From: Pseudorhizobium banfieldiae
Lineage (GTDB): Bacteria; Pseudomonadota; Alphaproteobacteria; Rhizobiales; Rhizobiaceae
Length of the DNA stretch: 64,000 bases
Direction of reading: 5' to 3'
NCBI RefSeq assembly: GCF_000967425.1
Contig: NZ_FO082820.1
Coordinates: 372,001 to 436,000 of the forward strand
Shown here: piece after piece, positions 1-64,000 of the stretch
Layout of the letters: every line of letters begins with the position of its first letter
Position numbering within the stretch: the stretch's first letter is position 1
Program-made: the position numbers and the translations under genes
Notes under the pieces: generated by a model
The model's database searches: none
What the model saw: only the letters and a program-made list of their open reading frames with translations
What the model was told of the DNA's origin: nothing

Positions 1-215
1 GGGGCGACCAGCTTGCTAAATATCAGCTCTATGCGCCCTCCGTTCGACACTAACGTTGACATGGCCGCAGGCGCGTTAAGCAACACACCGAGAGAAAAGA
101 AGCCAACTGCACGCTGATATTGCACAGCTTCGCGAAGAGAGGGCAGGAAAAAGTCGGAGTAGATGTTGTCGAACTCTGACGTATAGTTAGTTTTTAGCTC
201 GAGTGCGCGGAGCAT
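1..215 (-). CDS. PLD-like nuclease/SF2 helicase-type protein, N-terminal fragment (cut by window edge)
   Basis: An open frame of 71 codons runs from an ATG at 215 to the window edge. The ATG overlaps the stop of the preceding gene as TAATG, so the two are translationally coupled. The visible N-terminus contains the segments QRAVGFFSLG and NGGRIELIFS. These match the start of the large defence-associated helicases that carry an N-terminal phospholipase-D (HKD)-like domain, where a conserved GFF motif precedes an NGG-hydrophobic strand. No catalytic HKD or helicase motif is visible yet because only the first strand-helix units are present. By position it is the last visible member of the phosphorothioation effector module. 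The family call is by recognition of the N-terminal pattern only. Confidence 0.6.
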   Translation of the reverse strand, partial: MLRALELKTNYTSEFDNIYSDFFLPSLREAVQYQRAVGFFSLGVLLNAPAAMSTLVSNGGRIELIFSKLVA

Positions 216-679
216 TAGAAAGTTGGTTCCACCACGTCCACCGCAGGGTTTGAGGACTTAGGTGGCTTAACGCCTATTGTGTTCAAGCCGCGCCAGACCG
301 CATCTTCAACGCTGTTATCTGAATAGCGGTCAATCCAGCTTTGAACGAGTTCGAGGCCGCCGTTGGCGTACTCCTCATAGATCTGTACGCAGTCCTTCTC
401 TTGCTCCGGTCGCAGAATGTCCGAATTCTTTGTATCCGCCAACGCTAGTGCGAAGATGATATCGACCGCCTCATTGAGCTGGAACTGGGCGCCAGCGATA
501 TCCTCTGTTCCTGCATTCGGATCTAGCGGCTTCTTGCGCCGCTCCTTGTAGCCGAGTATCGCAGAGAAACTCATGGCCTCTCGCAGAGTAGGAAAAAGCT
601 TAGCATCCTTGCCGCCAAGTGCCTGCAGTGTGCTCTCGAAAGCCTTGCTGCGTCTAACCGGGGAGTGGATAAGGCGCAT
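215..679 (-). CDS. Dnd system-associated protein 4-like protein (phosphorothioation effector module)
   Basis: A protein of 154 residues from the ATG at 679. A TTG at 685 would add two residues but sits too close to the GAGG ribosome site. The pattern of an N-terminal basic segment, an A-x-LGYK stretch followed by RRKKPL, an IALA-type helix and a late EEYANGGL motif matches the small proteins annotated as DNA phosphorothioation-associated protein 4 (recognition from memory). Their biochemical role is not established. It lies 2 nt after the stop of the SMC-like ATPase and overlaps the next gene as TAATG, so it is part of one operon. It probably acts with the ATPase and the helicase-like protein in restriction of unmodified DNA. 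Confidence 0.6.
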   Translation of the reverse strand: MRLIHSPVRRSKAFESTLQALGGKDAKLFPTLREAMSFSAILGYKERRKKPLDPNAGTEDIAGAQFQLNEAVDIIFALALADTKNSDILRPEQEKDCVQIYEEYANGGLELVQSWIDRYSDNSVEDAVWRGLNTIGVKPPKSSNPAVDVVEPTF

Positions 680-681
680 GA

Positions 682-2712
682 TCAAACAACCTCAGTTATG
701 CGGGTGCCGTCGATCTGACTATTGTAAGTAGTGAGGTCATAGGTGGTCCCGCCAATGGTGATCACCTCTGGCTGCTTCTCTGCCCCGTCGTCGCGGTTGT
801 GGCGGGTCAGGAGGTACTGCTGCCCCACCTTCTCTGCCAGCGTTGTCATTACGACGTCCGATGCTTGCGACGTGGAGACTAGCAGGATTACTTGCGAAGC
901 AAGATTCGGCAGAAACTCAGCCACGCCTCGGCGGTAAAGTGGGTCAAGGTGACCAAATGGCGAATCTACCACGAGAGGGGCGACGGTGCCTGGCAGTAGA
1001 ATATCATCGTCATCATCCTCTCGGGTCTTCGCGAATTTGGCAATCGCGCCGGTAAATGCGAGGCCGAGCAGTTGGTTCTCGCCGGTGCTCTTTGCGACCT
1101 CCACTCCGTGCTCGTCGTAAAGTCGTAGCTGATAATCCTTATCCAGCTTCACCTTGGCTGGCTTCCGCATAAATCGTTGGACGATAAGATCAATATCCCC
1201 CTCGATTGTCGATCTGGCAGCCTCTTCTTCTGCCGAGAGTCTTGACTCGAGCCTAGCCATAAGTGCCGCCGATAGCTGCGCTCGTTTGACGTAGCGCTTG
1301 GCCGCATCAGACTTCCGGATCAACTCATCACGCTTGCGGACAAGATCAGCCGTGTCACGTTGTAGATTAGTGATCGTGGCCCGTAGCCCGGCCTTCCTGT
1401 CAATGGCTTGGTCCCGTTGCCGTTTAGCACGCTCGCGAGCCGCTTCCTTTTCAGCAATATCAGTGATTGGATTAGCTGCGAGCTCCTTGGATATGTCGGT
1501 CAACTCCGCGTCCAGGCGTTGGATCTCGCTCTCTACCCTACGTAGATCCTCGTTGTTCCGCTCAAACTCGCTCCAAGCGCGTTCCGCCCGCTGCTCAAAG
1601 CGGCCGAGTGCCTCACGCGTGGACATCACTCTCGACATCACTGCTTGATCACCAGCGGAATCGAGGAGGGTCTTGATATGCTCGTGTTCTACGCTGCCCT
1701 CAGTGACAGGGCGGCCACAGATGCACAGATTGTCCTCGAGAATCTCGTTGACGAGCTTCTTGTCGTACGGCGAAGGAAGTTTACGTCGGGTTTCCTCGGC
1801 CTGTATAACATCAGCCGCCTCGCTCATCAGTTCCTCGGCGAGGATAGCGGTAACGAAATTCTGCATCCAAGAGCTTGAGCGGGTGGCTGCTTTGGTTTTT
1901 TCGGTCTCTTTCGCCGCCAGCTGATTCTCAATGCGGTTGCGCCGAGCTTGTGCTTCCTTGGCCGGTTTCGTCCCAGCGAGCTCTTGGCCCAATCGATCCA
2001 TGCGTTTGCTTGCGGCTTCAATCTCCTCATCTATCTTTGCAAGATCGTCCTCATATCCTGCAATCTTTAGGTCGTTCTGTTCGATCTCCCGCTCGGTCGC
2101 CTGAGCTTCCGCACTAGTGTTGTCGGATGCCTGACGATTGTACTCCTGACAGGCCTTTTTTAGATCTTCCAGAGCCATTCGAGCGACCGTGGACCCTAGG
2201 ATGCCTTTAACGGCTTCACCAAACTTCTTGGCGCCGGTGGCTCCGGTATAGCGGCTGGTGGCCTCTCCATAGAAAAAGAAATGTGGCGCCATCTCTCGGG
2301 GAATAACAGAGTTGATAAAGCGATCCGGGCGGCTTTGCGAAGTTGGAACTTCACCACCTGCACGCAGATCCACCATTCGCAGCGCCTCAGTTGTCCTCGT
2401 TCGCTGATCGTAGGTCCTGCTGGCGCGGTAGCGCTTTCCATCGTGCTTAAAGTCGATCTCGACAGTCGCCTTCGTGACACCATCATGGCTAGCTGCAAAC
2501 TTGTTTACTAGCTCTTGAGGATTCTCAAATTCACTCTCGGCCGGCAGAATGTTGAAGAAGCACCAATTGATCGCGGCTAAAAGACTTGTTTTTCCTACGC
2601 CATTTTCCGCCCGGATAAGGGTGACGTTTTTCTCTGGGTCATCGGAGGTGAAGAAGGCGTTCACTCCGTAAAAGCTGCGCCAGTTCGCAAGCTCGATGCG
2701 TTGGATCAACAT
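682..2712 (-). CDS. DndD-like SMC/RecN-type ABC ATPase
   Basis: A 676-residue protein with the split ABC ATPase layout of SMC, Rad50 and DndD proteins. A Walker A motif (ENGVGKTS) lies near residue 40, and long charged coiled-coil segments span roughly 180-310 and 360-530. A CICGRP cysteine pair sits at the middle apex, like a zinc hook. A C-terminal signature (STGENQLLGLAF) is followed by Walker B (LVVDSPFGHLD). DndD in the Dnd system is an ATPase of this kind. In Ssp loci a comparable ATPase sits in the effector module downstream of sspD, which fits here. Its start codon directly abuts the stop of the 62-codon gene. It may correspond to one of the sspFGH products, but I cannot verify which letter. 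Confidence 0.8.
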   Translation of the reverse strand: MLIQRIELANWRSFYGVNAFFTSDDPEKNVTLIRAENGVGKTSLLAAINWCFFNILPAESEFENPQELVNKFAASHDGVTKATVEIDFKHDGKRYRASRTYDQRTRTTEALRMVDLRAGGEVPTSQSRPDRFINSVIPREMAPHFFFYGEATSRYTGATGAKKFGEAVKGILGSTVARMALEDLKKACQEYNRQASDNTSAEAQATEREIEQNDLKIAGYEDDLAKIDEEIEAASKRMDRLGQELAGTKPAKEAQARRNRIENQLAAKETEKTKAATRSSSWMQNFVTAILAEELMSEAADVIQAEETRRKLPSPYDKKLVNEILEDNLCICGRPVTEGSVEHEHIKTLLDSAGDQAVMSRVMSTREALGRFEQRAERAWSEFERNNEDLRRVESEIQRLDAELTDISKELAANPITDIAEKEAARERAKRQRDQAIDRKAGLRATITNLQRDTADLVRKRDELIRKSDAAKRYVKRAQLSAALMARLESRLSAEEEAARSTIEGDIDLIVQRFMRKPAKVKLDKDYQLRLYDEHGVEVAKSTGENQLLGLAFTGAIAKFAKTREDDDDDILLPGTVAPLVVDSPFGHLDPLYRRGVAEFLPNLASQVILLVSTSQASDVVMTTLAEKVGQQYLLTRHNRDDGAEKQPEVITIGGTTYDLTTYNSQIDGTRITEVV

Positions 2713-2901
2713 CTAAAAGCGATCCATATTTGCTTCGATGATCTTCTTGAGCTCAGCAGGAATACCGCGAGCGGTTTCCCCGTTATCAAAGTAATTTCGC
2801 CGCACCTTATCGAGGATCTGGCGAATTAACTTATCGAGCTCGCGTTCCTCGAACGCCTGTGAGCCAAACAACTTTTCATCAGCCACCACTACGCCCCCCA
2901 T
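2713..2901 (-). CDS. Small hypothetical protein, first gene of the effector module
   Basis: A 62-codon open frame whose TAG stop touches the ATG of the DndD-like ATPase, which argues for real translation and coupling. The product is charged and helical-looking (repeated E/K/R, with RELDKLIRQILDKV near the middle) and resembles no family I know. The start is uncertain. The ATG at 2901 lacks a ribosome site, whereas a run of six G just inside it could serve the GTG codons at 2889 and 2886. The 188 bp upstream (2902-3089), between this gene and sspD, hold no other gene I can support and may carry a promoter for the effector module. Confidence 0.5.
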   Translation of the reverse strand: MGGVVVADEKLFGSQAFEERELDKLIRQILDKVRRNYFDNGETARGIPAELKKIIEANMDRF

Positions 2902-3089
2902 TTGCGAACCCGGCCTGAGTCTATTTCAGGTAGGCTAGCTCAACTCAAACTAGTACGGAAGCCCAAGACACCCAGAAAGCAGCCAACATATTGCACGTGC
3001 CGACGTTCCAGCGTTCGGTAAGTCTGAACACAGATTCCTTACCTGCTGCTCCTTACCGCGACGGGAGCACTTTCCATGGTTTCAACCTG

Positions 3090-3938
3090 CTACTTGTGGC
3101 AAACTACGCAGCCAGCGCTCGCCTCGTCGATCCCATAGTAGTCGTCGATCGTCAGGTCTGGCTGCCCACCTGCCAGCGGGTTGACGCGCCTGCGTGCCAG
3201 GAGGCGCTTGCGGCGCTGCTCGAATTCATTCTCTATGGCCCTGACACGTTCCGGGCGTTCTAGCTCCTCTAGACTTTCGCCTTGGCTCCATGTGAACGGC
3301 GAGCCATGGTCGAGCGCGTTCTTTTCGTACCCTTTAGCCTCAGCGAACGCCGCTGGATGCTCACGCATAAGGCGAACCCACTCGATCTTCTGCTGGAAGA
3401 AACAGAACGTGCATCCGGAGCGACTCCTCCAATTGTAATATTCTGGTTCGCCAACGCCCGAACTATCCAACATTTCTATGACCTGCGCACGATCTACTCC
3501 CGCGTCGCGAAGAGGGAGGTGGACACGCATGTTGGGATGGGTCGATTGATATCCTTCTCGGCTCGGCTCGTCGGCACGTATAGCGACATAGGAATGCACG
3601 ACGGTGCCATTTTCCAGATCATCTTTGAGCCATTGCTCGAGCGGTCGCAACTTGAGCTGGCGGGTGCACCATCGCGTTTTCGCCGAAGGCAGGAAGTGGT
3701 TGTACTCCTGGAGCCAGAAGTCAAAATCGCGGTCTGGATTTAGGCGCTGGATCGGCTTTCCAAGAAATCCTTCGAGCTTATCGAGAAATGTGTAGACCTC
3801 CGTCAACTCTTTTCCCGTGTCCGTGAAGAAGTACTCAAGATGAAGCTCGGGATGGTTCTGCCGCATGTAGACCGCAAGCGCGGCGCTGTCGCGTCCGCCG
3901 GAAATGCCGAGGATATGACGTTCTGTCGGCTGGCTCAT
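3090..3938 (-). CDS. sspD: SspD-like ATP pyrophosphatase/PAPS-reductase family protein
   Basis: A 282-residue PP-loop protein of the PAPS-reductase/DndC type. The ATP pyrophosphatase P-loop (GISGGRDSAAL) lies at residues 11-21. Cysteines in RWCTRQ, SGCTFCFF and the C-terminal GCVVCHK are candidates for an Fe-S cluster or sulfur relay. In the Ssp system this protein works with the cysteine desulfurase to activate the DNA backbone and insert sulfur. Its ATG overlaps the stop of the large ATPase gene as ATGA. The alternative name would be DndC, but the neighbouring DUF4007 gene and large P-loop ATPase favour the Ssp (single-strand phosphorothioation) assignment. Confidence 0.85.
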   Translation of the reverse strand: MSQPTERHILGISGGRDSAALAVYMRQNHPELHLEYFFTDTGKELTEVYTFLDKLEGFLGKPIQRLNPDRDFDFWLQEYNHFLPSAKTRWCTRQLKLRPLEQWLKDDLENGTVVHSYVAIRADEPSREGYQSTHPNMRVHLPLRDAGVDRAQVIEMLDSSGVGEPEYYNWRSRSGCTFCFFQQKIEWVRLMREHPAAFAEAKGYEKNALDHGSPFTWSQGESLEELERPERVRAIENEFEQRRKRLLARRRVNPLAGGQPDLTIDDYYGIDEASAGCVVCHK

Positions 3939-6900
3939 GACGCCTCCGTTTTCTCTTCCGCTGAAAGGCGCTCTACTACACGAGCAAGTGCGGCAAGCTC
4001 CACTGTAGCTCCCAGATTGCTTTTTCTTATTCGGCCAATGAGCTCAGAGGCAAGTTCTTCGGCATCCTCAAGCTCAGTATTGGTAACTTCAAATGTGTGG
4101 AACACAGGGGCGGCTTCAGGATCAAGGCCGACGACGACTGAAATCGCGCTCGCCGTCGGCGCTCTTCCTTTCACAGCGGCGAATGCTTCCGCTTCTCGGA
4201 AACGTCGGGCAAGTTTTGCCAGTTCGAACACGGCCTGTTCTTGTTCCTTGTCAGACCAGCTCCTTGGTGGCTTGTGCACCAGAAGACTCGCGAGCCCTTC
4301 AATGTCTCCATTCCCCCCCGCGAATGCGCCTGCTCTCACCGCGAATGCGTCAAGCCGGAGGTCCGCCCTGACCCCGGAGGCGGTTGCTGCGCGGGGGCCA
4401 AGCCCCGCGAACGTCTCGGGGTCGACGCCAAGCTCTCTAGCGAGGCGGGTTGTAAGGTCGGCGAGCATCTTGGGGTAGGCAGCTTCCGATTCCAGTAAAG
4501 CGGATGTGACTGCGACTGCCGGATCCACTTCCTCCTTGAGCGCGTGCGTCAGGTCGGTGAACAGGAGCGCCTCGGGATCGTTCGCTTTGAGCACGATGTC
4601 ACGGACACGCTGGGCTTTCGCCGACAAAGAGGTTGTCCTCTGCGTCCAAAGTGGCAGCTTTTTGAACCGCTGGTAGAGCGCGGAGGCGACGGGGAGAGGC
4701 GCCGCTGAGATCTTTTGGCTATTGCTGGAAAGCAGCATCGCTAACCGCATCATGAACGCTTCATTCTTCTTCGAGCGAACCACGCGACGTAGTTCTACTG
4801 AAGAAGGGTTCTGCATCATACGATCGACGAAAACATCGTCGATGACCGCTTCATAAGCCCCATTTACATAGACGGCTACCGTGTCCCGATGAGCAAGCAG
4901 GAAAGCGAGTGCAAAAACCGGCATCACTCCCCGCTTCATACCGATAGGGCGGGAGGACCACTTATCGTAAAGCTCTGAGAGTTTGAATCGGCGTCCATTC
5001 TCGAAGATTGCCCATGCTGGCTTGAGGCGTTTTCCCTCGGCAGTGTCACTAGGATCTGCGAAACCCCAGATGCCATCTGCTCCTTCACGGTGGAGGCCAG
5101 AAGGTCCGAGAACGGTCAGGTAAAGGCCCTTTTCGGCAGGAAAACCTTTGATGTCGAGTGCTTCGTATGTCGCTTTTCCGACCATTGCATGGGCAAGAGC
5201 CCGCAAACCCGCCATTGCGCTCGTCGACGGCTTGTCACGATTGAGCAGTTCACTGCGTATGATCGGACTGTCGGGGTAAGCAGCATCCATGACCGCCGAT
5301 GCCACCACGTTCACGTTCGCGCCGTCGAGCTTTTCCGCCCGCGTACCCAGCATCCACCAACGCGCCGAGGACAGGCTCGCGATAAGGTCTGCCCGTGTTA
5401 GATCAACGATCTGCGAGCGTCTTGCGGAGACCTCCCGGCGAGCGATCCGGTCACCCTCAAGATGAGGGTGAGCGGCTTCGATCCGGTCAAGTGCAAAGAG
5501 ATCATCGACGTTGGCTCGCAGACCGTCCGCATTCGAGACGAGGGCGACCGCCGCAGTTAACCCGGCGAGTTCCAGCGCATCCGACAAGGCGGCTGCCATC
5601 TCCTCAATTGGCGCGTCGACAGACGTCGGGTCGGGTGTCAGCAGAACGATCAACCCCGTCGATTTTCGCCTCCTGCGTGCTAGCCGCTCCGCAGCGCTCT
5701 TCGCCCAATGTGATGGGTCAATAGGCACGTCCTGAGCGTGCTGCAGGACGACGTCCAACGTTCGCAGCGCTCCCGTGGCAAAATAATGACGCTTGGCCGC
5801 GATCGGCCCGACATCAAGTCGGGCCGGCAAGTCGATCAAGGCCTCAACCGACGCGCGATCTGTGTGGCTTCGAATTGCATCATCGAGATCAAAATCGCTT
5901 CCTGCAAAGATCGCATATCCGCCAAGCCTTGGCTGCCTTATCAGGATCGCTCGCTCGACAAGTTCCTTGAGCGCCTCATTGACCGCTGCGGATGTCTCGC
6001 CGATCGCACACAGTCGGAGCACGTCATCCACGACTGCGAGGCCCGTGCCGTTTCTGAAGAATTCAATCATAGCGGCCGCCTTGGTGAGGCGTGCGCAAAG
6101 AGGACCACGCAGGGCAGCCCTCTCGACGGCTTCCATAGCAAGTGTGAGCCTGCTGCCGTCGGGGCCTACGGCTAGGGCGGAGCCAAAGCTCGCGAGAAGG
6201 TAATCCCAAAGCTTATCGGGACCGAACCACGCGTCCGCCCCCTTTGCCGGAGCCGATATCAGATGTGCCTGGAATCCATGGGGCTCGGAGGACGACAGAA
6301 ACCCAAATACGCTCCGCTCATTCTGGGCGAACCGTTGCCGTGATACCGGACCCAAAAGTAGCGACGTCACGGGATGAAGAGGCCAGGCGCCGGTGAGAAT
6401 GGCGGTCATGCCCTCCACATCGACCGGGCGACGTACCGATATTGCGACAGCCGTTTCGCGAGCCAGTGTCGCTGCTTCGGCGGGTACGTTATCTGCGATG
6501 ACCGCACGAGAAACGAGCGCGGCTATCTCGTCTGACTGTGCGGTGAAGGGCACGTTCTGATAACGTCCCTGAACTTTGGCCCACTCGTCGCGGGCCGTCT
6601 TGCCGAGGCGTCCTGCATACTGCTCGAAGGACTGGTGGAGAATACCGACGACAACCAGATTGGCCCTTGACCGCGCTGCCCGCTCCGCAAGGTCTTGCAG
6701 TATATGCACATCCCCACCACTTGAGGTGGCGTGCTCAAAAAATTTGCCTAATTCGTCCACGATGATCAAGAGGCCACCGCATTTTCCAGCCTCGGCTTCG
6801 AGCTGCGATATTAGATAATTGGAGTCCTCCGCAGCGTTCTGCGCCTCGTTTTTTTTCCAGTTTAGCGTCTCTGCGGCTACGCGGGTCAACTCCTGATGCA

Positions 6901-7270
6901 GGTCAGCGCGACGCCCGGTGAGCGCGAGTATGCGCCATCTATTGTCATCTTCCGGAAACGCCAGACGGAAGGCATCCGCAAACTCCGCATCAACGACCTC
7001 ACTGGCGACTTGCCGCTGTTCAGGAGTTCCGGCGACTAAGCTGCCTACAAGAAGCGCTGCGCAGGATTTCCCCCCGCCATATGGGCCAGTCCAAGTAAAG
7101 GCCCTTTGTCCGGACTCGGTTATGCTCTCCGCCATTCCTAAGAGAGACTTCCGCACGGATGCCTGTAGGATATAACCACTAAGCGGCGGCGTGCCCGAAA
7201 GATCCGATTCTAATCGAGCTGACAGCGCAAATCGACGCTCGACTCGAACAATATCGATCAGTTTCCTCAT
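3935..7270 (-). CDS. sspC: SspC-like large P-loop ATPase
   Basis: A protein of 1111 residues. Walker A (GPYGGGKSCAALL) lies near residue 63 and Walker B (LLIIVDELGKFF) near 170. The remaining roughly 900 residues show no domain I can name with certainty. It is flanked by ATGA overlaps with sspB upstream and sspD downstream, so the three genes are a tightly coupled unit. In the Ssp phosphorothioation system SspC is the ATPase partner of the SspB nickase and SspD during sulfur insertion. The order A-B-C-D here matches that system. Identification rests on position, size and the P-loop, not on an alignment. Confidence 0.75.
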   Translation of the reverse strand: MRKLIDIVRVERRFALSARLESDLSGTPPLSGYILQASVRKSLLGMAESITESGQRAFTWTGPYGGGKSCAALLVGSLVAGTPEQRQVASEVVDAEFADAFRLAFPEDDNRWRILALTGRRADLHQELTRVAAETLNWKKNEAQNAAEDSNYLISQLEAEAGKCGGLLIIVDELGKFFEHATSSGGDVHILQDLAERAARSRANLVVVGILHQSFEQYAGRLGKTARDEWAKVQGRYQNVPFTAQSDEIAALVSRAVIADNVPAEAATLARETAVAISVRRPVDVEGMTAILTGAWPLHPVTSLLLGPVSRQRFAQNERSVFGFLSSSEPHGFQAHLISAPAKGADAWFGPDKLWDYLLASFGSALAVGPDGSRLTLAMEAVERAALRGPLCARLTKAAAMIEFFRNGTGLAVVDDVLRLCAIGETSAAVNEALKELVERAILIRQPRLGGYAIFAGSDFDLDDAIRSHTDRASVEALIDLPARLDVGPIAAKRHYFATGALRTLDVVLQHAQDVPIDPSHWAKSAAERLARRRRKSTGLIVLLTPDPTSVDAPIEEMAAALSDALELAGLTAAVALVSNADGLRANVDDLFALDRIEAAHPHLEGDRIARREVSARRSQIVDLTRADLIASLSSARWWMLGTRAEKLDGANVNVVASAVMDAAYPDSPIIRSELLNRDKPSTSAMAGLRALAHAMVGKATYEALDIKGFPAEKGLYLTVLGPSGLHREGADGIWGFADPSDTAEGKRLKPAWAIFENGRRFKLSELYDKWSSRPIGMKRGVMPVFALAFLLAHRDTVAVYVNGAYEAVIDDVFVDRMMQNPSSVELRRVVRSKKNEAFMMRLAMLLSSNSQKISAAPLPVASALYQRFKKLPLWTQRTTSLSAKAQRVRDIVLKANDPEALLFTDLTHALKEEVDPAVAVTSALLESEAAYPKMLADLTTRLARELGVDPETFAGLGPRAATASGVRADLRLDAFAVRAGAFAGGNGDIEGLASLLVHKPPRSWSDKEQEQAVFELAKLARRFREAEAFAAVKGRAPTASAISVVVGLDPEAAPVFHTFEVTNTELEDAEELASELIGRIRKSNLGATVELAALARVVERLSAEEKTEAS

Positions 7271-8184
7271 GAGCGGCCACCTTCGGAGAAGCTGGCGCTG
7301 AGCAGAGCGTCTTCATTCACTTCCGTAACAAGGCTAACCTGTCGCAACCCTGCCGTATCCGTCCAGATGATCGCTCCGTTAGTGATCTCACCAATGCGGG
7401 AAAGACGATTAAGCACACTATCCTCGTCGAGTTTGAATACCCGGCCTGGCGAGCCAATTCCGTATGATGCCACCTCAGCTGACAGGGTGGGGGCGTTTGT
7501 ATGCCAACGTCTCCAAAATCGCCGCAGAGCGAGAGCAAAGACTGCATCGGGCAGATTCTGCTTGGGACCGCGTACGAATTCGTATTGGTTAGCGAGACGC
7601 TGTTCGCGGACAAGGGACAACTCGTTGAGCAGCGGCTCAACGGCATCTTCAGCGCCGTCCTTTTTGGCCACGTAGCTCCGAATAAGTACCTCTGCGTCTC
7701 TTTTGAGCGTTTCGGCCGTTACGCGGGCCGACTTCGCCGTTGCTATCTCGAACAAGCCGCTAGTGATCGTCTCCCGATCGAAGACTGGTTGATTTAAGAT
7801 ATTGAAGCAATAGAAGAAGGCAGTCGACAGTTCCGGAGTCCCTGCAAGTGCAAAGTGGACCAGCCACATCGTGGCTGGATCCTCGAGGTAGGGATCATAG
7901 CCCCCGTCGTCATCGAGGATCGCTCGTCCAATTTTTGTAGGCCTTAGTTGACCCTTATCATCCTCAACGATTCCCGTTGCGATCGCCCAATGCCGAATTG
8001 AAATCGCCATATTCTTGCCAACGCCGAATTTTGCGATTGCCTCCTGCTCCTGAAATGTTCTTCTGGTGGCGTTTTCATTGGCGACGGCATCATACGCTTT
8101 CTTGAGCCACAGTAGCCTGAGGGGAAACGTTTCATGGCCGACGAACTGTGGCCGGAAATCAGAATCATGAATATCGATCAACAT
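7267..8184 (-). CDS. sspB: SspB-like DUF4007 protein (phosphorothioation nickase)
   Basis: A 305-residue protein from the ATG at 8184; an upstream frame to 8256 would overlap sspA and begins with unconvincing sequence. The start (FVGHETFPLRLLWLKKAYD) and the GVGKNMAISIRHW segment near residue 53 are typical of DUF4007. DUF4007 proteins are the SspB component of Ssp loci, reported as a DNA nickase that opens one strand for sulfur incorporation. The gene begins 10 bp after the stop of sspA, and its stop overlaps the start of sspC as ATGA. No signal peptide or membrane segment is visible. Function is transferred from the family. Confidence 0.8.
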   Translation of the reverse strand: MLIDIHDSDFRPQFVGHETFPLRLLWLKKAYDAVANENATRRTFQEQEAIAKFGVGKNMAISIRHWAIATGIVEDDKGQLRPTKIGRAILDDDGGYDPYLEDPATMWLVHFALAGTPELSTAFFYCFNILNQPVFDRETITSGLFEIATAKSARVTAETLKRDAEVLIRSYVAKKDGAEDAVEPLLNELSLVREQRLANQYEFVRGPKQNLPDAVFALALRRFWRRWHTNAPTLSAEVASYGIGSPGRVFKLDEDSVLNRLSRIGEITNGAIIWTDTAGLRQVSLVTEVNEDALLSASFSEGGRS

Positions 8185-8194
8185 GGACCGAACC

Positions 8195-9358
8195 CTACTG
8201 GCGGATGGCTCCAGCAGCAAGCGCGATTTGTTCCGCCGCCACTTCCATGTCATCAACTGTATTGAACCGAGAAATGAACATCCGAATACTGCACGAGGCC
8301 TCCTCAGCGCTCAGCCCGATAGCTGTAAGTACATGAGAGGGAGCAATATTTCCGCTTGAGCAAGCGGATCCTTCGGCCACTAGAACCCGTTCGCCAAGAC
8401 GCATTATAAGTTCCATAGCATCCACATTCAGTACTCTGATGTTCAAAGAGCCTGGTAACCGTTCGGTTCGATCGCCGTTGATCATAAACCTAACTTGCCT
8501 GCGCCTTAGACCCTCCAGAAGATGTTCCCTAAGTTTCTCGGTGCGCGAAGCGTCCTTTTCCATGGACGCGATTCTAGATGCAGCGGCTGCGCCAAAGCCG
8601 ACGATTAGCGGTACCGGCAGGGTACCAGGTCTCAAGCCGCTTTCTTGACTACCTCCAAAGAAAAGGGGGCGGGGTTTGAAAGGTGCGGCTGACGAGACGA
8701 ACAGGGCGCCAACACCCGGCGGCCCATACATCTTATGCGAGGATATACTCGCGAAATCCACGTCAGGGAACGAAGTCGGTATCTTGCCAACCGACTGTGC
8801 GGCGTCGACATGTATCATCGCTCCAGAGTTTCGGCAGATCGATAAGACGTCCGCTAACGGTTGAATTGTGCCAATTTCGTTGTTCGCGGCCATGACTGAA
8901 GCTAGCAGCGTTCGCTCATCCACCATTTCCGCGAACATTTCGACACTCAGCCTGCCGTTGCGGTCGACAGGGGCGATTCTTATTTCCCAGCCCCGCCTTC
9001 CAAGTTCTGAAGCCACGGCTAGCACGCTCTTATGCTCGATTGCGGATACAACAATGTTTCGACGCTCGCTATCATTCGGCGCGAACAACCCGGCAATCCC
9101 AAGCAGAGCGAGGTTGTTGGCTTCGGTTGCGCCAGAGGTAAAGACAATTTCTGATGGCGCAACATCGACCAGTTGTGCGATCTGTGATCGGGCTTTCTCG
9201 ACCGCGGCCGCAGCGCGTTGACCAAGCACATGGGGAGAATTTGCGTTGGCAGCGAACGACGACCACCAAGGTGACATCGCTTCTGAAGCCTCAGGAGCCA
9301 GCGGTGTCGTAGCATGGCCATCAAGATAGACCGACCGGTTGGCTGTTTCCTCTGTCAT
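8195..9358 (-). CDS. sspA: SspA/DndA-like cysteine desulfurase
   Basis: A 387-residue class V aminotransferase of the IscS/NifS family. The pyridoxal-phosphate lysine is in SSHKMYGPPG near residue 206, and the persulfide cysteine loop GSACSSGN lies near residue 330. Further family signatures are YLDGHATTPL at the N-terminus and HVDAAQSVGK. It would take sulfur from cysteine and hand it to the SspD-like protein. As the first gene of a minus-strand run that continues through sspBCD, it serves this pathway rather than general Fe-S assembly. Its ribosome site is weak (AAAGAG). The promoter must lie in the 9359-9900 region, where no clear -35/-10 pair stands out. Confidence 0.9.
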   Translation of the reverse strand: MTEETANRSVYLDGHATTPLAPEASEAMSPWWSSFAANANSPHVLGQRAAAAVEKARSQIAQLVDVAPSEIVFTSGATEANNLALLGIAGLFAPNDSERRNIVVSAIEHKSVLAVASELGRRGWEIRIAPVDRNGRLSVEMFAEMVDERTLLASVMAANNEIGTIQPLADVLSICRNSGAMIHVDAAQSVGKIPTSFPDVDFASISSHKMYGPPGVGALFVSSAAPFKPRPLFFGGSQESGLRPGTLPVPLIVGFGAAAASRIASMEKDASRTEKLREHLLEGLRRRQVRFMINGDRTERLPGSLNIRVLNVDAMELIMRLGERVLVAEGSACSSGNIAPSHVLTAIGLSAEEASCSIRMFISRFNTVDDMEVAAEQIALAAGAIRQ

Positions 9359-9443
9359 CGTGCTTGGATCTCTTTAGATGGTAGCGCCGATCCCGGCCTC
9401 GAGAGCCTTTCCGGCGAGCTGCTGAGACGATGGTAGACAGCCC

Positions 9444-9560
9444 CTAGACTTTGATCAATTCAATAACCCTGCGGGCAGGAGCATCGAATGCAGCTGCACC
9501 AAGATCCGCATTTCTTGGATAAGATCGCGGACCATCCTCTTCATCACGAACTTTAATCAT
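9444..9560 (-). CDS. Possible small protein (38 aa) upstream of sspA
   Basis: An ATG at 9560 opens a frame of 38 codons that ends in TAG. The product is acidic at the start and ends in ARRVIELIKV. The codon pattern looks more gene-like than the surrounding DNA and it lies in the same direction as sspA, 85 bp upstream. It could be a leader peptide, a remnant, or chance. I do not recognise it. Confidence 0.2.
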   Translation of the reverse strand: MIKVRDEEDGPRSYPRNADLGAAAFDAPARRVIELIKV

Positions 9561-9861
9561 CCGCTTCCCAGTGTCTCCGACTTTTGATGAAGAACGCTGT
9601 TAGTGCGAACGATCCGCTCGATATTCGACTAGATGGTCGGTTTTGCGTTTTAACACAAGCGCGTTTGAGATCAGAGGAAGCGGGTTCGGCCGTCTTTTGC
9701 TTAGCGCTAGAGCCAGGTAGACCGACCTGCCCGTGACGCTGCAGCGATCTGCACGGTCCGCTGAGGGACATGTTCATCTGGCTGCCGAAGCTGATGAGCT
9801 TCGACGAAGAAACTACTGCTAGTAGGCATCTATTTGATTCGCTTTGAAGTAAATATAGCGT

Positions 9862-9876
9862 GTTCCCGGAGTGTTC
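9862..9876. promoter_or_regulatory. Candidate LexA (SOS) box, GTTC-N7-GTTC
   Basis: The sequence GTTCCCGGAGTGTTC fits the alphaproteobacterial LexA direct repeat GTTC-N7-GTTC exactly. The repeat extends to GTGTTCCC twice, at 9860-9867 and 9871-9878. It lies about 150 bp before the small frame at 10026 and 470 bp before the nuclease gene. A match of this core is expected about twice by chance in 64 kb counting both strands, so position and the extended repeat are the supporting points. Confidence 0.4.
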
Positions 9877-10025
9877 CCTTTTTCTCCCGGGCCCCTTGCT
9901 TGGAAACATCGAGTATGACATAGAGGAACTGTCTTCATCTCTGTGAAGACTTAAGCGGCCCCCGCCGGTGTTGGAACCACCAGACGAGGGCCTGACCCGC
10001 AACCTTGGTTAGAAGGAATTGGGCT

Positions 10026-10142
10026 ATGAGTACATCTACTCTCTCCCCCGCTTCATGGAAAGTTCGGCGCTTCGGCTTTGAACAGCTGAGTGCATCGGCA
10101 GCCTGCCTGTTGCTGCACGCTCGCCCGCAGGCATCCGCCTGA
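10026..10142 (+). CDS. Possible small protein (38 aa) at the head of the nuclease/AAA cassette
   Basis: An ATG at 10026 is preceded by AAGGAA at good spacing and opens 38 codons ending in TGA. The product begins MSTSTLSPASWKVRRFG and carries a short hydrophobic stretch (ASAACLLLHA). It could be a leader peptide or a truncated gene whose downstream part decayed. The following 200 bp to the nuclease start hold no other frame I can support. Not recognised. Confidence 0.3.
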   Translation: MSTSTLSPASWKVRRFGFEQLSASAACLLLHARPQASA

Positions 10143-10348
10143 TCCTCCACATCCCTGGTTTGATTGCTGACTGACGCGCCGTCCTGAGCGCTTCGCATCG
10201 TCCCGGCATCCGCGATGGCAGCCTGGGCGCTGCCTGTGCTCTGCATGTTGGTCACACCGCCGCCTTGTCCATTCGTCAGGCGGGTCCAGCAGCGTGCGTC
10301 CGCGGCAATGACCAGGGCATGGCCAACCATTTCCAGAAAGGCTATCCC

Positions 10349-11398
10349 ATGACATCCATAATCGACCAGCGCACCGCAGCCGTTATCGAGCTCACCTCGG
10401 TGCCGACAAGACGCAAACGCGGGCGACCGTCGAAGGCGTCGATTGCAGCCGCCGCAGAAGCCATCCTGCCGCCGAACCAGGCGGTCCCTAGCAATTTGTC
10501 CTCCCGGTCTCGTCCCGCCTCTCATCCTACAGTGCCCGATCTGTCCGGTGAGCATGCTCTGTTTGATGGGCTCATCGAGGATGCAATGACGGCAATCGAA
10601 AAGGGTCCGTCCGTTCCGGACCAGGTCCTGGGACGCTATGCTCCGCTGGCGTCACTGCTCCGCTCCGTCAGCTTCCATGAGGGCAGGTTGCTGGAGAGGG
10701 GGCTGGCTGTGGTTGCGGCCCTGCATCCCGATCTTCAGGTACTGGGCAAGCCCCTGAAGCTGCCACTGGTGGAGGCAGCCGTGCAGGCGATCTCGACGAA
10801 TAGGTGGGAGGTTCTCGACGGTGTCTGCTTCGACGCCGATGCCGGGACTAAGGGAACGTACCGTCCCGACCTGGTCATCGTGAACAGGAAGACACGCAAG
10901 GCATTTGTCATCGACCTGAAGCGGTCGCTGGCGGCCTACGGCGATTCCACGCTTGCCGATCTGACGAGCCGCATGATGGCGACAGGCCTGGTGCTGCCTG
11001 ACTTTCTCTACAAGCGACACAAGCGCCTCAGCATCACCAGTGTTGACATCGCGGTGATCGACGGAGCAAGTCGCAAGAGCGACCATACCCAAGGCATCTG
11101 GAAGCTTGGCGAGCTTGACGATCTCCTCGGGCTTCCCGGCGCGGCCGCGGCCATGGAGCACCTGCGCTCGACATTCGGCGAGAGGGTGAGGGCATTGATC
11201 GAAAGCCAAGCGCTAGGAGCCCTTGGCCTGCAACAGCCATCGCCGACCGCGTCCAGCACTGCGCCCACCCGTTCGCGCAAGCATGATGGTCCGCAGGTGG
11301 AAAAGGCGGGTAGGGCCGAGGCTGGCCGGAGCAGCGATGAGACGCCCGTTGCCTGCATCGTGGTCGGTTTTGCACGTTCCGCCTCCGGTTCCGGCTGA
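10349..11398 (+). CDS. AT-hook protein with PD-(D/E)XK nuclease signature
   Basis: A 349-residue protein from the ATG at 10349 (AAAGG ribosome site 8 nt upstream); an upstream frame to 10265 lacks one. Residues 22-29 (RKRGRPSK) form an AT-hook-like minor-groove DNA-binding motif. Residues 172-193 give the PD-(D/E)XK arrangement: R172-P173-D174, a strand, then VIDLKRS with D189 and K191. A helix with E113 and E116 precedes it and could supply the fourth acidic residue. No membrane segment or signal is visible, and the C-terminal 60 residues look disordered. It heads a cassette with an AAA+ ATPase and an M41 peptidase 120 bp downstream. I know no named family for the whole protein; nuclease activity is inferred from the motif. 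Confidence 0.65.
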   Translation: MTSIIDQRTAAVIELTSVPTRRKRGRPSKASIAAAAEAILPPNQAVPSNLSSRSRPASHPTVPDLSGEHALFDGLIEDAMTAIEKGPSVPDQVLGRYAPLASLLRSVSFHEGRLLERGLAVVAALHPDLQVLGKPLKLPLVEAAVQAISTNRWEVLDGVCFDADAGTKGTYRPDLVIVNRKTRKAFVIDLKRSLAAYGDSTLADLTSRMMATGLVLPDFLYKRHKRLSITSVDIAVIDGASRKSDHTQGIWKLGELDDLLGLPGAAAAMEHLRSTFGERVRALIESQALGALGLQQPSPTASSTAPTRSRKHDGPQVEKAGRAEAGRSSDETPVACIVVGFARSASGSG

Positions 11399-11518
11399 TC
11401 GCCGATTGGTGCCCGGCGGTCTTCGATCCCGATCGGGGCCGCGGAAACCTCGAGCGCAACTCACCAAGTTCAAATCCAGTGCGACGTGGAGCCTGTGGCT
11501 CTGCGAATGGAGTAACAC

Positions 11519-13414
11519 ATGCCAAATCCCGCCAAACCAGCGGTTCCACCGCCCGACACGGGCGACGATACACTCACTCATCGCGAACGTTCCGGCACAT
11601 CGGCCGAGCGGATAGCAAATCACCTCATGAGACGCATTCGCCACGAGCAATTGTGGAAAAGGGTCGAGGTGGCTCGGTCCCTTGAACTGCTGGTGCCAAT
11701 CCGGGTCAGCATCAACGGCTACAGCCTGCGTCGCTATATTGTCGCCCGAGATCATGGGCTGTCCGGCAAGCCGATTGCCGACCTCGCCGTACTGCGGCGG
11801 ATGTTCCTCAGCGGACGCCGTGCAGTCGGGCAGGAACAGGAAATTCCCGGGGAAGGACTGACCCCTGCTGGCGAAGCGGAGGCGCTGGCCGCTGAGGGAT
11901 GCGGACATATCGAATGGCCGTATCTGCTGGCGCTGCTGAACGGTCTCCCGAGCGTCGACGAAACCGCCAACCTGGTGGTCGTGCGGCTGTTGAGCCGGGC
12001 GCTTGCCGAATGCGGGCTTCCAAAGTCATCGATGCTGTCCCGGCTCAGCCAGCCCGGCAGCCTCATTCTCATCCGCTCCGAAGTGGAGGGATTTGCCGAG
12101 AGGCTGGTGGAATTGCTGAAGGCTGGCGTGCTCTTCGACCGCAGGACGAGGATCGAACGCCAGGGCAGCCCCGCGTCCACCGGTCGTAACATGGGGATCA
12201 GGCCGGACCGGACGATCCGGCTGATCAATGACGAGGATCTTGGCGACACGGAGCACCGCGAACTGGAGCAGCAGGCGGCAGAGGCGCTTTCAAGGGGCAG
12301 CCAGGTCCTGGTTCTTCATGGAGCGGGCATCATCGTTCCACCCGCGCTGCTTGCAGCGGCAGACCTGGAACTGACCATCCGCCCGATCGACTTGCATGTG
12401 ATCCAACCTCTCCTGGACAGGCTCCATGACGGCAAAGGCGGGGAGGCGTCCTTACTCACTCCCGCAGAACTGTCCCTTCGTCGCCTCGACCATCTGGTCC
12501 TTGCCCTGCGACCATCCCGCAGTCGTGAAGATGCCGTGCGTCTCCTCGGCGAACTGGCCAATATCGAGCTGGCGTCACGAGGCGAAGGCGACGGCGGATC
12601 GTCTGGGCAGTCTGGGGCTCGCCTGGGCTCACGGAGGGGAGGGCGCAGCACGTCCACGGAGAAGTCGACAGGCTCGCGCCTCATCCAGCCCGAGGCCCTC
12701 GCCGATGCCTGCACCACCAACTCCTCCTCTTCCGACGACCCGGTTTCCCCACCAGCCAAGCCTCCCCGCCTTCCGCTGACCGTGGAAACCCTGAGCGGCT
12801 ACGGCGAAGCCAGGTCCTGGGCCCTCGACCTCAGGAGCGACCTCAAGCTCTGGAGGGACGGGGCGATCGAGTGGGAGGAGATGAGCACGCGGCTGCTTCT
12901 GTCCGGGCCACCTGGGACTGGCAAGACCACCTTCGCGCGGGCCTTGTGCAACAGCCTGCAACTGCCCATGCTGGCAACGTCCGTCGCGACATGGCTGCAG
13001 CCGAGTTACCTCGGCGATGTCCTGAAGCGCATGTCCAGGGCTTTCGAGGAAGCACAACGGAACGCACCCTCGATCCTGTTCATCGATGAATGTGATGCGA
13101 TCGGCAGCCGACAGGACAATGCAAGAGATCACGCCGACTACTGGAATACGGTCATCGCCCGGCTGCTGGAGCTGCTGGATGGCGCTGCCAGGACCAGCGG
13201 CGTCATCATCGTCGGCGCGACGAACAGGCCTGAGTTCATCGACAGGGCCCTGACGCGCTCCGGCCGCCTGGAGAAGCATGTCGTCATCCCGAAACCCGAT
13301 GTCGATGCGCTCTGCGGCATCCTTGCCCACCATGTCGGCCGCGACCTCGTCTCTGTCCTGGAAACCGCGCCTACGGCATGGGCGGGGCAGGAGAATGGGG
13401 AGGCCGCCCGATGA
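11519..13414 (+). CDS. AAA+ ATPase of FtsH/CDC48 type lacking its lid subdomain
   Basis: A 631-residue protein; start ATG 11519 has GGAG 8 nt upstream. Residues 1-350 are an unrecognised, soluble, largely helical N-terminal region, and 350-420 is a Ser/Pro-rich linker. The AAA core then shows Walker A (GPPGTGKTT, about 462-470), Walker B (LFIDECDAIG, about 520-529) and the second region of homology (IIVGATNRPEFIDRAL with SGRLEKH). The protein stops about 30 residues after the VIPKPD segment, where FtsH would continue into the lid helices. Those helices are encoded at the start of the next gene, which overlaps by ATGA. No transmembrane helix is seen, unlike FtsH. It probably unfolds substrates for the peptidase. 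Confidence 0.85.
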   Translation: MPNPAKPAVPPPDTGDDTLTHRERSGTSAERIANHLMRRIRHEQLWKRVEVARSLELLVPIRVSINGYSLRRYIVARDHGLSGKPIADLAVLRRMFLSGRRAVGQEQEIPGEGLTPAGEAEALAAEGCGHIEWPYLLALLNGLPSVDETANLVVVRLLSRALAECGLPKSSMLSRLSQPGSLILIRSEVEGFAERLVELLKAGVLFDRRTRIERQGSPASTGRNMGIRPDRTIRLINDEDLGDTEHRELEQQAAEALSRGSQVLVLHGAGIIVPPALLAAADLELTIRPIDLHVIQPLLDRLHDGKGGEASLLTPAELSLRRLDHLVLALRPSRSREDAVRLLGELANIELASRGEGDGGSSGQSGARLGSRRGGRSTSTEKSTGSRLIQPEALADACTTNSSSSDDPVSPPAKPPRLPLTVETLSGYGEARSWALDLRSDLKLWRDGAIEWEEMSTRLLLSGPPGTGKTTFARALCNSLQLPMLATSVATWLQPSYLGDVLKRMSRAFEEAQRNAPSILFIDECDAIGSRQDNARDHADYWNTVIARLLELLDGAARTSGVIIVGATNRPEFIDRALTRSGRLEKHVVIPKPDVDALCGILAHHVGRDLVSVLETAPTAWAGQENGEAAR

Positions 13415-14178
13415 GCAGCGAACGGGCTCCAGCCACCATGATTGCGGATGACCAGAGCGGTCCCTTGCGGCGGCTTGCGCTCCTGTCGGCCGGTCGCACC
13501 GGAGCCGACATCGAGCGACTGGTTCGCGAGGCCCGCCAGCGGGCGCGTCGCCAGCGCCGGTCAATGACATGGGATGATCTTGAGCGGGCTATCCGCGAAC
13601 GGCAGCCCCGTCTCCCGAGCGATCTCCGCTGGCGCGTCGCTGTCCATGAGTGCGGCCATTGCATTGCCAGCATGCGCCTCAAGTTGGGGCAGGTCCGGCA
13701 GCTCTCCATCGAGGCCTCCGAGACTGCCCTTGGCTTTCTCGCCGCCGAGGCGGAAATCCGGATCCTGACAGAAGCCCAGGCCCTCGACATCTTGTGCCTG
13801 CATCTGGCCGGACGGGCCGCCGAAGAGATGATCCTCGGCAGCGTATCCCTGGGCTCGGGGGGATATGCCGGAAGTGACCTTGCGAACGCCACCGATCTTG
13901 CTCTTGCGGTCGAGACCAGGGTCGGTTGCGGCTCCGCCTGGCCGCTCCTTTATCGCGACGCGACCATCATCCCAGCGCTGATGTTCGTGGAGCCCGGCCT
14001 CGCTGATCGTGTCAGCGCCAGGCTTGACGAAGCCTTCGACAGGGCTCGGCGTCTCGTTGCCGAGCACAGGGACGACCTGTTGGCGCTGGCCAATGCGCTT
14101 GTCGAAAGAGACACGCTGGAAGGACCCGAGATTGCCGCGCTGATGGCCACCCCGTCGTCTGCTGGCCCTTCGTTATAG
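13411..14178 (+). CDS. M41 (FtsH-type) zinc peptidase with N-terminal AAA lid
   Basis: A 255-residue protein from the ATG at 13411, which overlaps the ATPase stop as ATGA and has GGGGAGG at good spacing; an in-frame ATG at 13378 lacks this. Residues 20-61 (LALLSAGRTGADIERLVREA and following) correspond to the FtsH lid helices, normally part of the AAA module. The zinc site is HECGH (79-83), and the third ligand is most likely D156 in YAGSDLANA, at the position FtsH uses. There is no membrane segment. With the preceding ATPase it would form a two-polypeptide, soluble FtsH-like protease whose break lies between the AAA core and lid. Substrates are unknown. Confidence 0.85.
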   Translation: MSSERAPATMIADDQSGPLRRLALLSAGRTGADIERLVREARQRARRQRRSMTWDDLERAIRERQPRLPSDLRWRVAVHECGHCIASMRLKLGQVRQLSIEASETALGFLAAEAEIRILTEAQALDILCLHLAGRAAEEMILGSVSLGSGGYAGSDLANATDLALAVETRVGCGSAWPLLYRDATIIPALMFVEPGLADRVSARLDEAFDRARRLVAEHRDDLLALANALVERDTLEGPEIAALMATPSSAGPSL

Positions 14179-14273
14179 CGGCACAATCCCGACGCCGGGG
14201 CCTTCGCAGCCCAAGGCACCATTCCCAACACAACCATGCTGCCGGTCGGCAGCCAAACCTGAAGGAGAAGAAG

Positions 14274-14606
14274 ATGATCATATATGGTGACGGTCAGCGC
14301 GAGATTCGCCAACTGGAGCGGATGATAGAGAAGCTGCAGGCGCTGCTCGACGACCTGGTAGCCATCGGGGAGGGGGATCTGCCAGGCCAGGACCGCCTCG
14401 AGGATGCACCCCTCATCGACAACTGGCACCTGTCAACACGGGAAATCGTCTGCCTGCGCGGCGAGATCTCCGGTCATCCGCGGCTGGGATACGCCCCACA
14501 CGGAATAACCTCCGATCTCTGGCTGCTTGCACCGCAACGCGGCTTTGCTCGGACGATCTCACGCTACTATCGGTTGGGTTCACGAACGGAAGGGTTCGAC
14601 GGCTAG
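14274..14606 (+). CDS. Small protein, possibly DUF6634-like, end of nuclease/AAA cassette
   Basis: A 110-residue protein with a strong ribosome site (GAAGGAG) 5' of the ATG at 14274. The first half is a charged helix that may form a coiled coil (QREIRQLERMIEKLQALL). The second half contains IDNWHL, RGEISGHPRLGYA, ITSDLWLL and FARTISRYYRLG, a pattern I associate with small rhizobial proteins annotated DUF6634; that link is from memory and weak. It lies 95 bp after the peptidase gene in the same direction and likely belongs to the same cassette. No catalytic motif is visible; it could be an adaptor or regulator. Confidence 0.55.
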   Translation: MIIYGDGQREIRQLERMIEKLQALLDDLVAIGEGDLPGQDRLEDAPLIDNWHLSTREIVCLRGEISGHPRLGYAPHGITSDLWLLAPQRGFARTISRYYRLGSRTEGFDG

Positions 14607-14656
14607 GGCCGCAGGCGGTCCTGGCTGGGCACCGAGGGTTCCACGGAGTTCGGCAT

Positions 14657-14725
14657 CAAATCATGATGATGTGCAGGCAAAGCAATCTGCCTTGCGGCAA
14701 ATCCCCTGCACGTCATCCTGATTTG
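14657..14725. repeat. 21-bp imperfect inverted repeat with 27-nt loop
   Basis: The arms 14657-14677 and 14705-14725 pair with 19 of 21 matches; each begins or ends with CAAATC/GATTTG, and GTGCAGG/CCTGCAC flank the loop. There is no T-run, so it is not a simple Rho-independent terminator. It may fold as an RNA hairpin after the small cassette gene, or be a protein-binding or recombination site. Confidence 0.75.
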
Positions 14726-14817
14726 AGATGATTTGTGGTTCTGCGATTCAAACATGCTGGCAAGCGATTCAAGGATCGAGATCGGCGTTACAGAACTAGA
14801 TATCCCCGATTCTGGGA

Positions 14818-14830
14818 CAAACGACGTTTG
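14818..14830. repeat. AAACG-N-CGTTT palindrome, copy 1
   Basis: The 13-mer CAAACGACGTTTG has perfect 6-bp arms around one base. It is the first of four related sites between 14.8 and 15.7 kb and lies 300 bp upstream of the small basic protein gene at 15131. Confidence 0.7.
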
Positions 14831-15091
14831 CGCCGCCTGACTGTAATGGCCGATAGCGTTGCGCAGGGGCTGCTCGTCCTGAGCCGCTTCCCCATCCGGG
14901 CGTCGTGATTGTTGCGAGAGAGGAACCGCGTGATGCCCACAGGCTGCCAGTGAAATTGGATCGAGTTGAAATGCCTTGCCTGCACCTCAGGTCGATTGGC
15001 GATGATTTGCGGAAATCCGATTCATCTCCCTGAAAGAGCGATTCCGATATCCAGATCAATGTTGCAGATGTCGAGAAATGCGATTCACATT

Positions 15092-15104
15092 CAAACGACG
15101 TTTG
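15092..15104. repeat. AAACG-N-CGTTT palindrome, copy 2
   Basis: A second identical CAAACGACGTTTG, 27 bp upstream of the GTG start at 15131. That spacing suits an operator that controls this gene. Confidence 0.7.
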
Positions 15105-15130
15105 CGGAAGAGAGGATAGGGAGCGGGCAG

Positions 15131-15481
15131 GTGGCAAAACGGGGCGACAAACAGGGTGACAAGCGCCTGGCGGAACAGCGCGAGCGTCAGCAGCTTTATC
15201 GCAAGCGGATCAAGACCGAGCGGCGGCCCTCACGGGACGACATCGCCCGGGTGCTGCTGCACGTGGTCATCACTAGGAGCGCTGCCAGGGACAAGCTCGA
15301 TGAGCTGGAGAAGTTCGGCGACCTGATCGTCGACAGGCTCGTGGAGCAGGGCTTCGACAAGCGTGTTTCCTATGACGCCTTCGATCAGCTGGTCGACAAG
15401 TACGTCAAGCAGGGCTGGGAGTTCAGGAGGAAAACGCATATCGGGCGTGACGTCCCGAACGACGCCGATGACCAGGAATGA
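15131..15481 (+). CDS. Small basic hypothetical protein, 116 aa
   Basis: The GTG at 15131 is preceded by GGGAG with 7-nt spacing; an in-frame ATG at 14966 would run through the repeat region and has no ribosome site. The product starts with a very basic segment (AKRGDKQGDKRLAEQRERQQ), continues as a helical region with IARVLLHVVITRSAARDKL, and ends acidic (DVPNDADDQE). No known domain is recognised. The basic start and helical body would suit a small DNA- or RNA-binding protein. A palindrome sits just upstream and two more follow downstream before the GntR gene, so it may be controlled through that motif. Confidence 0.6.
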   Translation: MAKRGDKQGDKRLAEQRERQQLYRKRIKTERRPSRDDIARVLLHVVITRSAARDKLDELEKFGDLIVDRLVEQGFDKRVSYDAFDQLVDKYVKQGWEFRRKTHIGRDVPNDADDQE

Positions 15482-15602
15482 TGCCAACGCTCTTGATGGA
15501 GAAATTTCTAGGTTCGGATCGGACGCCAGAGCTCCGGTTCTGTCGGCATCGATCAATTGGACTGCAACCGCCCGGAGCTGGCGTCAAGGGTGCTGTATTG
15601 CA

Positions 15603-15615
15603 CAAACGTCGTTTT
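15603..15615. repeat. AAACG-N-CGTTT palindrome, copy 3
   Basis: CAAACGTCGTTTT is the reverse complement of the motif with one terminal mismatch. It lies 106 bp before the GntR regulator start. Confidence 0.65.
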
Positions 15616-15648
15616 GTTGATTCATTGTATTCCCCCCGTTACTTCCTG

Positions 15649-15659
15649 AAACGGCGTTT
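15649..15659. repeat. AAACG-N-CGTTT palindrome, copy 4
   Basis: AAACGGCGTTT keeps both 5-bp arms with a different centre base. It lies 50 bp upstream of the gntR-type start codon, where it could act as an operator. Confidence 0.6.
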
Positions 15660-15708
15660 ACGACTGAATCACAAATCGCGGACCGCGAACAATCACTAGG
15701 ATGCCGGC

Positions 15709-16368
15709 ATGACGATACGGGAGAGACGGCTGACGGCAACCGACCGCATTCGGCTCGTTCTGGCGGACGAGATCGTACTGGGGTCCATCGGCCCGGGTGT
15801 CGCGCTGGACGAGGTCTCGCTTGCCGAGCGCTTCAAGGTATCCCGAACACCGGTGCGCGAAGCTATCCGGCAGCTGGAGGCGATCGGATTTGTCGAAGCC
15901 AGGCCTCATCGCGGTGCAGTCGTCCCCCACTTCACGAAAGAGAAGATCGACGAGATGTTCGTCGTCATGGCTGATCTGGAGGCGCTTTGTGCCCGAAATG
16001 CTGCAGTCGCCATTGAGCCGGCAACGAAGCAGCAGTTGATGGACGCACACCTGGCTTGCAAGCAGGCTGCCCTGGACGGCGACATAGATGAGTACTACCG
16101 GAGAAATATCGCGTTTCACGAGGTCATCTACATCGCAAGCGGCAACGGTTTCCTGGCGGAAATCACGCTGAACGTGCGCAACCGCGTTGCACCCTTTCGC
16201 AAGGCGCAATTCCAGAGTTTCAACCGTCTGATGAACTCCGTCGCGGAACACGAGACGATCGTGAACCATATTCTTTCGGGTGAGGCCGATGCTGCGGCTG
16301 AAGCGATGACGCAGCATCTGCGGGTCGTGAGAGATTCGGTGGGGACGGTTGCCCCCACCCTGCGCTGA
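15709..16368 (+). CDS. GntR family regulator, FadR/FCD subgroup
   Basis: A 219-residue transcription factor. The N-terminal winged helix-turn-helix (about 10-75) carries the typical VSRTPVREAIRQLEAIGFVE. The C-terminal FCD-type ligand domain (about 85-210) has the helical RNIAFHEVIY and EHETIVNHIL segments; the histidines there usually bind a metal and the effector. It stands beside, and convergent to, a minus-strand ABC importer operon, which it most likely controls. The inducer is unknown. Palindromes lie 50 and 106 bp upstream, and a TTGCATGCAA palindrome lies before the transporter operon; either could be its operator. Confidence 0.85.
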   Translation: MTIRERRLTATDRIRLVLADEIVLGSIGPGVALDEVSLAERFKVSRTPVREAIRQLEAIGFVEARPHRGAVVPHFTKEKIDEMFVVMADLEALCARNAAVAIEPATKQQLMDAHLACKQAALDGDIDEYYRRNIAFHEVIYIASGNGFLAEITLNVRNRVAPFRKAQFQSFNRLMNSVAEHETIVNHILSGEADAAAEAMTQHLRVVRDSVGTVAPTLR

Positions 16369-16374
16369 TCCGCG

Positions 16375-16809
16375 TCAGGCGGCGGCCTCGACGCTCCGGC
16401 GGAAAGCACGCCAGCCGCCAAACCGGCTGATGTCCTCGGCCTCCCGGACGGCGATCTCCTCGACGAGGAAGCCCTTCGCAGCCGCCCCGCCACGCAGCTT
16501 GACCGTACCGATACCGAGCGGTGATGGAATGCGCGATACGAACAGACCGAAGGCTTTCGGCGTCAATGCCCAGACTTCCACTTCGATGGCCGCGCCAGCT
16601 TGGCTCTCCACGCGAAGAAGCCCTGGTTTCCTGGGTGCAGTGCCCGGCAGTTCGAAAAGGCGATACTCCGATGTCGTGGCGTCGACGCGTACGAATTTTG
16701 CGTCGAGTTCCACCAGTTCCTTGTTCAGCGGCATGCCGCTCAGATGGGCCCCGACCACCACTAGGTCGATCAGGTCTTCATTCTCTTTTCTTTGCATCGT
16801 GCAATTCAA
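16375..16809 (-). CDS. Stand-alone allophanate hydrolase C-terminal-domain protein
   Basis: A 144-residue protein equivalent to the C-terminal domain of AtzF/DUR-type allophanate hydrolase, recognised by ELPGTAPRKPGLLRV, EVWALTPKAFGLFV, PSPLGIGTVKL and GFLVE...ISRFGGWRAF. In the full enzymes this domain follows an amidase domain and acts in urea/allophanate breakdown. Here the amidase part is absent and the gene is complete with its own start, so it is not a truncation at either end of this frame. It is the last gene of the ABC importer operon, 47 bp after the substrate-binding gene, which suggests the imported compound is urea-like, biuret-like or another nitrogen compound. Confidence 0.75.
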   Translation of the reverse strand: MNCTMQRKENEDLIDLVVVGAHLSGMPLNKELVELDAKFVRVDATTSEYRLFELPGTAPRKPGLLRVESQAGAAIEVEVWALTPKAFGLFVSRIPSPLGIGTVKLRGGAAAKGFLVEEIAVREAEDISRFGGWRAFRRSVEAAA

Positions 16810-16823
16810 GTCCGCTTGAAAGA

Positions 16824-16846
16824 GCCCGCCGGTAAGCCCGGCGGGC
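16824..16846 (-). terminator. Intercistronic GC hairpin after the substrate-binding gene
   Basis: GCCCGCCGG and CCGGCGGGC form a 9-bp stem with a short loop between the substrate-binding gene and the allophanate-type gene. On the minus strand it is followed by CTCTTTC rather than a full T-run, so it may stabilise the upstream mRNA or cause partial termination. Confidence 0.5.
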
Positions 16847-16856
16847 AGGTTACCCG

Positions 16857-17906
16857 TCAGTTCTGAGCCGTCGCTTCGGAGGCCTTCAGGACGATATCAT
16901 CGGTGAGTATCGTGGAGAGATCGACCGGGCCTGCCAGTGCCTTCTGCTCGCCCTCGCCTAGCTGAAGGTAGTCCATGTACACCTTCCAGGCTTCGGGCAG
17001 CATCGTGCCGTGGACCTTAACGCTCTCGGGCGCGGTATAGTAAGTCTGGACCAGCGACCAGAACTGCGGCGCGACAGGGTTGTCACCGAGGGAGGCGGCG
17101 GCGTACTTTGTCTTCAGGAGTTCGAATGCCTTGTCGGGGTTGTCCATGCCCCACTGACGGCCTTTCAGGGTTGCTCGTACGAACTTTACCAGAAGCTCCG
17201 GATCGCTGTCGTAGGTCTCGGCTCGAACCGACAGTGCGTCGCCGGGGAATGCTGCGATAGCTGCCGGAGTGATAGAGCGAGTTTCGATGCCCTGAGCCGG
17301 GATGAGCAGCAGATCTCGCTTGGCCCCGGCATAGGCTTGGATGCGGTCGGTTTCGAATGAACGGATGGTCGTGGGATCGCCTTCGCCGGCCACCACAAGC
17401 TTCACGTCCTCGTCTTCCTTCAGTCCGGTCTCGACGATCGAAGCACGGGTCATCGGAACTTCACCGCCAGCGAGATCCGAGAGGCCGATCGTTTTCCCCT
17501 TCATGTCAGCCATGCTTTTGATGTCGCTGTTTGCCGGCACCACGATGTCAAAGGTGTCAGGGTAGTACACCTGCATGATGGCCTTCAGCGGGAAGCCTCG
17601 TTGTACGGTCTGCATGGTGGCAGCCGAAGAGAAGATGCCCCAGTCGACGTTACCGGCAGCCAGCTGACGAGCAGCATCCGACGACCCCTTGGAATAGTTC
17701 AGGGTCACATCGAGGCCTTCCTCTTTGTAGTAGCCCATCTCCTGGGCCATGTAGATCGGGAACATCTGGGCAGTCGCGCCGCCCTGGGCGGTAACGCCGT
17801 TGAACTTCACCAGCTCTTGTGCCTGCGATGCGGCAGCCATCATGATGATCGCCGTTGCCGTGGCGTAGGCTGTAAAACGGGAAAGCATTCTCGTCGTGGC
17901 AGTCAT
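16857..17906 (-). CDS. ABC transporter substrate-binding protein, NMT1/THI5-like
   Basis: A 349-residue periplasmic protein with a signal peptide: basic start, hydrophobic core IIMMAAASQAQ, and cleavage near residue 30. The mature part shows the NMT1/SsuA-like pattern (FPIYMAQEMGYYKEEGLDV, LAAGNVDWGIFSSAATM, GKTIGLSDLAGGE). This group binds nitrate, sulfonates, pyrimidine precursors, taurine and similar compounds; the ligand here cannot be read from sequence. It is third in the operon after the ATPase and permease, followed by the allophanate-domain protein. Confidence 0.85.
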   Translation of the reverse strand: MTATTRMLSRFTAYATATAIIMMAAASQAQELVKFNGVTAQGGATAQMFPIYMAQEMGYYKEEGLDVTLNYSKGSSDAARQLAAGNVDWGIFSSAATMQTVQRGFPLKAIMQVYYPDTFDIVVPANSDIKSMADMKGKTIGLSDLAGGEVPMTRASIVETGLKEDEDVKLVVAGEGDPTTIRSFETDRIQAYAGAKRDLLLIPAQGIETRSITPAAIAAFPGDALSVRAETYDSDPELLVKFVRATLKGRQWGMDNPDKAFELLKTKYAAASLGDNPVAPQFWSLVQTYYTAPESVKVHGTMLPEAWKVYMDYLQLGEGEQKALAGPVDLSTILTDDIVLKASEATAQN

Positions 17907-17943
17907 GGGAGGTTCTCCTAGTTGTTGGTCTGTATGCTCGGGA

Positions 17944-18819
17944 TCAAAGTTGCTTCCAGAAGACGATCTTTCCCTCCAGCCATTCGATCAGCTGGTAGAC
18001 AAAGAGAGTGAAGAGCGAGAGCAGGATGATGAGCGAGAACACTCCGGCGATATCGAGCTGGAAGTTCATCGCGTAGATCAGGTAGCCGATACCGGCCGAA
18101 GCCCCGACGAATTCGCCGACGATCACGCCCAGCACGGCCAGCGTCCAGCAGAGCTTGACCCCGGCCATCATGATCGGCAGCGCGTTGGGCAGCAGCAGAT
18201 AACGGAACGTCTTCCAGCGGCCGGCGGTGAGCGATTTCATCAGCTTGATCGCGTTCGGATCGACGGAGGAGAGACCGGTCAGCGTGTTGAGAAACATCGG
18301 GAAGAAGCTCATAACAACACCGATCGCGATCTTGGATGCCTGATCGAAGCCGAACCAGGTGACGAAGATCGGTGCAAGAACGATCTTTGGCGGAGCTTGG
18401 ATGGCGACCAGGTAGGGATAGAGAGTGGCGCGGACGCTGGCGAACATCGCCACACTCACGCCGAGGAGAGCCCCGCCGCCAAGTCCGAGCGCGAAGGCCC
18501 AGAGTATTTCTTGAACGGTCACCCAAACGTTGGGCCAGAATGAACTGGAGCCCACAACACGAACCGTCGCTTCGATCGTATCTATCGGCGATGGAATGAT
18601 CAGCGCGTGGACAAAGCCACCCTCTGTGGCGATCGTCCAGGCGATCAGCACGAAGATGCCGAAGCCTATCGCCATCGCGCGATTGGCAATCCGCTCGCGC
18701 TTCTGCTTGATTTGCTCGGAAGCAAGAAATCTTTGGATTGTGTCCGCGTGGACGTTCGCCGCAGGCTTCACCTCCGCCGTAGCGGATGCGGAAGAGATAT
18801 TAAGCGAGGCCATGTTCAT
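17944..18819 (-). CDS. ABC transporter permease, NitT/TauT (SsuC-like)
   Basis: A 291-residue inner-membrane protein with about six membrane helices, after a roughly 45-residue N-terminal cytoplasmic stretch. It carries the BPD_transp_1 pattern, with the coupling-loop segment FLNTLTGLSSVDPNAIKLMK and the EFVGASAGIGYLI motif near the C-terminus that is typical of SsuC/TauC permeases. It pairs with the ATPase gene 21 bp upstream and the binding-protein gene downstream. A start at the second methionine (residue 3) is equally possible. Confidence 0.85.
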   Translation of the reverse strand: MNMASLNISSASATAEVKPAANVHADTIQRFLASEQIKQKRERIANRAMAIGFGIFVLIAWTIATEGGFVHALIIPSPIDTIEATVRVVGSSSFWPNVWVTVQEILWAFALGLGGGALLGVSVAMFASVRATLYPYLVAIQAPPKIVLAPIFVTWFGFDQASKIAIGVVMSFFPMFLNTLTGLSSVDPNAIKLMKSLTAGRWKTFRYLLLPNALPIMMAGVKLCWTLAVLGVIVGEFVGASAGIGYLIYAMNFQLDIAGVFSLIILLSLFTLFVYQLIEWLEGKIVFWKQL

Positions 18820-18840
18820 TTGTCTCGTTCCTTCTGGTCA

Positions 18841-19605
18841 TCAGTGATCGACGCCGAGCATCCGGCGGATGTCGAACACCAATTCGGAATAGCGGGGGTC
18901 GCGCATCACCTCTGGCTTGCGCGGTCGGGGAAGGTCGACGTCCACGATGCCCTCCAGGCGGCCTGGGCGCGGCGTCATCACGAAAATGCGGTCGGAAAGA
19001 AAGACTGCTTCGCCGATGTTGTGGGTGACGAAGATCACAGTTTTGCTGGTCTTCTCCCAGATACGGAGCAGCTCGACATTCATCGTCTCGCGGGTGAATT
19101 CATCGAGTGCGCCAAACGGCTCGTCCATCAGGAGAACCTTCGGATCGTGGGCAAGAAGCCTTGCCAGCGCCACGCGTTGGCGCATTCCACCGGAAAGCTC
19201 TCCGGGATATCTGTCGCCGAAGCCGTTGAGCCCGACCATGTCGAGCAACCTGTCGGCTTCTTCCGCCTGTTGCTTGCGATCGAGGCCGAGGATGATGCCC
19301 GGCAGCTCCACGTTTTGCCGGATGGTTCGCCAGGGAAAGAGCACGGAGGTCTGGAACATCATCCCGATCTCGGCTCGGGGCCCGTCGTGCTCCTTGTCTG
19401 ATAGCAGCAGCACGCCTTCCGTCTGATTTTCGAGCCCGCCGAGGATCGACAGCAGAGTTGACTTGCCGCATCCGCTTGGCCCGACCAGCGAAATGAACTC
19501 GCCTTCATTCACATCGAACGACACGTCAGACAGAGCCACCAGTGGTCCTGTCGCTGTGGCGTAGACTTTGCTGAGATGCGATCCCTCTATCAAACCGGCA
19601 GTCAT
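18841..19605 (-). CDS. ABC transporter ATP-binding protein, NitT/TauT (SsuB-like)
   Basis: A 254-residue ATPase from the ATG at 19605, which has GGAG at good spacing; an upstream frame to 19644 does not. Walker A is GPSGCGKSTL (near 44), the signature is LSGGMRQRVALAR, and Walker B is VLLMDEPFGALD, followed by the THNIGEA switch histidine. It is the first gene of the four-gene importer operon. A palindrome lies 18-40 bp upstream of its start. Confidence 0.9.
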   Translation of the reverse strand: MTAGLIEGSHLSKVYATATGPLVALSDVSFDVNEGEFISLVGPSGCGKSTLLSILGGLENQTEGVLLLSDKEHDGPRAEIGMMFQTSVLFPWRTIRQNVELPGIILGLDRKQQAEEADRLLDMVGLNGFGDRYPGELSGGMRQRVALARLLAHDPKVLLMDEPFGALDEFTRETMNVELLRIWEKTSKTVIFVTHNIGEAVFLSDRIFVMTPRPGRLEGIVDVDLPRPRKPEVMRDPRYSELVFDIRRMLGVDH

Positions 19606-19621
19606 GAACTTCTCCACATAA

Positions 19622-19645
19622 ATTGCATGCAAAATAGAATGCAAT
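19622..19645. promoter_or_regulatory. Candidate GntR operator before the ABC importer operon
   Basis: ATTGCAT at 19622-19628 and ATGCAAT at 19639-19645 form an inverted repeat, and the first arm lies in a perfect TTGCATGCAA palindrome (19623-19632). FadR-subgroup GntR proteins often bind sites of TTGnATnCAA form. It is 17 bp from the ATPase start codon, suitable for repression. Confidence 0.5.
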
Positions 19646-20048
19646 GCGCGTGCCAGTTGGAAAGAAAGCTATGTAAGCAGTTAGTTAGCGGAAGGGACGT
19701 CAGGTGCCTGAAGACAAAAAATCCGCCTTCGGTCGTCCATCAAGCAGAATGAGCAAAACTTGAGCGTCGATAGGGGGGCGTCCTGCCGAGCCAATGCACC
19801 GCCGTCTGATTAAGTGCGAACGTCTGCTGTATTTGTCCTTGGTAGGGCATCAGATCATCTGAAGCTGAGCGCAGGGCGGGCTTCCAGTACCATTGGAGGC
19901 TTTGATTGGAACCTTGGCGGCCGCAATGCCGACACTGCTTGATGCCGCGTTTCGCGTGTAATCTGCACGCGGCTTGTGCGCCCAGCTGAACAGCTAACGC
20001 AGGGAAGAAGCATGCCGCTGTTATTCCTGAGAGCTTGGCAGCAGCTAT
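19646..20048. other. Intergenic region between the ABC operon and the integrase
   Basis: About 400 bp with no supported gene. A minus-strand frame (19740-20063, 107 codons) includes a CRHCGR cysteine pair that could be a fragment of a zinc-ribbon protein, but there is no ribosome site and I recognise no family. Confidence 0.4.
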
Positions 20049-20071
20049 GAAAACGTCTTCCAACGAAGACG
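20049..20071 (-). terminator. Rho-independent terminator of the integrase gene
   Basis: On the minus strand CGTCTTC-GTTG-GAAGACG is followed by TTTTC, 10 bp after the integrase stop codon. The stem is 7 bp with a 4-nt loop. Confidence 0.7.
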
Positions 20072-20080
20072 GCGTGGAAA

Positions 20081-22030
20081 TCAGGCTTTTCCCTTACGCG
20101 CCCATGGCGGGGCCTGCTTGTTTTCCACCCATGGGAGAAGCTGTAGCGGAGCGGGTTCGATAGTGGCGGTGATGACCGGGTATTTGGTCAACGCGCTGCG
20201 CATCAACGGGAGGCCTGCTGGATTGGTGTAGCGTGTATTTGTTTCGCTGCCCTCGCTCAGTCTTCCCGAAATATCGTCAATCACCTCTGTTGGTACGCCT
20301 GCTTGCTTCAGTGTATCCGCCATGCCGTGGCGAAGGGCATGCAGGGAGCGCTTCCACATGTTCTCCCCCAGTGCCTCCTGCATGATTGGGGTAAACGTGT
20401 CGTAGAAGCGGTCCCCAGGGTCATTCCTGGTCCTGTCGGAGAACAGGTCTGGGAACAACGCTTCGTAGCCAAGCTGCTTGATCGCCGCGTGATACTGGAC
20501 GAATCCAAGCCGAACTAGCTCATCTGGGACGGGGAGGGTCCTGTGAGATTGCGCGTTTTTCAGCCGCCGCAACGCGTTCGTTCTCAGCTGGATGACAAGC
20601 CCGTGCTGATCTTGCTCCACGTCGTCAACGGCGAGACCGGCAAACTCGTTACGTCTCGCACCAAGATAGGTGAAAAGGATCGGGAGATAGTACAGGGCAT
20701 CATGGAAGATGTGCCGGCCGGGCTTCTTTCTCCCACGCCTGCAATCCAGCGAGCCGGTGTAGATCGGACTCGCGAATATGGGTGCGATGTCCTGCGGCGA
20801 CGGCTTGTACTGCTGCAATCGGATTAGCCCCGCTTTCGGCTTCTTCGGACGCAAACCGTCAAAAGACCAGTCAGCGACATCGAAACCGTGACCGCGCACA
20901 TGCTTCAGGAAGTGTTGCAGGTTCCCGAAATGCTTGCGGATCGTTGCGGTGGAAAGACCAACCTTGGCCTTCGTTCCCGTGGCCTCGGCAGCCTTCCGCA
21001 ACCGGTCGCCTTCCGCGCGTAGTTCGAGCGCCGACATGGCTCTCATTCGGCTGCTTCGGCCCCAGTCCGTCGGAATGTCGTTGAAGTGCTGACGCAGCCG
21101 GCCAATGTGATACTGCTCGATTTGCCCGGAATGCTCGACGCCATGTTCTGCAAGGACCGACTTGAACATCCGCACCAGCGCCATGGCGTCCCGCGCGGTC
21201 GCCGGCTCCCATTCCTTTCCCATGTTCGCGATCAGCTTTTCGCATTCCTGCTCAAACTCGGAAACTGCAACAACCCGCTGTTCGCCCTCCTGACGCTTGG
21301 ATGCCGTCCCCGTGCTTCTGACGTCGGCACTGGGATTGTCCGTTCTGCTCCTCAATTTGAATTCGCTCAGGCTGCGATCCACTAGTTCGTGGCGGTCGTT
21401 GATATCCAGCAGGGCTGCTGCCCGACCTTCGAAGATTTTCGACATCGCCCGCTCGCGGTTGAGCGCGGTGTCCGGAATATCGAAGTTGTAGATCAGCCGT
21501 CGGATGCCGTCTTCGAAGCCCGTGCTACGCGCAATGGACAGTTCCGCGCGATAGTTCGCCCGGATAGCCTCGATATGGGAAACCGGAACTTCGTTCTTCA
21601 GGAGAAAGGCGAGGCCGGGACAGTTCTCTTCGAGGCTGAGGTCTGAACGGGTCCCGAACTTCGCGAGGAGCTGATATGCCCAGCCGACCTCAAGGTCGAG
21701 TTCCATCTCCATGACGTCGGCACCGCGCCCATTGCGCTTGGCCACGGTGCTGATGTCATCGAGCCTCTCCAGTTCCCTGTCCCGCTCGTGTTCGAAGAGT
21801 TTCTGGAGTTGCTGCTTGGACATCGTTTCCTGCGACCGCATTTTCAGTTCGGCCAGCCGCGTGTTGAGCTTGCGGCCGATGATCTGTGCCTTCCTATGAT
21901 CAGAACAGTGAAGGGTCAGTGAAAGCCGGCTGCCTGGTGGGCATTGAATGAAGGCGGCTGGAATGCGTGGTCGCCAGTAAAAGATGTTTCCGCGGCGGAT
22001 GAGATTCTCGACTTCGTGGCGGACAGCCAT
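20081..22030 (-). CDS. Tyrosine site-specific integrase with DUF6538-type N-terminus
   Basis: A 649-residue protein from the ATG at 22030, which begins MAVRHEVENLIRRGNIFYWR, the usual start of DUF6538 integrases; a frame to 22102 adds unlikely sequence. The catalytic domain shows the first arginine in YLGARRNEFAGL, the H-x-x-R box in LHALRHGMADTL and the tyrosine nucleophile in TNTRYTN. The middle contains a core-binding SAM-like region. It sits 160 bp from the tRNA-Gln 3' end and reads away from it, as in tRNA-targeting islands. All catalytic residues appear present, so it may be active. No excisionase gene was found in the window. Confidence 0.9.
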   Translation of the reverse strand: MAVRHEVENLIRRGNIFYWRPRIPAAFIQCPPGSRLSLTLHCSDHRKAQIIGRKLNTRLAELKMRSQETMSKQQLQKLFEHERDRELERLDDISTVAKRNGRGADVMEMELDLEVGWAYQLLAKFGTRSDLSLEENCPGLAFLLKNEVPVSHIEAIRANYRAELSIARSTGFEDGIRRLIYNFDIPDTALNRERAMSKIFEGRAAALLDINDRHELVDRSLSEFKLRSRTDNPSADVRSTGTASKRQEGEQRVVAVSEFEQECEKLIANMGKEWEPATARDAMALVRMFKSVLAEHGVEHSGQIEQYHIGRLRQHFNDIPTDWGRSSRMRAMSALELRAEGDRLRKAAEATGTKAKVGLSTATIRKHFGNLQHFLKHVRGHGFDVADWSFDGLRPKKPKAGLIRLQQYKPSPQDIAPIFASPIYTGSLDCRRGRKKPGRHIFHDALYYLPILFTYLGARRNEFAGLAVDDVEQDQHGLVIQLRTNALRRLKNAQSHRTLPVPDELVRLGFVQYHAAIKQLGYEALFPDLFSDRTRNDPGDRFYDTFTPIMQEALGENMWKRSLHALRHGMADTLKQAGVPTEVIDDISGRLSEGSETNTRYTNPAGLPLMRSALTKYPVITATIEPAPLQLLPWVENKQAPPWARKGKA

Positions 22031-22189
22031 GACGAAGATACCCTGTGTCGGGCCCAAGGTGCTTGCCGCGCCAACTCCGGCTTGGGCATCACCTTTGGGC
22101 ATCAGTTCTGGGCATCAGGTCGCCAATGATGCCAAAACGGGATCCGGCACGACTGGAAAAACAAGGAAATCAGGGCTTTTCGGGAGAAT

Positions 22190-22263
22190 TGGCTGGGGAA
22201 CCTGGATTCGAACCAGGACTAACGGAGTCAGAGTCCGTGGGTCTACCGTTAACCTATTCCCCA
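22190..22263 (-). tRNA. tRNA-Gln (anticodon CTG)
   Basis: The minus strand folds as a 74-nt tRNA including an encoded CCA end. The acceptor stem is TGGGGAA with TTCCCCA, the anticodon stem ACGGA/TCCGT holds a loop CTCTGAC, and the T-loop is GGTTCGAATCC. The anticodon CTG reads CAG (Gln). Its 3' end faces the integrase gene and is the probable attachment site. Confidence 0.95.
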
Positions 22264-22517
22264 AGAATAGCGCGGCGGCATCCGTCGCTCGGTGTGGGCG
22301 GCTTATAGCCAAAGCGCGGGCGGATGCAAATACCCTTTTTGAAAAAGTTTGCGCCTCGGCCATGTGGGTGCTCAGGGTGGCGGATGTTCGAGAGCGAGTT
22401 AGGCGGTCGAAAAAGCGATTGGCGAAACCGCCGCTCGCTGTTATCTTCCGCTCAACGAAACAGATGGACGCCTGCTGCATGCCATGATGGCGTTGCGCGG
22501 CGAGATGGATAGAAGTG

Positions 22518-24032
22518 ATGGACCCCGAGGGCGGCGGAAAGCCGCAGCAGGGCGGGGCATCGGCTGAAGGGCGGGGCGACGCAAAGACCCGCCGCCGCAG
22601 GGCGAAGCGGAACGGCAAACGCCGTCACGCGGCGCCCAGCATGCATGGCGGACTAGCACAGGATGCTGGTCAGGGCCATGTCGAGCCGAGCAACGCCGAA
22701 AGTCCCAAACGCAAGCGAAAGCGGCGGCGTGTGCGATCGGCCTCGACTGCCGAAGCCATGACGCAGGCAACGGCCGGCACATCTGCGTCCCGGCGCGAAA
22801 GCACCGATGTCGGAACCCGCGGGGACCGCGACCGGACACGCAAGCGCCGCAAGAAGAACCCTCATGGGCGCGAGTTGCAGGGTCGGCCGCTTGCCCAGCC
22901 GCGCCATGCGCCTGCCTATGCGCCCGAGAAGGCCGTCACGGCGTCTGCGTACCCTCAGACGCCGCAGGTGGCCGCGGAGCCAAGCCGGCCGTCCTTCAGG
23001 GATGACTACTACGCAGCGCTCGACCTCGGCACGAACAACTGCCGCCTTCTGGTCGCCCAGCCGACACGGCCGGGTCAGTTCCGGGTCGTCGATGCCTTCT
23101 CGAGGATCGTCAGGCTCGGTGAAGGCTTGGCCGCGAACCGTAGGCTTTCCAACGAGGCAATGGACCGGGCCGTCGAGGCGCTGAAGGTCTGCGCCGCAAA
23201 GCTCTCAAGCCGGCCCATCCGCAAGATGCGCCTCATCGCCACCGAAGCGTGCCGGGCAGCCGAGAATGGGGAAGAGTTCCTCGATCGCGTGGTGCGCGAA
23301 ACCAGCCTAACGCTCGAGATCATCGATCGCGAAACCGAGGCCCGCCTTGCGGTCTCCGGCTGCTCCTCGCTGGTCGGACGGGAGGCCCGTTCGGTGGTGC
23401 TGTTCGACATCGGCGGTGGCTCCTCGGAGATCGCGGTCATCCGGATCGGTGATAGCCGCTCCAACAGGCTTGCCAACCATATTACCCACTGGACGTCGCT
23501 TCCTGTGGGTGTCGTGACCCTGTCGGAACGCCACGGCGGACGCGACGTGACGCCGGATGTCTTTGCCGGCATGGTCGCAGAGGTGGAGGACATGCTGGCC
23601 CGCTTCGAAGCGCCGCCGGTGACGGGCCTCCACCGGCACGATGCCGAAGGCTTCCATTTGATTGGAACCTCGGGCACGGTGACAACGCTTGCAGGCGTTC
23701 ATCTCGACCTGCCGCGCTACGATCGCCGCAAGGTCGACGGGCTGTGGCTTTCCGATGCGGAGGTTTCGGCGATGCAGGCGAAGCTCTTGTCGTGGGATTT
23801 CGCCGGCCGCGCCGCCAATCCCTGCATCGGGCCGGACAGGGCAGACCTGGTGCTCGCCGGATGCGCCATTCTGGAGGCGATCCGCAGGCGCTGGCCAAGC
23901 CCGCGTATGCGTGTTGCGGATCGTGGGCTGCGCGAAGGGATTCTGACCGACATGATGGCGGATGACGGGGCTTGGCGCCGCAGCCGCCCGCGCCGTGACA
24001 TGGAGTGGCAGGGAGAGGGGAAGCGTCGATGA
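22518..24032 (+). CDS. ppx: Exopolyphosphatase/GppA-family phosphatase with basic N-terminal extension
   Basis: A 504-residue protein; ATG 22518 is chosen, with a GTG one codon earlier also possible. Residues 1-155 are low-complexity, rich in Arg/Lys, Pro and Gly, and likely disordered. The Ppx/GppA ASKHA domain then begins with [14 protein letters not shown] (phosphate-1 loop), [16 protein letters not shown] segments and the phosphate-2 motif [15 protein letters not shown]. These enzymes hydrolyse polyphosphate or pppGpp. The gene overlaps rlmE by ATGA, an arrangement common in rhizobia. The long basic tail may bind RNA, DNA or polyphosphate, but that is inference. Confidence 0.88.
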
Positions 24033-24754
24033 CGAAACCACCGGTCGCGGGCAACCGGACGGGCCGCAAGCTCGGCCAGAAGGTCAAGAAGGGCAAGCTG
24101 AAGGCGTCTTCGCGGCGCTGGATCGAGCGGCATATCAACGATCCCTATGTGCAGAGAGCAAAGCTTGAGGGTTACCGTGCCCGGGCGGCCTTCAAACTTC
24201 TTGAAATCGACGAGAAGCACCAGATCCTCAAGGGTGCTCGGCGGATCATCGATCTTGGCGCCGCCCCGGGGAGTTGGTCCCAGATCGCCGCCAAGGTGAC
24301 GGGATCGACGGATGAGGACATCCGGGTGGCGGCGATCGACTTTCTCGAAATGGCGCCGCTGCCAGGTGTGAAGATCCTGCAGCTTGACTTCCTCGACCCC
24401 TCGGCCCCGCAACAACTGACCGAGGCGATCGGTGGAGCGCCGGACCTCGTGATTTCCGACATGGCCGCACCCACCACGGGTCACCAGAAGACGGATCACC
24501 TGAGGACGATGCATCTTTGCGAGGTGGCCGCCTACTTCGCGGTCGATGTCCTGAAGGACGGAGGACACTTTCTGGCGAAGACCTTTCAGGGCGGTACCGA
24601 ACGCGACCTTCTCAACATGCTCAAGCAGAACTTCCGGCAGGTGATCCACATCAAGCCAGGCGCCTCGCGTTCGGAATCGGTCGAGATGTTCCTCCTGGCC
24701 AAGCACTTCAAGGGGCGCAAGGCGGAGGTGGAGCCGGACGAGGCGGAAGCCTGA
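24029..24754 (+). CDS. rlmE: 23S rRNA 2'-O-ribose U2552 methyltransferase RlmE (FtsJ)
   Basis: A 241-residue enzyme from the ATG at 24029, which overlaps the ppx stop and has GGGGAAG upstream. The SAM-binding motif [13 protein letters not shown] and the K-D-K-E tetrad (K in RARAAFKL, D in [10 protein letters not shown] in [10 protein letters not shown] in SRSESVEMF) are present. It methylates the ribose of U2552 in the 23S rRNA A-loop late in 50S assembly. The N-terminal 40 residues are lysine/arginine-rich, as in other alphaproteobacterial forms. Confidence 0.95.
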
Positions 24755-26206
24755 TCACTCGGCCGCTTCGGCTTCGGCGATGGCCTTTCGTCCATGTCCG
24801 GATACGGCGGCGCCAGCCTCCCGTTTCAGGCCGAGGAGGGGAAGAACGGCAAACACCGATACGCCGGCAACGACGAAGAATGCCAGGTGGAAGTCTGCGA
24901 GTTGCAGGTGCTCGCCCGACAGAAGGGCGGACAATTCGAGGATGAAGGCGGCGAACGCCACGCCGAGCGCGAGGCTTACCTGCTGGAGTACCGAGGCGAT
25001 TGATGTGGCCTGGCTCGCCTGGGAATTGTCGATCTCCGAATAACTGAGCGCGTTGCCGCCGGTGAAGAAGAAGGAGCGGCAGAGCCCGGAGAGGACCAGG
25101 AACGAAATGATCAGCGCGTGCGAGGTTTCCGGGGTGAAGAAGCCGTTGACGGCGGTCGTCAGCGCGCCGAAGAGGCCGGCGGTTATCAGCGTCGCCTTGA
25201 AGCCGGTCGCGGCGAACACCCGCCTGGCGACGAACTTGACAGTCAACGCTCCGATCGCTCCAGCAAAGGTGATCATGCCGGACTGGAACGGGTTGAGCCC
25301 AAATCCGAGCTGAAGCATCAGCGGCATCAGGAAGGGGATGGCTCCGGTGGAAATCCGGAAGATGGTTCCGCTGAGCGTCGCAGCCCGGAACGCCTCGTTC
25401 CTTAAGATCGCGAGATTCAGGATCGGGGTGGGGTGGCGCCGTGCGTGACGCACATAGCCTATGCCGCAGGCAATGCCGATGAGGGTCGCGGCAATGCCGA
25501 AGACCGGCGGCAAGGCGGGAAGGCTGACGACGGAAAGGCCGAAGACCGTCCCTGCGGCGGCCATCGATGCCAGCAGGAAGCCGAACCAATCGATCGGTGG
25601 CGGCCGGACGGCTTCCACATTCGGCAGGTATATGCCCGACAGCCATATGCCCGCGAGGCCGATCGGCACGTTGATGATGAAGATCCACTGCCAGGCAAAG
25701 TAGGTGGTGATGAAGCCGCCAACCGGCGGTCCGGTCAGCGGCCCGATCAGCGCCGGGATGGTAAGGAGCGCCATTGCCGAGACCAGTTCCCGGCGGTCGG
25801 TCGTCCTCAACAGCAGGAGCCGTCCGACAGGCGTCATCATCGCGCCGCCCATGCCCTGCAGAAAGCGCGACAGGACGAACTGCAGCAACGTTCCGGAAAC
25901 GGCACAGCAGATCGAGCCGATGATGAATACCACCAGCGCCAGCCGGAAGACCTTCTTGGCGCCGAAGCGGTCTGCCATCCACCCGCTGATCGGGATGAAT
26001 ATCGCCAGTGCCACCATGTAGGATGTGAGCGCAAGCTTCAGCGTGATCGGCCCGACTGCGAGGTCGGCGGCGATCGTCGGAAGCGCCGTCGCTATCACGG
26101 TCGAATCCATCTGCTCCATGAACAGTGCGACGGCGAGGATGAGAGGGACGATACGATTCATGACCTCGGTCGTGCGGGCAAACGGACAGGGCTTGTCTAG
26201 AGCCAT
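24755..26206 (-). CDS. MFS transporter, DHA2 (EmrB/QacA) family
   Basis: A 483-residue inner-membrane protein with about 14 hydrophobic segments. Conserved elements are LFMEQMDSTVIATALPTIA in helix 1, the loop 2-3 motif GWMADRFGAKKVF, and the motif C-like ALIGPLTGPPVGGFI in helix 5, which marks drug:H+ antiporters. Substrate unknown. It is convergent with rlmE, with stops back to back at 24754/24755. The start at 26206 or an internal ATG 15 codons later are both possible. Confidence 0.88.
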   Translation of the reverse strand: MALDKPCPFARTTEVMNRIVPLILAVALFMEQMDSTVIATALPTIAADLAVGPITLKLALTSYMVALAIFIPISGWMADRFGAKKVFRLALVVFIIGSICCAVSGTLLQFVLSRFLQGMGGAMMTPVGRLLLLRTTDRRELVSAMALLTIPALIGPLTGPPVGGFITTYFAWQWIFIINVPIGLAGIWLSGIYLPNVEAVRPPPIDWFGFLLASMAAAGTVFGLSVVSLPALPPVFGIAATLIGIACGIGYVRHARRHPTPILNLAILRNEAFRAATLSGTIFRISTGAIPFLMPLMLQLGFGLNPFQSGMITFAGAIGALTVKFVARRVFAATGFKATLITAGLFGALTTAVNGFFTPETSHALIISFLVLSGLCRSFFFTGGNALSYSEIDNSQASQATSIASVLQQVSLALGVAFAAFILELSALLSGEHLQLADFHLAFFVVAGVSVFAVLPLLGLKREAGAAVSGHGRKAIAEAEAAE

Positions 26207-26347
26207 CCTGCTGAATTGCCAATGTCGGTTAGTGTTGCGATCATATCCGCATCACGTCTGCGTGACGCTGCTTCCCGTGTAGGTGCAGTTGATTATCTCA
26301 GTCCGCGAAGTCCCTGCAGCCGCGAAGGGACGAAGTTTGAGGGAGAC

Positions 26348-27352
26348 ATGATCATGACCATGCCCATATTGGGACGTCGGGCGCTGTTGGGATCCGCAGG
26401 CCTTGGAATGCTTGCTGCGCCAGGCATCGTCCGCGCACAAGCCGCTGCCCCCGTCGCTCAGGACACGACACGATTGGAGATCAACCGGGCCATGCCGCCA
26501 GAGACGCATCGCTTCACGCTGGGTGACTTTGAGGTCTTCGTCGTCAAGGACGGAGCACGGCCATCGGGTGCCCCGAATGAAACTTTCGGGACGAACAAGT
26601 CAGCAGCCGATGTCGCGGCGCTCCTTGAAGAGAATTTCCTGCCACCGGAGAACTTCGTCAACAGCTTTGCACCCACATTGGTGAACACCGGCAGTGATGT
26701 CGTTCTCTTCGACACCGGTCTCGGTCCGGGTGGGCGCGCGCAAGGCCTCGGCCGGCTGGTGGAGGGCCTTGCAGCCGGCGGCTATTCCCCCGAGGACGTG
26801 ACGGTGGTGGTGATTACCCACATGCACGGCGACCACATCGGCGGGCTGATGGAGGACGGCAAGCCGACCTTCCCGAACGCCAGATACGTCGCCGGCCAGG
26901 TAGAGTACGACTTCTGGACAGATACCGCCCGCGTCGGAACCCCGGCCGAGAACGGCCACAAAGGCGTTCTGGCCAATGTCCAGCCGCTGGCGGAGAAGAT
27001 GACCTTCATCGGTGACGGCGCCGAGGTTGTGTCCGGCATAACCGGCATGGCCGCCTTCGGCCATTCACCGGGCCACATGATCTTCAATATCGAATCCGCC
27101 GGACGCCGCCTGGTGCTGACGGCAGATACCGCCAACCATTTCGTCCTGTCTCTCCAGCGGCCGGATTGGGAAGTCCGCTTCGACATGGACAAGGAAGCGG
27201 CTGCGGAAACCCGCAAGAAGGTGTTCGACATGCTGGCGACAGACAAGGTCGCGTTCCTGGGCTACCACATGCCCTTCCCGGCGGTTGGCTACGTGGAGAA
27301 GCAGGAGACAGGATACCGCTTCGTGCCCAAGTCCTACCAGTTCGAACTTTGA
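26348..27352 (+). CDS. Secreted metallo-beta-lactamase-fold hydrolase
   Basis: A roughly 334-residue protein. GGGAG lies close upstream, so the start is ATG 26348 or, two codons later, 26354. The N-terminus has a Tat-like signal (GRRALLGSAGLGMLAAPGIVRAQA). The MBL zinc motif THMHGDHIGGL is complete, with the later histidine in GHSPGHMIF and a C-terminal histidine in LGYHMPFP. The substrate is not evident; lactonase-type and unknown-function relatives share this layout. It reads divergently from the MFS gene and is followed by a strong terminator. Confidence 0.85.
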   Translation: MIMTMPILGRRALLGSAGLGMLAAPGIVRAQAAAPVAQDTTRLEINRAMPPETHRFTLGDFEVFVVKDGARPSGAPNETFGTNKSAADVAALLEENFLPPENFVNSFAPTLVNTGSDVVLFDTGLGPGGRAQGLGRLVEGLAAGGYSPEDVTVVVITHMHGDHIGGLMEDGKPTFPNARYVAGQVEYDFWTDTARVGTPAENGHKGVLANVQPLAEKMTFIGDGAEVVSGITGMAAFGHSPGHMIFNIESAGRRLVLTADTANHFVLSLQRPDWEVRFDMDKEAAAETRKKVFDMLATDKVAFLGYHMPFPAVGYVEKQETGYRFVPKSYQFEL

Positions 27353-27369
27353 GCATTCCATGGCCGCAC

Positions 27370-27400
27370 AAAAACCCGGAGACGCCGTCTCCGGGTTTTT
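27370..27400. terminator. Bidirectional Rho-independent terminator
   Basis: The stem CCCGGAGACG/CGTCTCCGGG is flanked by AAAAA and TTTTT, 18 bp after the stop of the MBL-fold gene. It separates that gene from guaB. Confidence 0.9.
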
Positions 27401-27530
27401 GCTATTCCCATCATGTCATGAACGTGTTACCAGCCCTCGCCAACTTCCGAGCATTGTTTCAGGGACGCCCGGGCGGACGAATGATCGTTCCGGTGCGGTT
27501 CCCGCATTTCTGAACCGAAGGAAATTGGCC

Positions 27531-29036
<1,506 letters not shown>

Positions 29037-29144
29037 CCATCGCAACTCGCTCGTCAATAAGGGCGCAGCTAGGCGATTGCCAACAGCCTGGCTTCATCTA
29101 ATCTCCTGCTGCCGGCGCTCGTGCCGGCTGTTTGGGGGGATTTC

Positions 29145-29507
29145 ATGAAGAGACTTCTGGCTTGCGTGTTGATCGCCACCGCAATGTGTTCGCAAGCGTT
29201 TGCTCAGTCGGTCAGCGAAGGCACCTATACGGTAGAAGGCACCAATCTCGACGGTTCGTCCTATCGCGGGACGGCAACGATCGAACTGACCAGCGATACG
29301 ACCTGCTCCATCGAATGGGTAACGGGAGGAACGACATCGACGGGCATCTGCATGCTCTACGAGGATGCCTTCGCGGCCGGCTACGTTCTAGGTGATGCTG
29401 TCGGCATCATCGTCTACAAGGTCGTCGGGGACGGGATCCTGGAAGGTGCCTGGACGATTTCCGGCAAGAATGGCTCCGGCACGGAAACACTGACCCTGCG
29501 CGACTAA
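29145..29507 (+). CDS. Small secreted hypothetical protein
   Basis: A 120-residue protein from the ATG at 29145, preceded by a run of GGGGGGA. A signal peptide (KRLLACVLIATAMCSQAFAQ) is followed by a beta-rich mature part with repeated Gly/Thr segments (SYRGTATIEL, GGTTSTGICM, GILEGAWTISG). The two cysteines of the mature region, near residues 61 and 76, may form a disulfide. The pattern resembles small periplasmic beta proteins of unknown function in rhizobia. Confidence 0.75.
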   Translation: MKRLLACVLIATAMCSQAFAQSVSEGTYTVEGTNLDGSSYRGTATIELTSDTTCSIEWVTGGTTSTGICMLYEDAFAAGYVLGDAVGIIVYKVVGDGILEGAWTISGKNGSGTETLTLRD

Positions 29508-29585
29508 GGATTGTTGCATGCTATAACCTCGGGCCATGGCTGACGGCCCGAGGCTCCGATAACCCATGAGCAGAATGAGAAGCCT

Positions 29586-30005
29586 ATGACCTTCAGCACT
29601 ATGATGATCTGGCCGATGATTGCCCACGCGGTCTTGGTCTTCGGCCTCTACTTCCTTCTCTCCAACCGTCGCATCGGCGCCGTGCGTGCGGGCACCGCCA
29701 AGGCGGAGCAGTTCAAGGACAACCGCGAGGAGCCGGCCGAAAGCCTGCTCATCCACAACAACATCAAGAACCAGTTCGAGCTTCCGGTCCTGTTCCATGC
29801 CGTGTGCCTGGCACTTTATGTGACGACGGCGGACAATGTGGTGACGGCGCTGCTGGCCTGGGCCTTCGTCCTGTCGCGTTACGTCCACGCCTACGTCCAC
29901 ATCACCAGCAACCGGCTTCGCCACCGCCGGCCGATCTGGATAACAGGCTTCTTCATTCTCATCCTGCTCTGGCTGTGGCTTGCCGTCTGGCTCGCCCTTT
30001 CCTGA
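29586..30005 (+). CDS. MAPEG family membrane protein
   Basis: A 139-residue protein with four predicted membrane helices and the MAPEG pattern: NNIKNQFELPVLFHA after a polar loop, then RYVHAYVHITSNRLRHR before the last helix. Human members are glutathione-dependent enzymes of eicosanoid metabolism; the role of bacterial members is largely unknown. It stands alone with its own leader. Confidence 0.85.
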   Translation: MTFSTMMIWPMIAHAVLVFGLYFLLSNRRIGAVRAGTAKAEQFKDNREEPAESLLIHNNIKNQFELPVLFHAVCLALYVTTADNVVTALLAWAFVLSRYVHAYVHITSNRLRHRRPIWITGFFILILLWLWLAVWLALS

Positions 30006-30111
30006 CACTTTTTGAGTTGCGTCAACATCGGCGGTCCATTCCTCCGCTACCACCCTTCATCGGAAATGGTCGCACCGAGCGCGGCCATCCTTTTCAGAAA
30101 AGGGTTGAGCG

Positions 30112-31140
30112 ATGTCAGCGATGATGAAAGCCGCCGTGGTCCGCGAATTCGGAAAGCCTCTGGTGATCGAGGAAGTGCCGATCCCGGAGCCCGGTCCCGG
30201 ACAGATACTCGTCAAGTACGAGGCGACCGGCGTCTGCCATACGGATTTGCATGCCGCTAACGGCGACTGGCCGGTCAAGCCCAATCCGCCGTTCATTCCG
30301 GGCCACGAGGGCGTCGGCTATGTCGCCAAGCTCGGTGCCGGCGTCTCCCGCATCAAGGAGGGCGATCGGATCGGCGTTCCGTGGCTGCACACCGCCTGCG
30401 GATGCTGCACGCCCTGCCGCACCGGCTGGGAAACGCTGTGCGGCAGCCAGCAGAACACCGGCTACTCCGTCAACGGGACCTTTGCGCAGTACGGGCTCGC
30501 AGATCCGGATTTCGTCGGGCGCCTGCCGGACAAGCTCGAGTTCGGCCCTGCGGCCCCGGTCCTCTGCGCTGGCGTCACCGTTTACAAAGGCCTCAAGGAA
30601 ACCGAGGTCAATCCGGGAGAATGGGTCGTGATCTCCGGCATTGGCGGCCTTGGCCATATGGCCGTCCAGTATGCCAAGGCGATGGGCATGCACGTTGTGG
30701 CCGCGGACATATTCGATGACAAGCTGGGTCTGGCGAAGAGCCTTGGTGCTGATCTCGTCGTGAACGGCAGAGCTGCGGATGCCGTCGAGCAGGTCCAGAA
30801 GGCAACCGGCGGCGTCCATGGGGTGCTGGTGACGGCGGTCTCGCCCCAGGCCATGGAACAGGCCTACGGCTTCCTGCGCGCCAAGGGCACCATGTCTCTC
30901 GTGGGCCTGCCGCCGGGCTATATCTCCCTGCCGGTCTTCGATACCGTACTGAAGCGCATTACGGTGCGTGGTTCGATCGTCGGCACGCGCCAGGATCTCG
31001 AGGAATCCCTGCAATTCGCGGGCGAGGGCAAGGTCGCTTCTCATTTCTCCTGGGACAAGCTCGAGAACATCAACGACATCTTCCACCGCATGGAGGAGGG
31101 CAAGATCGACGGTCGCATCGTCCTCGATCTCGCCGCCTGA
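30112..31140 (+). CDS. adhP: Zinc-dependent alcohol dehydrogenase AdhP
   Basis: A 342-residue medium-chain dehydrogenase; AAGGG lies 7-8 nt before the ATG. Catalytic zinc ligands are C in GVCHTDLH, H in PGHEGVGYV and a later C in VLCAGVTVYKG. Four structural-zinc cysteines lie in CGCCTPCRTGWETLC. The NAD-binding GIGGLGHMA follows. It oxidises primary alcohols such as ethanol or reduces the aldehydes, in the cytoplasm. No operon partner is evident. Confidence 0.93.
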   Translation: MSAMMKAAVVREFGKPLVIEEVPIPEPGPGQILVKYEATGVCHTDLHAANGDWPVKPNPPFIPGHEGVGYVAKLGAGVSRIKEGDRIGVPWLHTACGCCTPCRTGWETLCGSQQNTGYSVNGTFAQYGLADPDFVGRLPDKLEFGPAAPVLCAGVTVYKGLKETEVNPGEWVVISGIGGLGHMAVQYAKAMGMHVVAADIFDDKLGLAKSLGADLVVNGRAADAVEQVQKATGGVHGVLVTAVSPQAMEQAYGFLRAKGTMSLVGLPPGYISLPVFDTVLKRITVRGSIVGTRQDLEESLQFAGEGKVASHFSWDKLENINDIFHRMEEGKIDGRIVLDLAA

Positions 31141-31249
31141 GCCTCACGCAGAAGTGTCAGCGTTTTTTGGCCGGATGATCTAGCCTTGGTCATCCGGTCG
31201 ACTGCTGCTCTCGCGGGCGTGGCCGGCCACCACCCGGGAGGAGCCTGTC

Positions 31250-32125
31250 ATGGAAAAGCCGACGATCACCCAGGCGATGATCAACGCCTATGATGAATAC
31301 ACCCACCTCACGCTTGATCGCCGCAGCTTCATGGAGAAGCTGACGGCATTGGCCGGCTCGGGCGCAGCCGCCGCCGCCGTTGCACCGCTGCTGGCAGCCA
31401 ATGGCGCGAAGGCGCAAGTGGTCGCCGAGACAGACGAGCGTCTGGCGGCAGAAGACATCACCTATCCAGGCGCGGAAGGCGAGATGAAGGGCTATCTCGT
31501 CCGCCCCAAGGATGCGGGCGGCGACCTGCCTGGCGTCATCGTCATCCATGAGAACCGGGGTCTGAACGCCCATATCCGCGATGTTGCGCGGCGCATGGCG
31601 CTCGAAGGCTTCGTCGCCCTGGCGCCGGATTTCCTGTCGCCGCAGGGCGGCACGCCGGCAGATGAGGATCAGGCGCGGCAGATGTTCAGCGGGATGGATC
31701 TCGACGCCGCTGCCGCGAATGGCGAAGCGACGCGCGCCTATCTCGCGGGTCTCGACGGAACCAATGGTAAGGTCGGTGCAGTCGGCTTCTGCTGGGGCGG
31801 CGGAATGGTAAACCGGATGGCGACCCGTTCGCCGGAACTGGGGGCCGGCGTCGCCTATTACGGTTCGCAGCCGCCTGTCGAGGACGTGTCGGCTATCGAG
31901 GCGCCGCTGATGCTGCACTATGCGGGGCTCGACGAGCGGATCAACGCCGGGATCGACGCCTACAAGCAAGCGCTGGAGGAGAACGACAAGACCTTCGAGA
32001 TTCACGTCTATGAAGGCGTCAACCATGCCTTCAACAACGATACCTCTGCGGCACGCTACGATAAGGCTGCGGCGGATCTTGCCTGGAGCCGGACGGTGGA
32101 GTTCTTCAAGGAGCACCTGTCCTGA
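31250..32125 (+). CDS. Dienelactone hydrolase family protein
   Basis: A 291-residue alpha/beta hydrolase with GGAGG before the ATG. Residues 25-60 hold a hydrophobic, Tat-like segment (DRRSFMEKLTALAG followed by an alanine-rich stretch to GAKAQ), so the protein is probably exported despite 23 preceding residues. The nucleophile elbow GFCWGGG carries cysteine, as in true dienelactone hydrolases. The other triad members are likely D in the GLDERI segment and H in GVNHAF. Substrate unknown. Confidence 0.85.
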   Translation: MEKPTITQAMINAYDEYTHLTLDRRSFMEKLTALAGSGAAAAAVAPLLAANGAKAQVVAETDERLAAEDITYPGAEGEMKGYLVRPKDAGGDLPGVIVIHENRGLNAHIRDVARRMALEGFVALAPDFLSPQGGTPADEDQARQMFSGMDLDAAAANGEATRAYLAGLDGTNGKVGAVGFCWGGGMVNRMATRSPELGAGVAYYGSQPPVEDVSAIEAPLMLHYAGLDERINAGIDAYKQALEENDKTFEIHVYEGVNHAFNNDTSAARYDKAAADLAWSRTVEFFKEHLS

Positions 32126-32143
32126 AGCCACAAGGGCGGGGAC

Positions 32144-33043
32144 TCAGCTTCTTCCCGGCGCACAACTGGCCACGGCCTCGGCCAGCAGCTTCATTTCGCT
32201 GCGTCGGCCGCTCGACCGGCGCCAGATCAGCCCGATTTCACGGGAGGGGGCGGGGTCCGCAAACGGCAGGATTCGGATGTCGTTGCGGGCGGTCTCCGTC
32301 GGGATCGCCATCTCCGGGATCAGCGTCATGCCCATGTCGTGCGACACCATCTGCAGGAGCGTCGCCATGGATGTCGCACCGAAGTTGACGAGGCTGCGCT
32401 TGCGGGCCGTGCCGCAGACGGAAAGCGCCTGATCACGCAGGCAGTGGCCTTCCTCGAGCAGGAGCAACCTGTCCGCGTCGACCTGCGTCTCCGTCATTGG
32501 TGACATGAGGACCGTATGATCGTTGTTGGCTACCGCCATGTAGAAGCGGTCGAAGAACAGAGAGACGTTCTCCAGCCCTTCCGCTTGGATGGGAAGGGCA
32601 GCAACCACGGCGTCCAGCTTGCCCTCCTGGAGGTCGAGGATCAGCCGGTCGGTCACCGCCTCCCTCAGCTCAAGCTCCATTCCGGGGTGACGCTCCCGCA
32701 GGCACGGCACGAGCTTGGGGACGAGGTAGGGCGCTACCGTCGGGATGATGCCGATCCTCACCGCACCGTCGAGCATGCTGGCGCTGCCGCGGGTGGACGC
32801 AGCCAGTTGCTCGACCTGCTCGAGGATGGCGCGGACCCGCTCAAGGACCTCTTCGCCCTTGCGCGTCAGTAGTGCGCCGCTGCGGCTGCGCTCTACCAGT
32901 CGAACCCCCAGACTATGCTCCATGCCGGCGATTTGAGCAGACAGCGCCGGCTGGCTGACATGCACCGCTTCCGCAGCGCGGCCGAAGTGTTTCTCGGTGG
33001 CAAGTGCACTGAAATACCGCATCTGCCTTAGGGTAACAGACAT
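32144..33043 (-). CDS. oxyR: OxyR-like LysR regulator of peroxide response
   Basis: A 299-residue LysR protein starting [20 protein letters not shown]. The sensor cysteines of OxyR are at the expected places: C in [20 protein letters not shown], where the first and second cysteines are nine residues apart as in OxyR. It is divergent from katA with 111 bp between the starts, the classic rhizobial oxyR-katA pair. An ATAG-N7-CTAT site overlaps its own start codon, consistent with autorepression and katA activation. Confidence 0.93.
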
Positions 33044-33056
33044 AGGAAAATCCTAT
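33042..33056. promoter_or_regulatory. OxyR box (ATAG-N7-CTAT)
   Basis: ATAGGAAAATCCTAT matches the OxyR half-operator core exactly. It overlaps the oxyR start codon (33041-33043) and lies 99 bp upstream of the katA start. Confidence 0.7.
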
Positions 33057-33154
33057 CACCGATCCTAGTAAATAATATTGGAAATTATGGAACCGGAGTG
33101 AGATGGTCAAGCCGCAACCTAGAACGGTTCCAGATTTCACCCAGGGAGATGACC

Positions 33155-34648
33155 ATGTCCGATCGTCCGACGATGACGACCACGGCCGGTGCGCCGATAC
33201 CGGATAACCAGAACACGATGACGGCGGGGCCGCGCGGCGGCGTCATGCTGCAGGACTACCAGCTGATCGAGAAGCTGGCCCACCAGAACCGCGAGCGCAT
33301 CCCGGAGCGCGTCGTGCACGCCAAGGGCTGGGGCGCCTATGGTACGCTGAAGATCACCGGCGATATCTCGAAGTACACCAAGGCGAAATGCCTGCAGCCG
33401 GGCGCGGAAACGCCGATGCTGGCCCGCTTCTCGACCGTTGCCGGTGAACTCGGCGCCGCCGACCACGAACGCGACGTCCGCGGCTTTGCGCTGAAGTTCT
33501 ACACCCCAGAGGGCAACTGGGATCTCGTCGGCAACAACACGCCGGTCTTCTTCATCCGCGACCCGCTGAAGTTCCCCGACTTCATCCATACTCAGAAGCG
33601 TCACCCACGCACCAACCTGCGCTCCGCGACCGCCATGTGGGACTTCTGGTCGCTGTCGCCGGAAAGCCTGCACCAGGTCACGATCCTGATGTCGGACCGC
33701 GGCCTGCCGGTCGATCCGATGCACATGAATGGCTACGGTTCGCACACCTATTCCTTCTGGAACGATGCTGGCGAACGCTACTGGGTGAAGTTCCACTTCA
33801 AGACCCAGCAGGGCCACAAGCACTTCACCAACGAGGAAGGCGAAGCCCTCATCGGCAAGACCCGCGAAGGATACCAGGAAGCTCTGTTCGGTGGCATCGA
33901 GCGTGGCGAGTTCCCGCGCTGGAAGGTGCAGGTCCAGATCATGACGGAGGAGCAGGCGGAAAACACCTCCTACAGCCCCTTCGACCTCACCAAGGTCTGG
34001 CCGCATGCGGAGTTCCCGCCGATCGACATCGGCATCATGGAACTGAACCGCAATGCGGACAACTATTTCGCCGAAATCGAGCAGGCCGCGTTCTCGCCGT
34101 CGAACATCGTACCCGGCATCAGCCATTCGCCGGACAAGATGCTGCAGGCTCGCGTGTTCTCGTATGCCGATGCCCACCGCTACCGCCTCGGCACGCACTA
34201 TGAGAACATCCCGGTCAACCAGCCGCGTTGCCCGGTTCATCACTACCACCGCGATGGCCAGATGAACACCTATGGCGGCCTGCGCACCGGTAACCCGGAT
34301 GCCTATTACGAGCCGAACTCGGTCAACGGCCCGTTCGAGGACGCATCCTCCAAGGAGCCGCCGCTGAAGATTTCCGGCGACATGGCCCGCTACAATCATC
34401 GCGAAGGCAACGACGATTACTCGCAGCCGCGGGCGCTCTTCAACCTCTTCGACGAAGGCCAGAAGGGACGCCTGTTCTCCAACATTGCCGCGGCAATGGG
34501 CGGCGTGCCGGGCGAGATTGTTGAGCGGCAGCTGGCGCACTTCAAGCTTGTGCACCCGGACTACGAAGCCGGCGTACGCGCTGCACTGGAGCGGCTGCAC
34601 GGCTACAAGGCCGACACGATTTCGGCACAGCCCACCGCCGCCGAGTAA
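33155..34648 (+). CDS. katA: Monofunctional heme catalase
   Basis: A 497-residue small-subunit catalase from the ATG at 33155, with AGGGAG 6 nt upstream; ATG 33149 is too close to it. The distal histidine lies in [12 protein letters not shown], the asparagine in [11 protein letters not shown], and the heme-ligand tyrosine in [14 protein letters not shown]. It decomposes hydrogen peroxide. It is divergent from oxyR and followed directly by a terminator, so it is monocistronic. Confidence 0.96.
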
Positions 34649-34669
34649 CATCGGTACGTGCTGAAATGG

Positions 34670-34694
34670 AAACCGGGGCCTCGGCCCCGGTTTT
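34670..34694 (+). terminator. katA terminator
   Basis: AACCGGGGC and GCCCCGGTT form a stem around a short loop, followed by TTTTC, 20 bp after the katA stop. Confidence 0.9.
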
Positions 34695-34701
34695 CTGTTG
34701 T

Positions 34702-35652
34702 CTACCAGCTTGTCGCCATCTGCCCGGCCCGGACCTTGAGGGAGCGACCGATCCCCTTCGGTTCGGAATCGAGGTCGTCCGGGACCACTGCCGGCGAGAT
34801 GTTGTCGAGGCAGGCCGCGATGTGGTCGGTGATGGCATTCATCAGAGAAGGCGACAGGCCCGGCCGCTTCATCAGGCCGATCTGGACCGGCGGCAGCGGC
34901 GGAAAGCCGTCGCCCGAGGTCAACACCTTCATGCCGGGCCGCAGCGCCGATTCCGGCAGCACGGATACCGCCATCCCGGCCAGCACGGCGGCCGCGACCA
35001 CGGTCGATGACCAGCTCGTGAACAGAACCTGGTATTCCCGTCCATCGGCATCGAGCGCCGAGCAGGCGAGCTGACGCCACAGGCAGTCGCGTCGTCCGAC
35101 AGCAAGCGGAACCGGCGCGTCCTCGCGCAGCGGATGGTTCGCCGAGGCGACCCAGCACAGGGGTTCCGTGCGAACGACGTCCGAGATCCGTGCACGCGGG
35201 TTATGCGTCACCAGTGCGATGTCCAGTTCCCCCCGGGCCATCCGCTCTGCGAGGCTCGAGGAGTTCTCGCAGACGATATAGAGCTCGACGTTCGGATGCG
35301 TCTTGGCAAAGCGTCCGATGATCTCCGGCATGTAGCGGTCGGCGTAGTCGTCCGGCGTGCCAATCCGCAGCGTTCCTTCCAGTCGGTTGTCGTCGAAGGC
35401 GGCGATCGCCTCGTTGTTCAGCCGGATGATGCGGCGCGCGTAGTTGAGCAGCTTCTCGCCCTCGGCAGTGAGGCGATTGCCGCGCCCGTCCTTGGCGAAG
35501 AGCTGCTTGCCGATCCGTTCCTCCAGCCGCCTCATCTGCATGGAAACCGCCGACTGCGTCTTGAACACGCGATCGGCTGCCTTCGTGAAGCTGCCGGTGT
35601 CGACGATGGCGAGGAAGGTGTGAAGCTGATCGATATCGAGTGGAGCGGTCAT
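34702..35652 (-). CDS. LysR family transcriptional regulator (LsrB/LrhA-like)
   Basis: A 316-residue LysR protein with an N-terminal HTH (LDIDQLHTFLAIVDTGSFTK and SAVSMQMRRLEERIGKQLF) and a substrate-binding C-domain. The N-terminus and the GTPDDYADRYMPEIIGRF segment resemble the rhizobial LsrB/LrhA-type group, which affects redox or envelope functions; that placement is from memory. Cysteines at CENSSS, PLCWVA and RRDCLWRQLAC could be redox-sensitive. It converges with katA. Its target genes cannot be read from the window. Confidence 0.85.
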   Translation of the reverse strand: MTAPLDIDQLHTFLAIVDTGSFTKAADRVFKTQSAVSMQMRRLEERIGKQLFAKDGRGNRLTAEGEKLLNYARRIIRLNNEAIAAFDDNRLEGTLRIGTPDDYADRYMPEIIGRFAKTHPNVELYIVCENSSSLAERMARGELDIALVTHNPRARISDVVRTEPLCWVASANHPLREDAPVPLAVGRRDCLWRQLACSALDADGREYQVLFTSWSSTVVAAAVLAGMAVSVLPESALRPGMKVLTSGDGFPPLPPVQIGLMKRPGLSPSLMNAITDHIAACLDNISPAVVPDDLDSEPKGIGRSLKVRAGQMATSW

Positions 35653-35844
35653 GAGCGTTCATCCATCAGAGTGGCTGATAGCAACCATTAGAAACATTCG
35701 TTGGACTGATCAATAGTGTCGCGACTAAATGGCACTGTACTCACGACATCGGGTGTTCTCCCTCCACCCGTGATGACTTGGCCACCCGTCCACATGCCTC
35801 CGTGGACGGGGCGGCTATCCTCGTGCCGATGGAAAGGAATGATC

Positions 35845-36141
35845 ATGCGCACGACCCGGATTGTTGAACTCGACCTCGCCCCGTCGCAGCCGGCGAGCCG
35901 CAGCTTCTACGCGACCACCATTGCGTTCGCGGGTTCCATCTGGCGTGTCCTGCTTAACCGTTGGGCATCCGACCGCCTGAACGATCTCGACGACCGTCAG
36001 CTCGACGATATCGGCCTGACCCGTCATGACGTCTTTGCCGCGACGCATGCGTCCCGCCTTTTTGATGATCCTGCAGCCTTGCTGGCTGAAAGCGCACGTC
36101 GCCGCGCCGTGACCAGGTTCGATCGAATTCGGCGAAACTGA
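35845..36141 (+). CDS. DUF1127 domain protein
   Basis: A 98-residue basic protein; AAGGA lies 6-7 nt before the ATG at 35845, and an ATG at 35839 is also in frame. The C-terminal half has the DUF1127 (YjiS-like) core LNDLDDRQLDDIGLTRHDV. Such small proteins in alphaproteobacteria affect phosphate, carbon or stress physiology, in part through RNA turnover. The promoter region 35653-35844 shows no clear operator. A terminator follows. Confidence 0.85.
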   Translation: MRTTRIVELDLAPSQPASRSFYATTIAFAGSIWRVLLNRWASDRLNDLDDRQLDDIGLTRHDVFAATHASRLFDDPAALLAESARRRAVTRFDRIRRN

Positions 36142-36181
36142 CATTTTCCCCGCAGGGTGACAGCCAATAGCCCTGCCGCTT

Positions 36182-36212
36182 GCCCGGCCCGGTCTCCTGG
36201 CCGGGCTTTTTT
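36182..36212 (+). terminator. Terminator after the DUF1127 gene
   Basis: GCCCGGCC and GGCCGGGC form an 8-bp stem followed by six T. It overlaps the stop of the convergent DUF937 gene by 2 bp. Confidence 0.92.
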
Positions 36213-37098
36213 ATTCCGACCCTTGTCCGCCCGGGGCGGCCTCGCCGGTGGCCTTGGGCTTGAGGTAGGTATCGAAGATCGATTCCACGCTCTTCTGGTA
36301 GGCCTTCTGCACCTCCAGTCCGCTGTCGAACATGCTTGCCAGTGCGTCGGCATAGGGATTGGAGCCAGCCTTTGCTCCCGCGTCCTCGGGGGACTTGCCG
36401 GTCGAAGACGTGGCGGACCTGCCCGTCATCATGTCCTGGAACGCCAGCATGAAGGGGTTGTCCGCAAATGGATTGGCCGCCGCCGCTTGCGGCTTCGAAG
36501 CTGCCGGCTTGTCCAGGCCCCAGGCGCTCCGTACGCTCTGCATGAATGGGTTGTCGAAGATGTCGGTCGGGGCCGCCTGCGGGCTCTGCCTCGGCTGGAG
36601 GCCAACGGTCTCCAGCCACTGCTTCGTCATCTGGCCCATCGGCGTGGATGCGAAGAAATCGCTGCCCTGCTGCATCTGGCCGGTCGCCTGCTTGAACATG
36701 CCGCCCATCATCATGTCTGCCATGACCGGCATCATGTTGCGCAGCATGTCCTGCCCGAGCCCGGTCAGTTGTGCCGCCTGCGCGGAGACCGCACGCGCGA
36801 CTTCCGGAGAACCGAATAGCTTGTCCAGTACCGCATTGCCGTCGGCCATGCCCTGCGGCGTGAAAGCCTTATTCAGGTCTTCGAAGTACTTGGCGTAGCT
36901 CCCCGACATCATCGTGTTCATCAGGGCGCCGAAATCATACGGATTGGTGGCGGTGCGCCTGAAGCCGGAGGAGAAGGCAGGGGTCAGCGCCGCCATTGCC
37001 TGCGCCACCTGCTCCTGGGCCAGATTGAACTGGCGCGCCATAGCCTCCATGGCGGTTCCGTTCTGTGCCTTCAGCATCATGTCGAACAGTGGCAGCAT
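36211..37098 (-). CDS. DUF937 domain protein
   Basis: A 295-residue soluble protein. The first 120 residues hold the DUF937 pattern (MARQFNLAQEQVAQAMAALT, then ALMNTMMSG). The middle is methionine- and glycine-rich (MADMMMGGMFKQATGQM), and the C-terminal third is Pro/Ala-rich with repeated NPF-like and NPMQ-like motifs (DIFDNPFMQSV, NPFADNPFMLAF), ending in a short helix. Function unknown. It is not clearly in an operon. Confidence 0.8.
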   Translation of the reverse strand: MLPLFDMMLKAQNGTAMEAMARQFNLAQEQVAQAMAALTPAFSSGFRRTATNPYDFGALMNTMMSGSYAKYFEDLNKAFTPQGMADGNAVLDKLFGSPEVARAVSAQAAQLTGLGQDMLRNMMPVMADMMMGGMFKQATGQMQQGSDFFASTPMGQMTKQWLETVGLQPRQSPQAAPTDIFDNPFMQSVRSAWGLDKPAASKPQAAAANPFADNPFMLAFQDMMTGRSATSSTGKSPEDAGAKAGSNPYADALASMFDSGLEVQKAYQKSVESIFDTYLKPKATGEAAPGGQGSE

Positions 37099-37180
37099 GG
37101 AGCGTTCCTTTCCGGTTGGCGCGATAGCCTAATATATCCGGAAACTTAGCGGCGGAAACCGCTTTTTGGGAAGGGGGCGC

Positions 37181-38554
37181 TCAGTACTTGTATTCGTCGA
37201 AGACCGGTTCGACGCTCTGTGCCCAGCGGCCATGATAAAGCATCAACAGGTCGTCGGCGAGGGTCGCCTTCTTAGCCAGTACCTCGTCCAGCGTGTTCAG
37301 GAATACCGTCTCGTCCTGCCCTTCGTCGTTGAGCCGCTTGCGAGCCGCAAGGCCGCTGCGCGAGATGCCGACGATCTCGCGGGCAATCTCAAGCAATGGC
37401 CGTCCGCCCACCTCCGCCTTCAAACCTTTCGCAGGAACCGTGTCGCGAAGTTGTAGGACATCGTCGTAGCTCCAGGCCGCGGTTGCTTCCTCCGCCGCCG
37501 CCAGGGCGGCCTCGTCGTAGAGGAGACCCACCCAGAATGCCGGCAGAGCGCAGATGCGGCGCCACGGCCCTCCATCGGCGCCGCGCATTTCCAGGAAACG
37601 CTTCAGGCGTACATCGGGGAAGAGCGTCGAGAGGTGGTTGGTCCAGTCACCGAGAGTCGGCTCCCACTCGGCAATCTCCCCCTTGAGCGCGCCATCCATG
37701 AACTGACGGAAGGTCACATGGGTGCAATCGTGGTACCGGCCATCGCGGACGACGAAATACATCGGCACGTCCAGCGCCCATTCGACATAGTCATCGAAGC
37801 CGAAGTCGGCATTGAAGGCGAAAGGCAGGAGGCCTGCGCGCTGGTTGTCGGTGTCGCGCCAGATGTCGCCACGCCAGGAAAGCAGTCCGTTAGGCTTGCC
37901 TTCGGTAAAAGGCGAGGAGGCAAACAACGCTGTCGCGAGCGGCTGAAGCTTCATCGAAAGGCGCATCTTGCGCGCCATGTCCTTCTCGGAGGAGAAGTCG
38001 AGATTCACCTGGATCGTGCAGGTGCGGTACATCATGTCCAGGCCCTGCTTCCCGACCTTGGGCATGTAGCGCGTCATGATCTCGTAGCGCGATTTCGGCA
38101 TTCGAGGCGTTTCGGCCAGGCTCCATTTCGGGCTGCCGCCGATGCCGAGGAAGCGGATGCCCATGGGCTCGGCAACCTCGCGCAGGACGTCGAGATGCCG
38201 GTTGGATTCCTGGCAGGTCTCGTGGATGGTCTCGAGCGGGGCTCCGGAGAGCTCGAACTGGCCGCCGGGTTCTATGGAAATTGCCCCCATGCCGGAGCGC
38301 TCGGCAAGCCCGATGATGTTGTCGCCATCCATGATCGGATCCCAGTCGAGCCTCGCCTGCATGCCGTTCAGCAGGGCTGAGATGCTGGCTTCGCCCGCAT
38401 ACGGAACGGGGCTATGGTCGGCGGCGAAAAATGCGAACTTCTCGTGCTCCGTGCCGAGGCGGAACTGTTCGGCGGGACGGGCACCGCTTGCGAGATAGGC
38501 GGAAAGCTCGGACACCGAGTTCAGAGGTGTCTGGTCGGTGGTGTCACGGGCCAT
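37181..38554 (-). CDS. gshA: Glutamate-cysteine ligase (alphaproteobacterial/plant type)
   Basis: A 457-residue enzyme that makes gamma-glutamylcysteine, the first step of glutathione synthesis. Family features are RLGTEHEKFAF, GAISIEPGGQFELSG, SRYEIMTRYMPKVG and the MYRTCTIQVNLDFSSE stretch typical of the class shared by alphaproteobacteria and plants. Cysteines that form the plant regulatory disulfide cannot be judged without alignment. It lies 113 bp after rsmE in the same direction, as in other rhizobia. Confidence 0.95.
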   Translation of the reverse strand: MARDTTDQTPLNSVSELSAYLASGARPAEQFRLGTEHEKFAFFAADHSPVPYAGEASISALLNGMQARLDWDPIMDGDNIIGLAERSGMGAISIEPGGQFELSGAPLETIHETCQESNRHLDVLREVAEPMGIRFLGIGGSPKWSLAETPRMPKSRYEIMTRYMPKVGKQGLDMMYRTCTIQVNLDFSSEKDMARKMRLSMKLQPLATALFASSPFTEGKPNGLLSWRGDIWRDTDNQRAGLLPFAFNADFGFDDYVEWALDVPMYFVVRDGRYHDCTHVTFRQFMDGALKGEIAEWEPTLGDWTNHLSTLFPDVRLKRFLEMRGADGGPWRRICALPAFWVGLLYDEAALAAAEEATAAWSYDDVLQLRDTVPAKGLKAEVGGRPLLEIAREIVGISRSGLAARKRLNDEGQDETVFLNTLDEVLAKKATLADDLLMLYHGRWAQSVEPVFDEYKY

Positions 38555-38667
38555 CGAAACTACCTTGTAAGGCCGACAGGACTGTCGCGTCCGGCTGATT
38601 GAACCGGATTGATGTGCGGCGCAAGTGAATTTGTTTCAAGATGCTTTCAGAAATTCACGATGGGTCA

Positions 38668-39405
38668 TCATCGCCAATCGCCGATGCTGGCTTGTATCAC
38701 CGCGAGCGCCGCGACGGCCGCGGTATCTGCCCGCAGGATGCGGGGACCGAGAGGGATGGGGGTGACGAAATCGAGGCTGCGCAACAGCTCGCGCTCCTCT
38801 TCCGAGAATCCGCCTTCCGGGCCCACGAGAAGGGCAAGGCGCTCGCCCTCAAGCGCTGCCAGGGCGGCGAGGGGATTCTGGCTTTCCTCTCCTTCGTCGC
38901 AGAAGATGATCCTTCGGTCCGCCGGCCATTCGCCAAGCAGGTCGCGCAGCCGTTTCGGGGGCATGACCTGCGGAATCGACAATATGCCGCACTGCTCCGC
39001 CGCCTCGATCGCATTTGCCTGCAGGCGATCGAGATTGGTGATCTTGCCCTGGACATGCTGGGTCATCACCGGTTGCAGGATCCCGGCGCCCATCTCGACG
39101 GCTTTCTGGACCATATAGTCGAGTCGACCGACCTTCAGCGGCGCGAAGAGGTATTGAAAATCCGGTATCTCGGGCTGCGGTCGTGTCTGCTCCACGCATT
39201 CGATCAACAGTTTCTTGCGGGATGGAAAAGCGAGGCGCGCCCTCCATTCTCCGTCGCGGCCGTTGAAGACGAGGATCTCGGCGCCCTCCGCCAGGCGAAG
39301 GACATTGCCGAGGTAGTTGAACTGCTCGGGCTTCGCCTCGATCCGAACGCCGGCTGCGAGATCATTCTCCAGGAAAAGCCGTTGCATTCGGAAGTTGGCG
39401 CGCAT
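38668..39405 (-). CDS. rsmE: 16S rRNA m3U1498 methyltransferase RsmE
   Basis: A 245-residue SPOUT methyltransferase. An N-terminal PUA-like segment ([24 protein letters not shown]; here [16 protein letters not shown]) leads to the SPOUT knot with [13 protein letters not shown] and [17 protein letters not shown], both diagnostic for RsmE. It methylates N3 of U1498 in the 30S decoding region. It follows pit by 13 bp and precedes gshA. Confidence 0.95.
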
Positions 39406-39418
39406 GTCCGTTCACCCC

Positions 39419-40924
39419 TCAGAGGAAGAGCAGAGACATAACCAGATAGAGGAGCGCTGCAAGAGCGCCGGCGGCGGGGACGGTGATGATCCAGGCCGCG
39501 ACAATGGTCATGAAGTGCGAGCGGCGGACGAGGTAGCGCCGGCGCAATTCTTCGGCGTTCCGCTCCGGCCGTTCCTCGATCTCCCACTTGTCCGCCTTCA
39601 TCTTCATGTACTCGACCCGGCGTTTCGAGTTGCGGGTATACCACTCGCGGAAGAAGCCGACGCCGAAAACTGCCCCGACGGCGATATGGGTGGAGCTTAC
39701 CGGCAGGCCGAGCCAGGAGGCGATGATGACCGTCAGCGCAGCCGACAGCGACACGCAGAACGCCCGCATCGGGTTGAGCTTGGTGATCTGCTCGCCCACG
39801 AGCCTGATGAGGCGCGGACCGAACAGCAGAAGCCCGACGGAGATGCCGATGGCTCCAATCACCATGACCCACAAGGGAATGGTTACGGCACCGGAAACGC
39901 CGCCTCCCTGCGCAACCGAGACGATGGCCGAGAGCGGGCCAATGGCATTGGCGACATCGTTGGCGCCGTGGGCGAAAGACAGGAGCGCCGCAGAGAAGAT
40001 CAGCGGCATCTGGAAGAGCTTGCGCAGCGACTGGTTGCGGTTCTCCAGCCCCTGCGACTGGCGGCGGATCAATGGCACGCTCACGGCCCAAGCGAGCGCA
40101 CCTGCCACCAGACCGATAAGCACCGCGTTCAGCAACGAGACATGGACGAGCTGGCGAAGCCCTTTAAGGGCCAGGTAGGAGGAAAACGCCCCGACCATGA
40201 CGGCGATGAGCACCGGTACCCAGCGACGGGCCGCGGTGATCTTGTCATGGCGATAGATGATGAGTTCCTTGATGAAGGCGAGGAAGGCGGCCGCGACCAC
40301 CCCGCCCATCAGCGGCGATATCACCCAGCTGGCGGCGATGCCGCCCATTTGGCCCCAATCCACCGATCCGAAGCCCGCCGCAGCAATGCCCGCGCCGACC
40401 ACGCCTCCCACCACGGCATGAGTCGTCGAAACAGGAGCGCCGATCCAGGTTGCGAGATTGACCCAGAGGGCGGATGACAGCAGAGCCGCCATCATCGCCC
40501 AGATGAACATGTTCGTGTTCGCAAACAGAGCTGGATTGACGATGCCTTTGGAAATCGTTTCGACCACGTCGCCGCCAGCAATCATGGCGCCCGCTGTTTC
40601 GAACACTGCCGCGATGAAGAGGGCAAGGCCCATGGACATCGCCTTGGAGCCGACCGCGGGCCCGACATTGTTCGTTACGTCATTGGCGCCGATATTCATC
40701 GCCATGTAAGCGCCGACCGCCGCCGCAGCGATGACGATGATCGCGCCCGGTCGGTCGATCACGGCGACAGCTGCGAACAGCATGGCAGCGACGAGGAAGA
40801 TCAGCGCGGTTCCGGGGCCTGCAAGGCGTCGGGAGACGGAATGCGTCGCCGCTTCGACCGAACTGATCTTGTCGAGGTCTTTGTCCAGGGTCTGTTTGAC
40901 GAGGCGCGGGGTCTGCTGTGCCAT
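39419..40924 (-). CDS. pit: Low-affinity inorganic phosphate transporter Pit
   Basis: A 501-residue membrane protein from the ATG at 40924 (AAGGA 7 nt upstream). It has the two PHO4 repeats with the signatures NIGANDVTNNVGPAVGSKA and FAHGANDVANAIGPL, and about 11-12 membrane helices. A long soluble loop lies near 430-480 (YTRNSKRRVEYMKMKADKW). It imports phosphate with a proton or metal ion. A PHO box lies 125 bp upstream; in Sinorhizobium the pit system is repressed by PhoB under phosphate limitation, and the same is plausible here. Confidence 0.92.
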   Translation of the reverse strand: MAQQTPRLVKQTLDKDLDKISSVEAATHSVSRRLAGPGTALIFLVAAMLFAAVAVIDRPGAIIVIAAAAVGAYMAMNIGANDVTNNVGPAVGSKAMSMGLALFIAAVFETAGAMIAGGDVVETISKGIVNPALFANTNMFIWAMMAALLSSALWVNLATWIGAPVSTTHAVVGGVVGAGIAAAGFGSVDWGQMGGIAASWVISPLMGGVVAAAFLAFIKELIIYRHDKITAARRWVPVLIAVMVGAFSSYLALKGLRQLVHVSLLNAVLIGLVAGALAWAVSVPLIRRQSQGLENRNQSLRKLFQMPLIFSAALLSFAHGANDVANAIGPLSAIVSVAQGGGVSGAVTIPLWVMVIGAIGISVGLLLFGPRLIRLVGEQITKLNPMRAFCVSLSAALTVIIASWLGLPVSSTHIAVGAVFGVGFFREWYTRNSKRRVEYMKMKADKWEIEERPERNAEELRRRYLVRRSHFMTIVAAWIITVPAAGALAALLYLVMSLLFL

Positions 40925-41048
40925 ATCGGTTCCTTTGGCCAGGGAGCCGGCGCGACATCGGCGCCGTTGGTCATTGGTCATCGACCCTCGGGTCTTGCTG
41001 CCAGCGACTATTGCCGTTCGCCTAGCGGGATTGCACCCCTAACGCAAT

Positions 41049-41066
41049 ATGACACTTTTGTGACAG
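41049..41066 (-). promoter_or_regulatory. Candidate PHO box upstream of pit
   Basis: On the minus strand CTGTCAC-AAAA-GTGTCAT gives two 7-bp direct repeats 4 nt apart, close to the PhoB consensus CTGTCAT-N4-CTGTCAT. It sits in the 150-bp gap upstream of pit, just after the Nudix gene stop. Confidence 0.7.
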
Positions 41067-41074
41067 CGGCCGTA

Positions 41075-41575
41075 TCAGCCGCTCGCCGCCGATTTCAGGG
41101 GCGACTGTTGCAGCCTTTCGCCGAAACTCAGCAGGAGCTCCTTGAGTTCCGGCTCATTTACGCGCGCTGCAGCCTCTGCCGGCGATACCCATTCCAGGCG
41201 CCGACTGCCTTTCTCGGGGAAGTTTCTCGACATGTCTTCCACTTCGAGTACGTGCACCTGGACCCGCACGGGGATCTTGAGCCCGGTCTGCAACGCCTTG
41301 CGATAGTGGTAGAAGCCGAGCGGTTCCTTTTCGATCTTGCCCTTGGCGCCGGCTTCCTCGAACGCCTCCCGTTCGGCGACGGCATGTGCCTTCTTGCCCG
41401 TCATAGGCCATCCCTTCGGAATGACCCACCGGCCGGTGTCGCGGCTGGTGAGGAGAAGGATTTCGCAGGTCCCCTGCTTCTTCTTCGCCCGATAACACAG
41501 CGCGGCATACTGCTGCTTCGGCGGTCGCCGCAGCATGAGGCCGACGTCTGTCTTCAGGCGGTTCAGAAGTTGCAA
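41075..41575 (-). CDS. Nudix hydrolase
   Basis: About 166 residues from a TTG at 41575 that has GGGAGGA at good spacing; the frame extends to an ATG at 41620 without a ribosome site. The Nudix box is intact (GKKAHAVAEREAFEEAGAKG near the centre). The RWVIPKGWPM segment is typical of diphosphoinositol- or diadenosine-type Nudix enzymes in alphaproteobacteria, but the substrate is not determined by this. Same direction as pit, separated by the PHO box region. Confidence 0.88.
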   Translation of the reverse strand: MQLLNRLKTDVGLMLRRPPKQQYAALCYRAKKKQGTCEILLLTSRDTGRWVIPKGWPMTGKKAHAVAEREAFEEAGAKGKIEKEPLGFYHYRKALQTGLKIPVRVQVHVLEVEDMSRNFPEKGSRRLEWVSPAEAAARVNEPELKELLLSFGERLQQSPLKSAASG

Positions 41576-41850
41576 AGAGGGTTCCTCCCTTGATCGGCGG
41601 TTTCCGCCAGTGACGGCCACTCAGATCCCATGATGGCGAGGCAGAAGTGAGTCGTTCTATTTTGATCTTGAAATATAGTTCTTATCCGAGGCTTGTGCAG
41701 GGATGGACCTCTCGTTTGCCCAGATAATCGCCGATGACAGGCTTCTGGAGAAAGCGTCCTAAAATGCTCATCCGTCAATGCTCATGCTGACGCATCTTGG
41801 TATATCGCCATGCTAGCTGCTATGACGGTTCAAACGCGGGAGGAAGTGCC

Positions 41851-43290
41851 GTGTCTGATGCCATAAAGTTTCTTGAGCCACGTCAGGCCGTCGTGTCGCG
41901 GCGGGCGACCATCATTGCGGATCTCGCGGATATCCTGCCACCGGAATGCCTGGTGCACGAACCGCGTGAGCTTGTGCCGTTCGAGACTGACGCATTTGTC
42001 TCCTATCGACGATTGCCGCTCGCTGTTGTCCTGCCGAAGACGACGGAACAGGTGGCGGCGGTGATGAAATATTGCCACCGCTACGGTATTCCGGTCGTTC
42101 CGCGGGGCGCGGGCACCTCCCTCTCTGGAGGGGCGATCCCGCAGGAAGATGCAGTCGTCCTCGGACTTTCGAAAATGTCGAGGATACTCGAGGTCGATCC
42201 AGGCAATCGTACCGCAACCGTCCAGGCTGGCGTGACCAATCTGAGCATCTCCGATGCCGTCAGTCCCCAAGGCTTCTTCTATGCGCCCGATCCGAGTTCG
42301 CAGCTTGCCTGCACGATCGGCGGCAATATCGGCATGAATTCCGGCGGCGCCCACTGTTTGAAGTATGGCGTGACGACCAACAACCTGCTCGGCGTGAAGA
42401 TGGTGCTGGTCGATGGAACAGTGATCGAACTCGGCGGCAAACACCTCGACGCCGCCGGCTACGATCTGCTCGGTATCGTCTGCGGCTCCGAGGGCCAGCT
42501 CGGTATCGTCACGGAGGCCACTGTCAGGCTGATCGCCAAGCCGGAGGGCGCCCGGCCGGTTCTGTTCGGCTTTGACACCTCGGAGCAGGCGGGTGCCTGT
42601 GTCGCCGATATCATCGGTTCCGGCATCATTCCGGTGGCGATTGAGTTCATGGACAAGCCGGCGATCGAAATTTGCGAGGCCTTTGCGCAGGCCGGCTATC
42701 CCCTGGATGTCGGAGCCCTGCTGATCGTCGAGGTAGAGGGGTCGGAGGCCGAGATGGAGGCGATGCTGAAGAGCATCGTGGAAATCGCCGGCCGCCATCA
42801 CGTGAAGACTGTGCGAGAGAGTCAGAGCGCAACGGAGGCGGCACTGATCTGGAAGGGCCGCAAGTCCGCCTTTGGCGCGACCGGTCGGATCGCCGACTAT
42901 ATCTGCATGGACGGCACGGTGCCCCTCGGCAAGCTCTCCTACGTGCTGGAGAAGACGTCGGGGATCGTCGCTCGCTTCGGCCTGAGGGTCGCCAATGTTT
43001 TCCACGCGGGTGACGGCAACATGCATCCGCTGATCCTGTTCAACGCCAATGATCCGGAAGACGCCGCTCGCGCCGAGGAGGCGGGGAACGAAATCCTCAA
43101 GCTCTGCGTCGATGCCGGCGGTTGCCTGACCGGCGAACATGGCGTCGGCATCGAAAAGCGCGACCTGATGCGCCACCAATATTCCGATGCCGATCTTAAC
43201 CAGCAGATGGCAGTCCGCGCCGCCTTCGATGCGGGTTGGCTCCTCAATCCGTCCAAAGTCTTCCCGCTGGAGGGGCGTCCGGCCGCATGA
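41851..43290 (+). CDS. glcD: Glycolate oxidase FAD subunit GlcD
   Basis: A 479-residue FAD-linked oxidase from a GTG at 41851 with GGGAGGAAG upstream. The PCMH FAD-binding motif is RGAGTSLSGGA, followed by GGNIGMNSGGAHCLKYG, and the C-terminal domain carries HAGDGNMHPLILF and CLTGEHGVGIEKR. It oxidises glycolate to glyoxylate at the membrane together with GlcE and GlcF. First gene of glcDEF; its stop overlaps glcE by ATGA. Confidence 0.95.
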   Translation: MSDAIKFLEPRQAVVSRRATIIADLADILPPECLVHEPRELVPFETDAFVSYRRLPLAVVLPKTTEQVAAVMKYCHRYGIPVVPRGAGTSLSGGAIPQEDAVVLGLSKMSRILEVDPGNRTATVQAGVTNLSISDAVSPQGFFYAPDPSSQLACTIGGNIGMNSGGAHCLKYGVTTNNLLGVKMVLVDGTVIELGGKHLDAAGYDLLGIVCGSEGQLGIVTEATVRLIAKPEGARPVLFGFDTSEQAGACVADIIGSGIIPVAIEFMDKPAIEICEAFAQAGYPLDVGALLIVEVEGSEAEMEAMLKSIVEIAGRHHVKTVRESQSATEAALIWKGRKSAFGATGRIADYICMDGTVPLGKLSYVLEKTSGIVARFGLRVANVFHAGDGNMHPLILFNANDPEDAARAEEAGNEILKLCVDAGGCLTGEHGVGIEKRDLMRHQYSDADLNQQMAVRAAFDAGWLLNPSKVFPLEGRPAA

Positions 43291-44489
43291 CCTTCGTACC
43301 CCATAATGAAGCCGATGCCGCCTATGTCGTTCGCAATGCCGCAGCACGGGGCACGCGCCTGACGATCTGCGGCGGAGGTACCCGCAGCGGCTTCGGCAAT
43401 CCCGTCGAGGCTGACGAGCAACTGTGCTCGAGGGGCTTGTCCGGCATCGTCGATTACGAACCCGCAGAAATGGTGATGACGGCGCGGGCCGGCACGCCGC
43501 TCGCGGAGGTAGAAGCCGCCCTCGCGGCGAACGGCCAGATGATGGCGTTCGAGCCGATGGACCACCGGCCGATCATGGGCACATCCGGCGAGCCGACCAT
43601 CGGTGGCATGTTCGCCGCCAATGCCTCCGGCCCCCGCCGCTTCGTCGCTGGCGCTGCCCGTGACAGCCTGCTCGGCATCCGCTTCGTCAATGGCAGCGGC
43701 GAAGTCATCCGCGCGGGCGGGCGGGTGATGAAGAACGTCACCGGTCTTGACCTCGTGAAGCTGCTGGCGGGGTCGCAAGGCACGCTGGGCTTCATCACGG
43801 AGGTCACCTTCCGGGTCCTTCCCGTGCCCCAGGCGGTGGCGACCATCGTGATCTCGGGGCTGGACGATGCAGCCGCGGCACAAGCCATGGCGGTTGCCAT
43901 GGCCATGCCCGTCGAGGCCTCGGGAGCCGCTCATCTGCCCCAGAGCGTGAAGGGCCGCTTCCTGAACGGAGCGCTGCCGGAAGGCGAGGCGACGGTGCTG
44001 CGGCTCGAGGGGCTTCCGGCATCGGTCTCTGTGCGCCTCGACAAGCTTGCAGCAGAAATGTCCCGCTTCGGCCCTGTGTCGCAACTTAGTGGAGAGGAAA
44101 GCAACAGCCTCTGGCGCGAGATCAGAGATGTCGCCCCCTACGCCAATGCCTTGTACAAGCCCCTTTGGCGTGTTTGCGTCGCGCCCTCGACCGGTCATCA
44201 GCTTGTGGCCGCGCTGCGCCTTGAGGCGGGGATAGACGCCTTCTACGACTGGCAGGGCGGGTTGGTCTGGATGCAGATGGAGGCTGATCCGGAAGCCGAA
44301 CGTCTGCGGCGCTACATCAAGGCGCTCGGAGGCGGGCATGCGACGCTGATGCGGGCGCCGGATCGGGTGAGGGCGGCCACGCCAGCCTTTCAGCCCGAGT
44401 CGGAGGCGGTCGCCGCGCTGTCGCTGCGCATCAAGGAAAAGCTCGATCCCGCCGGCATATTCAGCCCCGGCAAGATGGCAGGAGCCTGA
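43287..44489 (+). CDS. glcE: Glycolate oxidase subunit GlcE
   Basis: A 400-residue protein from the ATG at 43287 that overlaps the glcD stop. It is a shorter FAD-domain relative of GlcD, with GGGTRSGFGNPV, TIGGMFAANASGPRRF and KNVTGLDLVKLLAGSQGTLG. Its C-terminal half is shorter than in GlcD, as is normal. Required with GlcD and GlcF for glycolate oxidation. Followed after 3 bp by glcF. Confidence 0.94.
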   Translation: MTFVPHNEADAAYVVRNAAARGTRLTICGGGTRSGFGNPVEADEQLCSRGLSGIVDYEPAEMVMTARAGTPLAEVEAALAANGQMMAFEPMDHRPIMGTSGEPTIGGMFAANASGPRRFVAGAARDSLLGIRFVNGSGEVIRAGGRVMKNVTGLDLVKLLAGSQGTLGFITEVTFRVLPVPQAVATIVISGLDDAAAAQAMAVAMAMPVEASGAAHLPQSVKGRFLNGALPEGEATVLRLEGLPASVSVRLDKLAAEMSRFGPVSQLSGEESNSLWREIRDVAPYANALYKPLWRVCVAPSTGHQLVAALRLEAGIDAFYDWQGGLVWMQMEADPEAERLRRYIKALGGGHATLMRAPDRVRAATPAFQPESEAVAALSLRIKEKLDPAGIFSPGKMAGA

Positions 44490-44492
44490 GAC

Positions 44493-45791
44493 TTGCAGAC
44501 AAACTTCACGGCCGAACAACTCGCAGATCCCTATGTGGCGGAATCGGAGAAGATCCTGCGGCGCTGCGTGCATTGCGGCTTCTGTACTGCCACCTGCCCG
44601 ACCTATGTGACGCTCGGCAATGAACTCGACAGTCCGCGCGGGCGGATCTACCTCATCAAGGACATGCTGGAGAACGACCGGCCGGCGGATGCCGAGGTCG
44701 TCACACACATCGATCGCTGCCTGTCCTGTCTTGCCTGCATGACGACCTGCCCGTCCGGTGTCGACTACATGCATCTGGTCGACCACGCCCGGATCCATAT
44801 CGAGAAGACCTACCGGCGTCCCCTGATGGACAGGATGATCCGGCAGATGCTGGCCATGATCCTGCCCTATCCATCACGCTTCCGGCCGGCGCTGGCGCTT
44901 GCGAGACTCGGCCGTCCGTTTGCGCCGCTGCTCAAGGGGGTGAAACCGTTGAGGCCGGTCGCGGCCATGCTGGAGCTTGCGCCGCAGGGAAGGCTGAGGC
45001 ATTCGGACTCTGCCCGCCCCGGGGTTCGAGCGCCGGAGGCCGCGCGCCGCGGGCGGGTGGCGATCCTGACCGGCTGTGCCCAACCGGTTCTTGACGGCGG
45101 TATCAACGAGGCAGCCATTCGCCTCCTGACCCGGCTCGGGGTCGAGGTGGTCGTGCCGGAAGGTGAGGGCTGTTGTAGCGCGCTCGTCCACCACATGGGG
45201 AAGGAAGAGCCGGCTCTCGACTTTGCCCGCCGCAATGTTGATGTCTGGACCCGCGAGATTGAACGCGGCGGACTGGATGCGATCATCATCACCGCCTCCG
45301 GATGCGGTACGACGATCAAGGACTATGGCCACATGCTTCGGCGTGACCCCGCTTATTCAGAGAAAGCGGCGCGAGTATCGGCGCTGGCAAAGGATGTCAC
45401 CGAGTATGTTGCGACGCTCGAGCTTCCTGCGCAGGATGCAAGGGGGATGACGGTCGCCTATCATTCCGCCTGTTCCATGCAGCACGGCCAGAAGATCACG
45501 CAGCTTCCCAAGGCCCTGCTAGCGAAAGCCGGTTTCAAGGTCCGCGATCCGGCGGAGGGCCACCTCTGCTGCGGTTCCGCCGGCACCTATAACATCATGC
45601 AGCCGGAGATCTCCGCCCAGCTCAAGGCCCGTAAGGTCCGCAACATCGAAGCGACGCAACCGGATGTTATCGCAACCGGCAATATCGGCTGCATGACGCA
45701 GATCGGCAGCGGCACGGCCTTGCCAATCCTGCACACCGTGGAACTTCTCGATTGGGCCTATGGCGGTCCGAAGCCTGCGAAGCTCCCATGA
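44493..45791 (+). CDS. glcF: Glycolate oxidase iron-sulfur subunit GlcF
   Basis: A 432-residue protein that starts at a TTG (44493) with AGGAG 8-12 nt upstream. Two ferredoxin-type [4Fe-4S] motifs (CVHCGFCTATCPT and CLSCLACMTTCPS) are followed by two CCG-type domains (EGEGCCSALVHH, HLCCGSAGTYN). It passes electrons from GlcDE to the quinone pool. Last gene of the operon; the expected glcG and a glc regulator are not adjacent. Confidence 0.94.
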   Translation: MQTNFTAEQLADPYVAESEKILRRCVHCGFCTATCPTYVTLGNELDSPRGRIYLIKDMLENDRPADAEVVTHIDRCLSCLACMTTCPSGVDYMHLVDHARIHIEKTYRRPLMDRMIRQMLAMILPYPSRFRPALALARLGRPFAPLLKGVKPLRPVAAMLELAPQGRLRHSDSARPGVRAPEAARRGRVAILTGCAQPVLDGGINEAAIRLLTRLGVEVVVPEGEGCCSALVHHMGKEEPALDFARRNVDVWTREIERGGLDAIIITASGCGTTIKDYGHMLRRDPAYSEKAARVSALAKDVTEYVATLELPAQDARGMTVAYHSACSMQHGQKITQLPKALLAKAGFKVRDPAEGHLCCGSAGTYNIMQPEISAQLKARKVRNIEATQPDVIATGNIGCMTQIGSGTALPILHTVELLDWAYGGPKPAKLP

Positions 45792-45818
45792 AAAAAGCCG
45801 GCGCTAAGGCCGGCCTTT
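45791..45818 (-). terminator. Terminator between glcF and the outer-membrane gene
   Basis: GCCGGC-N6-GCCGGC lies between the convergent genes. On the minus strand it ends in six T, so it mainly serves the outer-membrane protein gene; the plus strand has CTTT. Confidence 0.85.
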
Positions 45819-45839
45819 CCATTCATCTTTGTCGCGATA

Positions 45840-46562
45840 TCAGAACTTGAAGGAGATACCGACATTCACTGCGTTGGTGAAGATCTCGGTCTTCAGGGAA
45901 TCGCCACTGTCGATATCGACGTCGACGAAGGAATAGTTGCCCTTGTACTCCACAAAGGCAGCCCAGCGGTCGGTAATGTCGTACTTGACGCCGGCCTGCG
46001 CCTGAAGCGTTGCACCGCCGAACTGGTACTCGGACGTGGTTCCGCTCGGACGTGTCACTTCGATATGCGGAACGTTAATGCCGACGCCGGCGCCCACGTA
46101 AGGGGTGAAACGGCTGCCCTCGATCGGGAAGCGATAGAGCGCGTTCACCGTCAGAAGGTTGATGCCATCGGTCATTTCGAAATGATCCCAGCCGGTCTCG
46201 GCCAGGGTTTCGTCATCCGCATAGACCTTCGCATGAGTGAAATCGAGCGAAATGCCGAGGTTGGAAAGCCGGCCGCCGTCGAACCAGTAGGTGCCGCGAA
46301 CGCCCCAGTAGATCGGCATAGAGAAGGAGTTTCCTTCCCAACCAGCGGTGAAGTCTGGCCCACCCGATACTTCTACGTCGCTATGCGGCGCGGTCTGGTA
46401 GCCACCATAGACTGAGAACTCGTAACCGCCGGTGCTTTCAAGCGCAACAGCAGCTTCCATGGGCGCTTCGACCGGCGCCATATCTGCTGCCTGCGCAGAG
46501 GAAAAAGCGACGAGCCCGACGATTGACGAGGACGCCAGGAAGAGGAACGTTGATTTGCGCAT
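45840..46562 (-). CDS. Outer-membrane beta-barrel protein, LpxQ (lipid A oxidase)-like
   Basis: A 240-residue protein from the ATG at 46562; an upstream frame to 46646 is not typical. A signal peptide (MRKSTFLFLASSSIVGLVAF then SSAQA) precedes an eight-strand-type barrel with alternating aromatic residues and a C-terminal phenylalanine (GISFKF) as outer-membrane signal. The early YGGYQTAPHSDVEVSG and GWEGNSF segments resemble proteins annotated as lipid A oxidase LpxQ in Rhizobium, which convert the lipid A glucosamine to 2-aminogluconate. That link is from memory; a general OmpA/Opa-like barrel is the alternative. Confidence 0.7.
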   Translation of the reverse strand: MRKSTFLFLASSSIVGLVAFSSAQAADMAPVEAPMEAAVALESTGGYEFSVYGGYQTAPHSDVEVSGGPDFTAGWEGNSFSMPIYWGVRGTYWFDGGRLSNLGISLDFTHAKVYADDETLAETGWDHFEMTDGINLLTVNALYRFPIEGSRFTPYVGAGVGINVPHIEVTRPSGTTSEYQFGGATLQAQAGVKYDITDRWAAFVEYKGNYSFVDVDIDSGDSLKTEIFTNAVNVGISFKF

Positions 46563-46710
46563 GGAGAGCCCGGAATGTTTCTTGCTTCGACTCAATCTTA
46601 GCGAGCAGAGGCGTTGCGGTCTGTGGTTTTTATGCACCACCTGCAATCATCTTGCCCAGTTATCGTGAATGAAGCGTAAAAGGTGCGGCTTCACCGCCTT
46701 CTGGGAGCAG

Positions 46711-47391
46711 CTAACCGCCGAACAGGGTCCGGAGGATGTCGATACCCCGGTCCTCGAACGCAACGTCGCCATGCTTGTTGCCAGGTCCGATGACGATCAC
46801 CTTTGTACCGACAGGCGCTCGTGAATAGAGGTGCTCGACGTCCTTATTCATCATCCGGATGCAGCCGGACGACAGGTTGAGCCCGATCGACCATGGCTGG
46901 TTGGTGCCGTGGATGCGGAAGATCGTGTCGCGGCCACCCTTGTAGAGATACATCGCGCGCGCGCCGAGGGGATTGTCCGGGCCGCCTTTCTGGACGGCGG
47001 GCAGGATATGTCCACGCGCCGCCTCGCGACGGCGCATTTCCGCCGGGGGCGTCCATGACGGCCACTCCGCCTTGCGGCCGATCTTCACCACCCCTGACCA
47101 GCCGAAGCCTTCGCGACCGACGCCGATGCCGTAGCGGGTCGCGCGGTTCTTGCCTTCCACGTAGTAGAGGAACTTGTTGTGGGTATCGACGATGATCGTG
47201 CCGGGTGCTTCATTGGTGGAGAAGCGGACCATCCGGCGCTTGTATTTCTCGGACACGGCCCGATTGCGCACCGAAGGTGCCACGTCGCTTGCCGTCGTCG
47301 CCGGTCGGGCTCCGGAGCTTTGAGCCGGAGCCTCGCTAGCCATCATCGCCGCCATCATGCTGGCGACGATCATCAGTGTCTTGGTTTTCAT
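46711..47391 (-). CDS. L,D-transpeptidase (YkuD), paralogue 1
   Basis: A 226-residue periplasmic enzyme from the ATG at 47391, with a signal peptide (KTKTLMIVASMMAAMMASEA). The YkuD domain begins APGTIIVDTHNKFLYYV and holds the catalytic IHGTNQPW and SSGCIRMMNKDV, with the nucleophile cysteine. It forms 3-3 peptidoglycan cross-links or attaches outer-membrane proteins; in Rhizobiales such enzymes serve polar growth. It is one of two tandem copies; 137 bp separate it from the next. Confidence 0.9.
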   Translation of the reverse strand: MKTKTLMIVASMMAAMMASEAPAQSSGARPATTASDVAPSVRNRAVSEKYKRRMVRFSTNEAPGTIIVDTHNKFLYYVEGKNRATRYGIGVGREGFGWSGVVKIGRKAEWPSWTPPAEMRRREAARGHILPAVQKGGPDNPLGARAMYLYKGGRDTIFRIHGTNQPWSIGLNLSSGCIRMMNKDVEHLYSRAPVGTKVIVIGPGNKHGDVAFEDRGIDILRTLFGG

Positions 47392-47527
47392 CTTACCCCT
47401 CTTGCCGCTCAGCGGTGAATGGAGAGCAAGATGTCCCTGCATATGACAAACGGCAAGCGGAGGACGCGAATCACGACGTGCCTCAGACGAGAAACCGGCC
47501 GCGCCGTGGCGGAGCGGCCACAATCCA

Positions 47528-48286
47528 TCACATCACGATAACCTTTGTCCCCACCTTAACCCGCTCGTAGAGATCGACCACGTCCTCATTTCGCATGCGG
47601 ATGCAGCCCGAGGAGACGGCGCTGCCGATGGTCCACGGGGCATTGGTCCCGTGAATTCGGTAGAGCGTCGAGCCGAGATACATGGCTCGCGCACCCAGCG
47701 GGTTTGCGGGACCGCCGTCCATGCTGGCCGGCAGGAAATGGCCTTTCGCAGCTTCGCGGGCGATCATCTCTTTCGGTGGAACCCAGCGCGGCCACTCCGC
47801 CTTCCGGGTGACCTTGTGGGTGCCGGCCCATTCGAAGCCTGGCTTGCCGACGCCAACGCCGTAGCGGCGAGCCTGCCCGTTGCCAGTGACGAGGTAGAGG
47901 AAGCGGTTGTTGGTGTCTATGACGATCGTGCCAGGAGCATGCTTCGTTTCATAAGCGACCGTCTGCGGCAGGAACTGCGGCTCGATCTGACTGCGGACGA
48001 CCTTGTTGGGCCGCATGCTGGCCGGCTGCACGATGCCTTGGCGGGTCGTCTGCGGGCGACGCTGGACTTCCCGCTGTGTTCTGGGCTGGAAAAGGCCACG
48101 CGGCTTTTCCGGACGCGTCGGATAGACCACCGGACGCACGTTGCCCCCACCGAGCTGCAGGATCCACGGTGCCGCGAGATCGGGACTGACGATCACCGGC
48201 GGTCGCTCGCGATAGCGATCATTCGCCTGCGCCATCGTCGCAAAGGCGGGAAGAAGGCCGAGGGCCAGCAGAAGCATCTTGTTCAT
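47528..48286 (-). CDS. L,D-transpeptidase (YkuD), paralogue 2
   Basis: A 252-residue periplasmic enzyme from the ATG at 48286, with a short signal peptide (LLLALGLLPAFATMAQA). A Pro/Arg-rich linker (about 30-110) precedes the YkuD domain, with GTIVIDTNNRFLYLV, IHGTNAPW and SSGCIRMRNEDV. It is closely related to the downstream paralogue in the catalytic domain but has the long linker that the other lacks. Divergent from tag. Confidence 0.9.
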   Translation of the reverse strand: MNKMLLLALGLLPAFATMAQANDRYRERPPVIVSPDLAAPWILQLGGGNVRPVVYPTRPEKPRGLFQPRTQREVQRRPQTTRQGIVQPASMRPNKVVRSQIEPQFLPQTVAYETKHAPGTIVIDTNNRFLYLVTGNGQARRYGVGVGKPGFEWAGTHKVTRKAEWPRWVPPKEMIAREAAKGHFLPASMDGGPANPLGARAMYLGSTLYRIHGTNAPWTIGSAVSSGCIRMRNEDVVDLYERVKVGTKVIVM

Positions 48287-48495
48287 CGTCGGATCCACTC
48301 GTTACACATGCACCGATAGGGCGGTCACCGCCCGCTTCGCAGTTCACGCTGCCAATGGAGAACGAGGGAAGTGTAAACGGGTGGCGATTCAAATACGGCT
48401 CTGGGCATAAACCTTTCGGCAGGGTTACCGGCTGGTTTGGGGACATGGTTGACCGAGGCTGAATCCAGCACGCGGCGCATTAACAGAGGGCGACA

Positions 48496-49125
48496 ATGGA
48501 AAAAACGGGCATCATCATCGGCGAAGACGGCCGTTCGCGGTGCTTCTGGCATGGAGGGCTCGATGACTATCGCCGCTACCATGACGAGGAGTGGGGGCGG
48601 CCGGTGACCGACGACTTCCGGTTGTTCGAAAAGATCTGCCTCGAAGGTTTTCAGTCGGGGTTGTCGTGGCTGACGATCCTGCGCAAGCGGGAGAACTTCC
48701 GGGCCGCCTTTGCCGGCTTCGATTTCGAGAAGGTGGCGTCGTTCGACCAGGACGACGTAGAGCGGTTGGTGGCCGATGCAGGGATCATCCGCCACCGTGG
48801 AAAGATCGTCTCGACCATCAATAACGCTCGCCGCGCGGTGGAACTGCGAGGCGAGTTCGGCTCGCTTGCGAAATTCTTCTGGAGCTTCGAGCCGTCACCG
48901 GCCGACCGTCCGGCCGTGATGGACCTTGCAACGCTGCGGGCGAACCCCACCACCGCGACTTCGATCCGGCTCTCCAAGGACCTGAAGAAGCGCGGCTGGA
49001 CCTTTGTCGGCCCGACAACCGTCTACGCCTTCATGCAGGCCATGGGGCTGGTCAATGACCATCTCACCGGCTGCTTCTGCCAGGCCGAGGTCGATCGGCT
49101 GCGGGCCGAGTTCATTCGCCCGTGA
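48496..49125 (+). CDS. tag: DNA-3-methyladenine glycosylase I
   Basis: A 209-residue repair enzyme with the Tag family features CFWHGGLDDYRRYHDEEWG at the start, LTILRKRENFRAAF in the first domain, and the late GPTTVYAFMQAMGLVNDH before the C-terminal zinc-binding cysteine (CFCQAE). It removes 3-methyladenine from DNA by base flipping. The gene end overlaps the convergent HAD gene end by 14 bp. Confidence 0.95.
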   Translation: MEKTGIIIGEDGRSRCFWHGGLDDYRRYHDEEWGRPVTDDFRLFEKICLEGFQSGLSWLTILRKRENFRAAFAGFDFEKVASFDQDDVERLVADAGIIRHRGKIVSTINNARRAVELRGEFGSLAKFFWSFEPSPADRPAVMDLATLRANPTTATSIRLSKDLKKRGWTFVGPTTVYAFMQAMGLVNDHLTGCFCQAEVDRLRAEFIRP

Positions 49126-49816
49126 TCTCCGCCAGGACATCCCGCAACTGCCCCAGATGCTCGATCTGCCGGAAGCGTGGTGCGTCGGTCGGTGGCTCGA
49201 CATGCTCCACCACCCAGGTCAGTTCGTGCGGTACGAAGACGCCGTAGCTGCCGGCGGCGATTGCCGGCACGATGTCGGACTTCAGCGAATTGCCAACCAT
49301 CATCGCGCGGTCCGGCCCATCGGCGACCTTTGAGAAGATCCGTCGGTAGGTGGTGGCGCTCTTGTCGCTGACGATCTCGATCGCGTCGAACAGCTCGCCA
49401 AGGCCGGATTGCGCCAGCTTGCGCTCCTGGTCGAACAGGTCGCCTTTCGTGATCAGCACGAGCAGGTACTCGCCGTTGAGAGCGCAAAGCGTCTCCTCCA
49501 CATGCGGCAGCGTCTCGACCGGGTGGCGCAGGAGGTTACGGCCAATATCAAGGATTTCGGCGATCGTCTTTGCGGGCACTCGACCATCTGTGATCTCTAT
49601 CGCCGTCTCGATCATCGAGAGGGTGAAGCCCTTGATGCCAAAGCCGTAATGCTCAAGGTTCCGCTTCTCCGCCTCCAGCAGCCGCTCGGAGACATGAGTT
49701 CCCTCGGCATAGTCGCCGAGCAGAGTGGCAAAATGCTCCGCGGTCAGGCGGTAGAACTGCTCGTTTTGCCAGAGCGTGTCGTCGGCATCGAAGCCGATGG
49801 CCGTGATGGGGCGCAT
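49112..49816 (-). CDS. HAD-superfamily hydrolase
   Basis: A 234-residue phosphatase-type protein from the ATG at 49816 (a frame to 49990 runs into a gene remnant). Motif I is GFDADDTLW, motif II is LVLITKGD, and motif III/IV include K in VSDKSA and MMVGNSLKSDIVPA. The cap domain is alpha-helical. Substrate unknown; no operon partners. Confidence 0.88.
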   Translation of the reverse strand: MRPITAIGFDADDTLWQNEQFYRLTAEHFATLLGDYAEGTHVSERLLEAEKRNLEHYGFGIKGFTLSMIETAIEITDGRVPAKTIAEILDIGRNLLRHPVETLPHVEETLCALNGEYLLVLITKGDLFDQERKLAQSGLGELFDAIEIVSDKSATTYRRIFSKVADGPDRAMMVGNSLKSDIVPAIAAGSYGVFVPHELTWVVEHVEPPTDAPRFRQIEHLGQLRDVLAEITGE

Positions 49817-49886
49817 GATCAATCCTCCAGCGTCCCATATGGACCGGAGAGGGGAGCCGGGCAAGGATTCTGCCCGGCTCCGCATG

Positions 49887-49975
49887 TTACTGTCCGCGTT
49901 CTTCCAGCCACTTGCGCATGTCGGCAATCTCGGCCTCGCTTTGGCGAGGACATCCCGTACGAGATCAAGCAGGAC
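49887..49975 (-). pseudogene. 3' remnant of a DUF305-like gene
   Basis: On the minus strand the end of a frame reads QSEAEIADMRKWLEERGQ before a TAA at 49889-49887, the usual end of DUF305 proteins. The preceding LVRDVLAKA is in another frame, so a 1-nt shift separates them, and no upstream domain or start is found. A perfect 11-bp hairpin (49853-49881, GGAGCCGGGCA arms) follows, probably its old terminator. Short and uncertain. Confidence 0.35.
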
Positions 49976-50044
49976 AAGAGTAGCAGGCACGCGATATGCT
50001 GTATGCTGCTCTGCTTACTTCTGAATTGCGGCATTGCAATCGTC

Positions 50045-50809
50045 CTACCGCAGGACCCGCCTGGCGATGACCTGATGGACAATCTGATAGTCTCTGCCTT
50101 GCTCCCCGAACGGCACGACGGGCCACGGCCAATGCTCCTCGGCATCCGGTGCAGGCACACCATGCATGAGGTCTCCTGACTTCAGCGTCTCGCCGGAGCG
50201 GCCGACGATCCTGTAGGCGACATCCGTCAGGAGAATCGTCGTGCAGGGCAGGGCCGTTAGATCGCGCAGATGTGCCTCGATGAGTTGCGGCACGACATCC
50301 GCCGGTGACACATCCTTGTTCTGTTCAAGGCGGCGCTCGGCTCCGACGCCGATCTGCGACAGAAGATTGGCCGAGATCACAAGGTCGAGATAGGGAACTT
50401 GCCGAAGGAAGGCGAGCGGCTCCGGCTGCTCCCCGCCCAGCGCATCGCTGAATCCCGAGAGGTCGCGATGGACGAGCCGCACATTGTCCAGACGCTTGGC
50501 TTTGAGCCACAGGCGCACGCTCGCCAGATGCACCAGATCAACCAGTACGACCGTGTCGAAGGTGCGGGCGACTGCTTCGATGGGCACGTCGCGCAAGAGC
50601 CCGGATCCTAGTACCACCACCGTCCGCCGCTGGCGCATCCGACCGATCGTGTCGGCAACGAACCGCCGGCAGTTTCCCTCATGCGCCGCCCACTCGTCCT
50701 TGCAGCGCGTGGCGCGCGACCAGAGGCTGACCGAGGAGCCAAGGAAAGGGCGAAATTCGCTTGGCGTGACCGGAGTGGTCGCGACGTATTGAAGAGCCTC
50801 GGCAATCAT
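50045..50809 (-). CDS. Methyltransferase-like hypothetical protein
   Basis: A 254-residue soluble protein. A Rossmann-like core is suggested by [19 protein letters not shown] and [20 protein letters not shown], followed by [15 protein letters not shown], the order of a class I SAM methyltransferase. The motif I glycines are present but the rest is divergent. Substrate unknown. It reads divergently from hisS with 125 bp between the starts. Confidence 0.65.
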
Positions 50810-50934
50810 CAGGTCGCGTTAGCAAAATGTGGCAGGCTCCGCCAGCCGGCCGCCCTTGCCGCTCTCTTCTCCATCCTCTAAGAAACCGCTCACGAAATCC
50901 GGCCTTCCGGGCCGCCGGCAATGGACATCCGATC

Positions 50935-52500
50935 ATGAGCGACAAGCAGAAGAAACCCCAGAAGCTGAAGGCCCGCTTGCCGCGCGGCTTCGTCGATCGC
51001 TCGGCTGCCGATATCCATGCCACCAACGAGATGATCGCCAAGATCCGCGAGGTCTACGAGCGTTACGGCTTTGATCCTGTCGAGACGCCGCTCTTCGAAT
51101 ATACCGACGCGCTGGGGAAATTCCTGCCCGACGCCGACCGCCCGAACGAGGGCGTCTTCTCGCTCCAGGACGACGACGATCAGTGGATGAGCCTGCGCTA
51201 TGACCTGACGGCGCCGCTGGCCCGCCATGTGGCCGAAAACTTCAACGAGATCCAGCTGCCGTTTCGCACCTATCGCGCCGGCTATGTCTTCCGCAACGAG
51301 AAGCCCGGTCCCGGCCGTTTCCGCCAGTTCATGCAGTTCGATGCCGATACCGTCGGCGCACCCGGCGTGCAGGCGGATGCCGAGATGTGCATGATGATGG
51401 CCGACACGATGGAAGCGCTGGGCATCCAGCGCGGCGACTACGTGATCCGGGTCAACAACCGCAAGGTGCTCGATGGCGTCATGGAGGCGATCGGCCTCGG
51501 CGGTGAGGAGAATGCGGGGCGCCGGCTGACGGTGCTGCGGGCGATCGACAAGCTCGACAAGTTCGGCCCGGAAGGGGTGAGGTTGCTGCTCGGCGAAGGC
51601 CGCAAGGACGAGTCGGGTGACTTCACCAAGGGCGCAGGCTTAGGTGACGAGCAGATTGGAAAGGTCCTTCGGTTCTGTGATGCCGACAACTTTCAAACTA
51701 GCGACTTTGGGGGAGGTCTGCAGAAGGACCCAGTAAAGACCCTTACGTTTTTCAAGTCGCTGTTTGAAAACGCTGTTTATCAAGACGGGATTGAGGAGTT
51801 GCTGACCATCGCCCACTTGATCATAGCAAGTGGGTATGGTCCGCAACCGTATTTCAGTGGCCGGATACATATCGACCCGTCGGTCGTCCGTGGCCTCGAA
51901 TACTACACGGGCCCCGTCTTCGAAGCCGAGCTGACCTTCGACGTCACCAACGAGAAGGGCGAGAAGGTCGTCTTCGGCTCGGTCGGCGGCGGCGGGCGCT
52001 ATGACGGGCTCGTCTCACGCTTCATGGGCCAGCCGGTGCCGGCGACGGGTTTCTCCATCGGCGTCTCGCGGCTGATGACGGCGCTGAAGAACCTCGGCAA
52101 GCTCGGGCAGGATGACGTCCTCGGCCCGGTCCTCGTCACGGTCATGGACGGCGACGTCGAGAGCATGGGTCGCTACCAGCGGTTCACGCAGGAACTGCGC
52201 GCCGCCGGCATCCGCGCCGAGATGTACCAGGGCAACTGGAAGAAGTTCGGCAACCAGCTGAAATATGCCGATCGCCGCGGCTCGCCGATCGCCATCATCC
52301 AGGGCGGCGACGAGCGCGCTGAGAGTGTCGTGCAGATCAAGGACCTGATCGAGGGCAAGCGGTTGTCCGGCGAGATCGAGGACAACGCCGCCTGGCGTGA
52401 AGCCCGCGTGGCGCAGGAGACGGTTCCGGAAGCCGAACTCGTCGCCAAGGTGAAGGAGATCCTGGCAGCCCAGGCGGAAGACCGACGGCGGGCAGGCTGA
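50935..52500 (+). CDS. hisS: Histidyl-tRNA synthetase
   Basis: A 521-residue class II synthetase from the ATG at 50935 (a longer frame to 50827 is not supported). Motif 2 ([20 protein letters not shown]), the histidine-binding [12 protein letters not shown] and motif 3 (GFSIGVSRL) are intact. Residues 235-315 (51640-51880) are encoded by clearly AT-richer DNA (about 49% GC over 51661-51840 by hand count) with TTA and other codons rare in the flanks. The insertion region there ([14 protein letters not shown]) looks unlike the form I expect in rhizobia, suggesting a recombined segment. First gene of hisS-hisZ-hisG. Confidence 0.95.
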
Positions 52501-52502
52501 CC

Positions 52503-53624
52503 ATGCCCGTGACCGACCTGCCGGACTTTGCCGGTGACCTGCTGGAGGAATTCGAGGCGCGCCGCACGGTGCGCGTCAATACGCCGGTCATCCAGCCTGC
52601 CGAGCCCTTCCTCGACATGGCGGGCGAAGACCTGCGCCGCCGCATCTTCCTGACGGAAAGCGAGACCGGTGCCAGCCTCTGCCTTCGGCCCGAATTCACC
52701 ATCCCCGTCTGCCTGCGCCACATCGAGACCGCGACCGGCACGCCGAGGCGCTATTCCTATCTCGGCGAAGTCTTCCGCCAGCGTCGTGAAGGCTCGCACG
52801 AATTCTACCAGGCCGGCATAGAGGATCTTGGAGAAGGCGACACCGCCGCCGCCGACGCCCGCGCGATCGGCGATGCGATGGGCATTCTTGGCCGGCTTCT
52901 TCCCGGACGTGCTCTTGCACTGACGCTCGGCGACCAGGCGGTTTTCGAAGCGGTGGTGAGGGCGCTTGGCCTGCCGCTCGGCTGGCAGAAGCGGCTGATC
53001 CATGCCTTCGGCGACATGGCGCATCTCGAGGCGCTTCTGGACCGACTCGCGAGACCCCAGCCGGTGGCGGGCCTTGAACCGCAGATAGCGGCGCTTCTCG
53101 CTTCGGGCGAAGAGGATGAACTGGTGGCGCGGATCGACCGCACCATGCAGGAGACGGGCTACTCCACCAATGCCAGCCGTCCGCCCATCGAGATCGCGCG
53201 GCGCCTGAAGGACAAGCTGGCGCTCGCCGAGACCAGGCTCGATGGGGGCGCATTGCTTCTCCTGCGGGAGTTCCTGACGCTCAGGCTGCCGCTCGCCGAT
53301 GCGTCCTCGGCGCTCGCGGGCTTTGCCGATGCAGCCGGGCTTGACCTCGACCCGGCGCTTGCCTGGTTCGACGCGCGGCTGGCCGCACTGACCGAAAGCG
53401 GGCTTGATCTCTCCGGCATGACCTATCGCGCCGCCTTCGGCCGTCCTCTGGACTATTACACCGGCTTGGTTTTCGAAGTGACCGAGACAGGGTCATCGGC
53501 CGTGCTTGCGGGTGGCGGCCGCTTTGACCGGTTGCTGACGTTACTGGGCGCTAAGGATCGCATTCCGGCGGTGGGCTTTGCGCTCTGGCTCGACCGCATC
53601 GAGCAGGCGAGGGACCAGGAATGA
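52503..53624 (+). CDS. hisZ: ATP phosphoribosyltransferase regulatory subunit HisZ
   Basis: A 373-residue HisS-like protein without aminoacylation function. It carries the paralogous [25 protein letters not shown] segment (here [15 protein letters not shown]) and [13 protein letters not shown], lacking the anticodon-binding domain. It partners the short HisG to catalyse the first step of histidine synthesis and gives histidine feedback. 2 bp after hisS; overlaps hisG by ATGA. Confidence 0.93.
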
Positions 53625-54319
53625 CGATCACGATCGCACTGCCCTCCAAGGGGCGCATCAAGGACGATACGGCGGCCGTCTTCGATCGCGCCGGCCTCGC
53701 CATATCCGCCGTCGGCAATGATCGCTCCTATCGCGGTCGGATCGATAGCATGGAAGGCGTCGAGGTCGCCTATCTCTCCGCGTCGGAGATTGCGCGGGAA
53801 CTGGCGGCTGGCGCGGTCGATTTCGGTGTCACCGGCGAGGATCTCGTGCGCGAGGGGCTGGCCCAGGTCGATGCCAAGGTTGAATTCTGTGCTCGTCTAG
53901 GCTTCGGCCAGGCGGATGTCGTCGTCGCAGTGCCGGAGATCTGGCTGGATGTGGAGACGATGGAAGATCTGGGAGATGTCGCCGCCGACTTCCGTACCCG
54001 CCACGGTCGGCGTCTTGCGATCGCCACGAAATACTGGCGGCTGACGCAGCAGTTCTTTTCGCGCCAGCACGGTATCCAGCTCTACCGGATCGTCGAGAGC
54101 CTCGGGGCTACCGAGGGTGCGCCGGCAGCGGGACAGGCGGATATCATCGTCGACATTACCTCCACCGGCTCCACGCTCAAGGCAAACCACCTGAAGGTGC
54201 TGGGCGATGGCGTGATCCTGAAGAGCGAAGCCTGCCTAGTTCGTGCCCGGAAGCCGGAGCATGAGCGGGATCCGCGTATCGGCAGGATCATCCAGGCAGT
54301 GCAAGGGGCGGTTGTCTGA
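53621..54319 (+). CDS. hisG: ATP phosphoribosyltransferase, short form
   Basis: A 232-residue catalytic subunit; the short form lacks the C-terminal ACT-like regulatory domain and needs HisZ, which is encoded directly upstream. Family motifs are [20 protein letters not shown] at the start and the PRPP-binding [18 protein letters not shown]. It condenses ATP and PRPP in histidine biosynthesis. Confidence 0.95.
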
Positions 54320-54323
54320 GCGG

Positions 54324-54926
54324 ATGGCCGACGACGACAACATCATCGGTCTCTACGAGCGGCACGCGCAGGCTTTCGATCAGTTGCGCGGCAAGAACCT
54401 CTTCGAGAAGCCCTGGCTGGATCGCTTCGCCGCGCTTCTTCCGCCGAGCGGTACCATTCTGGATCTAGGCTGCGGCTCCGGAGAGCCGATCGCCGGCCAT
54501 TTCATCGCCCGCGGCTTTCGTCTGACCGGTGTCGACAGCTCCCCGTCACTGATCGAGCTGGCAAGACAGCGGTTTCCCGATCAGCAGTGGATCGTCCGCG
54601 ACATGCGCAGGCTGCCGCCCGGGCGGACCTTCAACGGCATCATCGCCTGGCACAGCTTCTTCCATCTCAGCCCGGCGGACCAGCGCGCCATGTTCCCGGT
54701 CTTCGCCTACCTCGCGGCACCCGGGGCAGCGCTGATGTTCACGGCCGGCCATTTTGAGGGCGTGGCGATGGGGGAGTTCGGCGGCGAGCCGCTCTATCAT
54801 GCGAGCCTGTCGCGGCAGGAGTATGGGGACCTGCTGGCGGCGCACGGTTTCAAACCCGTGGCGCAGATGGACCAGGATCCCGCCTGCGGTGGCGCCACCG
54901 TCTGGTTGGCGCAGCGCCACGCTTGA
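54324..54926 (+). CDS. Class I SAM-dependent methyltransferase
   Basis: A 200-residue protein from the ATG at 54324, 4 nt after hisG, so likely co-transcribed. Motif I is ILDLGCGSGEPIAGH and the acidic motif II is LTGVDSSPSLIELARQRFP, followed by FNGIIAWHSFFHLSPADQ. Substrate unknown; small-molecule type. A bidirectional terminator follows. Confidence 0.88.
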   Translation: MADDDNIIGLYERHAQAFDQLRGKNLFEKPWLDRFAALLPPSGTILDLGCGSGEPIAGHFIARGFRLTGVDSSPSLIELARQRFPDQQWIVRDMRRLPPGRTFNGIIAWHSFFHLSPADQRAMFPVFAYLAAPGAALMFTAGHFEGVAMGEFGGEPLYHASLSRQEYGDLLAAHGFKPVAQMDQDPACGGATVWLAQRHA

Positions 54927-54937
54927 TATCCACGAAA

Positions 54938-54969
54938 AACCCGCCGGTCCGCGTGGGATCCGGCGGGTT
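54938..54969. terminator. Bidirectional terminator between the methyltransferase and DoxX genes
   Basis: AACCCGCCGG and CCGGCGGGTT form a perfect 10-bp stem. The minus strand ends in a T-run from the GAAAAAC segment, so it mainly serves the doxX-type gene. Confidence 0.88.
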
Positions 54970-54994
54970 CGCCTTGGGCAGGGAATGTCGAAGG

Positions 54995-55450
54995 TTAGGC
55001 AGCGATTGCGACCGAACCACGGCGGCGGGCGTCGAGCGAGTAGGCGCCCGCGCCTAAAGCGGCAAGCGCCAGGAAGCCGCCTGCGATCGTCAGGTTCTTC
55101 ATCATCATCAGGCCGTTGAACATGGTCAGCAGGCCATTGGCCGCTTCCGGGAAGTCAGGCACGTTGATGGCGCCGGAGTGGAAGACGAGGCCCGTAAAGG
55201 CGGAGAAGAGTGCCAGCAGGATCGCCGAGATGCGGGTCTGGAAGCCGACCAGAACGAAGAGGCCGACGACCAGTTCGAAAACGCCTGCGAGATAGGCAAG
55301 CGCGGTCGCTGCCGGGAAACCTGCCCCGGCGATCATACCTGCGGTGCCTGCAGGATCGAGGAGCTTCGGATAGCCGGACAGGATGAACATTGCCGAAAGC
55401 AGGACGCGGGCGGCAAGCAGCAGAAGGTTGTTGGTCGAGGTGTTGGGCAT
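54995..55450 (-). CDS. DoxX family membrane protein
   Basis: A 151-residue protein with four membrane helices from the ATG at 55450 (a longer frame to 55597 is not supported). The DoxX pattern includes RVLLSAMFILSGYPKLLDP and ELVVGLFVLVGFQTRISAIL. Members occur in oxidative-stress and quinone-linked membrane complexes, but the exact role is unresolved. Monocistronic. Confidence 0.88.
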   Translation of the reverse strand: MPNTSTNNLLLLAARVLLSAMFILSGYPKLLDPAGTAGMIAGAGFPAATALAYLAGVFELVVGLFVLVGFQTRISAILLALFSAFTGLVFHSGAINVPDFPEAANGLLTMFNGLMMMKNLTIAGGFLALAALGAGAYSLDARRRGSVAIAA

Positions 55451-55607
55451 GGGATTTCTCCAGAACGAAAGATTGATGTTCAGTGGCATCGAATTCTGGA
55501 GCGGAATATGCCCGCCTTTCGCATCGTCCGAAAGGTGAACAATCGGAGACAGATTGTCTTCTAAAGTTGAACGGCGGACGAATCTTGCATCTTTCACCCC
55601 AACAGAA

Positions 55608-55631
55608 AAGGGCGGTCCGAAGACCGCCCTT
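55608..55631 (-). terminator. groEL terminator
   Basis: AAGGGCGGTC-CGAA-GACCGCCCTT, 10-bp stem, followed on the minus strand by TTTTC-like sequence, 43 bp after the groEL stop. Confidence 0.88.
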
Positions 55632-55673
55632 CCTGATTTGAACCGGATGGCTCAGATGTAGGACCCGAAGGTC

Positions 55674-57338
<1,665 letters not shown>

Positions 57339-57374
57339 TCAGCGTAATTTCGGGATGGGCGAGAGGCTGTAAGA

Positions 57375-57671
57375 TCAGCCGATGACGCCCATGATGTCGG
57401 ATTCCTTCATGATGAGGAGATCGACGCCATCGAGCTTGACTTCAGTGCCGGACCACTTGCCGAACAGGACGCGGTCGCCGACCTTGACGTCGAGAGCAAC
57501 CTGCTTGCCGCTTTCGTCGCGGGCGCCCGGGCCAACGGCGACGACTTCACCTTCGGCAGGCTTTTCCTTGGCGGTGTCCGGGATGATGATGCCACCCTTG
57601 GTCTTTTCTTCAGACTCGACGCGACGAACGACGACGCGGTCGTGCAGGGGGCGGAAATTGGTGCTTGCCAT
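57375..57671 (-). CDS. groS: 10-kDa co-chaperonin GroES
   Basis: A 98-residue protein with the GroES start [19 protein letters not shown] and the mobile-loop segment [16 protein letters not shown]. It caps GroEL. First gene of the operon, 54 bp downstream of the CIRCE element. Confidence 0.97.
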
Positions 57672-57725
57672 TGTCTAATCCCTCGATCAAATGACATGGA
57701 CAGGTCTGCGGACCCGTATCTGGTT

Positions 57726-57754
57726 GCTAGCACTCAGTAGAGGAGAGTGCTAGC
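57726..57754 (-). promoter_or_regulatory. CIRCE element (HrcA operator) of groESL
   Basis: GCTAGCACTC-N9-GAGTGCTAGC is a perfect inverted repeat that includes the CIRCE consensus TTAGCACTC-N9-GAGTGCTAA apart from the outer base. It lies 54 bp before groES, the normal HrcA repressor position. Confidence 0.95.
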
Positions 57755-57922
57755 TGGCGTCGAGATAAGCTCGGCTCGAATGAGAGTCAAGAACGAGCCG
57801 GATCGAAATTTCCCGGAATCTCGTTCGATGTTGCCATGTCCTTGGAAGGCAGGAAAGGCCTTGCCATCCTGCACCAGCTTTGCAATGTCAGCGCCGGTTC
57901 AGATATCGGTTCGGGAAAAGAC

Positions 57923-58771
57923 ATGGCCAAGCGCATCAGCAGTCTCACAGAGATTAACGGCAGTTACGACGTGGTCCTGTCGGATGTCTGGGGCGTGGTC
58001 CACAATGGCGTCGATGCCTTCCCGGATGCCTGCAAGGCGCTGGCCGACGCGCGTGCAGCAGGGACGACCGTGGTTCTGATCACCAATTCGCCGAGGCCTT
58101 CGCCCGGCGTTATTTCCCAGCTTCGGCTGCTGGGCGTTCCCGACAGTTCCTATGACGGCATCGTCACCTCGGGTGACGTGACGCGCCACCTGATCGCCGA
58201 GGGGCCTCGGAAGGTCTTCCTCCTCGGTCCGGAGCGCGACATGCCGCTATTCGATGGGCTGGACGTCGAGGTGGTCGGAGCGGATGAGGCAGACGCTATC
58301 GTCTGCACGGGCTTCTTCGATGACGAGAAGGAAGTGCCGGAAGATTATCACGACATGCTCGTCGCCTTCCAGAAGCGCGATGTTCCCTTCATCTGCGCCA
58401 ATCCGGATCTGGTGGTCGAACGCGGACACCGCATAATTCCCTGTGCCGGAGCCGTCGCCGCCTATTACGAGGATCTCGGCGGCAAGAGCCGCATTGCCGG
58501 CAAGCCGCACACCCCGATCTACGAGGAGGCGCTTGCTTTCGCCCGCCAGGCGCGCGGCGAGGTCGCCAGAGAGCGGGTCATTGCGATCGGCGACGGCATG
58601 CCGACGGATGTCCGCGGCGCCATCAGCCAGGGCCTCGACCTCCTCTACGTCAGCGCCGGCATCCACGTGAACGAGTACACGGTGAACGGGCAGATCGACG
58701 AGGCGGTGATGAACGCCTGGCTGAAGCGCGAAGGGGCGGCGCCGAAATGGTGGATGCCGCGGCTCGCATAG
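57923..58771 (+). CDS. HAD-type hydrolase, TIGR01459 (NagD-like)
   Basis: A 282-residue protein from the ATG at 57923. HAD motif I is VVLSDVWGVVHNGVD, where a tryptophan replaces the usual second-position residue, and motif IV is VIAIGDGMPTDVRGA. The middle holds the NagD-type cap (LITNSPRPSPGVI, IAGKPHTPIYEEAL). It is adjacent to ribF in many rhizobia; the substrate is unknown. Divergent from groESL. Confidence 0.88.
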   Translation: MAKRISSLTEINGSYDVVLSDVWGVVHNGVDAFPDACKALADARAAGTTVVLITNSPRPSPGVISQLRLLGVPDSSYDGIVTSGDVTRHLIAEGPRKVFLLGPERDMPLFDGLDVEVVGADEADAIVCTGFFDDEKEVPEDYHDMLVAFQKRDVPFICANPDLVVERGHRIIPCAGAVAAYYEDLGGKSRIAGKPHTPIYEEALAFARQARGEVARERVIAIGDGMPTDVRGAISQGLDLLYVSAGIHVNEYTVNGQIDEAVMNAWLKREGAAPKWWMPRLA

Positions 58772-58781
58772 GAAAACGCCG

Positions 58782-59762
58782 ATGACCGTCTTCCACCGCA
58801 ACGAGAAGAAGGAGCCGCTGCCGCCAGGCCTGAAGGGCGGTGTCGTGGCGATTGGCAACTTCGACGGGGTCCATCGCGGCCACCGCAGCGTTTTGGAGCG
58901 TGCGTTGCAGCTTTCGCGGGCTCGCCACGTTCCGGCGCTCGTGCTGACCTTCGAGCCGCACCCGCGCACCGTCTTTCGCCCCGACAGCCCCGTCTGCCGA
59001 CTGACGCCAGCCCCGCTCAAGGCGCGGCTGCTGGAGGGGATGGGCTTCCATTGCGTGATCGAATATCCGTTCGACCCGGAGTTCTCGCAGCGTTCCGCCG
59101 AGGAATTCGTCCAGACCGTGCTCGTTGACTGGCTGCAGGCCAGCGCCGTCGTCACCGGCTTCGACTTCCATTTCGGCAAGGGCCGCGAAGGTGGGCCTGC
59201 TTATCTGATGGCCGCGGGTGAACGACATGGCTTCGGTGTGAGCCTTGTCGACGCCTTCCGCGACGAGAATGCCGAGGTCATCTCCTCAAGCCGTATCCGG
59301 GCGCTGCTGGCGGAGGGCGATGTTGCCGCGGCAGCTGGCCTGCTCGGCTACCGCTTCACGGTGGAGGGTGAGGTGGTCGGCGGTGAGAAACTCGGCCGCA
59401 CGCTCGGCTATCCGACCGCCAACATGATGTTGCCGCCCGAGATGGAACTGAAGCCCGGCATTTATGCGGTGCGCTTTCGCAAGGCAGACGGCATTCTCCA
59501 CGATGGCGTCGCGAGCTACGGCCGCCGCCCGACGGTGACGGAGAATGGCGCACCGCTGCTCGAAACCTATCTCTTCGACTTCACCGGCGACCTCTATGGC
59601 CAGACCTGCTCCGTCTCCTTCTTTGGCCATCTGCGCGACGAGGTGAAATTCGACGGACTGGAGCCGCTGGTCGAGCAGATGAAACGCGACGAGGAGGAGG
59701 CGAGGGCGCTCCTCTCCGGCGTGCGGCCGCTGGGCGAACTGGATGCGAAGATCGCTTTCTAG
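58782..59762 (+). CDS. ribF: Bifunctional riboflavin kinase/FMN adenylyltransferase
   Basis: A 326-residue enzyme. The N-terminal FAD synthetase domain has IGNFDGVHRGHRSVL and VTGFDFHFGKGREGG; the C-terminal riboflavin kinase domain has GRTLGYPTANM and RPTVTENGAPLLETYLFDF-type sequence. It makes FMN, then FAD, from riboflavin. 10 bp after the HAD gene. Confidence 0.96.
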   Translation: MTVFHRNEKKEPLPPGLKGGVVAIGNFDGVHRGHRSVLERALQLSRARHVPALVLTFEPHPRTVFRPDSPVCRLTPAPLKARLLEGMGFHCVIEYPFDPEFSQRSAEEFVQTVLVDWLQASAVVTGFDFHFGKGREGGPAYLMAAGERHGFGVSLVDAFRDENAEVISSSRIRALLAEGDVAAAAGLLGYRFTVEGEVVGGEKLGRTLGYPTANMMLPPEMELKPGIYAVRFRKADGILHDGVASYGRRPTVTENGAPLLETYLFDFTGDLYGQTCSVSFFGHLRDEVKFDGLEPLVEQMKRDEEEARALLSGVRPLGELDAKIAF

Positions 59763-59995
59763 GACTGGCCGCTGTTCAAACAGGTCTCTTCCTTTCCCCC
59801 TCGAAAAGCCGTAAAGACGCCGATCATGAGAACGTACCGGCTGGTCCCCATCATTCGAATTATCGGCCCGGCCTTTCGCGCCGCCTGATCCGGGCGTCGG
59901 GAAGGTCCGGGTATTCAGGCGCCTGACTGGCGCCTCCGCCACCTCATTCCATTTTTCCGACGCGCCCTCTGGCGCCAGAAACGATTGCCTGACTT

Positions 59996-62989
59996 ATGAC
60001 CGATACCGCCGAAAAGCTGGATTATTCCAAGACCCTCTACCTGCCCGAGACCGAGTTCCCGATGCGCGCCGGCCTGCCGCAGAAAGAACCGGAACTGGTC
60101 AAGCGCTGGCAGCAGATGGATCTTTACAGACAACTTCGCGCCTCCGCCGCCGGTCGCGAAAAGTTCGTGCTGCATGACGGCCCGCCCTATGCCAACGGCA
60201 ACATCCATATCGGCCACGCGCTGAACAAGATCCTGAAGGACGTCATCACCCGCTCCTTCCAGATGCGCGGCTACGATTCCAACTATGTCCCCGGCTGGGA
60301 CTGCCACGGACTGCCGATCGAATGGAAGATCGAGGAGAAGTACCGCGAGAAGGGCAAGAACAAGGACGAGGTTCCGGTCAACGAGTTCCGCCAGGAATGC
60401 CGCGAATTCGCGGCGCATTGGATCAAGGTGCAGTCGGAGGAGTTCAAGCGGCTCGGCATCGAGGGCGATTTCGATAATCCCTACACGACGATGAACTTCC
60501 ACGCAGAGGCGCGGATCGCAGGCGAACTTCTGAAGATCGCCAAGTCGGGCCAGCTCTATCGGGGCTCGAAGCCGGTCATGTGGTCGGTCGTCGAGCGCAC
60601 TGCCTTGGCCGAGGCCGAGGTGGAATATGCCGATGTCGAGAGCGACACGATCTGGGTGAAGTTCCCGGTTGTGCGGATGAGCGAGCCGGGCGTGGCGCTT
60701 GAGACCGGTGAGGCATACAGGCAGGCGGTCATCGCACAGAACGCCGATGGTGGTGTCCTCGGCGATCTCCAGGGTTCCTTCGTCGTCATCTGGACGACCA
60801 CGCCCTGGACGATCCCCGGCAACCGGGCGATCAGCTATTCCCCAAAGGTGTCTTACGGTCTGTATGAAGTCACGGCCGCGGAAAATGACTTCGGGCCGCG
60901 TCCCGGGGAAAAGCTCGTCTTCGCCAATAAGCTGGCCGAGGAGTCTTTTGCCAAGGCGAAGCTGCAGTACCGGAAGCTTCGCGATGTCACGGCCGAAGAA
61001 CTAGCGTCCCTCGTGTGCGGGCACCCGCTTCGCCAGTTCGGTGGCGGCTATGAGTTCCCCGCTCCGCTTCTCGCCGGCGATCACGTCACCGATGACGCCG
61101 GCACCGGCTTCGTGCACACCGCACCCAGCCATGGCCGCGAGGACTTTGACGCCTGGACCGATAATGTCCGCGAGCTCGAAGCGCGCGGTATCGACACGAA
61201 GATCCCGTTCCCCGTAGACGACGCTGGCTTTTACACCGCCGATGCCCCCGGCTTTGGTCCGGACCGCGAGGGTGGCCCGGCCCGCGTCATGGACGACAAC
61301 GGCAAGAAGGGCGATGCCAACAAGGCCGTCATCGAGGCGCTGATTGCCGCCAACAATCTGTTTGCCCGCGGTCGCCTGAAGCACTCCTACCCGCATTCCT
61401 GGCGGTCGAAGAAGCCGGTCATCTTCCGTAACACGCCGCAGTGGTTCGTCTACATGGACAAGGACTTCGGCGACGGGACGACGCTGCGTTCGCGCGCGCT
61501 GAAGGCGATCGACGAGACGCGCTTCGTGCCGTCTGCCGGCCAGAACCGCCTGCGCGCCATGATCGAACAGCGCCCCGACTGGGTGCTGTCGCGCCAGCGC
61601 GCCTGGGGCGTCCCGATCTGCGTCTTCGTCGACGAGAAGGGCGCGATCCTGCAGGACGATGCAGTGAACGCTCGCATCATGGACGCTTTCGAGCAGGAGG
61701 GTGCCGACGCCTGGTTTGCCGAGGGCGCCCGCGAGCGCTTCCTCGGCTCCCGCGCGAACGAGGGCTGGACACAGGTCCGCGACATCCTCGATGTCTGGTT
61801 CGACTCAGGCTCGACGCACACCTTTACGCTGGAAGACCGGCCGGATCTGAAATGGCCGGCGGACGTCTATCTCGAAGGCTCCGACCAGCATCGCGGCTGG
61901 TTCCACTCCTCGCTTCTGGAATCGGCGGCCACCCGCGGCCGCGCGCCCTATGACGCCGTCATCACCCATGGCTTCACCATGGATGAGAAGGGCCAGAAGA
62001 TGTCGAAGTCGCTAGGCAATGTCGTGGCGCCACAGGACGTCATGAAAGATGCCGGCGCCGACATCCTTCGCCTCTGGGTCATGACCACCGATTACTGGGA
62101 AGACCAGCGTCTCGGCAAGACGATCATCCAGACGAATGTCGATGCTTATCGCAAGCTGCGAAACACGATCCGCTGGATGCTCGGCACGCTCGCGCACGAC
62201 GAAGGCGAGGACATTGCCTATGCGGACCTGCCCGAACTCGAAAGGCTCATGCTGCATCGCCTGGTCGAGCTGGACCGGCTGGTGCGTGATGGCTATGACG
62301 CATTCGACTTCAAGAAGATCGCCCGCGCCCTGATCGACTTCGCGAATATCGAGTTGTCGGCCTTCTACTTCGACATCCGCAAGGACGCGCTCTACTGCGA
62401 CGCGCCGTCGTCGCTGCGCCGGCGGTCGGCACTCGTCGTCATCCGCAAGATCTTCGACTGCATGGTGACCTGGCTCGCGCCGATGCTGCCGTTCACCACG
62501 GAGGAAGCCTGGCTGTCCCGCAATCCGCAAGCGGTCTCGGTGCATCTGGAACAGTTCCCCGAGGTGCCGGCAGAATGGCGCAACGAAGCGCTCGCGGAAA
62601 AATGGTCGAAGGTCCGCCGCGTGCGTTCAGTCGTCACGGGCGCACTGGAGATCGAGCGCAAGGAAAAGCGGATCGGCTCGTCGCTGGAGGCGGCACCGGT
62701 CGTGCACGTGTCGGATACTGCCCTGATGAACGCGCTCGAGGGGCAGGATTTCGAAGAGATCTGCATCACTTCGGCCATTCGTGTGGTCGCCGGCGAAGGG
62801 CCGGAAGCAGCGTTCCGTCTTGCCGAGGTGCCGGGTGTCGCAGTCGAGACGAAGCTGGCGGAAGGGACGAAGTGCGCCCGTTCCTGGCGCGTCACGACGG
62901 ATGTCGGGTCTGATCCCGACTACCCTGAAGTGTCGGCACGAGATGCCGCAGCCTTGCGTGAACTGGCAGCCCTTGGCCGTCTTGGCTGA
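59996..62989 (+). CDS. ileS: Isoleucyl-tRNA synthetase
   Basis: A 997-residue class I synthetase. The HIGH motif lies in [14 protein letters not shown] and the KMSKS in [14 protein letters not shown]. The CP1 editing domain (about 200-420) carries [15 protein letters not shown] and [15 protein letters not shown]. The C-terminal zinc domain found in many bacterial forms is not seen, as in other alphaproteobacterial enzymes. The 233-bp upstream gap shows no clear T-box or riboswitch. Confidence 0.97.
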
Positions 62990-63127
62990 TCCGCTTTCGC
63001 TACCGGATGATTGCGCTTCGCCGCGTCATCCGGTACATCTGCCCGAAATTGGCCGGAATTCTCGGTCAGGCGGTACTGACGGGAAATCTGAAGGCGTCGA
63101 AGGACGGGCGCTGCTGGAAGGGTTTTG

Positions 63128-63748
63128 ATGAAGACGTCGCATGGGTTTCGCGCCGCATTGAGCGCCACCGGGCTGATGGCCGGTATGCTGGCCCTATCGG
63201 GTTGCATGGGCAGTCCCACCTACGGAACCGGAACCTCCGCCATGGAGCAACTGGGTGACGACATCACGTCGGCGGTCTCTCTGGGCCCGCAGGAGAAGCG
63301 CGACGTGAAGTACAATCCGCGGCCGGGCCTCGTGGTCACGGCGCAGGACAAGTCCCTTCCGCCCCCGCAGGCCTCCCTCGCCAGCCGCGAGACCAATCCG
63401 GCATGGGTGGAATCGCCCGAGGAGACCCGCCAGCGACTCCGCCAGGAAGCAGCCGAGAACGAAGGCAATCCTGGCTACCGTTCACCGCTTCTTGCCGGTA
63501 AGGGCAAGGCTGGGCAGATGACGGAATCGGAGAAGTGGGAAGCTTTCCGGCAGGCTAAGCAGAATCTCAACAGGGCCGACGTAACGCAGACACGCCGCTC
63601 GCTCACCGATCCGCCGGTCGAGTATCGTGCCGTCGACTCTGCAGCCCTTGAAGATCTGGGCGAGCCCGAGCTGAAGAAGGAGCGTCGTCGCAAGAAGGAG
63701 GCCGAGGCTGCAAAGCAGACCTCCAGCTGGTGGAAGCCCTTCCAGTAG
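63128..63748 (+). CDS. Putative lipoprotein of unknown function
   Basis: A 206-residue protein with AAGG upstream of the ATG. A signal peptide ends in a lipobox (LALSGC), so it is probably lipid-anchored. The mature part is polar, charged and likely extended, with repeated Pro, Arg and Glu, and it ends in a lysine-rich stretch followed by WWKPFQ. It follows ileS by 138 bp in the same direction; such a gene after ileS is common in rhizobia. Function unknown. Confidence 0.8.
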   Translation: MKTSHGFRAALSATGLMAGMLALSGCMGSPTYGTGTSAMEQLGDDITSAVSLGPQEKRDVKYNPRPGLVVTAQDKSLPPPQASLASRETNPAWVESPEETRQRLRQEAAENEGNPGYRSPLLAGKGKAGQMTESEKWEAFRQAKQNLNRADVTQTRRSLTDPPVEYRAVDSAALEDLGEPELKKERRRKKEAEAAKQTSSWWKPFQ

Positions 63749-63772
63749 CCAAGCATCCTAGACTTATGAAGC

Positions 63773-63797
63773 GGCAGGCCTGGTGGCCTGCCTTTTT
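63773..63797 (+). terminator. Terminator after the lipoprotein gene
   Basis: GGCAGGCC-TGGT-GGCCTGCC followed by five T, 24 bp after the stop codon. Confidence 0.93.
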
Positions 63798-63812
63798 CTG
63801 TTGAGCCCGCCC

Positions 63813-64000
63813 ATGAATTACACGATCCGCGCTGCGACCGCCGACGATGTCGGCGTCATTCTCCGCTTCATTACCGAGCTTGCGATCTACGAAAAGGCGG
63901 AAGAGGAGGTCGAGGCGACGGAAGCAAGCCTCGCTGCATCCATGTTCGGCCCGCAAGCGGTGACGGAAGCGGCCATACTGGAAGCGGATGGCGCTCCCGC
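63813..64000 (+). CDS. GNAT-family N-acetyltransferase, N-terminal part (cut by window edge)
   Basis: An open frame of 62 codons runs from the ATG at 63813 to the window end. The start NYTIRAATADDVGVILRFIT and the IYEKAEEEVEATEASLAASMFG segment match the diamine/spermidine-type acetyltransferase start of the GNAT fold. The acetyl-CoA-binding motif lies beyond the window. Confidence 0.8.
   Translation, partial: MNYTIRAATADDVGVILRFITELAIYEKAEEEVEATEASLAASMFGPQAVTEAAILEADGAP

Follow-up and report, generated by a model that had tools for sequence, protein, structure and literature searches.

A putative nuclease and its split FtsH-type protease partner on a tRNA-Gln island of Pseudorhizobium banfieldiae, a candidate module of bacterial defence

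The closest described counterparts of the locus analysed here, which lies in a 64,000-nucleotide stretch of the Pseudorhizobium banfieldiae genome (the window), are FtsH, IetAS, and the BREX factor BrxL. FtsH (M41; TIGR01241) and the window proteins share the AAA core, the lid, and the M41 peptidase domain with its HExxH motif, and PF00004, PF17862, and PF01434 are all above cut-off when the window ATPase and peptidase are taken together. By contrast with FtsH, the window protease comprises two polypeptides cut in the lid, its ATPase carries no N-terminal membrane segment, and it has a linked nuclease and a mobile-island location; the two proteins score 111.8 and 74 bits against TIGR01241, below the cut-off of 600. 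IetAS, a defence-type system, likewise has its protease in a subunit apart from the AAA+ ATPase; according to excerpts of one article (PMC11878078), IetA is the ATPase and IetS a peptidase S8. The window ATPase matches PADLOC IetA at 2.7e-25 in the AAA core alone (residues 457–601) and scores 86.4 bits against NCBIfam IetA, below the cut-off of 510, whereas the window peptidase is a metallopeptidase matching M41 only and the window set includes a nuclease. BrxL is an AAA+ factor that resembles Lon protease and serves defence, as PMC10164562 describes; at the locus analysed here, the protease motifs are intact, the partner is a nuclease, and none of the operon's proteins matches PADLOC BrxL at E ≤ 0.01. 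In PADLOC-DB 2.0.0, the window ATPase matches 10 models, chiefly AAA cores, and the nuclease, the peptidase, and an adjoining small protein match no family at E ≤ 0.01; an earlier reading of the DNA letters without database searches (the sequence-only reading) had likewise recognized no named system, and a system of this make-up was not found in the literature search. The protein domains are already known, and the novelty would lie in the system, the function of which is presumed.

The first gene of the operon (NUC, 10349–11398, plus strand) encodes 349 aa and is considered a putative nuclease of the PD-(D/E)xK type. P173-D174 and D189-x-K191 are present in the window protein, as the sequence-only reading had noted for D174, D189, and K191, and the motif is found in 71/73 nuclease ORFs, the window copy among them; the conserved E, D, and (D/E)xK residues of such nucleases are present in alignment A1 and in the ORF set, and the C-terminal VGFAR tail is conserved in alignment A1. 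The two ORFs without the motif are short (184 and 188 aa). Near its N-terminus, the window protein also contains an RGRP AT-hook core inside RRKRGRPSK. This core occurs in only 2/73 nuclease ORFs and in 13/25 rows of alignment A1, N-terminally in 8 rows (the window's clade) and C-terminally in 5 distant rows; therefore, the AT-hook, previously taken as a feature of the system, is an inconstant trait. Searches of Pfam, PADLOC, NCBIfam, PHROGs, and PDB sequences yielded no match for NUC, and no relative was detected in a phage collection at E ≤ 1e-5, in which the window ATPase matches phage AAA genes in the AAA part only.

The ATPase gene (11519–13414, plus strand; 631 aa; Pfam AAA, E = 6.6e-32) and the peptidase gene (13411–14178, plus strand) together encode an FtsH-type protease split within the AAA lid and translationally coupled. 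The Walker A, Walker B, and SRH elements reported in the sequence-only reading are located at residues 463 (GPPGTGKT), 519 (ILFIDECD), and 579 (TRSGRLE), and the lid ends after its first part; the peptidase carries the remainder (AAA_lid_3, 1.2e-7) followed by Peptidase_M41 (2.6e-17), and matches PDB FtsH chains with a best value of 2.6e-15. Its HECGH motif, also recognized in that reading, lies at 13645, and HExGH is found in 104/105 peptidase ORFs. The peptidase probably starts at ATG 13411 because this codon overlaps the ATPase stop as ATGA, and a start at 13378 is less likely. An exact 4-nt overlap of the two genes was found in 58 of 64 pairs, the window included, counting plus-strand pairs alone with one locus (L003) entered twice, and the two genes form a single fused gene in four named loci; therefore, a frameshift or sequencing error is ruled out as the origin of the split. 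The gene models for the family-wide ORF, overlap, and neighbour counts were obtained with a simple codon-bias script. The proposed absence of a membrane segment holds for the N-terminal 200 aa of the window ATPase, where 19-residue hydropathy peaks at 1.15; further in, the protein has one hydrophobic stretch at residues 261–287 (hydropathy 2.03). Solubility is likely for the window protein and less certain for the family, as stretches with hydropathy ≥1.6 occur in 20 of the 57 other split ATPases, nine of which have the stretch in the first 170 aa of their longest ORF, and likewise in 22 fused relatives.

The conserved operon order is nuclease, MID, ATPase, and peptidase, with MID in 67 of 69 named loci. 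At least 67/88 nuclease matches have a peptidase match no more than 5 kb away, and at least 56 of the 67 best peptidase rows have a nuclease match at this range, leaving 21 and 11 unlinked, respectively, among the matches listed; these figures give a lower bound for the linkage. The distances of NUC and peptidase correlate at 0.87. All four genes of the sequence-only reading are real, and the pairing of the nuclease with the split protease is borne out across loci. Its fourth gene, which encodes a DUF6634 protein (14274–14606, plus strand; PF20339, 35.5 bits, cut-off 27), is an optional member found in 5/69 named loci, and its standing as a fixed part of the set is unsupported.

The window operon is located on a tRNA-Gln island that carries defence genes, in agreement with the integrase island proposed earlier. 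The island integrase (20081–22102, minus strand; DUF6538 and Phage_integrase) adjoins tRNA-Gln (ctg) at 22190–22263 on the minus strand, the insertion site, and the end of this tRNA-Gln recurs as 18-bp direct repeats 25.8 and 37.7 kb to the left of where the window begins, giving two candidates for the left end of the island. Downstream of the operon are two direct copies of a pattern comprising three GATTC and AAACGACGTTT at equal spacing (14740–15106, no strand assigned; palindromes at 14819 and 15093), then SM5 (15131–15481, plus strand), a small protein that is strongly basic at its N-terminus and has no Pfam match, and then CORE (about 15600–15675, minus strand), in which palindromes at 15604 and 15649 flank GTAACGGGGGGA (15631–15642). 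SM5 is found in 82/111 loci, some of which are identical DNA counted twice, and is always oriented towards CORE, a conserved DNA site forming the boundary between integration genes and defence cargo. The window integrase belongs to the same family as the CORE-adjoining integrase elsewhere (1208 bits and 65% identity to that of L046). On the cargo side, PbeC-like, SspD, SspC, SspB, and SspA genes (682–9358, minus strand) adjoin the operon as PADLOC matches, and PbeA is also present on the island. In other loci, 54 cargo-side proteins account for hits to 62 PADLOC families (E ≤ 1e-30), and the outer-side proteins for none, the input being, longest first, 54/183 unlabelled inner and 30/59 outer proteins from 59 loci with one CORE; the zero is partly expected because the outer set is mostly recombinases. 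The sequence-only reading did not include MID, SM5, CORE, or the broader family, described below, in which nucleases are exchanged.

AAA-M41 relatives retain the protease while the adjoining nuclease or phosphoesterase-like gene varies, and this exchange of partners is new here. A codirectional neighbour of these types is found in 54/65 AAA-M41 loci vs. 1/20 ordinary FtsH loci, although the partner models derive from the same neighbourhoods as counted and the control genes were drawn from a wider range of bacteria, both of which weaken the comparison as support for the reading preferred below. The 65 loci remained from 71 after six with other neighbours (L216–L221) had been set aside beforehand; the count becomes 50/65 without labels assigned by hand (one NUC, in L195) or by eye (one NUC-like and two PIN), and neighbours at 11 plasmid loci were hand-picked from annotation.

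That the locus is a defence-island module in which a protease controls a nuclease, the former being the constant switch and the latter the changing effector, is a reading to which we give an even chance, and its target would probably be invaders. It is preferred because the catalytic residues are kept, the genes are coupled, nuclease and peptidase are linked, partners are exchanged, the setting is one of defence (the window's island has SspABCD, PbeC-like, and PbeA genes, and the cargo of other loci has PADLOC matches), and the distribution is patchy, with NUC in 58/297 genomes of the family. The two protease pieces may assemble into one ATP-driven protease, whose N-terminal region, with MID where present, would sense invasion or damage; the triggered protease would unfold and cleave its partner, or else an inhibitor, with the conserved C-terminal tail of the nuclease as a possible docking site, and the nuclease would thereby be turned on invading nucleic acid. 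Several observations count against the module: the window operon lacks MID and has a 120-nt gap between nuclease and ATPase; NUC-AAA and NUC-MID distances correlate at 0.69, no better than NUC-SM5 (0.67), in contrast to NUC-peptidase (0.87); 11/65 AAA-M41 loci have no nuclease or phosphoesterase-like partner; the catalytic lysine is apparently missing from a group of 16 loci tentatively labelled TnsA-like, a name that, like DUF3102-like, has no family match behind it; and the steady association with SM5 and CORE is also compatible with a function in the life of the island itself. The interpretation in the sequence-only reading is partly supported overall, with defence as the predicted function.

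In such a role in maintenance or mobility, CORE would be the site at which the nuclease and protease work, perhaps in cutting, in replication, or in the remodelling of protein-DNA complexes. This reading is favoured by the 35 of 41 CORE sites that have a nuclease or split-peptidase match no more than 11 kb away, the sharp homology border at CORE, and direct CORE repeats flanking the operon in L097, and is decidedly unlikely in our estimate, as AAA-M41 relatives without the nuclease have other partners, a pattern search found no CORE-like sequence in L004–L006, islands are already served by integrases of several types, and the UP399-SM5 distance correlation (0.83) exceeds those of UP399 and SM5 with the ATPase (0.61 and 0.72, respectively). 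Somewhat less improbable is addiction of a toxin-antitoxin-like kind, in which the protease constantly clears a toxic nuclease that would harm the cell upon loss of the island or plasmid. The operons are found on plasmids and islands, the conserved C-terminal tail could be a degradation signal, exchange of partners suits toxins as well, and IetAS is classed as a toxin-antitoxin type system in excerpts of PMC11878078; however, the window's genome has two free-standing nuclease genes without a peptidase among the matches listed. To our knowledge, it is also unusual for an enzyme toxin to have a protease as antidote. FtsH proteases are generally quality-control enzymes, and the nuclease could adjoin a stress or quality-control protease by chance; the contrast in neighbours (54/65 vs. 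1/20) and the NUC-peptidase distance correlation of 0.87 render this highly improbable.

Extending the switch-effector module to the wider family, we tentatively propose, as somewhat less likely than not, a new form of bacterial immunity in which the constant sensor-switch for exchangeable PD-(D/E)xK, GIY-YIG, metallophosphoesterase, and exonuclease effectors would be an AAA+ metalloprotease of the FtsH type that is frequently split in two, one Rhizobiaceae branch being near-constant in tRNA-integrated defence islands at the SM5-CORE junction of integration modules and cargo. If true, a housekeeping-type protease has been recruited into immunity as a switch whose nuclease effectors are interchangeable. 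The logic of a switch with interchangeable effectors is known for other sensors, and an FtsH-type protease in this role was absent from the literature searched. Furthermore, SM5 and CORE would provide a sequence handle for finding and delimiting rhizobial defence islands.

Other identities of CORE were considered. A structured RNA is rejected, as the folding of six copies revealed no shared structure (z between −2.84 and +1.14). One of two inverted transposon ends is unsupported in the window genome because GTAAYGGGGGGA occurs once per operon, with 2 sites in that genome vs. 1 in a reversed control, and because the integrase and tRNA lie past CORE. A piece of an ORF752 element is ruled out by three plasmid ORF752 loci without CORE. 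Six of the 41 CORE sites are away from any listed match: three in G078, all with SM5 and two with a weak nuclease match and DUF6634, where no protease was found; one in G069, with an integrase alone; and one each in G210 and G227, where no cassette gene was seen. As to CORE beside a relaxase, no relaxase is listed close by at three further plasmid places; one of them, L250, has genes of SM5 size and UP399 size, the latter matched as UP399.

The nuclease gene NUC lies at 10349-11398 on the plus strand, and the catalytic motif read from the sequence (D174, D189, K191) is present as P173-D174 and D189-x-K191 and is kept in 71 of 73 nuclease ORFs. R105, E111, E116, Y171, P173, D174, and K191 do not vary among 25 aligned relatives, in which residue 189 is either D or E. 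No model in Pfam, PADLOC, NCBIfam, or PHROGs and no solved structure matched NUC by sequence; a profile built from the 25 relatives found 135 proteins, and a Pfam domain was present in none of the 120 listed. All four plus-strand genes of the cassette are present with small corrections, and the small gene is DUF6634.

The ATPase gene AAA (11519-13414, plus strand) encodes a full AAA core, and the following gene encodes the remainder of the AAA lid and the M41 peptidase; the AAA module is therefore divided within its lid. The most probable start of the peptidase gene is ATG 13411, which forms an ATGA overlap with the ATPase stop. The identical overlap is found in 58 of 64 such gene pairs, including that of the window, which rules out sequence error as the cause of the split and argues that it is maintained by selection. 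The placement of an AAA core and a coupled peptidase on separate genes, as proposed in the sequence-only reading, is thus confirmed. The proteins differ from FtsH in lacking the single-chain architecture and a full-length score, and from IetAS in peptidase type and ATPase score. No system of such composition was found in the portions of the literature covered (including PMC10924106, PMC11878078, and PMC10853773), which is weak evidence because these are open-licence papers only.

In 297 genomes of the Rhizobiaceae, the NUC profile yielded 88 matches in 58 genomes; among the peptidase matches listed, at least 67 of the 88 lie within 5 kb of one, and a NUC match lies within 5 kb of 56 of the best 67 peptidase matches. 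The order is nuclease, MID (an intervening gene absent from the window operon), ATPase, and peptidase in the 69 named loci found via NUC, which contain 68 NUC ORFs, 67 MID, 64 ATPase, and 63 peptidase genes. The peptidase is separate in 59 loci and fused to the ATPase in four; of the six loci missing it, five are truncated by contig ends and one (L106) has a short ATPase ORF only. The proposed grouping therefore holds in other genomes for nuclease, ATPase, and peptidase, but not for DUF6634, which is found in 5 of the 69 loci. Protein-distance correlations, to which genome relatedness contributes, are 0.92 for AAA-MID, 0.91 for AAA-PEP (the peptidase), 0.87 for NUC-PEP, and 0.82 for MID-PEP, and weaker for NUC-AAA (0.69), NUC-MID (0.69), and NUC with the small protein SM5 (0.67); none of 200 permutations equalled any of them.

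Fused AAA-M41 proteins of other alphaproteobacteria often adjoin another nuclease-type gene, i.e., GIY-YIG, metallophosphoesterase, 3'-5' exonuclease, PDDEXK_5-like, or a putatively TnsA-like protein. The TnsA-like group seems to be without the catalytic lysine, and DNA cutting may be absent there. From 60 genome and 11 plasmid loci, minus six of a different kind, 65 AAA-M41 loci were counted, and 54 have a codirectional nuclease or phosphoesterase-like neighbour (50 without labels resting on hand or eye). Near ordinary FtsH genes the same models gave 1/20, a weak exonuclease match; the difference (Fisher test, 2e-10) is indicative, since the models came from these neighbourhoods, the loci are interrelated, and the controls span a wider bacterial range. 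A distinct group of AAA-M41 proteins of ~900 aa (L216-L221) has lipoprotein-like small neighbours, not nucleases, in three of six loci (L216, L217, and L221).

To the right of the operon, SM5 (15131-15481, plus strand) encodes a small protein whose N-terminus is strongly basic; it is followed by CORE (~15600-15675), a DNA element of two AAACGNCGTTT palindromes flanking GAAGTAAYGGGGGGA. SM5 is found in 82 of 111 loci examined, some being the same DNA counted twice, and its end points to CORE at short distance wherever both are found. In the 4.58-Mb genome, GTAAYGGGGGGA has two sites (one for the reversed control), each no more than ~11 kb away from an operon with nuclease and peptidase genes, and AAACGNCGTTT has seven against three. 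A 27-base CORE pattern has 41 sites in 33 of the 297 genomes and none in the reversed control, and 35 of the 41 are within 11 kb of a NUC or split-peptidase match. CORE as a conserved RNA was rejected. Nearby, at 14740-15106, three GATTC words and a AAACGACGTTT palindrome form a pattern in two direct copies, and CAAACGNCGTTTG is confined to this stretch genome-wide (two sites; control, zero). L054 (7331, 7431) and L097 (7584, 12217) each have two CORE copies in direct orientation, those of L097 flanking its operon as if modules were joined or inserted there. In L146 and L148, CORE is beside Druantia type III (DruH, DruE) and BREX (BrxL, PglZ) genes, and no protease was found.

CORE appears to be a junction, given the integration genes on its outer side and the defence matches on its inner side. 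In one pair (L079 and L084), identity is 99% on the SM5 side up to CORE, with no similarity beyond. One of four recurrent genes lies outside CORE in 46 of 55 loci: a recognised recombinase in 32 (15 tyrosine integrases, 17 serine recombinases), and only ORF752 or U259, both without family match, in 14. Beyond these genes, scanned loci carry tRNA-Gln in 9 of 11 with the integrase type of the window (L098 and L099 being near copies), tRNA-Met in three of seven serine-type loci, and tRNA-Ser in three of three others; two scanned ORF752 loci have no tRNA gene. On the inner side, a scan of 54 proteins gave matches to 62 PADLOC families at E<=1e-30, including BrxC, restriction types I, IIG, and III, DruM, and DrmMI, and 30 outer proteins gave no PADLOC match. 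From its sequence context, CORE looks like the point joining exchangeable integration modules to a defence-cargo side; a recombination joint, a replication or transfer site, and an operator are all candidate roles. UP399, a protein of ~400 aa upstream of the nuclease in most named loci (L108, 6294-7493), has no significant family match and was not found in the DNA examined around the window copy. An HNH protein near UP399 (L070, 5178-6113; related ORFs in 29 loci) scores 81 bits in its C-terminal part against the phosphorothioate-DNA restriction model NF045808 (cut-off 180).

Beyond the observed gene structure, conserved catalytic residues, linkage, neighbour exchange, and island setting, the proteins may form a complex, sense a signal, and place the nuclease under proteolytic control. 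The favoured reading, to which we give about an even chance, is that a constant protease switch activates an effector, as exchange of nuclease partners beside AAA-M41 might suggest. Such exchange would also suit a protease restraining a toxic nuclease, which is possible but somewhat doubtful. A role in island maintenance would fit the recurrent association with SM5 and CORE and is judged unlikely; distances of UP399 correlate at 0.83 with SM5 and at 0.61 with the ATPase (SM5-ATPase, 0.72), which makes it improbable that the operon is just CORE machinery. An incidental pairing of nuclease and protease, set beside the partner counts and the NUC-PEP distance correlation, is very improbable.

The proposed integrase island with phosphorothioation neighbours was also recovered: an integrase (20081-22102; Phage_integrase and DUF6538 matches) adjoins tRNA-Gln, and the cargo includes PbeA, PbeC-like, and SspABCD genes. 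Direct repeats (18 bp) of the tRNA-Gln end are present on the same chromosome at distances of 25.8 and 37.7 kb to the left of where the window begins (L124, L222), and their positions suggest an island of ~48 or 60 kb, perhaps nested or successive islands. Metabolic genes lie between these repeats and the defence genes.

The same genome carries a second nuclease-type module, with MID and SM5, on a different contig, and on the same chromosome two near-identical fused AAA-M41 types (L203, L207) with a metallophosphoesterase and DUF6634. Furthermore, another NUC with MID and a partial ATPase is on the minus strand of contig C2 (~303-306 kb; L126 end, L128), with no listed peptidase match beside it, and L127 carries a solitary nuclease gene.
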